Below are positions 1 to 64,000 of a stretch of DNA of 64,000 bases, piece after piece. The stretch covers positions 1,550,001 through 1,614,000 of the forward strand of contig CM031557.1 in assembly GCA_018466975.1 (NCBI GenBank). The letters are read 5' to 3'. Source of the DNA: Sparassis latifolia (lineage: Eukaryota; Basidiomycota; Agaricomycetes; Polyporales; Sparassidaceae). The notes under the pieces are model-generated. The model had not been told where the DNA came from and searched no databases. It worked only from the letters and a program-made list of their open reading frames with translations. The position numbers and the translations under genes were made by a program. Within the stretch, counting starts at the first letter, position 1, and each line of letters starts with the position of its first letter.

Positions 1-666
1 CAGTGACACAGAAAAGAAGGGGAGAGGGGGCCTTTATATATGATCCCAAACCCTCTTACAAAGCCTGATTATGTAGCTTACTAAGTATTAATCATTCCTA
101 ATTGGTCCTAGTCATTCCTAGTCATTCTGAGTCACACTGACTCGTATTTGTCCAGGACTCTTGACAAATTGCACTGTCCAATAGCACAAACCTCTCCCCA
201 ACCTGATCGTCCACTAAAATTCAACACATTTGATGGTCTCCCTCTTCAGCCCTTTGTGCCATTCCCACAGTGAGTCACCTAGGTGAACCTGCGACAAATG
301 GTATGCCGAATTTGGGTATAATGAAGTGTTTCATCTTTGACTCATTCGTTTCATCTTCTTTCCTCATCCAATGGCAGAATCCTCTCTATGTCTAACCCAA
401 CATGGCTAGTACTGTCTGTGAGTCACTTGAATAGGCTTGGGCTAGGCTGTGGAAGCCTAGAATCTGCCTGCTTGATACTTGAAAGTGCGCAGTTTGGGCT
501 TGATTATGTAATGATTGCCAAAATAGGCATCCACTACCAAATCTGGCAAACCACTTGCTGCTTTGGGAAGTTCCAGTCTTCTTCGGCTTCTATACTGATT
601 GTTTGACTTCTGGTAACCTGGTAACATATTTCATGTCCACAAGCCAAACACTATTGGCGCGTGACA
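1..666 (-). repeat. 3' LTR of the gypsy element, truncated by window start
   Basis: Bases 1-666 match 31267-31936 almost perfectly. I see only length changes in two G runs near position 20-30 and one C/T difference at 658, which is a CpG to TpG change. The shared block ends at GCGTGACA on both copies, after which the sequences diverge. On the minus strand this is the TGTC start of the LTR. An open frame of 89 codons at 337-606 recurs identically at 31607-31876 only because the LTR is duplicated; it is not a gene. About 420 bp of this LTR should lie left of the window. Confidence 0.93.
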
Positions 667-792
667 TCCGGTCAACACAAGAAAATGCAACTGTCCCCAG
701 TTGCCTCTTAGAAAGTGGGGGGCATATAAAAAGACAAAAGCATAGAGTTGATAGGCATAGGGCATATGATAATGGTGTGCATAGTTTCGCAT

Positions 793-3700
793 CTAGTTGG
801 TGTCAGAATCCAATACTGAATCACTGTCTTCTTCGTCACTTGTCTCTAACTCCACTCCTTCTAGCATATCAATTTCATCGGCTAACTCCTTCAGTCTGGG
901 GTCTCCTCGTGGAACATATGGTAAAAGGTGAAAGGCAGCTATTCCTTGTTTCCATAGTGTCCCATCTAATTCCTGTAAAATATAGGATCCACCTGTCATT
1001 CTTCAAACCACTTCATATGGTCCCAAATAGCGTTGCTTGTGCTTGTGGTCCATTTCCTTCTCCACAGCTGTGTTGCATACTAAGACAAGTTCTCCCGGTT
1101 CATACATTTCTCACCGCATTCGACGCTCGAAATGCCGTTCAAATATCTCCTTGGATCATAGTCTGGATTTCTGTAATGCTTCTGCTGCATATGCAAGATC
1201 TTCTGGCTTCTTCTGTAGTTGGCGAATACGTAAGGCCAATAAATCACTGGTGGACATTCCTGAGTGATAGCCTTCCACCATGAATGTTGCCTCTGTCAGG
1301 TCAAAGGGAAGTACTGGCTGGACTCCATATAGCAGATAGTATGGGGAAAATCCTGTCACCCGACTGACAGATATGCGGTCGGTAAAGAATGCATGGTGTA
1401 CATGGTCTGGCCATTGAGAAATTTTGCCATCACATGACTTGACAAGTGATTCCCGAATAATGAAGTGTCCTCGCTCAACAACTCCATTGGCTTTAGAGTT
1501 ATATGCAGATATCTTGACTTGTGGAATATGGTAGCATCGCATGAGCTCGGAGAATGCACCCTTGACTTCATTCCCATTGTCTGTGGTTACTTGTCCCACT
1601 GCACCATAACGGCAGAAAACTTCCTCCCAGATAAATTGTGCAACAGCCTTTGCAGAAGCTTTGCATAATGCACGTCCTTCTGCTGCTCGTAAGAGGTCAT
1701 CACGAGCTGCAACAATGTACTTGAAACCCTTGGCTTCTGGCATAAACATGATGTCGAGGTAGATTTTGGTGAAGATAGTGGAAGGTGCAGATATAATGAT
1801 AGGCACTTCGACTTTCTTGACACTCCGGATTTGACACTGGTGACATGATCGCACATGATGTCGAATATCATTCCACATATTTGGCCAGTAAAATCGCTCC
1901 TTTAATGTTTGCATAACAGCATGCTCTCCTCGATGTCCAAGTTCTTCATGTGCCTGTGTAAGGATGGCTAGCCGAGATTTCTCACTGAAAATCACTTTCA
2001 GTGGAGGCTTCTGTCCATTACAACGATATAATTTGGCATTGCGTATGAGAAAACGGGTGGCCTTCCGGATAAATCTTCTCCTCTCCTGGTTGGATTTCAA
2101 CTCTGGTGTCTCGAGTGTCTGTAAAAAGTGACGATACTGCAGAAGCATCTGATCTTGCTTGGAAATAGATGTTGCCAATACTGTGGGTGAATCTATAACA
2201 TCGGCATTGACTATGCCTACAAAGGCATGTTCCTGTTGCCTATCTTGCATAGCAATCTCCATATACAGGGGAATTTCATCTAGCCAACTGTCATCACCTT
2301 CTTCAACCTCTTCTCCAGGGGCCAATTCTCTTCTAGACAATGCATCGGGTCCTTGATGCTTGTGTGCTGGTACATGAATAAGTGTGAAGTGAAATAAAAG
2401 GACGCCTTGAATCCATCGGTTAATTGTGGCATTCAGCTGTAGGTCGGGCTCGTTCAACATTCCCTTGATATACTTGGCATCCACTTCAACGTGTAGGTTG
2501 TGTACCCCAATAAGGTATAAGTGATATGCCCTGAGTGCTCGATAAAGTCCATATAATTCCAGCTTTGGCTGTGAGTATCTTGACTCTCGCTCATTCATTG
2601 GAATTGATCCATATCTGGCTGGCCTCTTTCGTCCATCATCATCAAATTGTCCAAGTATGAATCCAACAGCATATTTGCTTAAGTCAACAGCCAGCACAAC
2701 AGGATTTTGTGATGTGTAGTCAATTGGGTGCAATGCTGGTGCTGAGGTGACTGCAACTTTGAGCTGATCAAATGCAGCTTGTCTTCGCTCATCCCATATG
2801 AACTCCATCCCAACTCTTGTAAGCTCCTAAGTGGGCGGCCAATCTTTGAATAGTCCCAAATCCATATGCGAACAGTTCCGCATAATCCCATGAATGCACG
2901 AACATCTCGCACAGTCTTCAGTTCAGGCCAATTCAGGATTTTCTCCACTTTCTGATCATCGGGCAAACGTCCAGCAGGTGTGCACTTCTGGCCCACAATC
3001 ACAACTTCTGGTCTTGCAATCTGAAACTTGGTTGCAGAGAAGGTTCCTCCAGCATGTCCAACTCGGTGGATGACTTGATGAACATCAACTGCATGTTCCC
3101 AAATGAATCGTCGTATGCCTGGATTTTCTTCAAGCACTTCAGGTTCTCCATTCTCCATAGGATAATCTGTGTCTGGTCCCTTGATTGGTAGGTCATCGAT
3201 AAATATGTCTGCAGTATGGGGCATCTCGGGTTTGAGTATAAAGGCCATACTTGTCTGGAACTCCGCTGGAGAATTTGTGAAACCAGTGGGTAATGAAGTG
3301 ATTCGGAGTAGTCCCAAAGGTGTCTGAAATGCAGTCATATCTCGGCTAGATGGATGCACTTTGCAAGCATCAAATCCCCAGTGTAGGTCTCCAACAGTGT
3401 AACACTTGCGCCCCGCGAATGGTTCCACAAAGTCATCAATGTTTGGTGGTAATCCAGCATCTCGTATTGTGACTTTGTTTAAGGGCTGCAAATCATGTAC
3501 AATGCGCAGTTTTCCACTCTTCTTCAGCACACAGAACCATCTTGATCGGTATGAGGACTGGCTTGATTCATAAACGCCTGCTGCCATCTTCTCCTTCAAC
3601 AACTCAATAACTCTCTCCTTTAGCCCTGGTGGAATTGGTATATTCGTATATTCCCATGGCTCATGTGGAACCACTGGAATAATGTAGGGTGTGAAATAGT

Positions 3701-3869
3701 CTTCACGAAATGTGCCTCGGTGACTGTCCTCAAATGCTACAACTAATTCATTCAGTCGCAGAATTTGTTTGAACAGTTTGTCTTCTTCTGGCCAAAGGAA
3801 CCTATCCGGATTGATATTCATTGCATCCATTCGTTCCTGAGTGATTCGGTTTCCAGGTACAAATTCAGG
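793..3869 (-). pseudogene. gypsy pol, main part: reverse transcriptase, RNase H, integrase
   Basis: This is the C-terminal bulk of the gypsy polyprotein, reading leftward from the KDZ insertion site. The first part is the reverse transcriptase, with SYRSRWFCVLKK, VHDLQPLN, TPLGLLR and the catalytic FIDD box near 3190. RNase H follows with the AVDLSKYAVGFILG region near 2680, then the integrase zinc finger (HEELGHRGEH ... CHQC, near 1940-1830) and the DDE core with YLDIMF, TTDNGNEVKG and ANGVVERGH near 1760-1460. A frame change near 2827, consistent with loss of one base, separates RT from RNase H. Three in-frame TGA codons follow the integrase core (1158-1156, 1113-1111, 1005-1003), each replacing an expected CGA arginine. 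The true stop is at 793. The gene is dead as it stands, although its domains are well preserved. Confidence 0.92.
3863..3869. repeat. Target site duplication, left copy (ATTCAGG)
   Basis: The 7-bp word ATTCAGG lies immediately left of the left TIR and recurs at 23199-23205, immediately right of the right TIR. Joining the two gypsy flanks through one copy keeps the pol frame open across the junction (residues PPEF), which independently confirms both the element boundaries and the duplication. Confidence 0.88.
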
Positions 3870-3957
3870 CACACCTTTCAGTCATGTTACCTGAACTGAA
3901 CTCCCATTTACCCTGACATTGTCATGAACTGGACAGCCAGCGGATGTCGGCCCATTG
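3870..3957 (+). repeat. Left terminal inverted repeat of the KDZ element
   Basis: Bases 3870-3957 match the reverse complement of 23112-23198 with a handful of mismatches. The core around 3899-3935 (CTCCCATTTACCCTGACATT and onward) is nearly perfect. The outermost bases are CACACC on this side and CAGCCC on the complement of the other side. The similarity stops at the CCCATTG near 3957, where the subterminal array begins. Confidence 0.9.
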
Positions 3958-5045
3958 TCACCATGTTGACCTCTACCAGCAGTGGGCCCATATCTTTCAT
4001 GTGTGGGATACTAGCAGTGGGCCCACCGCTAGTGTTCTTCTCCCAGTGCTCGTCCCACTAGCAGGGCATATTACAGTGTTGTAACCGTTAAGCAATGGGC
4101 CCACCGCCACAGGTCAGAGGGTGGGCCGACGCCAGAGCATGTTATCGCCATCGATGGGCCCACTGCCAAAGTATGATCAATGAGCAGTGGGCCCATCGCC
4201 ACGAGTGTAAGATGACGGATGGGCCCACTGCCAAAGGTCAGAGTGTTGGCCATGGCCAGAGCATGTTTGTCTGAGCAATGGGCCCACCACCAGAGTATGA
4301 TGAATGAGATGACGGATGGGCCCACCGCCAAAGGTCAGAGTGTTGGCCATGGCCAGAGCATGTTTGTCTGAGCAATCGGCCCACCGCCAAAGTATGACAA
4401 ATGAGCAGTGGGCCGATCGCCCAGAGTGTAACCTGAAGGATGGGCCCACCGCCAAAGGTTAGAGGGTTGATGATTGCCAGAGCATGTTATTGCCAGCAGT
4501 CGGCCCATCACCAAAGCACCCTCAGTGAGGGCCTTACTGCAAGCACCCATGGGATAGGTCATCGCCAGGACATGTTTCCGCCAGCAATCGGCCCACCGCC
4601 AAAGGTCAGAGGGTTGGCCAATGCCAGAGCATGTTATCGCCAGCAATTGGCCCACCGCCAAAGGCCAGTGGGTTGACGATCACCAGGATATGTCATCGCC
4701 ACCAATGGGCCCATTGTCACATACAGCCCTGCAGTTTCCGGGCGCATTGGTGGTGATGACGTGCTCTGGTGATCACCAATCCTTTGACCTTTGCCGGTGG
4801 GCCCATCACTCACCAGCACTCATGGCGGAGGGTCAATTGGTGGCGAAAACACGGCTTGGCGATGGCCAACCCTCTGACCCTTGGCAGTGGGCCCTTTGCT
4901 GGCGGAGCGATATTCCCATGCAGTGAAGCTTTCACTCAGGTCCTTTGGCGATGGGCCAATTGCTGGCAACAACATGCCTTGGTGATGGCGAGCGCAGTCC
5001 GCCCATCTCAAGAGTACACTGGAGGAGCGATGGGCTTTAGAGCTT
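3958..5045 (+). repeat. Left subterminal repeat array of the KDZ element
   Basis: About 18 imperfect copies of a GC-rich word close to GGGCCCACCGCCAAAG lie 30-70 bp apart, often followed by GTCAGAG and GCCAGAGCATGTT. The complementary word (CTATGGCGGTGGGCCGAT) fills 22530-23060 at the other end, so the two arrays face each other in inverted orientation, as expected for transposase binding sites. Open frames here on either strand are by-products of the repeats. No gene is supported up to 5142. Confidence 0.85.
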
Positions 5046-5142
5046 AGTGATGCAGAAGTGAATGTATCCATTTTGTACTGGTATACAAGTTGTTACATAG
5101 CGGTCATATATTGCTAACACCAGAATGCTCAAAGACACTAGT

Positions 5143-6700
5143 TCAGTTGCTGCGATACGCCTCGCCACGAATGTCCCTCACAATGTACCCCATTTGGAAC
5201 ACGGTCGAGCTGGCATTGAGGTTCGCAACGTGCATATCCTCAGTGAGGTTGAGCTCACGCTGAAGACGTACAATGCGCTCCCCCAACATGGCGCAACGAC
5301 GACTAACCGCAAAGCTATCACCTTCGTCATCGTCCACTATGAATAAGGTCAACATCAGACTGAAGGTTGCCAGGGATGTACTCACTGGAACTGTCTGCCT
5401 CTGCTGCGATCTGCGCAAACGATCTACCAAGGTGGGCCACTTGTGAGCCAGAAGCGGCATTCGTCTCTCCAGAGACTGCCATTGGCAGCAGCTGTGTGGT
5501 ATCTGGGAATAAGCCTGGAACCTGTTCCCAATGGGTGGGACGATGGATCGGCAGCTCATCTGGAAGTGCTGCCAGACTTGGCATCCTGGAAGTAACAGTG
5601 ACTGGCTCAATGCTGCCTTTCATATAGTGAATGACAGGTGCATCATGGCGGAAATTGCTGTCATCGAAAGTGCGAGCTGGCGAGTGAGAGGGTGCCAATG
5701 GCGGAGGCGGTGGACTTAAAACATCGTCCAACAAAGGCCGCCTCTTTGGAGGCGAAGCGCTGGGACTATTTAGCCACCGGACCTGGCTACGCACAGGCGT
5801 CGCGCCAGGGCTGTCTATCACCAGAGCTCGCCATCGTCCTGGTGTGGCGGGAGGACTATTGTCAAAGTCCAGCAGTTTCGGCACTGGTTCCGCGTCAAGT
5901 GTCTCGTCCACCAGCATGCCCCTCGCCATCGGCGTACTTGCTTGACTATCGAAGTGGATGGATGTACGTGGCGTAGCGCCAAGGGGTTCAGCGATGAGCG
6001 ATCATCGAGGGAGTTGGGAGGTGTCAGGAGTGCGAAAGTCGAAAGTGTGAGCTGGTGGAGGAAGGGGAGTAGCTTCCAACAGGGCACATCGAGGGATTGG
6101 CGAGATGCTAGGAGTGTCGAAGTTGAACATTCCACCGGGTGCAGTGGGGGTGGAATCTGAGATGAGTGCACGCCTATGGATTGGCGAACTGCCACGACTT
6201 TCATCCTAAGCTGGCGCCAGAGGGTCAGGAATAAGTGCGCGACTTCCCTCCACAGGCGCCACAGATCCAGATGATGCCTGTACCTTTGGCGAGGCGTGGC
6301 GGTGAAGATGCTCATGTGGCGAGTTGGATGGCGCAAATGGAGCCGCCAGGGATGGAGTAGTGCGGCGGGGCATGAGGGGTGTCTGAGAAGCAGAGTGGAG
6401 AGGCAAGGAGATCTGGGCAGATCCAGGAGAGTCAAGGAGATCCGAAATGAGTGGATGACGGGGCTCAGAGATACTATCCTCCTCATCCGACTCGCCCATC
6501 ATAATGTCCAGCGTGTCAGGAGGTTCCGTGTCACTGGCCATGGCAGGTAGATTGTGGCGAGCAGACAAGTCTTCGATCAGTCCTGGATCGCGGGAGATCA
6601 GTTGTAGAAAGGGGATTGATATGACATAGAAAGGTCAGATAACGTCACAAAGGAGTCAGATTCCACAAGGAGAGCAATAGAACTTACTGTTGGGAGCCAT
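5143..6700 (-). pseudogene. KDZ passenger A: Ser/Pro-rich protein, broken
   Basis: The family is not recognised. A 13-nt first exon (MAPN..) starts at 6700, followed by an intron to 6583. One frame then runs to 5386, a 49-bp intron (5337-5385) follows, and the last exon ends at 5143. The body is rich in Pro, Ser and Asp, with loose repeats of the form R-A-L-I-x-D-S-P and an acidic N-terminus (GESDEEDSISE). The last exon encodes a short amphipathic helix (LGERIVRLQRELNLTED). Two stops interrupt the frame, TAG at 6208-6206 and TGA at 6004-6002, with clear coding on both sides. The gene is divergent from passenger B, with 210 bp between the start codons. Its role is unknown. Confidence 0.65.
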
Positions 6701-6910
6701 GAGAACTTGCGGCAGGTCACACTGACCTTGAGAGACTTGAGAAATCGCGCAAGTCCAGCGATCACGTGCAAAGCACGTGGTCACGTGGCGTGTGAAGTTG
6801 AACTTGGTGCAGATCGCATCTGCCAGCTCCTAGCGTCATCTGCTCTGCCTCTGCTGTACTGCAACCTCTGCTTTTGAAACACCCTCACGCTTTCTTCTGC
6901 CAAGCTCACC
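6701..6910. promoter_or_regulatory. Divergent intergenic region between passengers A and B
   Basis: These 210 bp separate two divergent start codons (6700 on the minus strand, 6911 on the plus strand), so the region must carry both promoters. It holds a CACGTG-rich stretch (ATCACGTGCAAAGCACGTGGTCACGTGGCG near 6763-6790) with three E-box-like CACGTG words, which is unusual elsewhere in the element. No clear TATA box is seen. Confidence 0.5.
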
Positions 6911-9900
6911 ATGCCTCTGGATATTGACCCCAACTATGTTCTGCAGGCCGCGCGACTGACGGCCATTGTTGCAGCGGCGCCTCGCCAGGACGACCCTCGC
7001 TATCCGGACTGGGAGACGAGGATTTACCTCGAAGTGGTAAGTTATCGGTCGAAGGTCTGGCATGCACTTACCGAATATGCCACACAGAGTCGGCTTGAAA
7101 AGAGTTTCCCGCAGCCCTTGAAGTCATTGAGGATGCCTGGGATCGTCATCAGTGCGTTGCTGGAATTCACCCGGGCATACCAGCAGAAGGCCCTGGCGCG
7201 GCTGGACCACATATCGAACGACGACGAGAGGATATACAAGAGGTACCCTCTGGCTGTGCGCGAGTATGGGGAGTGTGAGGACCTGGGAAGGCAGTGGTGG
7301 ACTGAAGGTGAGTCACAAGCATTGTGAGGCGTCGAGCGACACACTGACTGCACCAGATCCATATTGCAAGCTGCCACCGGTGAAGAGTATGCCAGCAGAG
7401 GGCTGGGGCAATGTTCCAGCCGATGACGACACCCAGGGACGTGGCGAGGAGGACCTGGCTACTGGGGACCTCGTCGCCAAGGGGAAAGGCAAGGAGAGAG
7501 CTGACAACGACGTCGGGACAGGCATGGTGGGTGAGCGTATCATCCACGTGGAGGCGGGGGAGGACAAGGGAAAGGGCAAGAGCAAGGAGAAGGCGCAGGG
7601 AAGGCGGCGCATGCGATGAGCGAGGAAGAGGATGGGGAGAGGGAGAGGGAGAGGGAGAGGAGCAGGAGGCGAGGATGGCGACAATGCCGACAGTGGCGAG
7701 GGCGGCGATGCCGACAAAGATGATGGCGATGAGATGGCGGAAGGCGTGCGGGTGCAGGCCAGCCCAAATCCATCGAGGTCGATGCGGCATCGCCCCCTCC
7801 GCCAACTGCCAGACCAATATCGATCTCGCCAGCTGCCCCATCACTCCGAAAGCGCAAGGCGGTCATCACAGAGTCGAGTGAGGAGAGTGAGAACGAGGAG
7901 GCAGCTCCGAAGGCGAAGCGGATGAAGCCGATCGAGGTCGCAAAGGAGAAAGGCGAGGCCCGAACCTCTGGCTGAGCGCAGCGTGCGCAGAAGAGGATGG
8001 CGCAGACCGAGGTGGAGGGCTCGAAGGTGAGCACGAAGAAGAGCGGGAAGAGGAAGGCGAAGGAGTCAAGCGATGAAGAGGAAGTACCGACCGTCAAGCC
8101 GCCAAAGAAGAAGCATGCGACGAAGGAATACAAGAGCAAGGAGTTCATCGAAAGTGAAGACGAGACTCCGGCACCGCCTTCCAATCTACCCGCCAAGACC
8201 ACAGGGGACTCTAACGACGGTGTTGCGAAGACGAACACCCCTGCCAAACCTGTCAAACAGACAACGAGGATGACAGCGACGCCTCATGTCGCACCGAAGG
8301 CAAAGGGGAAGGGGAAGGCAAAGGCGACGGCGAAGGGGAAGGCGATGGTGAAGGCGAAGGTGAAGGTGACGGTGTCACAGAAGGACATGTGGAAAAAGAC
8401 GTCCACCCGCGTGTCTGACTTCATGTGGGCACATGCAACAGATTCGGTGAGTAACGATCTTGTGAGACATTGACCTGTGCTAATGTTCCTGCAGCTCGTC
8501 CCTTGCATTGGCTGCCAGGAGAAAGAGTGGCCATGCAAGCTCAACACCCCCAACTTCGGTCGCTGCCTCGAATGTGCAGCACGAGGCGTCAGTTGCAGCA
8601 TCGCGCCGAGGAACACGGATGGCGTGTCCCTGCGAGGAAACTCACACACCGCACAGCGTGAGTTCCAAGAGATGTGCGCAGTGCTGGTGGTAGAGGGCAA
8701 GCCACTGCCCACGTCGCCACCTCCATACGACATCAAGGTCGACTCCGATGAGCCCGATGGTGCAGAACCCATGGTCATGGGAGCGTCGAAGCGCAAGCCG
8801 CCGAAGAAGACCAAGACGCGCAATGCTGCGGCATCCAGCTCCAAGGTCAAGGGTGGCGAGGAGGTCGAGGCGATGAAGCAGAAGGCGACCGTCATGCCCG
8901 ATGAAGCCAACGCTGAAGGCGAGGCCTCGGTGGAGAAATCGTCGAAGTCCAAGCGCGCCACCAAGTCCGCCACCGCCACTGGAGCTGTGGCTCTGTCCAA
9001 CTCTGGCGAGGTCACCAACTCTGGTGAGGTCTCCAAGTCTGGCGCGCCTGCCAAGTCTGGTGCGGTCACCAAACCTGGCGAAGGTAAGAAATCAGGACCC
9101 AAGCCAAAGCCGGTGAGGAGCCAAAACTCAGGTGCACAAGATGGTGGCGAGGTCACCAGGACCTCAGTACGTGAGGCGGATGAGGTCCCGCCTGCCAAGT
9201 CTGTTGCGAAGGAGGGCGGGCAGACGACAAGGGTGGCGATGGGAGGTCGCTCGGGCCCAATGGTGCCCGTGATCACCAGGAAGGCGAAGGCGAGTGCTCC
9301 AAAGGCAGCAGCCAAGATGCCTCTGGTGGAAGGCGATGGCATGGAGGAAGCCGCCAGGCTGGCAATGGAGGCGGTGCAGGCTATGGCCTTCCAAACAGGG
9401 CCAGCTGCTCCGCCGCAAGCTAGCAGCAGCAAGCGCATGCTGACACCAGTCGCCAACGAACCAGAGGATGCGCCAGAGTATCAGGCAGAGGTGGCGGAGG
9501 ATGAGGTAAGCAGGACATCTTGTTGCAGCTGGAGTCGATGTAACCATGAAACAGCGCGCGTCCTTGGAGCGGCCACACGACGATCGGCGGCGTTCGCTGC
9601 TGATGCCCCACGAGATGAGCGCAGGAGCTGCCGAGGTGGCACAGGAGGTGACGCCCTCCCTGGAGATATCCAAGGCATCGAAGGGAGCGAAGTCCTCCAC
9701 ATTGGCGAAGGCAGGACATCTTGATGAAGGGCGAAGGCCAACTAAGAGGGGCCCCCACTGGACCGCAATGCAGCGAAGAAGGAGGCGGAGGCGAAAAGGG
9801 ATGTGAAGGCGAACCGCCTCAGAGCAGTGCCTCCGACCAGCAAGGGTAAGTGCGCCCGCCACAGCTTCGAATCCATGCAGCGCTGACCAGGGATACAGCA

Positions 9901-10680
9901 CCCCACTTGTGCGATGTCCAGCGAGTGTCTACAGGAAGTCCCGCTCCAGTGAACGAAGGCGACACCCCCAGTGGCGAAGAAACCTTGCAGTCATCCAACG
10001 ATGACTGCGCGAATTGTGCCGAGTTGCGACAGGAGTTCCTGGTGCACAAGGACGGGATGGAAGTCCAATTCCAGGAGAGGATGGCGGACCTCAACACCGT
10101 CAAGGCAGAGATCACAGCGGTGCTCCAGCGAATCAACCCGCCATCCGCATTTCAAGAAAATGCCCGGAGCATTCGCGAAGAGGTCAAGTTGGCGATGGAG
10201 GAGTTTTGCAGGCCGGTCACCATCGAGCTTTAGGAGAGCGTGAAGTTGGCAGTGGCGGACCTCGTCACCAAGCGACATTGCCTGCCAGAGCTCAAGGAGA
10301 AGGTCAACAGGTTGGAGCAAGGCGCGAACTAGACGGTGAGCCAAGCGGACGTCGACAAGCTGCAGGGTGAATTGGCCGACCTCCATCATTCGATGGAGCT
10401 CCAGGCAGCGTGGTCAGACAGCATGGAGAAGCAGCTCAGGTCTTCGGCGGCAGAGGCGATCGCTCAAGCGAGCAAGCTGGAGATGGAATTGGCACTCGCC
10501 AAAGAGGATTCGATGGCAGTGGCGATGTCCGCTTTGGATGAAGCGAAGAAGGTGGGGAAGGAGGTGGCGATGGCAAGAGAGGAAACCTCACTGGTGGCGA
10601 AGTCTCTGGACGCATTCCGAGAGAAGGTCGACTCCGCCATGGTCTTCACCGCCTTTCGCCCAGATATCCACAATGTGTAG
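6911..10680 (+). pseudogene. KDZ passenger B: Cys-cluster and coiled-coil protein, broken
   Basis: This is a multi-exon gene starting MPLDIDPNYVLQ at 6911. The N-terminal region to about 7310 is globular (DPRYPDWETRIYLEV ... EYGECEDLGRQWW). A long basic/acidic low-complexity stretch full of KGKGK and EDGD follows. Near 8495-8610 there is a cysteine cluster with spacing C-x2-C-x6-C-x9-C-x2-C-x6-C (CIGCQEKEWPC ... CLECAARGVSC), likely zinc binding. A repeated (T/K)xSGxV stretch near 9000-9080 and a coiled coil (about 10000-10650) complete it. Introns are visible at 8448-8493, near 9507 and near 9846. Four in-frame stops (TGA 7617, TGA 7973, TAG 10231, TAG 10330) and frame changes near 7760 and 9750 break it. 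It may bind DNA or another element protein; no function is assigned. Confidence 0.7.
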
Positions 10681-11040
10681 TCATTAGAGTATTGATATAC
10701 ATGCTTTTTAACCTAGCATGGAATCTCCATGCACTCGATTCGCCACCGCCACTCCAAGTCAACTGAATGCCTGCTGAAGTTCTTGCCAACTCCCCTCGCC
10801 ATTGCCACCATCTCCATGGCTTTACCTATGTAGATCTATGGGTCACATTAAACAATGTGGAAGCCTACGAGTCTACTTTGAACTGGAGTTATATTGTCAA
10901 GGTCTGGTGCCGCCACTGCGGGTCTTGCGACCTGCGCCAACTTGGCCACTCTCTTTCACTTTGGCGGCTGCTTTCCCCAGACGGACCGGCTTCAGCTTGG
11001 TTTCTCCCTTGTCCTTGACCTCCGGGGTCTGAGGCAGAGC
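10681..11040. other. Convergent intergenic gap
   Basis: This 360-bp gap lies between the stop of passenger B (10680) and the stop of the HMG-box gene (11041). It should hold both 3' ends. I see no gene, no strong hairpin and no repeat. Confidence 0.6.
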
Positions 11041-14000
11041 TCATCTTCGCTTTGCGGGAGGCTTGTCACCATCATCCGAGTCCTCGGCCCTCGCATTCTT
11101 CTTCCTCGGCGAGGCCACTACCAACTCGTCCCGAATACCACGTCCACGCTTCCGAGGTGGCGGATTGTCTTCGCCATCGGGCTCGGGATGTGCTGGTTGA
11201 TGTTTCCGCTTTGGATCAGGAAGCTTCTTCAAATCTTTAACAGCTCCTAGTGGATGCTGACTGCGGGTATTCTTGCCAGGTGACTCATCCATCGCTTGAC
11301 GCTGACTGCGAGTGATCCTGCCGGGGATATTACTCTGAAGGGCATCAGTGATCGACCTTCCCTGGAGCGCTTTGGCTTGACCTGACGGACGGTCTTCCGT
11401 GGCTGCTGCCTTCCTCGTCTTAGGTATAAACGGAGGCGGTGGCAGTCGTTCAGCACCACTGCTAGGTACGGACAAGTGTGCATCGTCCTCTTCACCATCG
11501 TCAGAGGCCCCACCACTGGTCTCCTGGCTCGGCCCTTCGTCTTCTCCACTTGAAATGATTGGTTTGTCAGCCATGGGGGCAGGCTGGTGAGCCTTGTGAA
11601 CTTTGGCAGCAGTAGCAGCGCCATCGTGAGTTCTTGCAGAGGCATCACCTTCCTGCTCCTCCTGGCCCCCAAGGCCATCGCCACCTTGTGGGGCACCGCA
11701 TATGGCAGGCTTGCTCACTGGCTTCACCATGGCATGGGTGACGTTCCCTTCCACCATGTCCAAGGTAATGATCTCGCAACAGTGAAGCAGCTGCTCTACT
11801 GCGTCAAATGAGATCGCCGAGTTCACCACATAGTCGGGAAGGTTGGTCGGTTCGCCCTCCTCAATGAACTGAGATCGTGTGAGGTCCCTCAGTGCCATAC
11901 CAATTACGAGTGCAGATTGTTGTATGCCCTGTGGATGTAAGAACCGATATTTTGTCAGCCATGGTTTGTCGCCCAACCAGTTCTCGACGATGTCAAAGTT
12001 GTCCACCGCATGAAATGACGGCGGGAGGTAGCGCTGGCCATATGACCATTCGCTCCAGGGAATCGGATCATACCTGGCGAAACGATACACCTGGGGCTAT
12101 ATGACGGATGATCAATAGTGGCTATGAATCCCCACGAAAGGAGCTCACCACAGTCGCAATCTTGACTTGCTTCAGCATATCCTGGTATCGCGGTTCGACG
12201 GAAAGGGTGGCAAGAAACACGTCTCTCCTTTTCACGAGGTGAGGCACAGTACTCCCCACAGTACTCCCACCAGTGAGACGCGGGGCTCGGCCTTGAAGCT
12301 CAAGCCTGAGCTTTTTTGTACTGGGCTCCAGTTCACTCGATGCTTCATCGGTCTCCTCTGTGTCAAATCTGTGCAGTTCGCCCAGAGGAAGGTCTTGGAG
12401 ACCTCGCTTTGCCTTCATCTTGGCACCGCCGCTACCACTCACTTGAGGTGCATTAGCCTTACGTCCATTGGTGGTGGCGACTGCCTTGCCCCTCGCTTTA
12501 TTCGCAATCACGCTCTCGCCATCCCCTGAATCTTCATCGCTGGCCGTATCTTCTTCGGAAGCCATGCTGGGTATATCTGGCGAACTCCGATCAGAGTCTT
12601 GGCTGCTTCTGGCATCGTCTTCCGAGTCGTATGCATCTTTCATCTTGCGTTTACGCCCACCACCTTTGGCTCCACCAGGGGCCGCTTTGCCCTTTGTCGC
12701 CTTTGATACCGCCTTTCCCGTGACCTTGCGCACAGGTTTACCCTTCTTCTTCGCCTTCCTCGCCTTCTTCGGTGTGAGTGCTTCTTGGACCTCATGTTCA
12801 GATCCTTCTTCTAATGCCTGTGCTGATCCGTCAAGTGGTGGAAGAGGATCATACTTGGTGGGAGCAGCTTCGCCATCCTTGTCGAACTACTGGGTGAATC
12901 ACATGGTCTGCTCAGGTCCATGTTCCTCTTGGTGTGCCCGCCAGTGGTCGAGGAGGGCACGAACGGGAACACTTGTCATCTTTGAGGGATCGATCCACTG
13001 GAAGTTCTCAGGTAGCATCTCCGCTGGAATAACCTCATTGATGTCGTCTATGCTGTTCAGCTTCGTCCATGGCGACTTGCAGTTCCGAACACCCTTCGCC
13101 AATGCTGTAAACTGGTCAGCATCTCTCAACACCGAGTGGGAGTGTCATACCGTAGTGATGATTCATGAAGTCTCGAACTTGTACCTTCATCACCTTGAGA
13201 GGCGCTTCGCCATACCTTCGGGCACCGGCGGGAGCAGAGGAAAACCGTTGGCTGTCAACTGAATCTTGTCCATGGCCGCATGCAATCGGCAGGTGTCTTC
13301 TTCACCATCACCGTAGTCTCAGTCACACCTAAGGAATCAGGTCAGTGTGCCAGCGACAATGCAACTGAGGTCTTCTTACCGTATTCGCCTTTGGCCCACT
13401 CAGAGAACACCTTTGCTAGAGGCTGGTAAGCACGCAGCCACCCAGGATAGGCCCCGAATGGAGTTCCATTGGTGATGGCATGGTTGACCTCCACCCTTCA
13501 CTCGGGGGTTAGCAGATGGCGACAGTCGGATGGTCTACGCTCACATCTCTACCTTCAGACTCCCCGCTTCCTTCGGATATGCTAGCATGAATGCCATGCG
13601 AATGCCCATGGTGTCCCACATAGTCTTGGCAAACTTCTTCAGATATTGCATCATTCGCTGCTCCCTCAGCCTGTCTTAGGTCAGGATTTGCCTTATGCTA
13701 CGTGACAGGAGGTATGCACTTCATTTTCGTCTTATCATCCAGAGTGCCATTGCGCCAACTTTCCGCCTTTTCCTCATACGCCTTCTGCTCCTCCTCGGAC
13801 AGTTTTGCCCATTCGGCACTCCGTGCAACTCTCCACACCTTGGAGACATTGCAACCCTTTTCTGCTGCGAGTGCTCGCGTGGCCTCAGTCACCTTGTCCC
13901 TCTCCAGCGCATCCCACACCTTGAAGGCATTGGGCTTGCCAGAAACATGCATACGCTTTTTCGTCGCTTTCTCCTGCGCATGGCGGGCGTGGTTATTGAG

Positions 14001-14366
14001 CCACTCTCGGATTTTCTGCGGTGAGAGTTAGTGGGGACCTCACAGACATGAAACACTGCTCACAGTTTCCACAATGATGTCGTCATAATTTGACGTGTCG
14101 ACAAACTGTGTCTTCAGCTTCTGGCGCAAGCTCTGAACCAGAGTCTTGCGTCCCTTGGCATCTGCCATGTCATAAGACCGCAGCTTCTCAGAGAGTATGG
14201 GCTGATGCTCTGTCAAAATTACAAATCTCGCCGGCATGCTTTCTCGATGTCGAGGATGAGATTTTTGTGTTGGGACAGTGAAGGGGGTCGATAGTTCAAC
14301 AGGCAGCGCTCTGTCCATTTCCTCGTCGGCCGCCCACAACTCAACATGCACGTGCTGATGGCCCAT
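11041..14366 (-). pseudogene. KDZ-associated HMG-box protein, broken
   Basis: This is a minus-strand multi-exon gene. From the start near 14366, a helical segment (RKTLVQSLRQKLKTQFVDTSNYDDIIVETV, about 14200-14090) precedes a divergent HMG box at about 13950-13740. That box is recognisable by KPNAFKVWDAL, WAKLSEEEQKAYEEKAESW and the spacing of its aromatic residues. A region with VNHAITNGTPFGAYPGW and an AKVFSEWAKGEYG segment follow. The gene then runs into a long Lys/Glu/Ser-rich tail, and a final exon from 12090 begins QVYRFARYDPIPWSEWSYGQ and ends in basic nuclear-type sequence at 11041. Stops TGA 12901-12899 and TAG 12889-12887, plus a frame change near 13210, break it. KDZ elements are known to carry a divergent HMG gene; target binding or chromatin bending is the likely role. 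Confidence 0.78.
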
Positions 14367-14914
14367 TTGGGCTTACACCAATTACCCTCCTCGCCATGGT
14401 GTGTGGTGACTGCTGAAGCATTGTATGTGTATTTTTCGCAGTGGCGGGAGGTGGTAGTAGGTATGCACTAGCATTCATGCCTGGTGAAAGGCAATGTTGA
14501 ATGTCGCTTCTATGGCAGAGCACACCATGCCAACTCTATCTCGCGAATGCTGGGTGGAGGCAATCTGGCGATCATCTGCATGCCAATCTGTGGGATAAAG
14601 GGCTTCCTCGGAGTTAGGCTCAGCCAATTAGATGGCGGTGACGAAGGGCCCAGACATGGCGGACCACCCGGCCCGTGATCCGGCATGGCGGCATCAAGTC
14701 CAGCTTGGCGGCATGATGAACATGTGAGATGTGCAAGGGACGTGCTTGCAAGCAACATGCAGGCAGATGAATGCATACTGTTCTTTGCCATTCTGGCCCC
14801 TCCTACATTCTCCCCTGCATCTGCAAGCCAACCACCTGCGCCCACCATACACCTGTGCATTCCTTCAACCGATGCATGCTGTAATCGTCCCATTGATTGG
14901 CAGACAGCATCAAG
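14367..14914. promoter_or_regulatory. Divergent intergenic region between HMG and TET/JBP genes
   Basis: These 548 bp separate the minus-strand HMG gene start (14366) from the plus-strand TET/JBP gene start (14915), so they should carry two promoters. Several ATGGCGG/TTGGCGG words (14630-14710) resemble the core of the subterminal arrays, which raises the possibility that element proteins bind here too. No coding exon is evident. Confidence 0.5.
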
Positions 14915-16108
14915 ATGAGTGATCTGTCACCCATGCCACTGACCGATCAGATAGCAGGAGTCTTGGAGCTCATGTTCTGCCGAAAGCTCCATCTGGCCAC
15001 TCATGCAGCCCATTCTGCGCCATCTATAGAAGTGCCTCCGTCCATGCCATCCGCCCTCCTATTAGAGTGCAATGGCATTGCAGATGCTCTTGTGAAGGCC
15101 ATCTGTAATCCTGGTAGTCATTAGTCTTGCCGCAGGTCTGATCACACTGATCATGCTGTTGTAATAGTAAGGCTGCAGTGGGACATTGATAGATATTGCG
15201 ACAGTCTTTCGATTCAGCCCACGGGGCAGAATGAAGTCCTCGAGGCAGAACTGGAACGGAAGTGGCCTCCTCTATTTGGTGAGAGTGAAATATGCATAGA
15301 CCAGCCCGCCACCCTCGTGGACATGCACGGACGCATTTTGGCTTGGATACTTCCAAGAGTGTTGATACCAGATCGCCAGGTGAGTGGTTTGCCCAGCCGT
15401 GCGCTGTGATCTGACAAATTTGTCAGACGAAGATGTCCAAGCGACCAGGGCCCTACACCCAGCAATAGCAGCCAGTAAGCCTTCCAGCACCACCGCCAGT
15501 TGGCGACACAACCCGTTGTACTTCTTGCCTCCTGAGGAGTGTGCCCAATTCTCAGCGGGCTCCTTGTGTCTCTCGCCAGGTTGGTTCCAACAAGTAAGAG
15601 AGGTGGGTCTCCTCGCCACGCCATTTGCCTTGTATCTGGAAAGGCTTTGCAGCATATGGAGTCTGGGAGGCTGGAGACCTCCGCCAGCCTGAAGCTTGAG
15701 GGCAGAAGAAGTTGGCTGCATGATATTCATGACTCCTCCACATTGCTGGGTGCCATCCTGGCCATCGTTCACCCAACGCTATATGCCGCAGGATGCCAGT
15801 GCTTGGGTTTGATCCAGCAAGACACAGAATTGCGAGAGATGGCGCTGAACTGGTCGTCGCCATTCAATGCGCTCCAGGTGATCGCCAACCGGGAAACTCC
15901 TTTCCACCAAGATAGCAAGACAAGATACACATTCTATGACCTGTTGGCCACATTGGGCAACTACACTTGCGCGTGGTTGAACTTCCCCGCCATGCGTGTC
16001 ACCATCGATTATAGTCCTGGAACTGTCGTAGCCTTCTGCGGAAAGGCGATTCATCATGGCGTCACTCGAGCAGATGGCGAAAGGCTCATCTATGCATACT
16101 TCATGTGA
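14915..16108 (+). pseudogene. TET/JBP-family dioxygenase (5-methylcytosine oxidase), truncated near the C-terminus
   Basis: Members of this family use Fe(II) and 2-oxoglutarate to oxidise the methyl group of 5-methylcytosine or thymine in DNA. Four exons are visible: 14915-15113, 15168-15379, 15427-15593 and 15644-16108. The double-stranded beta-helix core lies in the last exon. Metal ligands H and D are in FHQD (15905-15913) and the distal H is in AIHHGV (16052-16057). The 2-oxoglutarate Arg is in DGERL, and LNFPAMRVTIDYSPGTVVAF is the conserved beta-strand region. Thus all catalytic residues remain. TGA at 16106 replaces an expected CGA right after YFM, and matching sequence (VQNRLGIPAPHWM) continues after it, so only the tail is lost. 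The splice at 15380-15426 leaves the frame off by two bases, suggesting a small indel. Typical KDZ passenger. Confidence 0.88.
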
Positions 16109-16260
16109 GAGGGCGTCCAGAACAGGCTGGGCATTCCGGCGCCCCACTGGATGCAAGCTTCATATTACACCTCACACATTGGCATGTGCACAGTTCATCA
16201 CCGAGTCTGCATTCCTAACTCAGAACAGGTCCTAACTGGCTCGCTTATTAGAGGGACATC

Positions 16261-16689
16261 ATGCCAAAGACTGATGGAGACGAGAACACTATGCAGGGGA
16301 TGGAGACTGTCGATCACAGCTTCATTGGCGGGACAAAGTTGGCGGAGGTGATGGCAAAATATATGGAGTCACAAATTTCCGAATCCTAGCTGAAGGTTGG
16401 CGAGCGCGCGGTACGAGTGTGCATTTCACATCTCGACAGTGTTCAGCTCAAGGTGTAGTTATCACTGATGGCAGCGTATGGTTGGCGGACCTCGAAGTTG
16501 GCAGAGATGGTGGCGAAATGTGTTACGGTCGAGAAGTTGTGAGTGCTAGTGGGGCAGATGGCGGCAGCGTTGGCGGCGCGCAGTGCAAGTGAACAAGTAC
16601 TCCGAGTCAAGGCGTTAGCCCTTTTCTCGCCAACATTATGCTACTCCGAGTCAAGGCCTGATATGGTGCCTAAAGAGACCACGAGGTGA
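16261..16689 (+). pseudogene. KDZ passenger E: small helical protein remnant
   Basis: An ATG at 16261 opens a frame (MPKTDGDENTMQGMETV) that continues for about 140 codons but is broken by TAG at 16387, TAG at 16456 and TGA at 16540, ending with TGA at 16687. Between the stops the composition is uniform: Ala, Leu, Lys, Val and Met with few Gly or Pro, repeated patterns such as TKLAEVMAKYM and SKLAEMVAKCV, and QMAAALAARSASEQ. This looks like a decayed coiled coil similar in style to the C-terminus of passenger B. It lies between the TET/JBP and transposase genes in the same orientation. No function is assigned. Confidence 0.5.
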
Positions 16690-16840
16690 TAAGGCCCAGG
16701 CATTGCAGCCATTCTTAACCACCTTGATGAGTAGTCTGGTGGGCAGCAAGACCATGTGTGATTTGCACGTGTTGTGTTGTGCGATAGGGACACAATGCTC
16801 ATCGATTGGCTTGGAATACGACTCCCCACTGACCTGAACC

Positions 16841-19800
16841 ATGAGCAGATGCAACAAAAGCAGGCTCATTGTAGACCTGGATGACGAGGTTGAGTTTGTG
16901 ACCAAGGTAGCTAAGCAGACCACTAGGGGAGTATGCTATGTGGACGTACCTTTGCCCATGCCCACGGGTTCAAACGTGCCATCGCCTTCCAAAAGTCCAT
17001 CGAAGGCTCCAGCTTCAGGCTCCTTGTTTAACTTGGATGATGGCGACATCCTGGGCAACATAGGTGTGCCGATTCAGCTGGATCCAGCGGCTCGGAAGAC
17101 AAAGGTGGGCACTCCCGCCATGACCATCTGATGGTCTGACCATGCGCGATAGACCCAGAATGACTTCATGAGGGACTGGATACCCCACCGTGATGACTAT
17201 CTTCATGCCATTGTCGAGATGGAAGCCCCACCTGAGCCCAGAAACTGTGCAGAATGCAAGATTGGCGAGGGACGGTGGCGATGCCTGGACTGTATGGGCA
17301 GACCGCTCACCTGTACTGACTGCTGTCGTAACGGCCATCAGCGTGCTCCTTTCCATCGGATAGAGCATTGGCAGGGTCAGTATTTTGAGCCGGCATCACT
17401 GTATTGGGTTGGCGTCTGCATCCATTTGGGGCATGGCGGAGATCCCTGCCCTCTGGGCGCCTTCACAGCACATAACAACCCTGCGCCGGTGGTGGCCCCG
17501 GGGTCCAATTTCTGGAATGCCTCCAATGAAGACCTAAATGCACATGATGGCGAGGTCTCAGATGATGGCGAGGTCCCATTCAACTTTGCACCTCTGGCAG
17601 GCACCCTTGACGGTGAAGCAAGGCAAACCGACGATGCTCCTGATCCCACTTGGGAGGAAGATGTGCCACCGGTGCTCTCCCGGCCACCTCGCCGTGATAG
17701 TTACGGGAATCGGATCATAGTCATTGTCGACATCTCCGGCGTTTACCATATCGGCGTTGACTGGTGCCAGTGTGAGATGGCAGTGGAGTGTGACATGCAG
17801 CTTCTTCAAATGGGACTTTACCCTGGTACCATCAAGGATCCCCATACCGCCTTCACATTCGCCGTCCTCGACAATTTCCTTCTGGAGAACAAAGAGTGCA
17901 AGACAGCGGCATTGAACTACTATAGCAAGCTCAAACGGGTCACGAGCAATGCCTTCCCTGGCACTGTTCCTGTAAGTGTTCACATGCATTCCCATGGCCC
18001 AACTGTTCATGCCAGTTCCTCGCCAGGACCGTTATCGTGAGCTGATGCGGGTGTCCCACCAATGGCGCCAACTCAAATATCGCAAGTGGCACGGCTTCTC
18101 ACACGATGCCCTCCATCCTGTGGAGAAGGGTGGCCTCGCCATCTTTTGTCCCGCCTGTCCCCAGCCTGGGCTTAACCTGCCTTTCGATTGGCAAGCAGAT
18201 CCAGTGCAGTGGAAGTTCAAACGCGGCTTTGTCATGGATGGAAATTTCAGTGCAGAGCACATGAAGATGAAGCACCCCGAGGAGGACATCACCCTCAGTG
18301 ATGGCCAGGCATTCATGGTCAGCCAAGAGGATTACAAGGCTCATCTGGCGGTGGCCATGGAGTCGCATCAGGTGCGTGTCTGGCTGCACGTTCTTCTTCT
18401 GCCCTTGACTCCTAAGCCCACCAGTGCTCCACTTGTCATGAGCACCGCACTGTCAATCAGGCCAATGTGGATCATGCCAACCTTGACGCCACAGGAATCG
18501 GGGCCACTGCTTGCGCCAGACATGGTTTCTTCGTCCCTCATACTGTCGTCGATTTCCAGAAGGGAGAAAGGTTCGCATATGTCTCTTGTCATGATCTATT
18601 CTCACCGACGCACCCTCTGCAGACAAATGAATATGGATTACTCTCTCAGCAATGCACTCCTGACCCTCACCGGTATCACCCTCGTCCTCGTCATGTACGA
18701 CATCATGTGCCAGTATGGCGTCCATGTCCGCAAACATTTTCGCCACAGCGCCTATCTGAGGATGCCCTTCGAGCTCAAGGTAGACCAAGGCATCGGCTTG
18801 TTTCATGTGCACGGACACCAAGATTGCTGCTTCCAACGGTTCTCGCCCAACTTTATAGTTGGCGCTGGTATGGTCGATGGCGAGGTCATCGAGACCCTGT
18901 GGGCGCCAACAAATGAGGTCTCAGGCAGTACCAGGGGCATGACCCGAGCTCACCGCCAAGAAGTCCTTGACGATCACATGAATGACTCCAACTGGAAGAA
19001 GACGACTCGCATGGGTGAGCCTGGTTCCTCCTTCCCTATTTGCCACCTGCCTTATGCTGCCTATAGTGCCAACCTTGATGACAAAGTGGAAATGCGTGCT
19101 CCTGGGCTTCCCACGAAGCAAGGAGTCCTTTGAAGCTTTATCTGCATCCACAGATGAGGATGTCCTTGAGGCATGGCAGAAGGAGTACGACGACGCTATG
19201 GACGCTCACCAAAATGATCCGAAGATCATGGACACCTTCGATGTCCAGCTCATGAAGGGTGAGTATCCTTCCATCATCGTGTGGCATGTAGTTAACATGA
19301 ATGCAAGCCCCGGGTAAAGACCTCACCCAACTCAGACTGGCGGGCGAGGAGTCCGCCAAGGGCTTGGAGAAGGGCACCGCCGGATGGTTGTCGACTGGCC
19401 TCAAAATTCAAGAAGCACAGTGAGTTTGCCTCATCTTAACAAAAATACAGCTCTGACGGCCTTCAGGCTTAAGCTTGCGAATGATATCCGCAAGGCGGGT
19501 CAAAATCCGAGCGTGGCGGAGGACCTCAAGACTCTTGAGCGCCGTCAGCACCTCGAAGTCAGCATTCTCACATTCCAACGTCGCTCTGAGAAGTTCATGG
19601 GAAGGTTGGAGGACGTTCCCGCCATGGAAGATCATGACGATGGTGTGCTCTGGGATTCCTTGGATGAGAATCCTTTTCAAATACACCTAGAGGACGCTGA
19701 GTATGGCGAGGATGTGATTCCTCCCGAGCGAGCTTCCTTGAATTTACCTTCGCAGATCGGATTCGTGGCCGCCATCGCCAATGGGCTCCAGACCCTGGTG

Positions 19801-20532
19801 GCCCAAGAGTTGGAGTTATGCAAAGGCCTGATGAATGACATCCTCCACGAGCTTCGCATGGCGCTTGGACTGAAGTCTTACCTCTACCGCAAGAGGGTTC
19901 ATCCCGCCAACAGTGTCGGAACCATGACCCGTGCACAGGCAGAGGTTCATGCTGCCGATCAGACTGTCTTGGCCTGCGCCAGGCTCTATTCCGCCAACCG
20001 ACGCGCCATTATGCGCTTGGGCGCCACCGATGAAGACTTGGCCCTCTATCGCCCTTTGGATAAGAAGGACCTGCACGTGAAGACTGCTGTCATCGAGGCT
20101 AGCACCTCCGGGCTCAGGAACGTCAACCTGGCTTGGTTCTGGACCATGGATGTCGCTGGAGATCGAGGTTCATCAGAATGGATGGACGAGTGTTCGTAAT
20201 TGTCCGATCGATCTCTAGGCCTCCTGCTAATTTACCCTCCAGTCTATAGAGTGAATTGGCTGCATGCCAGAGCTCGATATGAGAGATGGAGGGAGGAGTG
20301 TGTCTTGGTCCACTCCGAAATGGCCTGGACCATAGCCACCTTCAAGCGGAATGCGGAACAATGGGCTCACTGACTCGAGATGACGGATCCTTCCTGGCGG
20401 GGTCATGTTTGCTATGCCGCCAGGCAAGTGAGTATGTGGCGGACCTTCGCCAGCCACGCCACTGACGCCTTCAGCCACATCCTTGCCCTGGACATTGAGG
20501 ATGAAAGGGCGGGCGATGAAAATGTGCTTTGA
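16841..20532 (+). pseudogene. KDZ transposase with CxC2 zinc cluster, broken by three stops
   Basis: This enzyme cuts and joins the element ends. The N-terminus is variable (MSRCNKSRLIVDL). The CxC2-type zinc cluster is at 17251-17460 (CAECKIGEGRWRCLDC, CTDCCRNGH, FHRIEHW, GVCIHLGHGGDPCP), followed by the RNase H-fold core. The conserved acidic positions are the D of MDGNFSAEHM (about 18235), the D of MYDIMCQYG (about 18693) and the E of DGEVIETLW (about 18885). Exons 1-7 join cleanly through introns 17972-18026, 18372-18424, 18571-18622, 19015-19066, 19259-19307 and 19420-19466; a further intron near 20199-20246 leads to WLHARARYERW. Stops TGA 17129, TAG 17150 and TGA 20371 sit in frame, each where CGA or CAG is expected. 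The catalytic core is otherwise whole. The exact C-terminus is uncertain. Confidence 0.92.
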
Positions 20533-20731
20533 GTCAGGGTTCACTGGGGTGTACGCATATTCATGTTTGCTATATCGATGTAGTGATCGTCATGTATGTA
20601 ATTCCTACTCACCAATATCACATTTGGCGAAGTGACCTCCATCCTCGCCTGAGGGCTTCATCTCGGCATGTGCTCTCCAATCGCATGACATCAGACATCA
20701 GATATCAACCTCGGATCATCCACTCACCGTC

Positions 20732-21452
20732 ATGTCTGCCCAGTCTTCAACATCAGATGCGCGCCCCTGCCTGTTCTCCAGAGGGAGGTTGCAGTTGGAA
20801 GTCTACACTTGGAGGATCCAAGAAGCTGTTCTGGCACTGGAGCCTGACCCAGATCACTTCACCAAGGTCCGTTGGGAGGAAGGCTTGCGCCGGGAGATGG
20901 TACGCCTTTCTTGCTGATATCGCCTGACCCTGCTGAGTCCTGTGCAGTTCGCCGTCAGGGGTATCTGTGGCGACCTCGCATTGGCGAGTCATGCTGACCA
21001 TATTGATCATGGCGGAGTTATCGCCAGTGTCCTCACCATCTGCACTTTCAATCGCGAAGTTCTGCGCCCCATCAGCATTGACGTCAAGGCGATTCCACGC
21101 CCCACCACCCTCGTTCCTCGTCCTAAGAACCTACTCGAGGATTCACCCAACTACTGGTGGAAATGGGATCGTCAGGTTGGGCCGGCGGGGAGCCCTATGG
21201 AGGCCTGGTGGTACAAACTTGGTGATCCCTGGGTGAGTGGTATGTTCCAGCACCTTACAGTCTTGCTGAACCTCGAGAACGTAGGAGAAGGTGTACACCG
21301 TCTCCGAGTCTACACTGGTGCAGCTTGAACAGCTGCATGTTCGCGTCGCGAACCTCACTAGTTGGTTGCACGAGAGGACAGGTCAGAACCTGGATGTGGT
21401 GCTGGAAGAGCTGCAGGAGGCGATGCAGCAGCTGCGTGAGTTAGGAATGTAA
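20732..21452 (+). CDS. KDZ passenger G: intact 206-residue protein of unknown family
   Basis: Three exons join in frame with no damage: 20732-20899 (56 codons), 20948-21232 (95 codons) and 21285-21452 (55 codons plus stop), with introns of 48 and 52 bp. The product starts MSAQSSTSDARP. It has a compact N-terminal part with conserved-looking W and R residues (LEVYTWRIQEAVLAL), a middle with FNREVLRPISIDVKAIPRP and NYWWKWDRQVG, and a C-terminal helix likely to coil (LVQLEQLHVRVANLTSWL, VLEELQEAMQQLRELGM). I do not recognise the family. It is the only KDZ gene here without a premature stop, and it lies just downstream of the transposase. It may be a structural partner of the transposase. Confidence 0.72.
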
Positions 21453-21557
21453 TCGCCCAATGCCAGGCGTCCATTTATGCTGTAGTGTGTCGAATATAAG
21501 GTTGTCATGTCTTTGAACCTGGGCAATGTACCTGGTGTGGTAAGGCGAAACATAGTA

Positions 21558-21890
21558 GCCACATACTCTCCTCAGGAGGGCACATCCCCAATGGTATCTG
21601 ATGCATGGCTCGAAAGCCAATGCCACATGGGAGAGTTTGGCGAAGTCATTCTGGACTGCATGTTCAGATGGCGAGTGATATCCACCACAGTTCGCCAACC
21701 CTACTCACGGTGGAAAGGACCGCCATTCGTCTCCACATACTCTACCCAGAAGGGCACATCCCAAATTGTATCTGATGCATGTCTCGAAATGCCGATGCCA
21801 ATTGGGAGAGTTTGGCGAAGTCATTCTGAACTCCATGTTCAGATGGCGAAAGATATTCGCCACAGTTCGCCAACCCTTCCCACAGTGGGA
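21558..21890 (+). repeat. Tandem duplication with 174-bp period
   Basis: Two copies of about 158 bp (21558-21713 and 21732-21890) share CCACATACTCT, GGGCACATCC, GTATCTGATGCATG, GGGAGAGTTTGGCGAAGTCA and ATGTTCAGATGGCGA in the same order with about 85-90 percent visual identity. They lie downstream of passenger G, inside the right arm of the KDZ element. From 21453 to 22105 I see no coding sequence otherwise. Confidence 0.8.
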
Positions 21891-22105
21891 GAGAGTGTGA
21901 TACTACAAGGAGAGCTGATAGTGAGCTAACCAGAATTGGAGGGAATGATGGGTGGATTACGTGGAAATTATTGGCCGGCGGTAGCTCCATCATTGCCCTG
22001 TTAGGCGGTGGATCAATCACTGAAAAATATGCCCATGGCGGTGGACTGATCGCTGAGAACTACACCTATGGCGGTGGGCCGATAGGTCTGAGCAAGAGGT
22101 GCCGC

Positions 22106-22444
22106 ATGAGCAACGACTCGGCGTCGGAGCCCCCTTCTTCTGTGGTGTGCTTCGGCTCATATGCTGATTCGCACATGTCCACATCCTCGTCTACTTCGTG
22201 CTCTTCGGTTGACTTCGGGTACAATCCGTTCACTTCGTATGGTCTACTTCTTGGCTCGGGCAACCAGGCGTTGCATTCGCCCATGCTTCCTCCTGACCAA
22301 TCTCCACATTTCATACATCCGCCCATGCTTCCCCCCGACCAATCTCCATGTTTCATACATCCACCTATGCTACTCCCTGATGAATCATCCAGTATGTTCC
22401 TTCACCCACCCATGCTTCACCAAGATGACACGGACACGATATGA
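22106..22444 (+). other. Possible small ORF over a 45-bp minisatellite
   Basis: An open frame from ATG 22106 to TGA 22442-22444 encodes about 112 residues. Its first half is Ser-rich (SSSTSCSSVDFGYNPF). Its second half is built from three to four 15-residue repeats of the type HPPMLPPDQSPxFI, which reflect a 45-bp DNA repeat from about 22277. The minus strand is open too, so this may be only a minisatellite. Its position just inside the right subterminal array argues for a structural or non-coding role. Coding is unproven. Confidence 0.35.
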
Positions 22445-22529
22445 GCCCAGTTGATAACCTAGGGCAAGGCAAATAACTCAGCTATGCCCAGGCTAGTCAG
22501 ATATTTCAGGTGACCCATGCCTATGGGCT

Positions 22530-23060
22530 CAGAAATATACCTATGGCGGTGGGCCGATGGCTGTATAATAGCCCCAGTGGTGGTGGGCTGATCGCTCAGA
22601 ACACTACCTATGGTGGTCGGCCCATCGCTCAGAACACTACCTATGGCGGTGGGCCGATGGCTGTATAATAGCACCATGGCGGTGGGCCGATTGCTCAGAA
22701 CACTACCTATGGCGGTGGGCCGATCGCTCAGAACACTGCCTATGGCGGTCGGCCCACCGCTCAGAACACTACCTATGGTGGTGGGCCGATGGCTGTATAA
22801 TAGCACTGTGGCAGTGGGCCGATCGCTCAGAACACTACCTATGGCGGTGAGCCGATCGCTCAGAAATATACCTATGGCGGTGGGCCCATCGCTCAGAACA
22901 CTACCTATGGCGGTGGGCCCATCGCCCAGAACACTACCTATGGAGGTCGGCCCATCGCTCAGAACACTACCTATGGCGGTGGGCCGATGGCTGTATAATA
23001 GCGTCATGGCGGTGGGCCGATCACTCAGAAATACTCCTATGGCGGTGGACCCATCGCTCC
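22530..23060 (-). repeat. Right subterminal repeat array of the KDZ element
   Basis: About 17 copies of a roughly 33-bp unit made of TATGGCGGTGGGCCGAT joined to CGCTCAGAACACTACC; a variant unit ends in GGCTGTATAATAG. The GGCGGTGGGCC core is the complement of the core repeated at 3958-5045. A long minus-strand frame crosses the array and joins the gypsy pol start, but the Gly-Pro-Thr-Ala-Ile-Gly repeats it would encode are a by-product of the array. Confidence 0.88.
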
Positions 23061-23111
23061 AGCCTTCCCTTCGTCGCCATGAGCCAATCGCTGACAGCTC
23101 CTTACACAGAC

Positions 23112-23198
23112 CAATGGGCCGACGTCCGCTGGCAGTCCAGTTCATGACAATGTCAGGGTAAATGGGAGTCCAGTTCACAAACATGACTGAATGGGCTG
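23112..23198 (-). repeat. Right terminal inverted repeat of the KDZ element
   Basis: This is the complement of 3870-3957. The nearly perfect inner part runs from 23112 (CAATGGGCCGAC) to the TAAATGGGAGT near 23158-23168; the outer 30 bp are more divergent but keep ACATGACTGAA. It ends at 23198, directly before ATTCAGG. Confidence 0.9.
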
Positions 23199-23205
23199 AT
23201 TCAGG
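23199..23205. repeat. Target site duplication, right copy (ATTCAGG)
   Basis: This is identical to 3863-3869. The next base differs on both sides, so the duplication is 7 bp as seen; an 8-bp duplication with one later mutation is also possible. Confidence 0.88.
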
Positions 23206-23565
23206 TGGGTGGGGTGTGAGTACTGGTAAGGATGCTAGGGGATCCTCTGAAAACTTCCGAATAACACGTGCATCTTCTAGAAAAACTCCTGGTACTGGCT
23301 TGACTTTACGATCCACTCGCTTATAAGCACCATAGACTTCTGTGCCCATAAACATAAAAACTTCTTCATCGGGGTCCTCCCACTCCTCCTGGAATAATGC
23401 TGGGTCCAATGGAACATGAGCAGTACTGGTCTCTTGAATCTCAATGTAGTGTGCATTTGCCTTAGTGGCAACACTGCACGATGATCTGCTATAATCACTG
23501 GTAACAGAATGCAGGGTAGGTGTAGGCGCGCGCATAGTGGGTGTTTGTATATTGGTGTACTTCAT
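23199..23565 (-). pseudogene. gypsy pol, N-terminal part, cut off by the KDZ insertion
   Basis: The pol frame starts with ATG at 23565 (MKYTNIQTPTMRAP) and reads through FMGTEVYGAYKRVDRKVKPV, PGVFLEDARVIRKF and DPLASLPVLTPHPPE before it meets the KDZ TIR. These motifs are the usual lead-in to the reverse transcriptase of Agaricomycete gypsy elements, and the next expected residues (FVPGNRITQERM) are found at 3869 leftward. The start lies 390 bp downstream of the gag stop in the same frame, so pol may be a separate ORF or be reached by splicing or re-initiation. Confidence 0.88.
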
Positions 23566-23955
23566 GTGTTAATAGTGTGGTGCGCCATCCCCTGCCTCTC
23601 CATATTTTTGTGTTATAATTTTTCCCTGTTTATTTTATTTTTCTGGACCTTTCAATCTCTTTCTGATCTCTGCACACATAGATCTGGGTTTTTCTCTTCC
23701 ACTTTTATTGCTGAGCACTGCAAACAAAATACAACTGAAACCCATCTACTATACTACATGTAGTATAAAATGTCCACAGCTATCATACAGTGCCCATCCA
23801 AAACCTTTGTAAAGTACAATGACAGGCAAGAAATGGTGAAGGTGAACAGCCAAGATGGACATATACATTCAGTCACAAAATGAAAATGGCCATGAATTCA
23901 GAAATCTCGCACATAATGTACAGTAGAAGGCCATAAATAAATTGGAAACGTACAT
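23566..23955 (-). other. Spacer between gypsy gag-protease and pol frames
   Basis: These 390 bp lie between the TAA that ends the gag-protease frame (23958-23956) and the pol ATG at 23565. They are AT-rich with several stops in all frames and a CTACTATACTACATGTAGTAT near-palindrome around 23748-23765. No gene is seen. The sequence may help translation of pol or act as a subgenomic promoter; nothing proves it. Confidence 0.5.
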
Positions 23956-26900
23956 TTAGTGCCCATCCCCTGGAAGGTATGGGTACTTGCCATAACCGCC
24001 CAGGTTGACACAAATAAGCTGATCAATGATGAAGGCAGAGCCTTGCGCAGGAGGCCTGTAAAACAAAAGGACTCTAATGATCTCCAGTAGAGTGGCATGA
24101 TCTTCTTCCCCTGTGGACCAATCAACAGTGTAGGCTTCTGGAAGAGAGTACATCATGTGGACTTCCATGAGGCGTGTAACCTCAAAAGGCCATAGGTAGA
24201 CATTGGAGGTGCCCATAAGCTGATGTCCATGTGTATCGATGTCCTCAAGCTGGAGCTGGGTTAGGTTCACACCCATAAGCTGACCAATGTGAGTGTGTCC
24301 CCAAGCAGAATGAGCCAGGTAGTCCGCATTGTGGGCAAGAACACCCTCGACCTATCCTTCCTGCTCTCTGCAATCTGCCAATCCTTCTGCATGTGCACGT
24401 CCAACCACAGCCTGATAGGCCATAATGAACACACCACGACGCTTCTTGATTTCCATGATATCACCATCTCCAGGAGATTCATCTGTATGAAGATGATAGC
24501 AGACATACTCCAAAATGGCTGCCAAGCGAGGAGTCGGTTCCTGTGTCTGATTCGCATATGTGTAGAACTCTTCAGGATCTGGTGCCACATGAACATGATC
24601 GGTGTCAGAGACAATAAGCGGTGATGTCGGTGATGGGGGAGAAGTGTACGCAGGTGGCGGTGAAGGTGACTGTGGCTGATACGATAGTGACCGCAATCTA
24701 GCAGCTGTCGAAAGTGTCTCCTCATCATCATCAGATATCAAGTTGATCACCTCTCTTGGTCCCATAGACGTCTCTCGAGAGTGTGCCTCAGTAGCTCCAT
24801 TCTCCATGACTCCATTCGCAACTCCGATCGCAATTGGTCCATTCCCTATAACTCCAATCGCAACAGGCGACTGTTCATGGCTATGGCTGCTCTGAGCAAC
24901 CGCATCAATGGTGGCAGCAATGGCCATCACTTGGGTCACAGCTTCCTCGATCGTCACCTCGGGTGAGTAGCGACGTGCAGATAATGCACTTGATGACCGA
25001 GAAATGGGCGAAGATGTGCCTTCTCAGCCCGGAGGAGGTACACGTCTAATCACAATCTGTGAATCCTGTTCCAGAACTGTCCATCCAACTGGCCGGGAAC
25101 GATATGCTGGTGGATCCCTCGAAGAATGTCTAGAAGCATGCCTGGGAGAAGCACGTCGGGGAACATGTGCTGAAGGAGGGTGGTGTGGCACTAGACGATT
25201 TGGCAGAACGTAAATCTCCAATGGCCGAACATCATGAACCAACAGCGAAACAGATAAGTCCAGTACAGAAGGTCGCAGGGCAGGATCTTCGTTCTGAGGG
25301 TCAGACATGGCTGGCTGAGGATCTATGGGGGGCAAGAAAAGGAATTCCATCGCAGCCGGTGAGCTATAATCCTCAGCTCTGAGTTCTCGTGCCTCATCGA
25401 GATTCATCGTGGCAATCTGAATCTCTCCCCCTTGCAAATTCTGACTCTCCGTGGTGTGATCTCCGCTAGTCTCCATATTCTCTCTAGTATTCTCTGTATT
25501 CTCGGGTTCTGTACTTTCCGAGCTCTCACTCTGCACTGGCGACTGATGCTGATTTCATATTCGCATGCAATGAGTCAGTCGGATCCGCGCGTCGCTCGAT
25601 GCTGTTCGTTCTGACTCCTGCATGTCTTTCGAGAGTGCCGCGGGCCTGCCAAGTCCTCGGGGCAGCAGCAGCCTTTCCCTATCTCCCGGTAAGCTCCTTC
25701 CTATCTCTTGCATCATTCGGGTGTAGTACAATGCTGCTAATGCAACTCGGGCCAGATCATCGGGGTCGGCAACATTCTCTGGGACTTCCGGCATCACAAG
25801 AACTTCTTGCATGATTCTGTATTGGCCTTCAGAATTCAACAAAGAAAAAGGTATGTCTTCTGTTTCTTCTTCCTGCATTTCCGGACCAGCACATGCAGCA
25901 ATTTCGTGCAAGGTTGCGTGCGTCGCGCAGGCTCTACACGCAGTCTCGTGGGCCTTGGGACTTCCATGGGTGCATTTCACTTTGGTTCCGTTAATGTGCA
26001 CTAATTTGGGACTTCCGCAGGCCTCAACACTCGTGCTCTCGGGTCCAGGCAGTCGCGCACTCTGCGCATCGTCCTCGGTCAATGCGCGGCTTCCCTCTTG
26101 CATGGCGTTCGGCCCGCTCACGCTGCGCACATTGTCTCCAGCACTAGCGCACGATGAGTCGCTGGCCACCTCAAGTCCTTTTCCTGCATAGCCTCCTGGT
26201 GCCGCAATACCTTGGTAAGTTGCCACTTCTTCTTCTGCCTTGCTGACTTCATCTTTCACAGCTTTCTTCTGCCCAGGATTTGCACAAAACAAACCGCGAG
26301 AATTCTCGCTGTTGCGGGCGCTCGCGCCGCGCGGCTTGAGTTCGTCTGCAGTTTCGGGTCCTGCAATGAACTGGCAGTGCGCTATTTCATCGTTTGCTTG
26401 TGTACTAATCTCTTCTTCATCTAGATCCATCGCTTCAGGGCTTGCACAGCAGGAACTATGGAGGCTTGCACTTCCTGGGGTGTTCATACTGTGAACCCAC
26501 CCCATGGAGTCTTCTCTGCTACTGAGTGCTGAAGATGGGTCCTGGTATGTTATTCCTGTTTTGTTCTGCATGCTAATATCATTTTCTACAGCTTCTTCTA
26601 CCCCAGGGCCTGTGGAAGATAAACCCTGCGAGTTTGCGCGCGCACGGGCGCTTAAACGACGCGCCACTCGAAGTCCTTCTCCTGTACTAGCAGGAGCAAT
26701 CCAAGGGTCCAGGTAAGTCGATAATGCTTCGTTCTGTTCACTAATATTTTTTCCTACAGCTTCTTCCAGTCCATAGCCGGTGGAAGATGAACCAGGCGAG
26801 TTTGCGGAGATACGGGCACTTAAACGACGTGTTCCTCCTCCTGCAATATCTGGGCCATTCCAGGGCATCCTGTAAGTCGTTCCTAGCTTGTTGTGCTTGC

Positions 26901-29900
26901 TAATATCCCTTTTCATAAGTTTTTCCAATCCACAACCGGTAGAAGATAATCCCTGCGAGTTTGTGCGGACACGGGCGCTTAAATGGTGTTCCACTCCAAG
27001 TTCTTCTCCTGCAGCAGACAAGGCATTCCTTGGGTCCATGTAAGTCAATCCTGGCTCGTTCTTCATGCGAATATTAATCTCCATAGGTTCCTTTGCCTTG
27101 CAGTCTGTGGAGGATGAACTATGCCTGTTCACACTGTCACAGGCACCTGCACTCTGCAGCCATCCCTTGACTGTACTTCCAGCATCCTGTGCTGCAACAG
27201 CAACTTGGTATGATACTCCTTCTGTTCCCTGGCTGCTAATCTCTTCTTCTGCAGGGTATTGCAATTCTGGAAGGATCTGCAGATAATTGGAAATGCTTGA
27301 AGGTCCATATTGGTGAGTTTGTCCCCATTCATCCTCTGCCATGCTGATTGTCTCATCCACCATACACCAATCTTCATCCTGAGTCTGTACAGGTTCTTCA
27401 AAACTGGCCATGTCCAATTGCTTCTCATGCAAACTTTCCAAAATAGGCAAGTTTGCATGTTGACCATGTTGTATTTGCCTGCTAACCACCATTGCTTTAT
27501 GGGGTAAAGTAGGTGTTGTTCCAGGTCCAGTAGGTGTTCCTGTCTGTGAGGAATGTGGTTTTGAGGCCCCTACACTTTCTGCCTGGTTCGTAGCAATCCA
27601 TGATTCTGCCTTGACTGTAGTAATAGGTGTTGGCAGTGGTACCGGTGGAATAATATATATTTTGTCTGAATGACTGAACTGAAACTGCTGATTCTCTGTA
27701 GGAATGGATGTCCCTTCCATGCCTAATTCACTGGTAGTTGAGGTGTCTTCATACGGGTCGTATTCCAGAGGTATAGCATGATCTTCAGTTTGTGGATACA
27801 GTTTTGCGCCAAGGAACATGAATGGCTTGTCTCCAGCAATTATGGCCTTTCTTGCAGAAAATGTTGCTCCAATGGTCCTGGGTTTAGCAGGGCATTCTTC
27901 TGGTACACTGTCTATATCCATATCTAAATCCTCATGTAGATCCTCATGTGACTCTCCATGTAAGGTTATAAGTGGTGGAAGTTGGTCCTCATCATCCCAA
28001 TCCTCTGTAGCTTCTTCTACCAGTTCCAATGGCTCATTCTCAACCATCTCCCAGTCTTCTTCTGCTGTTTCTTCTGACACATCTGGCAGGTCTGGCGAGA
28101 AGTAATAAACTTGAAGTGATGGTTGTAATACAACTTCTTCCATGTTCCATACAGATGGATCATAGCTCCAATGAGAGTCAGATCCTTCTGGTGTGACCAG
28201 GAGTTCATGACGGACAGCCAGATTCTTGTCCTTGAATAATAGATATGTTCCATCTGCCCGTTCATTAATGGACACATAGTTTCCACGCTGCCAAGGGCGT
28301 CCAAGAAGCAAATCGAAAGGGACTTGTTCTCCAATATAGAGGCTTGCCCAAGTAACAAGGCCTCCACAGGTAAGTGGTACATTCTCGACCAGTCCGTGCA
28401 GGATTCCTGATCCTCCATTTGCATCGGACATACCAACTGACATGGTCAAATCCAATGGTCTTCTAATAACGTGCTTCCATAGCTTCTTGCTAACTATGTT
28501 TAACTGTGATTCTGTATCCAGTATAGCTTCAATGGCGTAATTATCACATTGCATGCGAATCCGAATCAATGTGCCCCGCACCTTGGTCAGAAAAGAGTGG
28601 GCGACTAGATTAACTGCAGTTGCATGGGAAATGGGTGCCTTAGGCTTGAGCGCATCTTGCAAATGGTGTGTCATTTCCTTGGAAATTCCAAAGACTTCTC
28701 CAACTGCAAGTGTAACTGGAGTGTTGAGGACTTTGCTCAGGACTTGTAACTGGTCAACCTGAGATTGTACTCCACTCTGCTTGGGTACACGTTTCATCTG
28801 CTCGTCCTTGGCTTCCTTCTCCTTTACAACTGCTTGCCCTTTCTTTGCAGTTGCCTTTGGCTTTGATGCTCATCCACGTGGGTCCAAATCGTCTGACATG
28901 ATCTCATCACTGTCATCTGGATTAAAGACTATGGGGGCCGACACATCAATGGGTCTCTGCTGTTCCCATGCACGTAGTCTCTCCTTTTCCTTTTGCTGAA
29001 TTGGAGCTGGGACTTCTGGGACAACTGGCACCTGTTCCATATTGCCCTGCTTGGCTCGCAACCTAGTTGTAACACCTTCTGGTTTCTCTGCATCCTTGGT
29101 TCTTCCAATCTTCTCTTGAACCTTCAGCGGTGGGACTAAAACTCCATCAAAGATCTCCTTGCGAGCCTTTCTTGCTTCCTTCTCTCCACGAACTGCTGGC
29201 ATAACAAGAACCTTTCCCGCATCCTCTGTATGGCTAGGTCTGATGAGATGATCGTAGTCATCATCATCGGACATATCTGTTACATCTTCCACTCTTGTGC
29301 ACAGATCATTGCGAGAATCAATGCTGCTAAGAGTAACCAGATGAGACTGTAAGGAAAGTTGTCGGTGTATAGCATCAATCCAGGTTTCTTGATAATTCTT
29401 GTAGATGTGACTGCCATCACTCATGACCAGCCAGTTGCCTGCATCTCGCCTGATAACACCTTGAGAGATCAATTCATCTATCTTCAGGCACTCTCGTATT
29501 CCATGTCCTGTTCCTCCGCAACCATAGCATTGCATGTCTGTGGCTGGAGGGGGTGCTGGACCACTTCGTGGACGTGACAGAATTGGTGTAGGGTTTGCAG
29601 ACATATGAGGAGGGACTTGTCGTATAATAGGTGTGGGTTTAGGCAGTGGGGGTGTGGTGTTTGGCCTGCGCACAATTGTAGACACCAAGGGATCCATCTT
29701 GCATGCTCGGTAATATAGCAATCCATAATCGGGATCATCCAGTGACAACCGATTAAGCTGGCGAACAAGGTCTTCAACCTCCTTGTCTTTTCGCTTTTCT
29801 ACTTGGACTGCTTTATTCCTGGCAGCATGTGCCTTACGAACACCTTCTTCATCATCATCTGAGGTTTCTGCATGCTTCTTTGGCTTCATAGACTTCTTCT

Positions 29901-30651
29901 TCTTATCCTTGCTAGCCTTCTTCTTCTTCGTCTTATTCTTCTTGTGAGTATACCAGTCCGAGTCAGAGTCAGAGTCATTTGATGAGTCTGATTCTGAGTC
30001 TGAAGGTTTCTCATCGTCATTCTCCAAGTCTTCATCATCTGAGGGTAGCCTATCCTGGTCAAAGCGACTGCGCTGCAACAATGCCTCTGCCTTCAACTTG
30101 ACTTCACCAGTAGTAAAGGGTTTAGTCATGTCATGGGTGGGATCTGTGGCAAGTAATCTTGGCTCAAGCTTGCTTCTGAAGCTTCAAGGTATGCCTTTCC
30201 AGAAGTACAAGTCCTGTTCATCACTTGAGATACGCATATTGTTGACCAACCATCCTGCAATAGTAAGGAAGTTTCGAGTATACTCTCGCCACTGTCCAAG
30301 GTTCTTCATTGTTGGCTGTTTCCGCATCTCCTTCACATACTTCTCCAAATCCTTGTATGTGTATTGGTGCTTGTCTCGTTCCACATCAAAGTAGGTGAGA
30401 ATGTCTTGCTTGAAGGCATCCCAGTTATGTGCAATGTAGGAGGGTAGGCATTCCATGAACTGTCGCACTTGGCGCGAGCAGTATTGGGTAATGTTCTCCA
30501 CCTTTTCATCATCACTTGTAATGCTAAGCTGACTGCAAAGTCGCTCGTAGTGTTGGAGGAACCTCAACACATCCGCATAGCTTCCTTTAAACTTCTTTGG
30601 TGCACCCTTCAATCCTATAACTGGTAGTCCAGCAACTCCTGTAGTCACCAT
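23956..30651 (-). pseudogene. gypsy gag-protease and long extra region, five premature stops
   Basis: One frame of about 2230 codons reads leftward from ATG 30651. The gag domain comes first (KKFKGSYADVLRFLQHYERL, FWKGIP). Next are an acidic stretch, a Lys-rich tract and the CCHC zinc knuckle CYGCGGTGHGIREC near 29515. An aspartic protease follows (ILDTESQLNIVSKKLW near 28520; FDLLLGRPW near 28310). The protease active site reads D-T-E where D-T-G or D-S-G is required. About 1400 further codons of acidic, repeat-bearing sequence of unknown function follow, ending near NLGGYGKYPYLPGDGH. In-frame stops are TGA at 30186, 28872, 25557 and 25026 and TAG at 24354 (leftmost base of each is two lower). 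All sit where CGA or CAG fits. Confidence 0.85.
26200..27070 (-). repeat. Degenerate ~55-residue coding repeats in the gypsy linker
   Basis: Within the gypsy polyprotein four to five repeats of about 165 bp encode variants of LSARxRANSQGLSSTGxGLE, followed by an EDIS-N segment and a Y-x-D/M-P-W segment. The cores lie near 26980, 26820, 26650 and, more diverged, 26310. The unit does not resemble a known enzyme domain. It may be a flexible or protein-binding region. Confidence 0.65.
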
Positions 30652-30825
30652 ATTAACTATAACTGTACTGCAAATAGGTCCTGTCTTCTATAACTGGGCT
30701 GTGTTGTGACCATAGGACTATAATGACAATAGTCAAGGTAGTATGAGTGGTGATTGTTGATAGCAGTGGAAGGATAAGGAAGTGTATATATGGTGACAAC
30801 TGATGTCCAATATAACAGCAACTAT

Positions 30826-30845
30826 CCCCCTCGCGGTGGGCTCCA
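30826..30845 (-). other. Probable primer binding site of the gypsy element
   Basis: Four bases inside the 5' LTR edge, the minus strand reads TGGAGCCCACCGCGAGGGGG; on the plus strand this ends in CTCCA. A start with TGG, complementary to a tRNA CCA end, at this spacing is what a primer binding site should look like. I did not identify the matching tRNA. Confidence 0.6.
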
Positions 30846-30849
30846 CTGA

Positions 30850-31936
30850 TGTCGTACCAGAATCGGGTTTCTGCCGTGGTTCACCGGGTGAGTCCGTCAC
30901 CGGGCTATCGCGGTCGTTCGTTTATTTGTTTTTGAGGGATAATATGTTACACTAGAATAGGACAATTGGGTCACCTGTCACTCCTATAAACCTTGTCTGT
31001 TAAGAGGGTAGTAGAGGGTTAGCTAGATTAAACTGTGTCTTCAATTGCCAGATGATTGATATTCAAATCAACCAAGCACTGAGACCAGAATCAAGTAAAA
31101 TCAAGCTGAGAGTCAAACTTCAATACTGTCAAGTCAAGTCTTCTTTAGAATCAAACACTAGTAGCTCCAAGCTGATCACATTCAACTGTACTGTAAACTG
31201 AACTGGTAACTGTATAGCTCTGCAGCGGCTCTGCAGGGCACTGAACTGTGGTGACTGGGGGTAAAGCAGTGACACAGAAAAGAAGGGGGAGAGGGGGGGG
31301 CCTTTATATATGATCCCAAACCCTCTTACAAAGCCTGATTATGTAGCTTACTAAGTATTAATCATTCCTAATTGGTCCTAGTCATTCCTAGTCATTCTGA
31401 GTCACACTGACTCGTATTTGTCCAGGACTCTTGACAAATTGCACTGTCCAATAGCACAAACCTCTCCCCAACCTGATCGTCCACTAAAATTCAACACATT
31501 TGATGGTCTCCCTCTTCAGCCCTTTGTGCCATTCCCACAGTGAGTCACCTAGGTGAACCTGCGACAAATGGTATGCCGAATTTGGGTATAATGAAGTGTT
31601 TCATCTTTGACTCATTCGTTTCATCTTCTTTCCTCATCCAATGGCAGAATCCTCTCTATGTCTAACCCAACATGGCTAGTACTGTCTGTGAGTCACTTGA
31701 ATAGGCTTGGGCTAGGCTGTGGAAGCCTAGAATCTGCCTGCTTGATACTTGAAAGTGCGCAGTTTGGGCTTGATTATGTAATGATTGCCAAAATAGGCAT
31801 CCACTACCAAATCTGGCAAACCACTTGCTGCTTTGGGAAGTTCCAGTCTTCTTCGGCTTCTATACTGATTGTTTGACTTCTGGTAACCTGGTAACATATT
31901 TCATGTCCACAAGCCAAACACTATTGGTGCGTGACA
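30850..31936 (-). repeat. 5' LTR of the gypsy element (1087 bp)
   Basis: The plus strand starts TGTCGTACC at 30850 and ends GCGTGACA at 31936, giving TGTC..GACA termini. Bases 31267-31936 equal the partial LTR at 1-666. The inner end (30850-30965) is also recognisable in a second, diverged copy at 39815-39929. On the minus strand a TATATAAAGG box lies at 31301-31311, in the expected place for the LTR promoter. Confidence 0.9.
31301..31311 (-). promoter_or_regulatory. TATA box of the gypsy LTR promoter
   Basis: The minus strand reads ATATATAAAGG followed by a run of C (G on the plus strand). The same site in the 3' LTR is at 31-41. It is the only clear TATA box in the LTR and faces gag. Confidence 0.6.
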
Positions 31937-33415
31937 GCGTAATGATAGGAATCAGTCGCCGAGTAACGTCCTTTCCAATATCGTTGTCTAGCAAAATCCA
32001 TATGTCATCAAATTGAATTGACGTAGAATAGTTGAAAGTTTACCCAAAGGCCATCTTAATGCATTGGCCATAGCTTCTACTGCACTATATGGCAAGCGGC
32101 TCACCTGTGATCGAAATCCTTGAGCTGCTATGACAAAAAGGAAATATACTGTGCCTAAGACAACATTAACTAAAGGCTGTGAAGTAGAAGCATGTCGCTT
32201 ACCACCACCAGCGAGTGTAACCATCTTGGTGCCAGATGCAACCCACTTTCGGAATGTGTCTTGTTTGAAGTTAAGGAGTTTATGGTTAACGTGCTTCCCT
32301 GCAAGGTGCTTGTTGTAGACTGTATCGACACTCTTGTACTTGTATAGGGTCCTCAAGCTGTATAGAACACGCATCAGTGGAAGTCAGGATGTATGTCAAT
32401 AAGTGGACGCACCTGTCAGCCTTCATAGCTAGCTGCATCCAATTCATCATGACAATGAAATCCAAAGCTGCAGACACCTCTCCAGCTCTCTTGCAGCGCA
32501 TGGCCAGGGAGAGAAGAGAGTTGTCGATAAAAGCACCATTCTCATCTTCCCATACCAGACCGTCGGCCAATTTCTTGAATGGTACAATCCACTCCAACGA
32601 TGTGTCAGAAGAGAGTGTGCATTGGACACCTTCAGCCAAGAGTGACATCATTTCCGATGCTTTTGCATTGGGCACCGCAGCAGGAATATCTGCAATGCTC
32701 CAAAGTCTCACCGTACTGCCACTGCCATCCTCCCCTGCCTGCTCAAGCCCATCCTCCCCTGCCTGCTCAAGCCCATCCTCCCCTGCCTGCTCATCCTCAT
32801 CCTCGTCGTCTTCATCCTCTGTACTCGTACATGGTGACTTCTTGTTATTCTTGCCACCTCGTTTACAGCGCGCAAGAACATGGTGCCCTTCACCACCATG
32901 AGGATCACCTCCATATGGATCAGGGCCACTGCACTGCATGAGTCGCTTTGTGCGACGATCCTTCTGCCTGTTCTGTTGACTCACTGTCTCAGGGATAGTG
33001 GTAGTGGCCGCATTGTGTGGAAGTGCTTGGATGTCCATGTCGACATGCATTTCGTCGTCCACAGTTCCAGCAAACTGCTTAGAAGTATCATTAGTTATCT
33101 ACAACAGAAACAATATTATATGTGACACACCATATGTGATTCAGCTGGGGCCTCTGGTGATGTGCGCTCTGGCAATGCATCATCCTGTACTGCAGAAGTA
33201 GAGAGCCGCAGAATTTCACGGTCAGGAGTGGGTGATGGACTTATGTATGATACCGTGGCACTTTGTGGACCAGTAGGGGTTGGACAGAGCGGCTCGAGAT
33301 GTTGAAGCAATAGGAGAATGCCAGGCGAGAGATTGCCAACATTCTGAGTGCAGAGGAAGCACACCAAGTCAAGTGCTTCTTGTGGAGACAGTGTGTACAG
33401 ACTCATGATCTGCAA
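31937..33415 (-). pseudogene. Gene of unknown family, cut by the gypsy insertion
   Basis: Four minus-strand exons join in frame: 33415-33131, 33098-32413, 32357-32044 and 31987-31937, the last running straight into the gypsy LTR. The product begins MQIMSLYTLSPQEALDLVC. It has an acidic tract with three EQAGEDGL repeats (near 32770) and a conserved-looking part, VWEDENGAFIDNSLLSLAMR and FIVMMNWMQLAMKADR. Exon 3 continues with LYKYKSVDTVYNKHLAGKHV and TFRKWVASGTKMVTLAGGG. No premature stop is present before the insertion point. I do not recognise the domain. Basidiomycete mobile elements often carry such lineage-specific genes, and the neighbours here are all mobile, so it may be an older transposon passenger. 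Confidence 0.65.
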
Positions 33416-34433
33416 AGGGTATGGTGTCGCGTCATGGAGAGAACTGCCGTGGAGAAGATAATTAAAATAAAGAGTTACATCGTGGCCACTTCAAGCAGTA
33501 TGCAAGACAGTGACATCACGCGAATTTCGGACAGCTGTCCAAAAATCCCATTTAGGTAATTATGATGGCCAATGCCCGAGTCTTAAGGACAGTCTTGCAC
33601 AATTCATCCAGGCAATGCAACTGCTAAATATATTCAATGATCATGTAGTACAACTATCTAGGATGAGGAGGGCATACGTGTGCATTGCTTGCAGAAGAGT
33701 GGTAACAAGAAGTGCCGTGTCTCCTACTCGAGATGATGAACGTACGGGCCATCGTGCTTCTCCATCTGTCTCCTGTGTTGCCCTGCTTCACGAAAAACTC
33801 GAGGTGCAAGGGCATGATGTCCACTGAGATGATGCGCAATGCGCCGAGTGCGCGCGTGACAGCGAGGCAGAGGAGCCCGGCAATGTTGGTGATGGCATGC
33901 ACGGCCACGGAGAGGGGCTCCATCTGTAGGTAAGGTCAGACTGCTGTGAACTGAAGGTAGGAGGAATGGAATTCTGTACCATCGCACCGTCCTCGAGTGA
34001 AAGCTGTGCCGGGAGCTTGTAGCAAGAGATGTTGGCAGAAAATGTGGTGCACGAGCACCACGTCCATGTCCAGAAGCCAGAGAGAGCAAAAGTGAGTGGA
34101 AATTACTAGCAGAGAGTGGGTGGCCAGGTGGCTATGGCAGGTTGTGGACTCGACTTAGCAGATTTTGCGACACTTCCCAAAATGGCAACCTGTAAGGCAG
34201 CAAGTACTGTGCATTTTCTGGAGCTCCAGAAAATGCACTCTAGGCTCAACTCACCACCCTGTCCGTGCCTCGTACTTGACCTCACAGAGACTGTCCGCAG
34301 GTGAGTACACATCCATTGTACGGTTCCACCACTTACCTGAACTACTCTCGCTCTTACCTAGGGTATCCTCTCCACTCAGCGATCCTCCACACTCTACTCT
34401 CCGCATTCTTTACGCCACGCTCTTCTAGCCGCT
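33416..34433. other. Gap between unknown gene and kinase pseudogene
   Basis: No gene is supported. Short frames exist on both strands. One minus-strand stretch near 33930-33790 (MEPLSVAVHAITNIAGLLCL) has membrane-like composition but no start, splice or family context. The palindrome-centred repeat at 33527-33548 lies here. Confidence 0.45.
33527..33548 (+). repeat. Palindrome-centred direct repeat, copy 1
   Basis: TCGGACAGCTGTCCAAAA followed by ATCC. The inner GGACAGCTGTCC is a perfect 12-bp palindrome. The same block occurs at 36139-36159 in the same orientation, so the two copies bracket the kinase pseudogene. Confidence 0.7.
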
Positions 34434-36035
34434 ATGGTCGCTGTTACTGAGCCCACCACTCCAGCCTGCTCACCACCAGCAGTCGGCACCTGCATCAACA
34501 ATAGCACCCTCGAACTCGTAGAAATACTCGGCTACGGAGGTTATGGTGTCGTCTATCGCGCGGTCGATATTTTCTCGCCAGATACCTCACAGGGCGCGAC
34601 GAAGATGATCAAGATCGAGGAGGTGTTTGAGCTCGAGGAGTTCAACGTGATTTTCAGGGGCAAGGGCAGGCTCATCCAGCCCACACCGGAGAACAAGCTG
34701 AAGAGCACCGTGACCATCATAGACTTTGTACGTACCCCGGTGCATCTCGCTTTCGTGTCGCTCTCTCACACATGTGTATACTTGCTGGTACTCTTGCAGA
34801 ACGCTGCCCAGGTACAGGTGCTGTTCGGTGATGAGCTCAAGGTGCTCAAGGGCAACCGCTCGGTCAAGTGGCCTCATTCCTGGAAGCGCAACGCTGAGCG
34901 TTAGTGCCAGCTGCACTTGCACGAGATGATGCTACATCAGCTCGCATCCGCCCATCCAAATGTCATCACGCTCCACCGCATCATTGAAGACTTCAATTAC
35001 ACTTATCTTGTCATGGACTACTGCCCTGATGGCGACCTCTTCACCCAGATTCTGCACAACCCCCGATTTCAGGCTCGCCATGACAGAGAAGATGAGCACC
35101 GAGTTCCGCACGGGCAGTCTGTACCACATGAGTCCGGGTGAGTGAGCCGAGTCTTGCTGACAAGCTCCTATGCTGAATCATCCACAGAATGTCAGGGTGG
35201 ATATTTTGCTCTGACGAAGGCATACTCACCGCTCTTAAACAACATCTGGTCGCTCGGTATCATCCTCCTGAACCTGATCACGGGGTGAAATCCCTGGAAG
35301 TCTGCGTCCGTGGAGGACTGGACGTTTCAGGCATACCTCCAGGACCTGATGCACTTCCTCCCCACCGTGCTCCCCATCTCTGAGGAGGTGAACCTCCTGC
35401 TCTCTCGGATGCTCAAAGTCGATTGGTGACGCCGGATCACGCTGCGGGAGATGCGTCTGTCGATTATGGTTATTGATAACTTTTATTCGCCCAACGTCCT
35501 GTTCGAGGATAGCATGGCGCGCTGTCCGTGGGAGGCGGGCATCCAGGTCGATATGGACAGCGAGTCATCGGAGGAGGAGGAGGAGCCGGAGCCGGAGCCA
35601 GAACTGAAGGAGCTGCCAGAGGCACAGGATGAGGGTATCGCGTCGACGTGGAGCAATGATTCAGAGTCAGACATGGTGTTCGCGACACAGTCAGTGATGG
35701 ACAAGTCGTCTTGGGCGTATTTGGAGTCATACGCAAAGCGCGACTCGTATGCGTGGTCTATGTCACCCTCGCCAGATTCCCCGCTCTTCACGACGACGAA
35801 GTTGTTCGAGATGATGAACACACCCAGCACTGCATCTGCGTATTCGATCCTGTCATCTTCGCTATCAATACCATCGTTCCCTGTTACCCCTGAAGGCAGT
35901 GAGAGTCTGCAGCTGGCAGAGTCGCGACGACCGAAGGCCCTCACGCTTAACACGGCCGATTGTCACCCCAGCTACTACGATGGCAGTGTATGGCTGTCAG
36001 TAGCTAGTACTGCTCATGCACCAAGTAGAAACTAG
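34434..36035 (+). pseudogene. Ran1/Ksp1-like Ser/Thr protein kinase, catalytic loop deleted
   Basis: The start MVAVTEPTTPACSPP leads into the glycine loop GYGGYGVVYRAVD (34531-34570). Further on come [20 protein letters not shown] and [19 protein letters not shown] (to about 35060). The next residues are already the activation-segment end ([17 protein letters not shown], about 35090-35135), so roughly 60-70 codons holding the HRD catalytic loop and DFG motif are missing. The C-lobe follows (NIWSLGIILLNLITG, LLSRMLKVDW, TLREMRLSI) and then the acidic tail typical of this family, ending at 36035. Stops TAG 34902, TGA 35286 and TGA 35427 are in frame, each at a position where CAG or CGA fits. 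It cannot encode an active kinase. It is probably a duplicated copy of a host gene caught up in mobile DNA. Confidence 0.85.
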
Positions 36036-36138
36036 CTGAATAAATGTTTATATTTAACTATCACTTACTCAATACATAGTACTGTCCCTGTAAGAATACA
36101 TACATGAGAATGGAGGACGGGATGTCCCAAAGCGAAAA

Positions 36139-36159
36139 TCGGACAGCTGTCCAAAATCC
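36139..36159 (+). repeat. Palindrome-centred direct repeat, copy 2
   Basis: TCGGACAGCTGTCCAAAATCC, matching 33527-33548. It lies 100 bp after the kinase pseudogene stop and 330 bp before the Plavaka gene. Confidence 0.7.
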
Positions 36160-36494
36160 AATTTTGGAAGAGAGCATGACATCTCGCTCGAGTCACTAAC
36201 ATACCCGCCACAACTCATTTATTGAATTACTGAGCTCAATTGATTCTTTGCGGAATCGTTTGAATCCACTCTGGGATTATTACTGGTGCAGTAGGAATCA
36301 TATTTCTATTCTGCATATACACTGATACTCTTGACATGGGCGATGGTTCACAGGCCCCATATTCTTCTCTGCGTAGTGTATCTATATCTCCAGCCTGAGG
36401 GACACCAAAGGTATGTCTTTTCACTTTCCTGCGTTCTAGTGCATATTAACTAAACCTTATCAGCTCACGACCTTTCATCATTATCTTCAAGACA

Positions 36495-39400
36495 ATGGAT
36501 TCAATAGATGACCACGTTTGTCCAGCTTGTCAAAAAGCATTCATGACAAAGAAAGGCTGTAACTCTCATATTGCAACTGCACGTTCTTGTTCCTGGTACC
36601 GACGTGGCAAGTTAGCACAGCTGAAACCACTGGATCTAGAAGGAGAGGGTGGGGAGATGATGGTGGATGACTACATTGGGGGTAAAGAGATGGAGGATGG
36701 AGTGGTGCAAGGTTCTGATGAAGAAGAGCCTGAAGATGTCTTGGATGAAATATACGATAACCCTCAAAATGATCTTTTCCACTTTCTACCTGAAGCTGTG
36801 CCATCAATACTGGACATCGAGATGGGTCAAGCGGGGCCAGGTCCTTCTACTTCTGCTGCACGACAACAACTGCATCGCACCCTTGATGAAGAAGACGATG
36901 AACATCTGGAGGAAGTGAACTCAACTGCAGGATACGTCATTCAGATGGACGATAACCTTCATCAGCACTGGAAGAAACTCTTCAGGGAGCAGGAGATTGA
37001 CGATCATGATTTTGCTATGGAAGATGGACAGGAAGATGCAAATCCTTTCTATCCTTTTGCGTCTGAGCTGGATTGGAGAGTTGCAAATTGGATGATCAAG
37101 GACGATCCTGGCCATAATGCCTTCAATCGACTCTTGGCTATTCCTGGAGTACGTCCACTATTATCTTATACGAACTATTGATTCTGATCAAATACAGGTG
37201 AAAGAGAAGCTTGGTCTTTCATATAACAATACCAGAGCACTCCTGGAGGTCGTAGACAGTATTCCCGACCGTGCAGGACCATGGCATACAAAACTTCTTA
37301 GTTTCAAGGACAGACCTGAGGAGAAGCATGTCATATGCTATCATGACATTATTGAGGCCATTTGATGTCTTTGGGGAGATCTGACTCTTTCTAAATCCAT
37401 GGTCTATGTGCTGAAGAGGATTTTCATGGATCAAAATAAGGATAACAGAATCTACTCGGAGATGTGGACAGGTCTATGGTGGAATACTATTCAGGTATGT
37501 TCTTGGTGTTCTACTTATTACACTGTAAGTTCTAACTACTCTAAATTGTCACCAGAATTGCTTGCCAGTTGGTGCAACACTCGCACCCATCATTATTGCC
37601 ACAGACAAGACACAACTTACTCAGTTTACTGGCGGAAAGGCAGCATATCCTGTTTACATGACCCTTGGCAACATACCCAAATCGATTCATCGTAAACCCA
37701 CTCAGCATGCCTGCGTGCTCATTGGCTATCTATCCGTAGACAAGATTGGGCATCAACAACTAACGAAACAAGAGCAACGAGCTAGAAATCAGCGATTATT
37801 TCACGAGTCTATGCGACTCATTATGAAGCCATTACTCAGCGCTGGCAAGACTGGCCTTGATATGACTGGAGGTGACGGTGCAGTGCAAAGGGTCTTTCCT
37901 ATCCTAGCAGCATATGTTGCAGATTTCCCGGAACAATGTTTGGTGACGTGTTCCAAGTATGGAACATGTCCCAAGTGTCGTTGTCCAGCAGACAAGCTTC
38001 AAGACAGCAATGAGTATCCTGCTCGCATGCAGAAATGGACGTTAGACATTATCAAGCAGGCGAAGCAGTCCACGATATCAACAACTCAGTTTCACCAGTT
38101 TTGTATGTCTAGAAAGGTTTCCGGGAGCATTTACACACCTTTCTGGGAAGACTTTTCACACACCGACATTCATCTTGCCATTACTCCAGACGTGCTTCAC
38201 CAGCTATATCAAGGTGTTTTCAAGCATTTAGTCAATTGGTGCAGTCGCATTATGAGCCCAGAGGAGTTTGATCTTCGAGTTCACTCTCTTCCTCCAGGAT
38301 ATGGGCTTCGACACTTCAAGAATGGGGTATCCGTGCTTTCACAGATCTCTGGATCAGAGCGAAAGGATATGGCGAAGATTTTGCTGGGTTGTCTGATAGG
38401 TGTCTTTCCAAAGCAGGCGATTATGGCTTGTTGCGCCCTTTTGGACTTTGTTTATCTGGCACAGTACAGCACTCATGATGACAAGACACTTCAATATATG
38501 CAGGACGCATTGGATGCATTTCATAAAAACAAATCCTACTTTGTCGCAACGGGAATACGTGATGATCTAAACATTCCCAAGTTTCACTCTCTTATGCACT
38601 ATATCAAATCTATCAAGTACCTTGGCACTACCGATAACTATAACACAGAGATGTTTGAATGTCTTCACATAGACTTTGCCAAAAAAGGGTGGAGAGCATC
38701 GAATCAAAGAGATGAGTTTCCGCAGATGATTAAATGGCTCTCGCGACAAGAGAAGATGACATCCTTTCAGAACTTTGCTGCTTGGATGAAATCAATACAA
38801 CCGGCAGCAGATTCTACAGCTTCTACGTCTATGCAATCACAATCTAATTGTGCCGGAAATCTCATCTCCCTTCCAAAGTTCCCGAGTCAGCCAATGCAGT
38901 GTATTACGACCATCGAGACAAATCATTCTGCTCCAGGCTTTTCTTCACAACTTAAAGGGTACTTGAATCAGCTCATGCCACATTCAACCTCTAGTCGTGC
39001 TGCCCTTGCTGCTCCCCTTCCCTTTCATCACCTAGATATTTATCACACTATCAAATTTCATCCACCAAGCTTAGAGGATAATGAAGAAGAATGTGATGTC
39101 ATAAAAGCCATACCGTCAAGCAAGCAAAGGTCTGGCCACTTTGATACAGTCATTGCACTATATAAGGATGAAGCAGAATTCACAGGTTTAGAAGGTGATT
39201 ATTTATTAAGTGACGACGACGAGTTTCACTAACAATTCCTTCAATTTAGGCACACGTATTGGACGTATTCGCATTATCTTTAGGCTTCCAACCTCATTGG
39301 ATCCAGGTCTCAGATCATCGCCTGCATATTGGCCTAAAGCACCATTAGCATATGTGGAGTGGTATAGCGCCTTGAAGCACACTGCAGAACCTGTTAGCAA

Positions 39401-39611
39401 TATGTATGCTATCAAGAAGCAGTATCGCTCTGATGGTATACCAGCAGGGTCAATTATTCCATTAACAAGCATACGACAAAGCTGTATGTTAATTCCAATC
39501 TTTGGAAAGAAGGCGGATATGATGTGGACAACTGATAGCATCTTAGATCTCTGTTCCTCCTTTCTAGTAAATAATTGGCTTAACCTGTACGCATATAAGA
39601 CCATATGGTAG
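36495..39611 (+). pseudogene. Plavaka (CACTA-like) transposase, one premature stop
   Basis: Plavaka elements are CACTA-related DNA transposons common in basidiomycetes. The N-terminus has a C2H2 finger (CPACQKAFMTKKGCNSHIATARSC region, residues 9-34). Next are an acidic spacer, FNRLLAIPG, the segment WWNTIQ..LPVGATLAPIII, and the core DMTGGDGAVQRVFPILAAYV ... CPKCRCP, then ITPDVLHQLYQGVFKH and TEMFECLHIDFAKKGW. Introns at 37150-37198, 37495-37557 and 39195-39249 join the exons in frame, the last restoring VEWYSALKHTAEP to the C-terminus ending at 39611. A single TGA at 37363-37365 stands where CGA is expected (EAI-stop-CLWGD). Otherwise the gene looks whole, so this is the least decayed transposase of the window. 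I could not identify its TIRs with certainty. Confidence 0.88.
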
Positions 39612-39814
39612 CTTGAATTGTGCTTTGTATCTGTAGTACAAGTCTGAGATACTTTGAGACTACCTGAGGAATAGATACGTTGCCTGTGTTGCTCTGAGAA
39701 GGTTTCAGACACTCTGATTACGCCTCAGATAGCCTGGGAAAAAAAGCCTTTCCTGGGACATCCTCAGGGAAAAAGTGATTTTCCTGATGCTATAGGAGTG
39801 ATAGATTACCTAAG

Positions 39815-39929
39815 TGTCCTATTCTAGTGTAACATATTATCCCTCAAAAATAAATAAATAAATGACTGTGACAGCCCAGTGACAGACTTACCCAGTGAAC
39901 CACAGCAGAAACACAATTCTGGTACAACA
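39815..39929 (+). repeat. Diverged gypsy LTR remnant
   Basis: This stretch (TGTCCTATTCTAGTGTAACA ... AATTCTGGTACAACA) matches the complement of the inner end of the 5' LTR (30850-30965), with about 80 percent visual identity, including ATTATCCCTCAAAAA and ACTTACCCAGTGAACCAC. Most changes are C to T or G to A. It is in the opposite orientation to the main element. It marks an older insertion of a related gypsy family. Confidence 0.7.
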
Positions 39930-41507
39930 TTGCTCCTATAGTTATGAAAACATTTTAACAGAGTCTATTTCCAGAACTATAAAAATTTATTCCTAATAGT
40001 AGCAATTGGGGGATTAGTGGTAGAGAATGATTAACAGGGCATAGCAGTGAGAAGGGAGGCATGAGCATTTTTGACTTTGCATTCACTTCAAGATACGGTA
40101 CTAGTATACTCATCAGGAAAAACACTTTTGCTCTAGGTTACTCTAGGGAGTATGAACTTTCCCAAAGTAGCTCAGAGCAGCTCAGAGTATCTTAGAGTAC
40201 TTTAGCACAGCCTGAGCTACCCTCAGAAATTGGGCTTTTTCTAGAGCATCTTACTAAATTTTGCACATCTCACAGATTATTTATCTGGAAAAACACTATT
40301 GCTCTAAATTCTATGTACTTTTCCAAAGTGTCTTAGAGCATCATAGAGTATCTGAAAGCAGTCTGGGCAATTCTAGGAATTTCAGACTTTCTCAGAGTCT
40401 CTCAGCAGCACTCTGAATCACTTTGAGATACTCATAGAATTTACAGTATCTATAAGATGTTCTGAGAAATAATCTGTTGCATTTATAAGGCTGTTATAAA
40501 ATTTCACTCTTTACTTTATATAATAGTTTGCATCATAACATATTTTGCTTCTGCTATTTAGCTATTATATTGTTTTTGACCCTCTGAGTTTATAAATGAG
40601 GTCATTTGTGCTTGTGTCTTTTTGTGAAAGATAAGATTGTAATGTAGTTGAATTGTAAAGTACGTACTGAAAATGTGATTATAAGCATGCTTTGCATTGT
40701 GTTTAACTTAGCTACCCTCTTATGATTGGCAGAATTTGTCCAAGTCCCTTTAGCAAAATCTTATATATATAGTATATATGAGTGTAACCTTATAAGCAGA
40801 TATAGTGTGGTGACTAAAGTGTTTAGTATTATTTGATCAACATTTGAAACTTATGGCCTTAAATAAGGGTTGCCAGACTTACCTTCGAGGTTGATGGCTC
40901 AGTCCTGGCTGGTAACAAGTTGAAAAATCACTTTTTAAACTTAGATCCTTGGTACTCACTGCTAATCTGGATAGTATAATGGCAACATATTTATTTTTCT
41001 AATATCTACACTTGAGAGTTCCTTGATGATAATCTAAAAGAATATAAGGGCAACCTAGGAGAATTCTGAGTGCTTTATAGGAGTATCCTAGGTGCACTCT
41101 GAGAGTACTCTGAGAATGTCTGAGAAACTTTGCCTAAAAGACTTTTCTTTGAGGGCACTCTGAGTGCTCTGAGTGCTTTGAGCACTTAAAGTGCTTTAGA
41201 ATGCTCTAGAATGCTCTTAGAGTAACCTGTCACTAAAGGTGTTTTTTCTGATGAATGACTTAAATGAACTTATAGCCCTTATTTAAGGACATAAGGACAA
41301 ATAGGGCATAAGTCATATTCTCTGAGTGTCTGAAATTTGACTTATTAAGACTTATTTGAACACTTATGGCCTTAAATAAGGGTTGCCAGACCCAAAAGTC
41401 CAACTAAGTCCCTAAGAAAAAGTTAGGTTTTCCTGATGCTAGTGTAATACATATCGATTGGATTACATGTAAGAACATTGGGCATGAATGACAGCACGGG
41501 CAGCACA
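39930..41507. repeat. AT-rich tract with CTCAGAG-type repeats and 29-bp repeats
   Basis: No gene is seen. Variants of CTCAGAGTA, TTAGAGTAC and ACTCTGAG crowd 39640-39760, 40130-40450 and 41060-41230. A 29-bp block ending TAAATAAGGGTTGCCAGAC occurs at 40850-40878 and 41363-41391, and a diverged inverted copy lies near 41268-41296. TTTTCCTGATGCTA occurs at 39779-39792 and 41428-41441, bracketing the tract. This looks like the remains of one or more non-autonomous elements. Confidence 0.6.
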
Positions 41508-42145
41508 TTAAACAGTGGCATATGAGATGCAGTGGACTCTTGCATTCTTGCTGCTCTCGTGCACAGGGCCAACAGCAGCATATCGCACAGGAATATATTG
41601 GGTTAACTTGTAGTTCTTGGCAATCCAGAGAATAAGCACTATTATGACACTGACATCTTCATCGTCAACAAGTGCAGGCATGTTGAAACAAACCCAAGTT
41701 ATCAAAAGACAAAACATTGCACCAGATAGAATAAAGCTTGAGAAGGTAAAAGTTTGTATTTGGTTCATTGATATTCTGATAATGGAACAACAACTGCCTG
41801 GCTGTCTCTATTGAGAGACTCTGCCACCTGATCACTGATCATCTAGGATGCATCACACAAATGTCAGATAACCACTGATCGTGCATTGATCAACATTCAA
41901 CCATCGTATCTCAAAGGTCTGAGCAAGAAAAAGATACCCAATAATTGTGAAATACTGGGAATAATCATAAAATTCAAGGCTTACCTTCCCAGCTTCACTC
42001 GAGATGTAGGCCATATGAGATCTTTAGAGCAGGAAGACAAAGACTTTGAACTTTCTGAGCATGATGGAAAGATAGGCAGGGCCAGAAATGTCCAAGTCCT
42101 AAGATCTGAGACATTGAATGAAGTGGTTGAGTGGAAGGCATAGCC
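41508..42145 (-). pseudogene. Decayed DUF7918 gene
   Basis: Pieces of the DUF7918 fold are recognisable on the minus strand: YISSEAGK at the end of an exon near 41984, a splice across 41983-41919, TFEIRWLNVD, then DDEDVSVIIVLILWIA and finally GPVHESSKNARVHCIS near 41575-41525. The last piece matches GPVHEETKKISVHCIS in the intact gene at 43845-45122. Several stops and frame changes lie between. The composition is AT-rich. No N-terminal start is certain. Confidence 0.6.
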
Positions 42146-43624
42146 ACTAGCATAGGCCTGTAGCTCTGCTAGAAAATGCATAAATGTTTCAGTTGATGAA
42201 TCACATCTTGCATCCACCGCTAAGAGATCCACAAAATTACAGAATCCTACATAACGATCATCTTCCTATACAGTCCTACATAGTACTACATAAGTGTGGC
42301 AATTCTACTGAAACCTACAGCAGGGGCTGTTCTACAGAAGGAGTTCACCTTTGCAGATGGATGGTGAGATACTATCTTGCCATCTCTTGCCTCATAAATC
42401 TTACTCTGTACATACACATTCACCTTATCAGATTTGCACTATGCTGTATCATTCTTACCCCCACTGTCCGGTTCTGAATCTTGAGAAAGCTGAGGGAGAA
42501 CACAAACCCAGAGGGATGAAGACACAAGTTAACCGGTGGATAAGTGGCAGACCGCCTGTGGTGAAGCGCGTTACTGATTATCACATGATATGTCATGTCG
42601 TGTCACTCAGCCTCAGCCGGGAAAATTGGTCATACCAAGGCTTTTCCCAAGGAACGGGCCGCCGCCCACCCAGGGGTTTTGGCGCGAAGCGTCAAAATCG
42701 TGCCCAGGATTTTCTCGCCGACGCGTCAGCGAGAAGGTTTTATTCTCTATATCATCCATCTTCTGACAGGCCTAAAGTCTACAACAGGACTTCTAGTTCT
42801 CATTTCGTGATTTCTACCTCCTCGATGTTTCAGCTTTCGGAATGACATGCGTGCACGGTGGTCACTGCACGCACCGGCATTCTCCCATCGAACTGAATGA
42901 TAGTTTGATGGCATGCTCGTTCTGAAATCAGCACACACCAGGTGAGCAAAACCAATGTATTTTCTTATTTTCTCGTGATGCTAATGTTTACTGGTCCACC
43001 GCCACCCGCCTTCGTTTGCGCCAATGCACATCTCTGCACATCTGTCCCTTAGCCATTGTACACCCACGTCGGGCCTCCTGCTGCTCCATGCGCGCAGTGG
43101 GACTGAAACCAAGCCCCACTTGTCTTCCGTTGTAACTCATACCCCACATACCGCTCGCGGCCTGTATCTCTTGTTTGGCAGTCAGCAAGACCCCGCGTCA
43201 CCACCCGCTGTGTTCCCGCCTCCTACCTACCATCTTCCGTGCTTGTGTTGGGCTCCCGTGCAGTTCATGTACTGCAGGGCTAGCTGCCAACACTCGGCGA
43301 TACTGTGCATGGTGCGCGGCCTGCACTTCAGCCTCCAGTCTCCCGCCATTTCCCACCCTCTCTACCCATCTGTTGCCCTGCCTCACATGGGTGCTTTTCA
43401 TTGTGACACCATCTGTATCCTACGTGCAATTCACACTCTTGCTCAGTGGTCAGTTACCAGGTATGACAATATTGGTACACATCTACCTTTTCTTTGCCTG
43501 CAATTTTCCTTCCCCTCCTAGCTTTCCCTGTTCAGATTATGTTCTGCAGGGATTTGTAGTATAAAATATATTTTATGGATCCTTTCCATGAATACGAGAA
43601 TAGGGTGGGCTCCTGGGGCCTGGT
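42146..43624. other. Intergenic region
   Basis: No convincing gene. Open frames are short and lack start context, splice continuity or recognisable motifs. Two adjacent palindromes (42678-42734) stand out and are listed separately. The region marks the change from AT-rich mobile DNA on the left to genic DNA on the right. Confidence 0.5.
42678..42734. other. Two adjacent palindromes
   Basis: The first (42678-42698) is TTTTG-G-CGC-GAA-GCG-T-CAAAA, an imperfect hairpin with a GAA loop. The second (42713-42734) is TCTCGC-C-GACGCGTC-A-GCGAGA, a 22-bp palindrome with one mismatched pair. Its centre ACGCGT equals the core of the yeast MCB cell-cycle element, but nothing here ties it to a promoter. 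Confidence 0.6.
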
Positions 43625-43631
43625 GCATTAA

Positions 43632-43702
43632 GGTTAGGGTTAGATTGGTCCGAAGTCACGCGTAGGACCAATCCGACCAATCGGTCGACCAATTGGTCCG
43701 GA
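43632..43702. other. Telomere-like word and nested inverted repeats
   Basis: GGTTAGGGTTAG (about 43634-43645) holds about two units of the fungal telomere repeat. ATTGGTCC and GGACCAAT follow as a perfect 8-bp stem with a 13-base loop, then GACCAATCGGTCGACCAATT and GGTCC. The block lies 145 bp before the DUF7918 start codon and could be a TIR-like remnant or a regulatory element. Confidence 0.5.
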
Positions 43703-43844
43703 CCCTTGGTATGGCGTTGTTGCCCTCAGCCGCATATCGTGGTTGTCATGCGGTTACATACCTCCCCCTCTCAGAAACTGCTTTCCTACAGTCTGCCTTT
43801 AAAGACTATATCCTTACCTATACTGTCTCTCCTAATTTCTCGCC

Positions 43845-45122
43845 ATGCACTTGAACAATATAGAAGTTTCCATTTTCTCGCAAGAGAAGACCCTTCAGGA
43901 GTATGTTGTACACATCGAGGACACAAATACAATCTCCTGCTACATCCCAAGCGAGGCAGGGAAGGTACGGCTTGGCAACGGCAAACATCAGATTATCGTT
44001 TTTCTGACGATGATTTTTCGCAGAACTTTGAAGTGCGGTGGCGGATTGGCTCGGCAGCCACACACGCTTTCTCCGTCAGGTGCTATCTCGACGGGCGACC
44101 GGCTGGTCATACTAGCGGGAAGCCTGGCTGTTCGGGTTATCGCACAGGGATCAGGACTGCAATTAATATGCGACGGCCGTTCCAGTTTGCAAACCTTCAG
44201 ACGACGGGTATGGTCTTCATCTACACCGAATGTCGCCTGTGCAATCTCATCCAGGCCAATTTCTTCATCCCTATCACAGATGACGATCAATTCTTGGATG
44301 CATCCAGAGCTAACGAGAGGCTGGGTTTAATTAGCGTGTGCTTCCTCCGCGTCCTGGAAAGGAGAACCGTTGGGTTCGAACCGAAGACGTTGGAGGACGT
44401 GGGTCCTGTGCACGAGGAGACAAAAAAGATTAGCGTGCATTGCATCTCGTGAGCCAATCCATCCAGTGACCTATTCTATGTGAGCTAGGAGGCAATCTGG
44501 CTCGTAGTTTGGGAGACGCCCATCCCTGTCAACCGCGTCGGAACACAAAGGCGAAGACCCTGGACACAAATGAAAATCCGTTCCTTAATTTCATTTTCAG
44601 ATACAAGCCACGTGGTGAGTCCACCGCTGATAAACATGATTTTATCCAACTGAAGTCCACGCCACAGACGTTCTGAAGGCCGAAGGCATTATCTCTTCCT
44701 CTGCGACGATACCACCTGCAAATGTATCTCTTGTGAGAGCGAGAAGAGGTCCGTCAATGCCACCGAGCACAGGGAGAGTCATGCGCCCAAGGAGAGCCGC
44801 TGAGTCTCCAGCGCAGGGCGAACGCGAGACGAAACGGCGAAAGACAATTCCAGAGAAAAAGTTACAAGACATTGAGTTTTTGCAGGCACGTTCCTCTCGC
44901 CATAGTGACACTGGGCACTGGCGCTCTCCATTTACTGACAGGAACGCCTTTCTGCTGCAGAGCCAGTTGGGCGATGCTCAGAAACAAGTGCGCAGTATTA
45001 AAACCAAAATTAACAATGCGAGGGCTTTCCGATCCCATCCTTTGCCTGTGAAGAAGGAAGAAAAGCCTCTACGCTTCAACTTCTCGTCGGATGATGTGAT
45101 CGACTTGACACTCGATGAATGA
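43845..45122 (+). CDS. DUF7918-domain protein with SUMO-interaction-like tail
   Basis: The function of this fungal domain is unknown. Exon 1 (43845-43964, 40 codons) encodes MHLNNIEVSIFSQEKTLQEY to SEAGK. Exon 2 is 44024-44207. Exon 3 starts at 44280 (DDDQFLDASRANERLG) and runs to GPVHEETKKISVHCIS. Later exons give NPFLNFIFRYKPR and, after an intron ending near 44670, DVLKAEGIISSS. These are the hallmarks of DUF7918 in order. The C-terminus is basic, then acidic, and ends DDVIDLTLDE; VIDLT is the classical shape of a SUMO-interacting motif. The splice after 44451 is not certain because no acceptor keeps perfect frame. A decayed copy lies at 41508-42145. Confidence 0.75.
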
Positions 45123-45556
45123 TGGCTCTGGTAACTTCAGGATGGTCAACAATAATGATCGGCCGTGCGGTGTGTTATTCTATACCTTCTTATTCTGGAT
45201 GTGTATAATGTCAGGGCGGTTTTCTATGTAATACAGTTGAAAAAGCATGTACGAACTCCATACGATGTCTTCTTAATCTCCAAGCTTAAATCTCAGTGTT
45301 CTTACCCGATTCCTGGCATTGCTCCTCTAGCATATATAGTGTTAGTAAAACCGGACCACTTCCGACCGCATTCTTTGCAGGACAACGCCGCATACAGTCG
45401 GCCTTCAAGCTTCAGGCGTACTCCAACGTCTCCGTATAAATTACATTCGGTGAGTACCGTGAAGATACATTTGGACTTTGATTGTGCATTTCCTCGAGCT
45501 CAGGCTGCCATACATTTACACTTACGTCCAATGTTATCACTCCAGCGCAGCGCGCA
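45123..45556. other. Intergenic gap between DUF7918 and HET genes
   Basis: These 434 bp lie between two convergent genes. They contain no supported gene and no notable repeat. Confidence 0.5.
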
Positions 45557-47191
45557 TCAACCCCGCGCCTGAGGACCACCCACGCTAAGCGTCATGCTGT
45601 GCCAGCCTTCCACCATAGACTTGAACCTGTCGCCCAAGAATGCGAAGGTCACCCTGCTGAATTTTCCGGACGCATGCTCTTCTACGAGCATCGTAACGAT
45701 GCCGTACGTCATCCCCTCGGCCCATACCCTGCGCGCTATCCACGGGAAGTTATACAGTTTCGCATTCCCGATGAACACGATGAACGCGCACGAACTCGAG
45801 CCGCTGCGCACGTTCTCGCCTGCCTTTGGCAGCTTCCAGAAGCTGCCGTCAAGGGCGGCGATGACCGTCGACCCTTGGTCATTCACTGGATCCATGTTCG
45901 CCGTCTCGGGAAATCCGGTGCGTTTTCGGCGGAGAAAGACCGCAGGAGCCGCCTTCGCGGTGAATTTAAGGTACCCTGCGTCGTCCATGCTTCCCTTGGG
46001 CGCATGGTCCAGCCACCAGCCAGGTGGCCACCGCCCGTCAATCACCTTCTCTACATGCACGCTCGGCTGGTCGGTGTCCACGCGCCCGAGCCCCTCGAGG
46101 CTCCTTGTAGGGATGTATGCCTTACCGGAGACGGTTGTGGTTGGGAATATGGGGAAGCTCGAGAGCTGTCTGCTAGGGGGCAAGTGGAAAGAGGACGCAA
46201 GCCAGCTCGCGGTGCCACCCTTCTTGAGGATGGCCTGCGCAAGTGCGATCGTTGCGCCGACGCGGTCGTCTTTGGCGAACTTCTTCGGGTCGAGGGTGAC
46301 GCCGAAAAGGCCCATGATGCTGAAGACCATGTCGACGGGGCGCGAGGACGTGCGCATCAACGCGCTGCGCCAGATGGCATGCTTTTGCGCGTCCAGGTTC
46401 GACAGCAGCATCGCGCCGAGCAGGGCCCAGACATGACTCTTGATCGCCTCAGTCGTGTTCCCAAACATGCGGATGGTGAGGTCCAGGTGCTGGTCGCCAC
46501 CGTCCCTGCCCGTGAACACCGTGTCGCTCGTGTGTAGCTGCAACACCTGCGTGAGCTTCGCGTACGCTGACCGCCGCGAGACGAGCTCATGCACATGTGT
46601 CTTTGATCGCTTGAACTGCCCCGAACCGTGCTTCCACGAGAACAGCACCAGCGACTGCTTCGGCGCGACGACCTCCTGCAGCGTCCACCCTCGCTGTATC
46701 CACGCCGTGTCCGCCTCGAGGCTCACGAGGTGGCGCATGCCCCCGGGCAGTACTAGGCACGCCGCGCACGACTGGTAGATGTGGTGCATGCTCTTGATCT
46801 GGAACGACTGGTCCGCCGAGCTCGTCTGCATGATGCAGAGGCTGTCGAGCCAGACGTATTTCGTGTCGAGCTTCACCGCGGCAGTGCACGCGTGCATGAG
46901 CGTGTCGACACCGACCTTGTCGCCGTCCTCCGCGCCGCGCACCGAGAAGGCGCCGAACTTCTCCTGCGCAGCATGCGCGGCGCTGATCGGGTTCCCCCGC
47001 CAGACGTACGAGATCGCACAGTAGGAGAAACCTGGGAAGCCCTCCATCTCGTAGATGCGAAGTCTCTCTTTCTCTGTGAATTGCACGCAGTCGATGAGGC
47101 GGTAGCGCTTGGGCGTGCCCTTGGAAGAGAGATCCACCGTCTTGTCTCTCAGAGAGCTCAGCGGGACGTCGTAGATGACTTCGATCGTCAT
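45557..47191 (-). CDS. HET-domain protein (heterokaryon incompatibility type)
   Basis: A single uninterrupted minus-strand frame. I favour the start at 47191 (MTIEVIYDVPLSSLRDK, 544 residues), because the 54 upstream codons to 47353 are unlike the family and precede the usual start. The HET core is clear: SYCAISYVWRGNP, KYVWLDSLCIMQTSSADQSF, MHHIYQSCAACLVLPGG and WIQRGWTLQEVVAP, all within the first 230 residues. A central helical region and a C-terminal part with GRWPPGWWLDHAP follow. HET proteins trigger cell death or growth arrest when incompatible fungal cells fuse, and are often numerous and variable in basidiomycetes. No signal peptide or NACHT/WD partner domain is present. The gene has higher GC than the mobile DNA to its left. 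Confidence 0.9.
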   Translation of the reverse strand: MTIEVIYDVPLSSLRDKTVDLSSKGTPKRYRLIDCVQFTEKERLRIYEMEGFPGFSYCAISYVWRGNPISAAHAAQEKFGAFSVRGAEDGDKVGVDTLMHACTAAVKLDTKYVWLDSLCIMQTSSADQSFQIKSMHHIYQSCAACLVLPGGMRHLVSLEADTAWIQRGWTLQEVVAPKQSLVLFSWKHGSGQFKRSKTHVHELVSRRSAYAKLTQVLQLHTSDTVFTGRDGGDQHLDLTIRMFGNTTEAIKSHVWALLGAMLLSNLDAQKHAIWRSALMRTSSRPVDMVFSIMGLFGVTLDPKKFAKDDRVGATIALAQAILKKGGTASWLASSFHLPPSRQLSSFPIFPTTTVSGKAYIPTRSLEGLGRVDTDQPSVHVEKVIDGRWPPGWWLDHAPKGSMDDAGYLKFTAKAAPAVFLRRKRTGFPETANMDPVNDQGSTVIAALDGSFWKLPKAGENVRSGSSSCAFIVFIGNAKLYNFPWIARRVWAEGMTYGIVTMLVEEHASGKFSRVTFAFLGDRFKSMVEGWHSMTLSVGGPQARG

Positions 47192-48733
47192 CTTAGTACA
47201 GTCGGTGAATACAATATGTGGGCGCAAAGTGAGCGCGCCTGATGCGCTATTTATCGTGATTCGAGCGCTCGCGAAGACGGTCGAGGCGCATCGCCTTTGG
47301 TGATATGCATCACGGTAGTTGATGGAAGGCGAGGTTACGTAGCTGCTGTGCACAGTTAACAGCGCTGACGGTGAGAGGGCTTAGCAATCACGCTGCTATT
47401 CGGTGTCCAGCACACCATGGATGTGGTAGCTTTCCGCCAGACGATGATGAAACGATTGCTGATCGTACTATGCTTGATTAGTGATCATCGCAGAGACCGG
47501 AGCGAATGATGTGCCTACCCCGCGAAGATGTCAAGGTCGCCGATCGCGGAGAATCGTCCACAGCGTCAGGAGCCGTTGTTCAGTGGCACAGGGCCCACAT
47601 TGTTTACGGATCTTTTAAAGGTCGTCATCGAAGTTGAGCCTAAAGAAGTCTTCACTGGCAGGATTTCTGTTCGAATAATATGGTTAGCAGGTTCCGTGGA
47701 GACCTCGAAATAACTGACAAGCATAGGAGCGGTTGGCAACCGCGTTAATGGTGGTCTGGTGCGTATTCGTTGCTTACTATTGACATGTATGCACTGACTT
47801 CTGCACTCGCTATCCAGCGCCGACAACAGGTTCTTCGTCAGTTAGACTCTTGGAACTATTTCGTGAACCGAATGATCTATGCAATAATGTCGGTTTTTCG
47901 GTGAGTACAAGAAAGACAACTGCAATGCACCTTTTGCTTCCAAGACGACAGGAGAGCACAACTTGAATTCATCTTACCATGGGTTTCAGAGGGAATTATG
48001 TCTGCAGAAGAGAAATGGGCAATTCCTGATGTCGTCTATGAATTTGCTGTCATACTCGAAAGGCCACCAGGTGGCGGCGGAACTTGCTCGGAGACGAGAA
48101 CGGACAGAATTGCCGCCAAACACTAAGCGCACAACAACTGCGTAAAAAGGACACTTTCACTTTTGGGTCGGGAGAGCTTGCTCTCCGAGCAAGAATTTTG
48201 AAGTCACGACGTCCGAAGTGGCGTCATCATGAGTCACATTGTGACGCGACGCGTCGGTGGCACATCCGCACGATCCGGGCCGGCCATAAGTGAGGTGCCG
48301 CTTTGTGCAATAGCTACAGGATAACTCCCGTTCATTCCCTGACCATATATTTTTACCTTTGCCAGTGTAGTTGTGTTAATTTAGCTCACCGCCATGTCCA
48401 CACTCCCAATGTCAACAACACCCGCATCCCCCGACTACCCGAATGGCCCGAGTTCCAATCTAATCCTGAGTTAGCTACGTTCACCGCCGTGACTTGCCTC
48501 ACAAACGCGAGAGCACAACAATCCAATACAATGAACATACTTATATCTATCGTACTTTTCATCGCAATCTACAGACGACACGTCGGCTCAGCCCTCCTGC
48601 ATCTCGGCATCCTCCAACTGCGCTGCCTGCTTCACCTGCATTTGGTCAACAAGATATGCTAGGGTGGCGCCGTTCTCCCCGCAACTGCAGCATGCACTTC
48701 AGCACTGTCAAACTCGCTCGCAGATGCACATAC
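47192..48733. other. Intergenic region with hairpin-forming sequences
   Basis: About 1.5 kb between the HET gene start and the PWP2 stop, including the HET promoter. No gene is supported. Notable are the overlapping hairpins at 48171-48190, GTCACATTGTGAC near 48233-48245 and CGACGCGTCG at 48247-48256. Confidence 0.5.
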
Positions 48734-51576
48734 TCACAGTTTCGAGATGAGCCCTTCGCAGTCTACTAGCGCTTTCCACAGCGTCCGCAGCACACCCGCA
48801 TTCTCACCTGCCCGATCCTTCAGGTATCGCCCATGCGTTCCCAATACTGCCTGTACCCATACGAGCCCGAACTCCAGATGCGGTCCATGCTCAAGGCTCT
48901 CCGCAACACACTGCAAGAGTGCGCTCACATACACCTTCGGCAGGCCCTTCACAACAAGCCTGATATCATCCCTTGGGACAGCTGCAAACACCCGCTGGAC
49001 GAGCGCGCGCTCATTGAGCCGGAAAGCGAGGACCAGCGCCGGTAGGAACGTTTGCGCCGCTAGCGCACTGATTACAGCTTGCGGGGTGACCTCAAGCGCG
49101 AGGTCCACTGGGTCGAACGCGGCGCCTTCGTCAAGCGAGTAAATGAGGAGCCCCTCCGTCGTAGAGGCCGCCCATGAGCGCCCCGTCGGCGCGAACCGCA
49201 CACACGTCGTGCGCACCTCCGCGCGGTACCGCCTGCGTGCCATGTCGCCCCTCCGCGCGCCCGGCAGCTCGTCGTCCCTACGATCCTCCAGGTCGCTGTT
49301 CTCTCCCCGCGCGTCAATCAAGTCAAGATTCCCCGCGTCCGTCAGGCGCCGGCTGTCGAGGAAGTCTTGCGTCCCGTCGAGGCTCAAGTTCTCCGACGTC
49401 CGGAACTGTTTGAGAAGGACGCCCTCGCGCACGTCGTATAGCGCGATGTGGGGACTACGGCCACCTGCGAGCACACACCGGCCGTCGGCCGTGTATACTA
49501 TGCTCGAGTGCACTCCATTGGCATTGGCTGCAGTGGTGAGGTCCCCTGCACGTCGGCCACCCTTGGCATCGCGCCGGGCATCAATGGAGCCAGTCTGCCT
49601 GCCTTCACTGACATCCAAGAACACGAGCTGGCCGTCAAGTGATGCCGCGACTAGCTCCTTCCCATCTGGTCGGAACGCAAGAGCAAGAACATCAGCCGAC
49701 AGCTGAAAGGGATCAACATTGTGCGAGCGCCCAAAGACTGTCCACAGCCGGACGGTGTGGTCCCACGACCCGCTCGCCAGAATGTTTCCTGCCGGAGAGA
49801 ATGCAAGGGAACTCACGGGCGCTGTGTGCCCAGACAAGACGTCCAGCAGCCGACCGGTCTGCACGGACCAGAGGAAGACCTCAAAGGTGTCGGCGGAGCC
49901 AGCGGCAACAACTTCACCGCTAGGGTCAACAGCGAGGCAGGAGAATTGCGCGGGTGTGGGTGAGGTAAAGGTTCGGAAGTTTCGATACCGGACAAGATCG
50001 AAAGCACGCACGGTACCATCAAGAGACGCAGAGAAGAGTACCTGCCCAGCTTTGGCGAAATCGACCGCACTCACGGCTGCGGTATGCTCCGAGAACGTCA
50101 CGAAGCAAAAGCCGGACGCACTGTTCCAGACTTTAACCTTCCCATCATCGCCACCAGTCGCAATATGCTGCCCGTCTGGAGCATACGCGAGTGTGTTCAT
50201 CGTCGAGAAGTGTCCTTGCTGTTTCAGCACGTATGATTGTGACTGCCATTCCCATACTAACAGCTGCCCAAGTCCCCGAGCGCCGAACGCAAGCCACTCT
50301 CCCGAGGGGTTGACGGCGACGGCGGAGATTTTCTCTTGAGAGATACTGAGTGTGTGAAGGTTGGAGAACGACGGAAGCTCCCATAGGCCAAAGACGCCCG
50401 AGGAGAACCCGACCACCAGCAAGTTGGCACCGTGATGGAATGTGCTGCAAACTACTCTTGTGTTGGGCAGGCGGAAGTAGTGCCTAGTTTGCACTCCCCA
50501 ACGAGTTTTCGCAATTTCATTGAAGGACCCACTTGACGTCGAAGCCACTGGCTCTTCTTCAACACTGTCAAAGCTTTCCTGTAATGGCTTCGCCTTCCAG
50601 GTGAACACAGCTCCGTCTCTGCTGACTGTATATATCTAATTTGACGAATATCAGTACTCACACGAAAGAGAGGGAGTAGTCACACCAACCGCCTTCGCGT
50701 CTGTGGAGAAGTATGCACCAAGGACAATATCCCTGTGACCAGCAAATGTTTTAGGCCGAAAGCCTTCCACAGGGTCAAGAGTGAATAGGCGGGCAGTCAT
50801 GTCCCGCGATGTCGTGATGAAGCATCTGCCCTCCTCTGTCAACCTGTACGATCCAAGGGATGAAAATCAGACTGACTTTGAGTCGGGTGACCATTCGATA
50901 CTAAGAATCTCGCCATGGTGACCCGTGTATGTCCGATGGAGGTTGAATGGTGCGAACTCGCGGACCAGATGGTTGGGGGTACGCCAAACTTGTACATGGG
51001 AATCGTGGGTGGCAGCAATGTACCTGGGGAAGAGATGTAAATTAAGGATCGTGAGCACGGCGATAAAAATGAAGGACGTACTTCCCGTCCGGAGAGAACT
51101 TGATCGCCTTGACAGGCTTTTGGAAGTTGAAGTGGTGAAGCACTATGCCCCGACGGAAGTTCACCAACAAAGCGCGACCATCTAGTGAATTGTTGTGTTT
51201 TGTTCCCACTCAGGGCTGAAAATTCAGAGGTATACCTTCGTCTACGCTGATCAACACATTGGCATCAGGGCTGAGTGCGATTGCTGCGATATTTTTCCGA
51301 TTCTCGAACGAAAATGTGTGTGATTTGTTACTAAGCACCTTCAGCATAACTTCACACAGTAGAAGCTATAGTTAAAACTTACTTCACGAGATCAAAGACT
51401 GAGACACGATTTCCGACAGGACTGAGTACAGAATTGCCATCTGATGTGAATACGATATTGCCCTGTCTGTAAACAGTACCGCATAAGTTCGAAAACTATG
51501 ACAGAGTAATACTTCTTAGCAACATCAGCTAACTGGAAGCAGAAAAATCGTTAAGTACCTTGAAATTCGCTTTCAT
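48734..51576 (-). CDS. PWP2: Periodic tryptophan protein 2 (U3 snoRNP / SSU processome subunit)
   Basis: Pwp2 (Utp1) is a nucleolar WD40 protein of the UTP-B subcomplex, needed for early 18S rRNA processing. The start at 51576 gives MKANFK, and a short first exon of 18 nt is joined to FSNLCGTVYRQGNIVFTSDG (51495-51383), then NNKSHTFSFENRKNI (51330-51236) and further exons. The main exon runs from about 50608 to 48734. WD repeats are evident: GHFSTMNTLAYAPDGQHIATGG, GKVKVWN, SGHTAPVSSLAFSP and SWDHTVRLW. The C-terminal Utp12-type helical domain follows (VSALLQCVAESLEHGPHLEF), ending GLISKL. No damage is seen. This is a conserved single-copy housekeeping gene and anchors the window as ordinary nuclear chromatin from here on. 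Confidence 0.93.
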
Positions 51577-52852
51577 GGCAGATCGCAATTCCTCCCAAAT
51601 CCGTAAACGGGTTTTCAAGTAAGTGATCGCAATAACAAAAGCAAGAGCTAGAAGTGCTAGCACAGCGCGAAGGGAGGAAGGGAAACAGATTCTGAGGCAA
51701 GCCAGGAAGATTCAAGACAACTTGAAGTCTGAAGACAACCGCGCAAAAGTTGATAGCACGTGGTCTAAACAGTTTATTCATGTGACTTGAACGGGTTCCG
51801 ATGACGTGTCTGGTCACCTGTCGATCGAATGATCTAATTTCAGATCTCCGAGGCGGCCAGTAGACCGCTATTGACGAATTTAGTAGGCCTATAGGTTCGT
51901 GCTCTGTACTGAGCTGCATCTCAACAGTTCTTGTCTCGCTGCGGTTTGCAGCATAGTAAATGCCACCGAAGTTCGCTTGCTCCCCAACACCTCTCAGAAA
52001 CTTCGGACCGAATTCTCCGCTACATACAGTGGGACCATTTTAAAGTATGATTACGTCGGTGGACGCCCTGACGGTCCTCCTCTTGAGGCGACAAAACCGG
52101 TATCGGACGCCCGAATTTCTCCTATGTGTGATCCTGATTCCCAATCAAACCACAATTCAAATTCATCGCTCCGGGTATGCATTGGAGGTCACAAACTTTG
52201 TAGTACCGGTTGCCCACATGCCCACCTGATCCGTCCGCCTTTCCCCCGCTTGATTGGAGCGACCGTCCGCTATAGGATATCTGTTTTCCACTCTCCTGAA
52301 GGCCGTCTATATGGTGAAGCAGCGGGCCTGTATGCCGAATAATTACCGCAAATGCCCCGTGTATGCGAACGGTGGGGTAGCGGGAGCACACCGGAGTGGA
52401 CTCGCAGACGGTTCAGCAGGTCAGACCACTCCTTTGTACACGCTACTATCCTGCCCTTGAGGAAGAAGCATAAGCATAAAGCCTCCGACTTCTCAACATG
52501 AAAAACACCTTGACGCCACTCCGTGGCGGAATTCTCACCAACGCGATTATCCCGCACTCCAGGAACCCCGTGAAAAACATCACTGTGGATAACAACTCAG
52601 TAACCCAGGTATCATATAGTATTGCAAGGACGTGGTAATGTACATGTCTTAGAGTACAGCCTGTTATTACAGGTACGTTACAGCATCGTCAGTGTATTCC
52701 ACAAGAGAAAGGAGCCAATATCGCTTTGCAATGCAGTATGGGTAAACAGCGTGACTCAGTCCAAGACACACTCAGCACCAATGGACACAGCACCACTAGG
52801 ACAGCTTTCCAAGGCCCTGCAATCCCTCCTGTAACGACCTCTCGCGGATAAT
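51577..52852. other. Intergenic region upstream of PWP2
   Basis: About 1.3 kb holding the PWP2 promoter and the 3' end of the transporter gene. Open frames on both strands are short and show no motif or splice continuity. I see nothing else. Confidence 0.5.
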
Positions 52853-54840
52853 TTACGCAGAACCCTTATCGCTGTAGTCCCTGTCGTCGTGCTTGACATC
52901 GTGCGGGACGCCAACAACAATACGGTTAGAGAGGTCTTCGCCATCGAACAGAGCCGCGGTCTCTTCGAGTGTGTGGTTCTTCGTCTCGATTATCATGAAG
53001 TAGCAGAAGAAGAACTCAAACACGAGCCAGCAGACGTAGACGATCTATACTTGGTTTCAGATATGAGTGTAAATAAGAGAGAGAGTCAAGACTTACGTAG
53101 TACTTCCACGCAATGCTCTTGAGCGCGATTGGGTTGACATACTGGTTGAAGATGAGCGCGAGAGACACAACGAAATTGAAGACGTTGAAGCCCTTCGCGC
53201 GGATGGTGTATGGCAGGATCTCGACAGTGTACGAGACGATAAGCGGCGTGAATGCAATGTCGTAAAATGCGTAGTACAGGAAGATAAAGGCGATGACGGC
53301 GTGTGCAGCGGCCTGCGTGCCATGGATAGCAAACTCTGCAGAGCATACGGTCTGCATCGCGAACATGACGACCATACCTGCACAAGATGTGAGGAACAGG
53401 AAGCGTCGGCCGAGGCGGTCGACCATGAACGCTGCGAGGACGGCCCAGAATAGGTTCCAAATGGCAAGGATACTGTCCACACGCTCATTAGTCCGTGTGT
53501 CAGTAGAAGAGTGAAGGAGACGTACCCGTTAATGAGCAACTGGATCGTAGGACTTGTGATGCCAATACTGTCGAACACCTTGTTCAAGTAGAAGGACACG
53601 AGGCCGTTCCCAGACCACTGAGAGAACCAAGCGATGGCAACAACGAGGACCATACGCTTCCTGTTTCCAGGGGTAGCGACAAGTGTCCGCCAGCCAATCT
53701 TTGAACCAGCTAAACCGACGCAATCAGGGACCGATCTGAAAGTCGTAGTCGACAAGGTGGCCTACCATCACACTCCAAAGTGATAGCGGCTTTTATTTCC
53801 TCAAACTCGTACAGAACAAGCGGATCTTGCTCGTCACCATCGGCGTGGTAGTAAGCAAGAGTCTTGAGAGCCTGCTCATCCTTGCCCTTGGAGATTAACC
53901 AACGTGGACTCTCTGGGGCAAACAAAACCAAGAAAAACTGGAATATGGAAGGGAGACCCTGGAGAATAGAGGGAATACGCCATGCCCAGGTGCTGTTGAT
54001 GTGCTGAGTTCCGTACGTCGTCCACGATGCACTACAGGCGTAATATCATTAGAACAATCCTTGTTCACCACAACCCAGTAAGACTTACATGATATTACCA
54101 GAGTACCATAGAGAGTTGTAGAGTGACGTAAGAGGCGCACGGTATGTCGGGTAAGATATTTCGGTGACCAACATGGGCGCCGCGTTGGCTGCAACCCAAG
54201 ATTCAGTATGAACAACGGATTATTATCAATCGAATGACTTGCCAGCAAACGTCAGTCCAAAACCGATGCAGAATCGGGCACCGATGAACATGCCGAGACT
54301 GTTTGCGGCAGCCTGGACGGCGACGCCAACCAACATGATTGTTGCACCGATCCATATTGCAGGTCGCCGACCAAGTCCATCAGAGACATATGGCGCGAAA
54401 GGATAGCCTGCCAGAGAGCCGATATTCTAACGACGTTCTATTAGGACTAATTATCGTCGAGATATCAAATGACAAACCTGAATAGCGTTCAGAACACCAA
54501 GCTTACCACCCTGAGGGTTGTTGAAGTAGTCTTCCCATTGACCTAGAGACTGGAAGCCATTCATCAAACTGTTATCAAAACCATTCGTAGAAGCCGTGAT
54601 AAGCCTGATCCGAATGTGTCAGAGGGAAACAATCTGCACAAATGACGTCCAACTCACAACAGGACAATCCAGGCGTTAAGAGTGATGAGACTAGTATACG
54701 AGTGAGGTCGTCAATACGCATATCCAACACACGACGATATGAGAGCCGTACCGCCGATTGTTGTACCACTTTCTGTTCGGGTTGATCAGGTGCGCGTACT
54801 TTGCGTCCACCCCCGTCACTGCAGCAGCTCCTCCAGCCAT
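52853..54840 (-). CDS. MFS sugar transporter (lactose permease-like)
   Basis: A proton-coupled sugar carrier of the plasma membrane is expected. Translation starts at 54840 (MAGGAAAVTGVDAKYAHL) and passes through at least six short introns to the stop at 52853. Major-facilitator signatures are present in order: SLMNGFQSLGQW, DGLGRRPAIWIGA, an APESPRWL block (about 53905), then KIGWRTLVATPGNRKRM and FSQWSGNGLVSFYLNKV. The second half has VDRLGRRFLFL and YTVEILPYTIRAKGF. The tail is cytosolic and acidic (ETAALFDGEDLSNRIV). The PESPRWL and second GRR motifs are those of the sugar porter family; the lactose-permease flavour is suggested by the overall pattern, and the real substrate is unknown. 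No break is seen. Confidence 0.88.
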
Positions 54841-56224
54841 TGTGCGGTGTGAGATGTGGATCCAGGGGAAATCTGAGCAGATGCTGGGGAACGCTGGAAG
54901 TCACCACGGAGGTTTTATAGGTATGAACATTCTACGGCCAGGTCCATCCATGTGACTGGCGATGGAATTCCCCGATGATTTTTCCATGATACACTCGCAC
55001 GATTTCCCCGTGGTTTCCCCCACACTTCCCCGGATTACGTTTGCCGAAACCTTTTCGCCTCTTTTCGCGGACCGCTGGAGAGTCAGGTACGCTTGCATAT
55101 CATCACATCGGATCAACATGACACAAGTTCTGCTTCCGGAGGAGACATGGCCACCTGAACAACGCCAGCGCGCGCTAGAGGCTCGCATGTCGTACAGCTA
55201 AGCCAAGGTCTGCATTCCCCTTCATTCCAAGTTGTGTGAGGAATGTCCACTTCCTGTCAGAAAAGCTATAAACTCCTAACCGTGACAAAGCCCACGCTCC
55301 GGGCCGTCCAAACCGCATACGAGACTGCGATGCTTCAAGTCGAGCTCACCTCAAGGCACAAATGTTTATGCTTGTCCGACCATCATACACGGATTTGCTT
55401 CGCGTCGGGACAGTTACTCCATGCCGAGATGGGGCAGCATCCAGGCAGTTTCAGACGTCAATATTTCAATTCCCCGACGGCCCGTCCCAGATTCGTTACA
55501 CAGATTAGCCACTGACTCCAGATCTTCGCAAGGAGAAGCCTCAAGGACCCGGAGTCCATATGTCCGATGTCATGTTTATTCGTACTGCATATGATACTTC
55601 TTCGCTCTGTGCGTTTCGCTAGACGAGTACCGAGGCAGGAACAACCTGGGAATGACTTGGGTACGCACTGTGCGCGGAGTGATGAGTCCGGGATATGGCT
55701 TCGCGAAGATGCTACCATCATGATAACAATAGCTTCGGCGCCATCACGTGGCAGAGTCGCAACTTGAACCACAACTTTAAGGCAGTCTGAGCCTGAATCT
55801 TGACATCGTCAGAATTATGCTGGCGGTCGAAGCTGTGCGCACGTCGCATGAACGACTTAGATGTGCCCAAGTATCTGCCTTGACGAATGTGTATAGGCCT
55901 GGCACATGAAGATAGTACTAAGACCTACACGATGGACTCGAAGAGGAAGTGAAATCTGCAGGTGGGTAGGCATTACTTCATAGAAAATATAGATGGGCAA
56001 CCTACTTAAGCCTGCTGCATTCTGGTGTCATCAGAAAGCGCTGCCAACGAGTCCCGAGTTCCGGAATGAAGCTGCGTGCAGCAGAGGAAAAACGAATAAA
56101 CTCAGACAGAAGTGAAGTCTGAGTCAGACGATGAGAAAGAAGGTCTTGGATTCATCGATATCCCCCCCCGGCACTTTGCAGTGGCGAGGTGAAAGGTTCG
56201 AGCTCAAAAGCGTTGTGTAAGATC

Positions 56225-56296
56225 GTTGGCGCACCTGTGTGATCGCGCCGACGCCAACCAGTCGGTGCGTCGATCGAACCCTCTGCACCGACTGGT
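56225..56296. other. Two consecutive hairpins with perfect stems
   Basis: GTTGGCG (56225-56231) pairs with CGCCAAC (56252-56258). Directly after, ACCAGTCGGTGC (56257-56268) pairs perfectly with GCACCGACTGGT (56285-56296) across a 16-base loop. No flanking gene explains them. They could be a MITE end, a small-RNA precursor or a binding site. Confidence 0.65.
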
Positions 56297-57118
56297 GGTG
56301 ACACCCATAGAACTCACCAACAATGGTGTATGCTCAATAAACTGAAGTGTTCCTTACGACGGGTTTCTATGGGGTGAGGGAGGCCATATATATCCTCATT
56401 CGCCCTCATGTCGCACTAGTGATGCATATAGCACGAGGCTGGTGGCTCACAGACGCCAGTCGCACTGTGTTAGTTGAGAACGTCTCGCTTCCCCCATACT
56501 GTAAGACCGCTACCTCGTCTGACATATCAAGAATGAGACAGGGTTGCCTAATAGACATGCATCAGTCGGCCGTTATCTCAGAGGTTTTGCTGCATTTTCT
56601 CAGCAGAGGGCCTGTTAGGATTTGATGCCACGAATGCATTCAAAGCGAGATGTCAAAGAGTGGACTGCACATTTTTCGTGCGTAGATAAACACTGAGACG
56701 CCCACGGACAAATTTGTCTGCTAGCGATCCTCCATAAGGCGAACTGGGCCTCAAAGCATGAAGGTTTGACCGGAGATATTCTTCGCAACAAATTCGGTGC
56801 ATTCATCGCCAAGAGACCGAAGGTGATGAGGACAGACCACTTAGAATTAAACATTTTGGCGCTACGATATAATGGGCTAAGGAAATCGGGTATGCACGGA
56901 GAACAAGCGAAAGGGCTCACCCACATGCAATTCAGAGACAATGGGAACTGAAGGAGAGCAGGTCACTGGTTGAAATCTGTCTTATAAATGTGTCTACCAA
57001 CGTCCGCAGACTCGATCCCCGAGCAGCTTCCCGATGCGAACCCGCGCTAGCGTGAATACTTCTGCCTGTGGTGCCAACATGTCGGCCTGGTCGAGTCTTC
57101 CAGGGCTGAACTCGGACT

Positions 57119-57166
57119 CTCCAGAACGCGAACTCTCCAGAACGCGAACTCTCCAGAACACGAACG
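57119..57166. repeat. 16-bp tandem repeat, three copies
   Basis: CTCCAGAACGCGAACT occurs twice in a row and a third time with two changes (57119-57134, 57135-57150, 57151-57166). It is a small minisatellite with no coding context. Confidence 0.8.
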
Positions 57167-59365
57167 CTTTCATATCCACCTAGCCACATCGAAAGACGCG
57201 ACCCAGAGGAAGGGCTTCTCGGCGACAATTGTAGGAAGACGAGTCGCACATGTGATGGTCGAGACGATAACGAGCGCATGTACGCCAAGATAGTCGCAGA
57301 AGCCCCGGTTCGTCCAAGGTTTTGCATATCTATGGGCGGGACTCACACGAGTAGCTTCGGAGCGGCTTCGGAGCTATGGAGCATGGCTTGTTCACTGATC
57401 GCAATGCCAAGAGGCCGAACAGCATGATCCGGCTGGTGCAGGATGCGGTATGGCAGCGCTGGGACAATGGGATGCGCTAATTGTGGACTGCGGGACACAA
57501 CGAATACAACAAGGTGGCGGAAGCGCTGCCAACTTCGCCCGTTCATTGACAGGACGTCGACAGGGTTAGAAGGATGTGGTACTAGTGCGGAAACCAGGGA
57601 CGCTTTATCCGTGGAAAGTCGCACGATCTGATGAGGGCCAGGTCATTCGCAACAATATTAATGATGCGTCAAGTGTGAGGGCCTCGAATACCGGAACGGA
57701 GGTCAATCATAACGCCATACATCGTCATACACATGAGCAGCACGTCTACAACCATCTTCGCCAGGAAAGGGTGGGATGGCCTAGGTTTGACGGAGGCATC
57801 TTAGGGTTGAGTAGATTCCAAGAATATCCAGTATCCAGTATGCACTGCGGAGACAGTTGAAACTGAGAGAATTATCAGGACCGTCGTCCACTGTGGGGTT
57901 AGGACGTGGAGGATAACGCGCTTCGGTACATTCTGAGAAGCAGACCCAGATGGTACATTTGTGTTCCTCTCAACGAAAGACAACGGGAAACGTGGATGAA
58001 TGTAAATGGTGCCAGTCGACACGGGACAAGTTGATATTCTTGTGAATAATTGCGAGAGCGCCATTGACTTGTGACTCGAAGGTTTGTGTTGAACAGCCGA
58101 CCAATCACACCCCGGTCATAGAGTAGGTTACACCAAAGGAAGATATTTCGATTCACTAGAAGCGTGAAGGCAGGATGAGAAGATATGCAATTATTTCCCC
58201 TTTAAACTTAAAACTCACGAAGTTTGATTGCAACTTATCTATAACGTATGGAAGAGTTAGTGAATGAGGGGGTAATTGTCTACCAGCTGTCCGAGGAAGG
58301 AGATTATAAAAATCTCTCCAAGTAGGAGAAGCCGACGGGAAGGCTCTAAGAATTGCGCTTGTCCTCTCTTCGGCATACAAGACTATGAAGCATGTGAGGT
58401 CGTCGGCCACAATCAAGAGCTCATATCAGAGAAGTCACAATGGACGATAAGGTTTACACCACGTCTAGACGAGCGGGAGAGCTGCTGCATTTGGCTCGTG
58501 CTTGAGATTATTTGCGACTAGTGTAGACAAATAGTGATCTTGTTAAGATAGGGATGACGGCCGTAATATAGAACTAGTGCACATTACTGTATTTTGAAGG
58601 GCTACGAAACCAGAAAGAATAGCATGTGGTCACCAGGCTGACACCAGTTCCTGTTCATCTGTAGAGCTTGGTTGAAGACTTCATCGTAGCGAGAGTGGTA
58701 GAGTGAAAAGGGTAAGGATCTGAAAATATCGGATAGAGTGTTCCTTGATGCAGCCCGCTGAATAGAGACACATGTTATCTGCCATCGAGTGACGTTAAAG
58801 AGATTTTTTCAACGGGTAAGCAACTTATCTTTGAAATTGAACAATGACCTCGTTTGAACCAGGCTCAGGCTAGCGTACTTAGTACTAACTTGAAGCCAGC
58901 ACATCACGTGCACGACGCACGCTCTACTCACCGCCAGCGGTTCAAGGTGATCGACTCTAAGTTCTCTTCAGGAGTGCTCAGAGAAGGTATTGTTTCATAT
59001 GAAAGCTGATGCAGAGAGAAGTGGGTCATTTTTGACCGTTTAGCTAATCTGGTAGGTCCTTTCTCCAATTCTGATACGAAGCTGATAAGCAGGTGGGCAT
59101 CACGTCTTCCAATTCGCGGTGTAGCTCCGCCGGAGCGGTGAGTGAGACGTCTGTTCCCGGATGGCGCGTTATCATGACATATCGACACACTGGGCATTCT
59201 TTTCTAGATGTGACTGCTTCAAAAAGATAGCTTCGGCATGTCCTATCGTCGTCGTGGAACTTGTGCTCAGGGCGCACCCGAGCTTATGTCCCGTCACATA
59301 AATGTACCGCATGTGTAGTCACTCTTCTATCGGTGTCCCATTACTCCTTCTCCTCCTCCTCTGTC

Positions 59366-62300
59366 ATGGCCGATACGGGGACTCTGTCGCCTCTTTATGA
59401 CGACGATAAACAGTTCTCTCAACATGGCTCTATCGAGAAGAAGTTGGACGACATCGATGTCACTATCGACGATGAGCAGAAGCTGAAGGAGGTCGAGGAA
59501 TTCAAGGAACGCATCGATAACGACGAGGCTACTGAAGACGAGTATCGGGTTGAGGAAGCTTACGAGGTTGCGATTAAGGTATAGCGGTACACCCAGCTGC
59601 GTATCTACCGCAGAAGATATTGCATCTACATCATCTTAACAGGTCCTGTCCACGAGGGATGATCCCGAACTTCCATCTATCACCTTCCGGAGCGTCCTGC
59701 TTGGTCTTGGGTTTTCCGCGTTCGGAGCGTCAGTGATTTGTTTGTAGAGTACATGATCGGCGATCTGACTGTCACTGACAGCGTACTGGCGCAAATATAC
59801 TATTTCAAACCTCAGACGTTGAGCGTCTCGAGATTACTCTTGCTTATTCTCACCTATTGGTTTGGAAGTGGCATGCATCTGTTCCTTCCTTCGAGAGGGA
59901 CATTCAAGTATCTCAACCCTGGACCATTTAATAGTATGTTTGTTTTTATGGTCTTTGTGCTTCTCTGAGTTTCTCCGACAGTCAAGGAACACGTCGCCAT
60001 TCTCATCATGTCCTCAACTGCTGCCACTTCTGCGACGGCAATTCAGGTCATCTCTGTGCAAATGTGTGAGTTGTATGCTGTAGAATGAGATAGACTTGAC
60101 GGTTGATGATTCTCTGTGGAACTCAGTGTATTATGACAACAACATGGTTTGCGTTTCACCGCAGACACTGTAACTTATTGACGTGAATGGTTCTTTTTTT
60201 CAGAATGCCGGAATCGCGATATTCACTCTAATATCCTCTCAGCTCATTGGCTACGGTTTTGCGGGAGTATTGCAGGATGTACTCGTATACCCATCGAAAT
60301 GTTTCTGGCCCGCGAATAGTGAGTTTCATAAGTGCTGTCTTCAGGCATTCCGTGGAGTACTCACGAGTGTTTTCATAGTCTACATTGCCAACCTCCTACA
60401 GGCACTGCACTATGACAAGCAGATGACGTCGAAACGCGTGCGATTGTTCTGGGTACTGTTTGCAATCATGTTCTGCTGGGAAATTGTCCCTGAATGTAAG
60501 TCTTTGGGTTTGAGAGTCGATATGATAACGTGTCTGATATTTTTGCCCAAAGGGATCTTCCCACTTCTCACTGGAGTCTCGATCTTCTGTTTGGCAGACA
60601 ACAACAGTGTCGCTTTCCGAAACATCTTCGGGGGTGCCAGCAACAACGAGGGCATGGGCTTGCTTGCTGTATGCTTCGACTGGAACTACGTCACCAGTAG
60701 TTCCATGTGGTTGCCACTTATGTACCAGCTCAACATGGATATCGGGGTTTGCTTGACCTATATACTTATGGCTACGGTTTACTACGGCAACCTATGGAAG
60801 GCACAGTCATTCCCGTGGATGAGCCAAGCGCTTTTCGTGCGTATCCGATCCCAATATCTTTGAAGCATAATTTGATGATCGTGATTTTTAGAATAGCACT
60901 GGAAGCCAGTACAACCAGACTGCCCTGCTTACCAATGGCAAGTTCGACCCTGTCAAGTACGCAGAACTCGGTGTAGGTTGCCTGCTTTGCGTGTAACATA
61001 TTTGCACTGCTGACCTTGATATCTTTGCAGCCCGCCTACTATTCCGTCACCTACGCCCTGTCCCTTATTACGTCTAATCTGTCTCTTGCTGCGATGGTTA
61101 CACACGTCGGCCTTTACCACTGGGATGACCTCAAACCCTTCATTCTCTCGCTCAACCCTTGGAACAGGCAGAGCTTCGCCATCCACGATGCTGTGAGTGA
61201 CCGCCATTATACCCGGGGAAGTTCCGTTATTCGATGCATTTCCCGAGCTTGTAGCATCACGAGAAGATGAAGGCATACAAACAAATTCCGCGTTGGTGGT
61301 ACGTCTTCGTGCTGTTAGCTGCGTACGGTATGGCACAAGCAAGTGAGTACGCCAGCGCGGAGTCGGTGGCCACTTTCTCACGTCTGTCGATCAGCGAATT
61401 ACACCGGCCGCTCCCAATTGCCGTGGTGGCTGCTCACCGTGATTTTGATCATCGGGTTCCTCTTCACTGTACTCTCTGCGACCTTGAGCGCTACGATTGG
61501 ATTCTCCATTACCCCTACTGGCTTCTTCGAGATGATCACCGGTGTGTTGAGCTTGCTTGGAATGTCTGTGTGTCTCCAAACTAACTTCATTCGCAAGGCT
61601 ACATGAGACCAGGCTATGCGGTCGCGAATATGTATGGCGCTCTTTACGGAGGACAGCCTATGTCGCAGGGTGTGAGCTTCTTGCAAGATCTGAAGCTTGG
61701 TGTGTATGCCAAACTTCCACCCCGTTCCACATTTGCAATGCAAATTTCTGGTAAGAGCTAAGCTTAAGCTCGACGCGACGTACACTGAAATTGGGATGAG
61801 CACAGGAACTATTGTCGGAGCCCTCTTGAACTGTAAGCTTCTTTTGACCGAGATCAAGCGAGATTATTATAGTTGCGTAGATGTCATGATGTTATCAATC
61901 ATCAATGCGCAGAGACCGGGTATGTTCTTCATAAAGTGTCGTCCTTGACACGTTTAATCACCTGAATCCGATATGTAGCGCTGCTCTCAATATCTGGCAC
62001 TCGGTAAATCTTCTAGAGTTCCTATGCTTTGCAGTTGTTGACAGTATCCCCAGCTTGTGGTCGGGTCAGAACGCCCAGGCGTATAACTGTTAGTTATGTC
62101 CTGACACATGCAATGCCATATCTGATGCCAACGATCACGTAGCGAATGCCATCTCTTGGGGCGCCCTCGGTTCAGAAATGTTCGGGTCCAGTGGAACCTA
62201 CCATATGGTACCCATTGCGCTGGCCATCGGTCTATTCCTTCCTGTTCCTTTTTACATCGCTGTACGTGATGCCAGGTCGTCTGGATAGTGATCCTCACCA

Positions 62301-62926
62301 GAGCTTGCCTTCGTAGCACCGCATTTGGCCCAAAGCCGGCTTCCAGCACATCAACACGTCCATCATCCTCGGTGTGCGTCTTGCGTCTATTTTCGTCTGG
62401 TCCTGATCTCACACTACTCTCAGTACTCCGACTATTTGTATGTCGGCATCAACACTCAAGTCAAGTGAGTCTCACCAGATGTCAAGAAGGCGGAAATTTA
62501 ACTAATGCTTCTTGCAGCACTTCGATGGCTGTCGGGATCTTCTCCCAATGGTGGGTGCGCAAGCACTATCCGCGCTGGTTCACGAAATACAAGTAGGTGG
62601 CGTGATTTTTCTCATGGATGTTTCTTACCAATAGCCCTTCGCAGCTACATCGTTGCTGCGGCTCTGGATGGTGGGACTCAAGTCATCATGTTCATCCTGA
62701 ACTTCGTGCGTACCGTTCCAAAGCTTGACTCATACGTGTTGCTCACATGCTGGCCATTACGACTAGGCCTTGTTCGGTGCAGCAGGTACTGCCCACCCCT
62801 TCCCTGAATGGTGGGGCAATGGTAGGTCTCCCACGCTTCTACTTTCTGTGTGCATTGCGGGTAAACTGACCGTATATTTCAGACTACAGCTTGTCTGCGG
62901 ATAGATGTGTCTTCCCTAACCAGTAG
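59366..62926 (+). CDS. OPT-family oligopeptide transporter
   Basis: A proton-coupled importer of small peptides in the plasma membrane is expected. Exon 1 (59366-59578, 71 codons) starts MADTGTLSPLYDDDKQF and is acidic and cytosolic. About fifteen short exons follow. Family motifs appear in order: DDPELPSITFRSVLLGLG, AQIYYFKPQTLSVSR, YLNPGPFN, STAATSATAIQVISVQ, GIAIFTLISSQLIGYGFAG, YPSKCFWPAN and ADNNSVAFRNIFGGASNNEG. Later come WYVFVLLAAYGMAQA, GFSITPTGFFEMITG, MRPGYAVANMYGALYGGQP, WSGQNAQAYN, ANAISWGALGSEMFG, FSQWWVRKHYPRWF and AAALDGGTQVIMFIL. The gene ends CVFPNQ with TAG at 62924-62926. It has at least 12-14 hydrophobic segments. Introns are about 50 bp. No break is evident, though each splice was judged by eye. 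Confidence 0.9.
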
Positions 62927-63348
62927 CGTTTACCTTCTCCCTGTCGTGTGTACCATCATCTGTTAGATTGTGGATATTTTTACTATTCGAATCTTTCCTT
63001 TTTTTGGGCTCCATGCTAATTGGTGGTGCCATGTGAGCGCTGCAAGTCTAGTTCCGATATTGGTACCTTGAATGAATGCTCCAAGTTCCTAGGGCAGCTC
63101 CAGATTGCTTGCGTTAATACTCGCGAGGCTTCAAGGAGGAAGCGCAGAAGTACCGCGAAAGAGTATAAGTTACATCCGGAACTATGATCGTCTATATACA
63201 TGTCGCTAAGAATAAACATCGTTCAGGCATGGGTGAAATGCATAACGACTGCTCTCCAGTAGCATTATCGAATAACCCTCGGGGGTCGGGCGTAAACTAG
63301 GATGTTTTGAATGCGGAGGAGAGTCAATAGTGAAGGTACGTGGTGACA
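62927..63348. other. Convergent intergenic gap
   Basis: 422 bp between the OPT stop and the stop of the minus-strand glycosyltransferase gene. It should hold both 3' ends. No gene or repeat is seen. Confidence 0.5.
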
Positions 63349-64000
63349 TCATCGTCGTGAGAGCTCTTCCCGCACAGCCTGCACGACGGCATTCGGCTCT
63401 ATGGGTATTCTCTGATTCAAGGACGACTCGTCTGGAAGCATGACTGGAGGCAAGGAGTCTCCGGTGAATTTTCTAGGGTGCCATGAGTAAAGCTCAACGA
63501 TCACCAGACGTGGACTGACCGATCGTTCCACCATGCCATGTATCTCAGGCCCAGCGAACGCGCGGCGAACTCTTGATCACGAACGAATGTCCCAGGAGGG
63601 AAGAACTCCATGAGTATCGGTCCTGACTCCGCTTGTTCTTGGGATGACGGCGCAGAAGGCGAAGCAAGTGATGACGAAGGAGAAGGCGACATAAAAATGC
63701 TATCCGCTAGGTGGAATCCATAGGGACCGAGTACGACCTGAAGAGACAAATGTCCATTGAGCGAAACGGCGAAGAGCACATGTCGAGCGAAGACACGGTC
63801 AGTAGGCCTAGTAGCACTCACACTTGATCTGGCAACTGCATTCATCCGTTCTTCCCATTCCCACCCGTGCACATCCACGCTCCCGTTCCCTCTCACTACG
63901 AACACTTCGCTCGCCAGGCCCTCTCCCTGCAGGTCCGCCAGGCCTGCGACGAGCGCCTCGTGATGATCGTCTCGCAGACGGGGGCCCGCAGTGAACGGCT
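63349..64000 (-). CDS. GT61-type (DUF563) glycosyltransferase, C-terminal part
   Basis: The gene enters from beyond the right edge on the minus strand. The visible frame holds ASEVFVVRGNGSVDVHGWEW, and an intron from about 63829 to 63744 leads to VVLGPYGFHLADSIFMSP, LMEFFPPGTFVRDQEFAARS and LGLRYMAWWNDR. A 49-bp intron (GTCAGT donor after the WWNDR codons) leads to KFTGDSLPPVMLP and a basic C-terminus ending ELSRR at 63349. The GP-x-G-x-x-x-AD and MEFFP-x-G blocks resemble the GT61 (DUF563) domain of fungal and plant xylosyl- or GlcNAc-transferases acting in the secretory pathway. The N-terminal anchor lies outside the window. Substrate unknown. Confidence 0.75.

Follow-up and report, generated by a model that had tools for sequence, protein, structure and literature searches.

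Results

Structure of the unit and its insertion site

The window analysed here is a 64,000-nt stretch of Sparassis latifolia DNA (assembly GCA_018466975.1, contig CM031557.1, positions 1,550,001-1,614,000, forward strand), and all coordinates given below are window-based. It contains a 19.3-kb unit with CA..TG termini whose exact ends lie at positions 3870 and 23198, and which carries a KDZ transposase gene, a TET/JBP gene and four further genes, called A, B, H and G. The features are as follows.

3863..3869: left 7-bp target site duplication (TSD), ATTCAGG (direct repeat and empty site)
3870..3933: left terminal inverted repeat (TIR), starts with CA, no CpG in the eight copies read whole
3947..4805: left subterminal sites, 17 TSGGCCSA at irregular spacing (motif count)
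5143..6700, minus strand: gene A, encoding about 470 aa rich in Ser and Pro; its last exon was read by hand, and the window copy has stops in frame
6911..10680, plus strand: gene B, multi-exon, encoding a charged product of about 1000-1100 aa, frame interrupted in the window copy relative to other copies
10897..14366, minus strand: gene H, about 1000 aa with a divergent HMG-like box (sequence reading)
13719..14018, minus strand: HMG-like exon of gene H (weak profile match and predicted fold)
14915..16105, plus strand: TET/JBP gene, frame ending early in the window copy, right after the putative 2OG-binding Arg
16841..20532, plus strand: KDZ transposase gene, multi-exon (Pfam)
17705..17950, plus strand: CxC2 cysteine cluster (PF18803, E 4.2e-25)
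18428..18992, plus strand: KDZ transposase domain, split across two exons (PF18758, E 6.7e-35)
20732..21452, plus strand: gene G, about 205 aa, open in the window copy
22075..23122: right subterminal sites, 15 TSGGCCSA (motif count)
22527-23059: 33-bp tandem array inside the right subterminal region (sequence)
23135..23198: right TIR, ends with TG, no CpG in the eight copies read whole
23199..23205: right 7-bp TSD, again ATTCAGG

The limits of the unit with its target duplication, as first read from the letters, proved exact on both sides: a related Gypsy element on contig C12 runs uninterrupted across the insertion point and has the 7-mer only once there, thus providing the empty site. The TIRs are likewise present, though imperfect across their span of about 64 bp. 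The KDZ transposase with its CxC2 cluster and the TET/JBP core (Tet_JBP, E 4.3e-19), all three recognised in the preliminary description, score above the Pfam cut-off. Gene B contains a Zn2Cys6-like cysteine cluster (C-x2-C-x6-C-x9-C-x2-C-x6-C), a spacing which we take to agree with the Zn2Cys6 pattern, and the Zn_clus profile matched gene B under the Pfam cut-off (E 0.019). A coiled coil in the same protein was judged by eye only.

Calling the transposon complete is true of its structure but not of every gene, because the window copy is partly decayed: its TET frame stops early, the matched stretch of gene A is interrupted by a TGA and a TAG, and the frame of gene B is broken. In decayed copies the automatic splice model bridged stops by false introns, and exons read by hand were used instead.

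Copies in the genome and conservation of the gene set

Among the matches listed, 18 of the 19 copies measuring 19.3-21.6 kb showed all six genes (A|B, H|TET, transposase and G) in an identical order, and this conservation rules out chance assembly of the cassette. The TET/JBP and HMG-like genes, which the preliminary description had placed among the passengers, are therefore standard cargo and recur well beyond the window. For this count, gene positions were entered as a rule once per place, and positions rather than strands were tested; 33 KDZ entries among the matches listed were judged as belonging to the window family. Weak or broken matches are included, such as a partial TET in the copy at C5:4301341, a TET interrupted by TAG in the copy at C7:1738578 and a gene A that is 55% identical in the copy at C17:73118. 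Two alternative short pairings stand outside the count; one of them contributed its flanks to the 28 copies tested for TSDs.

All 28 of these copies start with CACACC and finish with GGGCTG. The 7-bp TSD is perfect in 13, has one mismatch in three and is swapped in two; a target duplication was absent in the other 10 of the 28 tested. Three short copies with perfect TSDs match none of the six genes (among the matches listed), as expected if they were mobilised in trans.

Selection was compared within and between families. Within the window family omega is about 1 for most genes, and no gene showed purifying selection after correction (lowest p 0.042, for shared changes in gene A) in a test with imperfect exon limits, where the frame used runs into stops in five of the 14 exon pieces (B1, B3, H2, H3 and K5). 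Between families F1 and F3, dN/dS is 0.07 and 0.10 for TET, while H gives 0.29 or falls under saturation bounds of 0.15 and 0.26; by these estimates both genes are under purifying selection. If the passengers were host genes captured by chance and without a role, the within-family omega would be unsurprising; nevertheless, this reading is already contradicted by the single order of the six genes, by the purifying selection on TET and H, and by diverged homologues that keep A|B divergent, B/H convergent and H|TET divergent, and we consider it highly improbable.

The TET enzyme and its HMG-like neighbor

The closest solved relative of the TET protein is CcTet of Coprinopsis cinerea (E 4.5e-26; PDB 7vpn, 7w5p and 8jkk), and the membership of TET is AG-type, CcTET-related. 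In the alignment the HxD motif, the Asp337 position, the distal His and the Arg are all kept, which upholds the catalytic core read earlier, with the window copy ending after the Arg. The two enzymes thus have their catalytic residues in common but differ at CcTET Gly331, the Gly linked to 6mA in that enzyme, which is Thr in the Sparassis copy aligned. Gly or Ser is found at this position in Kyakuja TETs (PMC12730594, as far as consulted). They also differ in setting, CcTET having been studied as a single protein while the Sparassis TET is a gene of a transposon cassette, truncated in the window copy.

The divergent HMG box proposed for gene H fared less clearly. The HMG_box_2 profile matched gene H below the Pfam cut-off (E 0.0032-0.0053, with 0.0053 for the window copy), and a diverged H homologue matched the identical half of the profile with E 5.6e-4, likewise below the cut-off. 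When the box was folded as a single-sequence model (pLDDT 73), Foldseek placed HMG boxes at all of ranks 1-25 (best E 0.37, probability 0.97), with zero hits for this predicted box at E <= 0.001. We label the gene HMG-like because its profile score is below the cut-off. H and TET are arranged head-to-head in the window family and in one diverged family. In the second TET family, F2, colinear matches to gene H are weak and none is significant.

Subterminal arrays

The subterminal arrays described earlier are real. The palindromic TSGGCCSA has no occurrence between the left and right subterminal regions, and the mean expected by chance, from first-order Markov simulations (300 per end), is 0.16 sites on the left and 0.15 on the right. 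A palindromic 16-mer, GCRRTSGGCCSAYYGC, allowing up to two mismatches, is subterminal only in seven of eight copies, and the remaining copy, c5b, has one extra match. The F2 family, of which one copy was read, has other array motifs, CCTATATAGG and CTTGGCCAAGG, adjoining a terminal CTGAATGGGCT that is common to both families.

Subterminal repeats bind transposase in other DNA transposons. The arrays could be transposase binding sites only, with A, B, H and G serving transposition (transpososome, regulation) and not demethylation; the ends kept in the short copies that lack gene matches but have perfect TSDs are consistent with this. The head-to-head arrangement of H and TET in two families points instead to joint use, and we regard the transposition-only role as rather unlikely.

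CpG decay across the copies

In the eight copies compared, there are 586 CpG singletons per 15,000 site-copies versus 245 other C-to-T changes per 55,936, so that the rate of loss at CpG is roughly nine times that at other cytosines. The decay is present in every 500-base bin, with a minimum loss of 9% in the interior, and the CpGs of the right array decay as much as the interior or more. Because of this ninefold excess, the eight copies are taken to have been methylated at CpG, arrays included. RIP-like mutation was ruled out, CpA not being above CpC. The TET eraser thus has not kept the copies clean of methylation scars, and decay in all bins and arrays argues against effective protection.

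As a control, one close Gypsy pair gave a CpG ratio of 9.9 versus 2.6-9.9 across 28 KDZ pairs, a weak comparison, as this was the only close Gypsy pair; no KDZ pair exceeds its ratio, and most fall below it. That this control lacks TET rests solely on the report, as far as consulted, that no retrotransposon with TET was found (PMC12730594). Since the Gypsy ratio tops the KDZ range, early or modest protection is possible, above all of young copies. The self-demethylating transposon proposed in the preliminary description is thus supported only in part: the TET cargo is real and this ratio leaves room for some protection, but the eight copies are CpG-decayed throughout.

The same ratio bears on whether TET is aimed. 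An unaimed TET would act genome-wide on methylated DNA, and the element would profit only from a general loosening of silencing. The Gypsy ratio is inside the KDZ range, albeit at its top, and oxi-mC has been reported on retrotransposons and Kyakuja in Coprinopsis and Laccaria, with non-target-specific action suggested (PMC12730594, in the part consulted). Against it, the ratio is lower in most KDZ pairs than in the Gypsy pair, and family-specific arrays are left unexplained, although transposase binding could explain them. We consider unaimed action a serious candidate, at somewhat less than even chances.

Alternatively, anti-silencing could be targeted by sequence: a DNA-binding protein encoded by the element (H, or B through its Zn2Cys6-like cluster) would bind the end arrays and bring TET to the element's own family in a VANC-like manner. 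The restriction of TSGGCCSA and, in seven of eight copies, of GCRRTSGGCCSAYYGC to the ends and the different motifs of F2 beside the common CTGAATGGGCT agree with this, as do the targets of VANC, which are often tandem repeats varying among related elements (PMC5735166, as far as consulted). Nevertheless, the right-array CpGs are no better preserved than an interior that has lost at least 9% in all bins, and the arrays might serve the transposase alone; such targeting seems unlikely. It is likewise doubtful that the whole six-gene cassette is a self-targeted demethylation machine, in which proteins would read the GGCC-centred palindromic arrays and deliver TET, with arrays and readers co-diverging between families.

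Discussion

We think it very probable that the unit is one copy of an approximately 20-kb TET-carrying, Kyakuja-type KDZ family, in which TET would give short-lived or partial relief before copies become methylated and decay. The KDZ transposase would move the element by using its nearly invariant TIRs together with the palindromes of the subterminal regions. TET from open copies would, judging by its kept active-site residues, oxidise 5mC and relieve CpG silencing briefly or in part. This relief would most likely come at times of expression and act in trans, on the family or genome-wide, rather than shield each copy permanently. The best candidate for a partner of TET at the DNA is the HMG-like protein, encoded by the adjacent, divergently oriented gene. 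Inserted copies would then become methylated and decay neutrally.

Both ends of En/Spm (CACTA) elements, with their TnpA protein, carry subterminal arrays. Similar to the Sparassis unit, they have CA..TG termini and methylation control, but they have a 3-bp TSD and belong to another transposase superfamily. VANC/VANDAL of Arabidopsis shares with the Sparassis element element-coded proteins, family-specific tandem arrays and a proposed relief of its own methylation; the part of the source consulted (PMC5735166) does not mention an oxidase for VANC, the transposon group is different, and targeting is a hypothesis for the Sparassis element.

Closest are the TET+ Kyakuja transposons of Agaricomycotina, published with an anti-silencing proposal by Kojima in December 2025 (PMC12730594, consulted in part), so that a TET-carrying Kyakuja with this idea is already in print. 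KDZ-type transposase, AG-type TET, 7-bp TSD, CA..TG termini and the proposed escape from methylation silencing are common to both, and TSD length, termini and TET type would assign the unit to this group. Two Laccaria Kyakuja families are stated there to be without TIRs, in contrast to the Sparassis unit; because this is stated for those two only, we do not take TIR absence as defining Kyakuja. The main text of that paper, as far as consulted, makes no mention of HMG, subterminal or tandem repeat, and the six-gene cassette, the H|TET pair in two families and the palindromic end arrays were not met in it.

By the CpG record, any escape from silencing would be transient or partial. With 18 copies carrying the whole gene set (among the matches listed), eight compared base by base and an empty site, this is a well-preserved family in which TET carriage as an escape from silencing may be tested, and the conserved HMG-like neighbor of TET and the family-specific arrays are candidates for how TET might be aimed.

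Element limits, insertion site and gene content

The element begins with CACACC at window position 3870 and finishes with GGGCTG at 23198, and the 7-mer ATTCAGG flanks it on both sides. Its host is a Gypsy retrotransposon with minus-strand reverse transcriptase, RNase H and integrase domains at window 1159-3881. A relative of this Gypsy on contig C12 runs unbroken across the site with a single copy of the 7-mer, which proves the insertion and its limits; the joined element flanks match this relative at 97% over 417 bases. The outermost 64 bases at each end form an imperfect inverted repeat, and in the eight copies read whole these bases are identical and free of CpG, with differences inside the first ten bases in 2 of 20 further copies (CACACCGTTC).

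The split Gypsy occupies window 1159-3881 and 23206-28869. Elsewhere in the window are a Plavaka transposase (37529-39229, E 7.5e-87) and two genes, at 45560-47380 and 48737-50635, encoding a HET-domain protein (1e-14) and a WD40/Utp12 protein, both likely host genes.

Genes of the element (exon limits partly read by hand)
6700-5143, minus strand, gene A
6911-10680, plus strand, gene B
14366-10897, minus strand, gene H
14915-16105 in the window copy, plus strand, TET
16841-20532, plus strand, transposase
20732-21452, plus strand, gene G

A and B are divergent, B and H convergent, and H and TET divergent. In a Pfam search of the element, CxC2, KDZ and Tet_JBP all scored well above the cut-off; with the termini, the target site duplication (TSD) and the empty site on C12, this bears out the preliminary description of one transposon at 3870-23198. 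It adds a new member, with unusually good documentation, to a kind already in print: the TET-carrying Kyakuja-type elements, described from five orders of Agaricomycotina (PMC12730594). Two Laccaria Kyakuja families described there have 7-bp duplications and CA..TG termini.

The HMG box noted earlier, which lies in gene H, is better called HMG-like. Its Pfam matches (E 0.0053 and 0.0032) fall under the cut-off; so does that of a diverged homologue (E 5.6e-4), which covers the same profile half. In a single-sequence model of the box (pLDDT 73), PDB ranks 1 to 25 are all HMG boxes, none with E under 0.3. The cysteines of gene B resemble a fungal Zn2Cys6 cluster, with a profile E of 0.019, below the cut-off, and a Pfam profile search retrieved no convincing match for genes A and G.

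Among solved structures, CcTet of Coprinopsis comes nearest to the element TET (E 4.5e-26), and relative to it the HxD, distal His, Arg and Asp337 positions are retained. Asp337 is essential for 5mC and Gly331 is tied to 6mA, according to PMC12730594; the Gly331 position is Thr in the element TET. The window-copy frame is closed directly past the Arg by a stop such as CpG decay produces; in other copies of the window element's family (F1) the frame runs on. No stop lies within the matched stretch in 25 of 28 Tet_JBP rows of at least 62 bits. At C6:1548033-1548341, 1.7 kb before the window, there is a further TET/JBP match that is weak (26 bits) and broken, with one TAG.

Copies in the genome

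In the 41.4-Mb genome (22 contigs), a left-end search (231 bases), scoring the best candidates only, gave at least 42 matches, at least 38 of them over the full query. A right-end search (269 bases), scored in the same way, gave at least 424, most of which are pieces of the array; of the matches listed, 42 reach the terminus. Copy counts from both are lower bounds. Nearest pairing of ends yielded 32 tabulated units, two alternative short pairings being left out, with six left and ten right ends unpaired. The preliminary description had proposed judging the cargo by the gene content of other copies: 18 of the 19 units of 19.3-21.6 kb match all six genes in one order, and the nineteenth misses only the TET match. 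Matches to all six also turn up in four units of 24.6 to 43.7 kb, one with another copy nested in it, while nine smaller units match between zero and four of the genes.

Among the 28 copies whose flanks were read, TSDs were perfect in 13, had one mismatch in 3, were swapped in 2 and were absent in 10. The swapped pair, C10:495586-515388 and C10:538596-560016 (loci L050-L053), lies in opposite orientations, its exchanged TSDs appearing as they would after inversion through recombination between both copies. Three short copies (6.9, 9.1 and 12.4 kb) have perfect TSDs, and the gene-match searches place none of the six genes in them.

Subterminal arrays

The left end holds 17 sites of the 8-mer TSGGCCSA (3947-4805) and the right end 15 (22075-23122), with none between, against 0.16 and 0.15 expected per end (first-order Markov simulation of each end). 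The middle of all eight copies is free of this 8-mer. A longer palindrome, GCRRTSGGCCSAYYGC, at up to two mismatches, has 26 to 81 sites per copy in the same end-bound pattern, with one middle site in c5b, one of the eight copies, and none in the other seven. A 33-bp tandem array, with a site number that differs among copies, makes up the right end. At 21559-21888, past gene G and ahead of this array, a 175-bp unit is repeated nearly twice.

Diverged relatives and selection

Block-wise identity in family F3 on C8 (L045) is 62-68% for TET and 33-60% for H, and the two genes lie head-to-head. C11 (L088-L089) carries a B relative (34%) convergent with an H relative (35-45%), and no TET was found there using F1 or F3 queries; at a further C8 locus (L090), A and B relatives are divergent as in F1. 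These arrangements match F1, and the cassette pieces have therefore held their mutual orientation over long divergence. In F2, a second TET-carrying KDZ family (C9:270600-287000, L086-L087; one copy read), TET is 31% and the transposase 32-46% identical, the array consists of CCTATATAGG and CTTGGCCAAGG and differs from that of F1, and CTGAATGGGCT lies beyond it, as at the F1 end (by eye; putative F2 limits). An HMG-like gene in F2 is only hinted at.

Between F1 and F3, with synonymous sites near or at saturation, TET dN/dS is 0.07 over 57 codons and 0.10 over 75. For H, one exon gives 0.29 and two others stay under limits of 0.15 and 0.26 set by saturation (dS taken as 2). These between-family values favour function. 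Within F1, changes among copies, with CpG accounted for, are near neutral in the six genes (lowest p 0.042, gene A, shared changes; gene G singletons, 16 replacement vs 3 silent), which is usual after insertion and no argument against function in the source lineage.

Methylation scars

CpG decay was scored as singleton C-to-T changes on both strands over 17 kb of the eight F1 copies. Such changes affect 586 of 15,000 CpG site-copies vs 245 of 55,936 at other C (ratio 8.9); the excess is similar on both strands, and CpA is not above CpC. Of the inferred CpGs, 5% to 33% are lost per copy and 9% to 21% per 500-base bin (descriptive ranges). Two CpG positions were scored in the right array, where 99 of 383 unit-copies show loss; copy by copy, this loss equals or exceeds that of the interior (ancestral unit of the array assumed).

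Two young copies have strand-asymmetric non-CpG transitions (purine to pyrimidine): C7:1738578-1758602 (L026-L028; 34:5, p 2.4e-6) and C5:4301341-4321961 (L017-L019; 27:7, p 8e-4). The skew is not significant in the remaining six of the eight.

The CpG-to-other ratio is 9.9 for a Gypsy pair, a single pair and so a thin control, vs 2.6 to 9.9 for 28 KDZ pairs, of which the older mostly reach 7 to 9.9 and the youngest are lowest. This comparison does not show that TET carriage keeps copies unmethylated over time. Protection may have been modest or confined to an early phase following transposition; young copies, with their low ratios, would agree with such a phase, though these ratios could have other causes. 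Read from mutations, the record, with CpG loss throughout the element, arrays included, argues against lasting protection. Of the earlier proposal that the element carries its own means of erasing host methylation, the TET-carrying unit stands and self-erasure is hypothetical.

Kyakuja TET has been proposed as an escape from methylation silencing in PMC12730594, which also reviews oxi-mC on transposons and retrotransposons; the terms "HMG", "subterminal" and "tandem repeat" are absent from its main text (term search of that text). A targeted anti-silencing model involves proteins with often tandem-repeat targets that differ among related elements (PMC5735166). The most rewarding candidates for further tests are the conserved H/TET pair and the arrays specific to each family.
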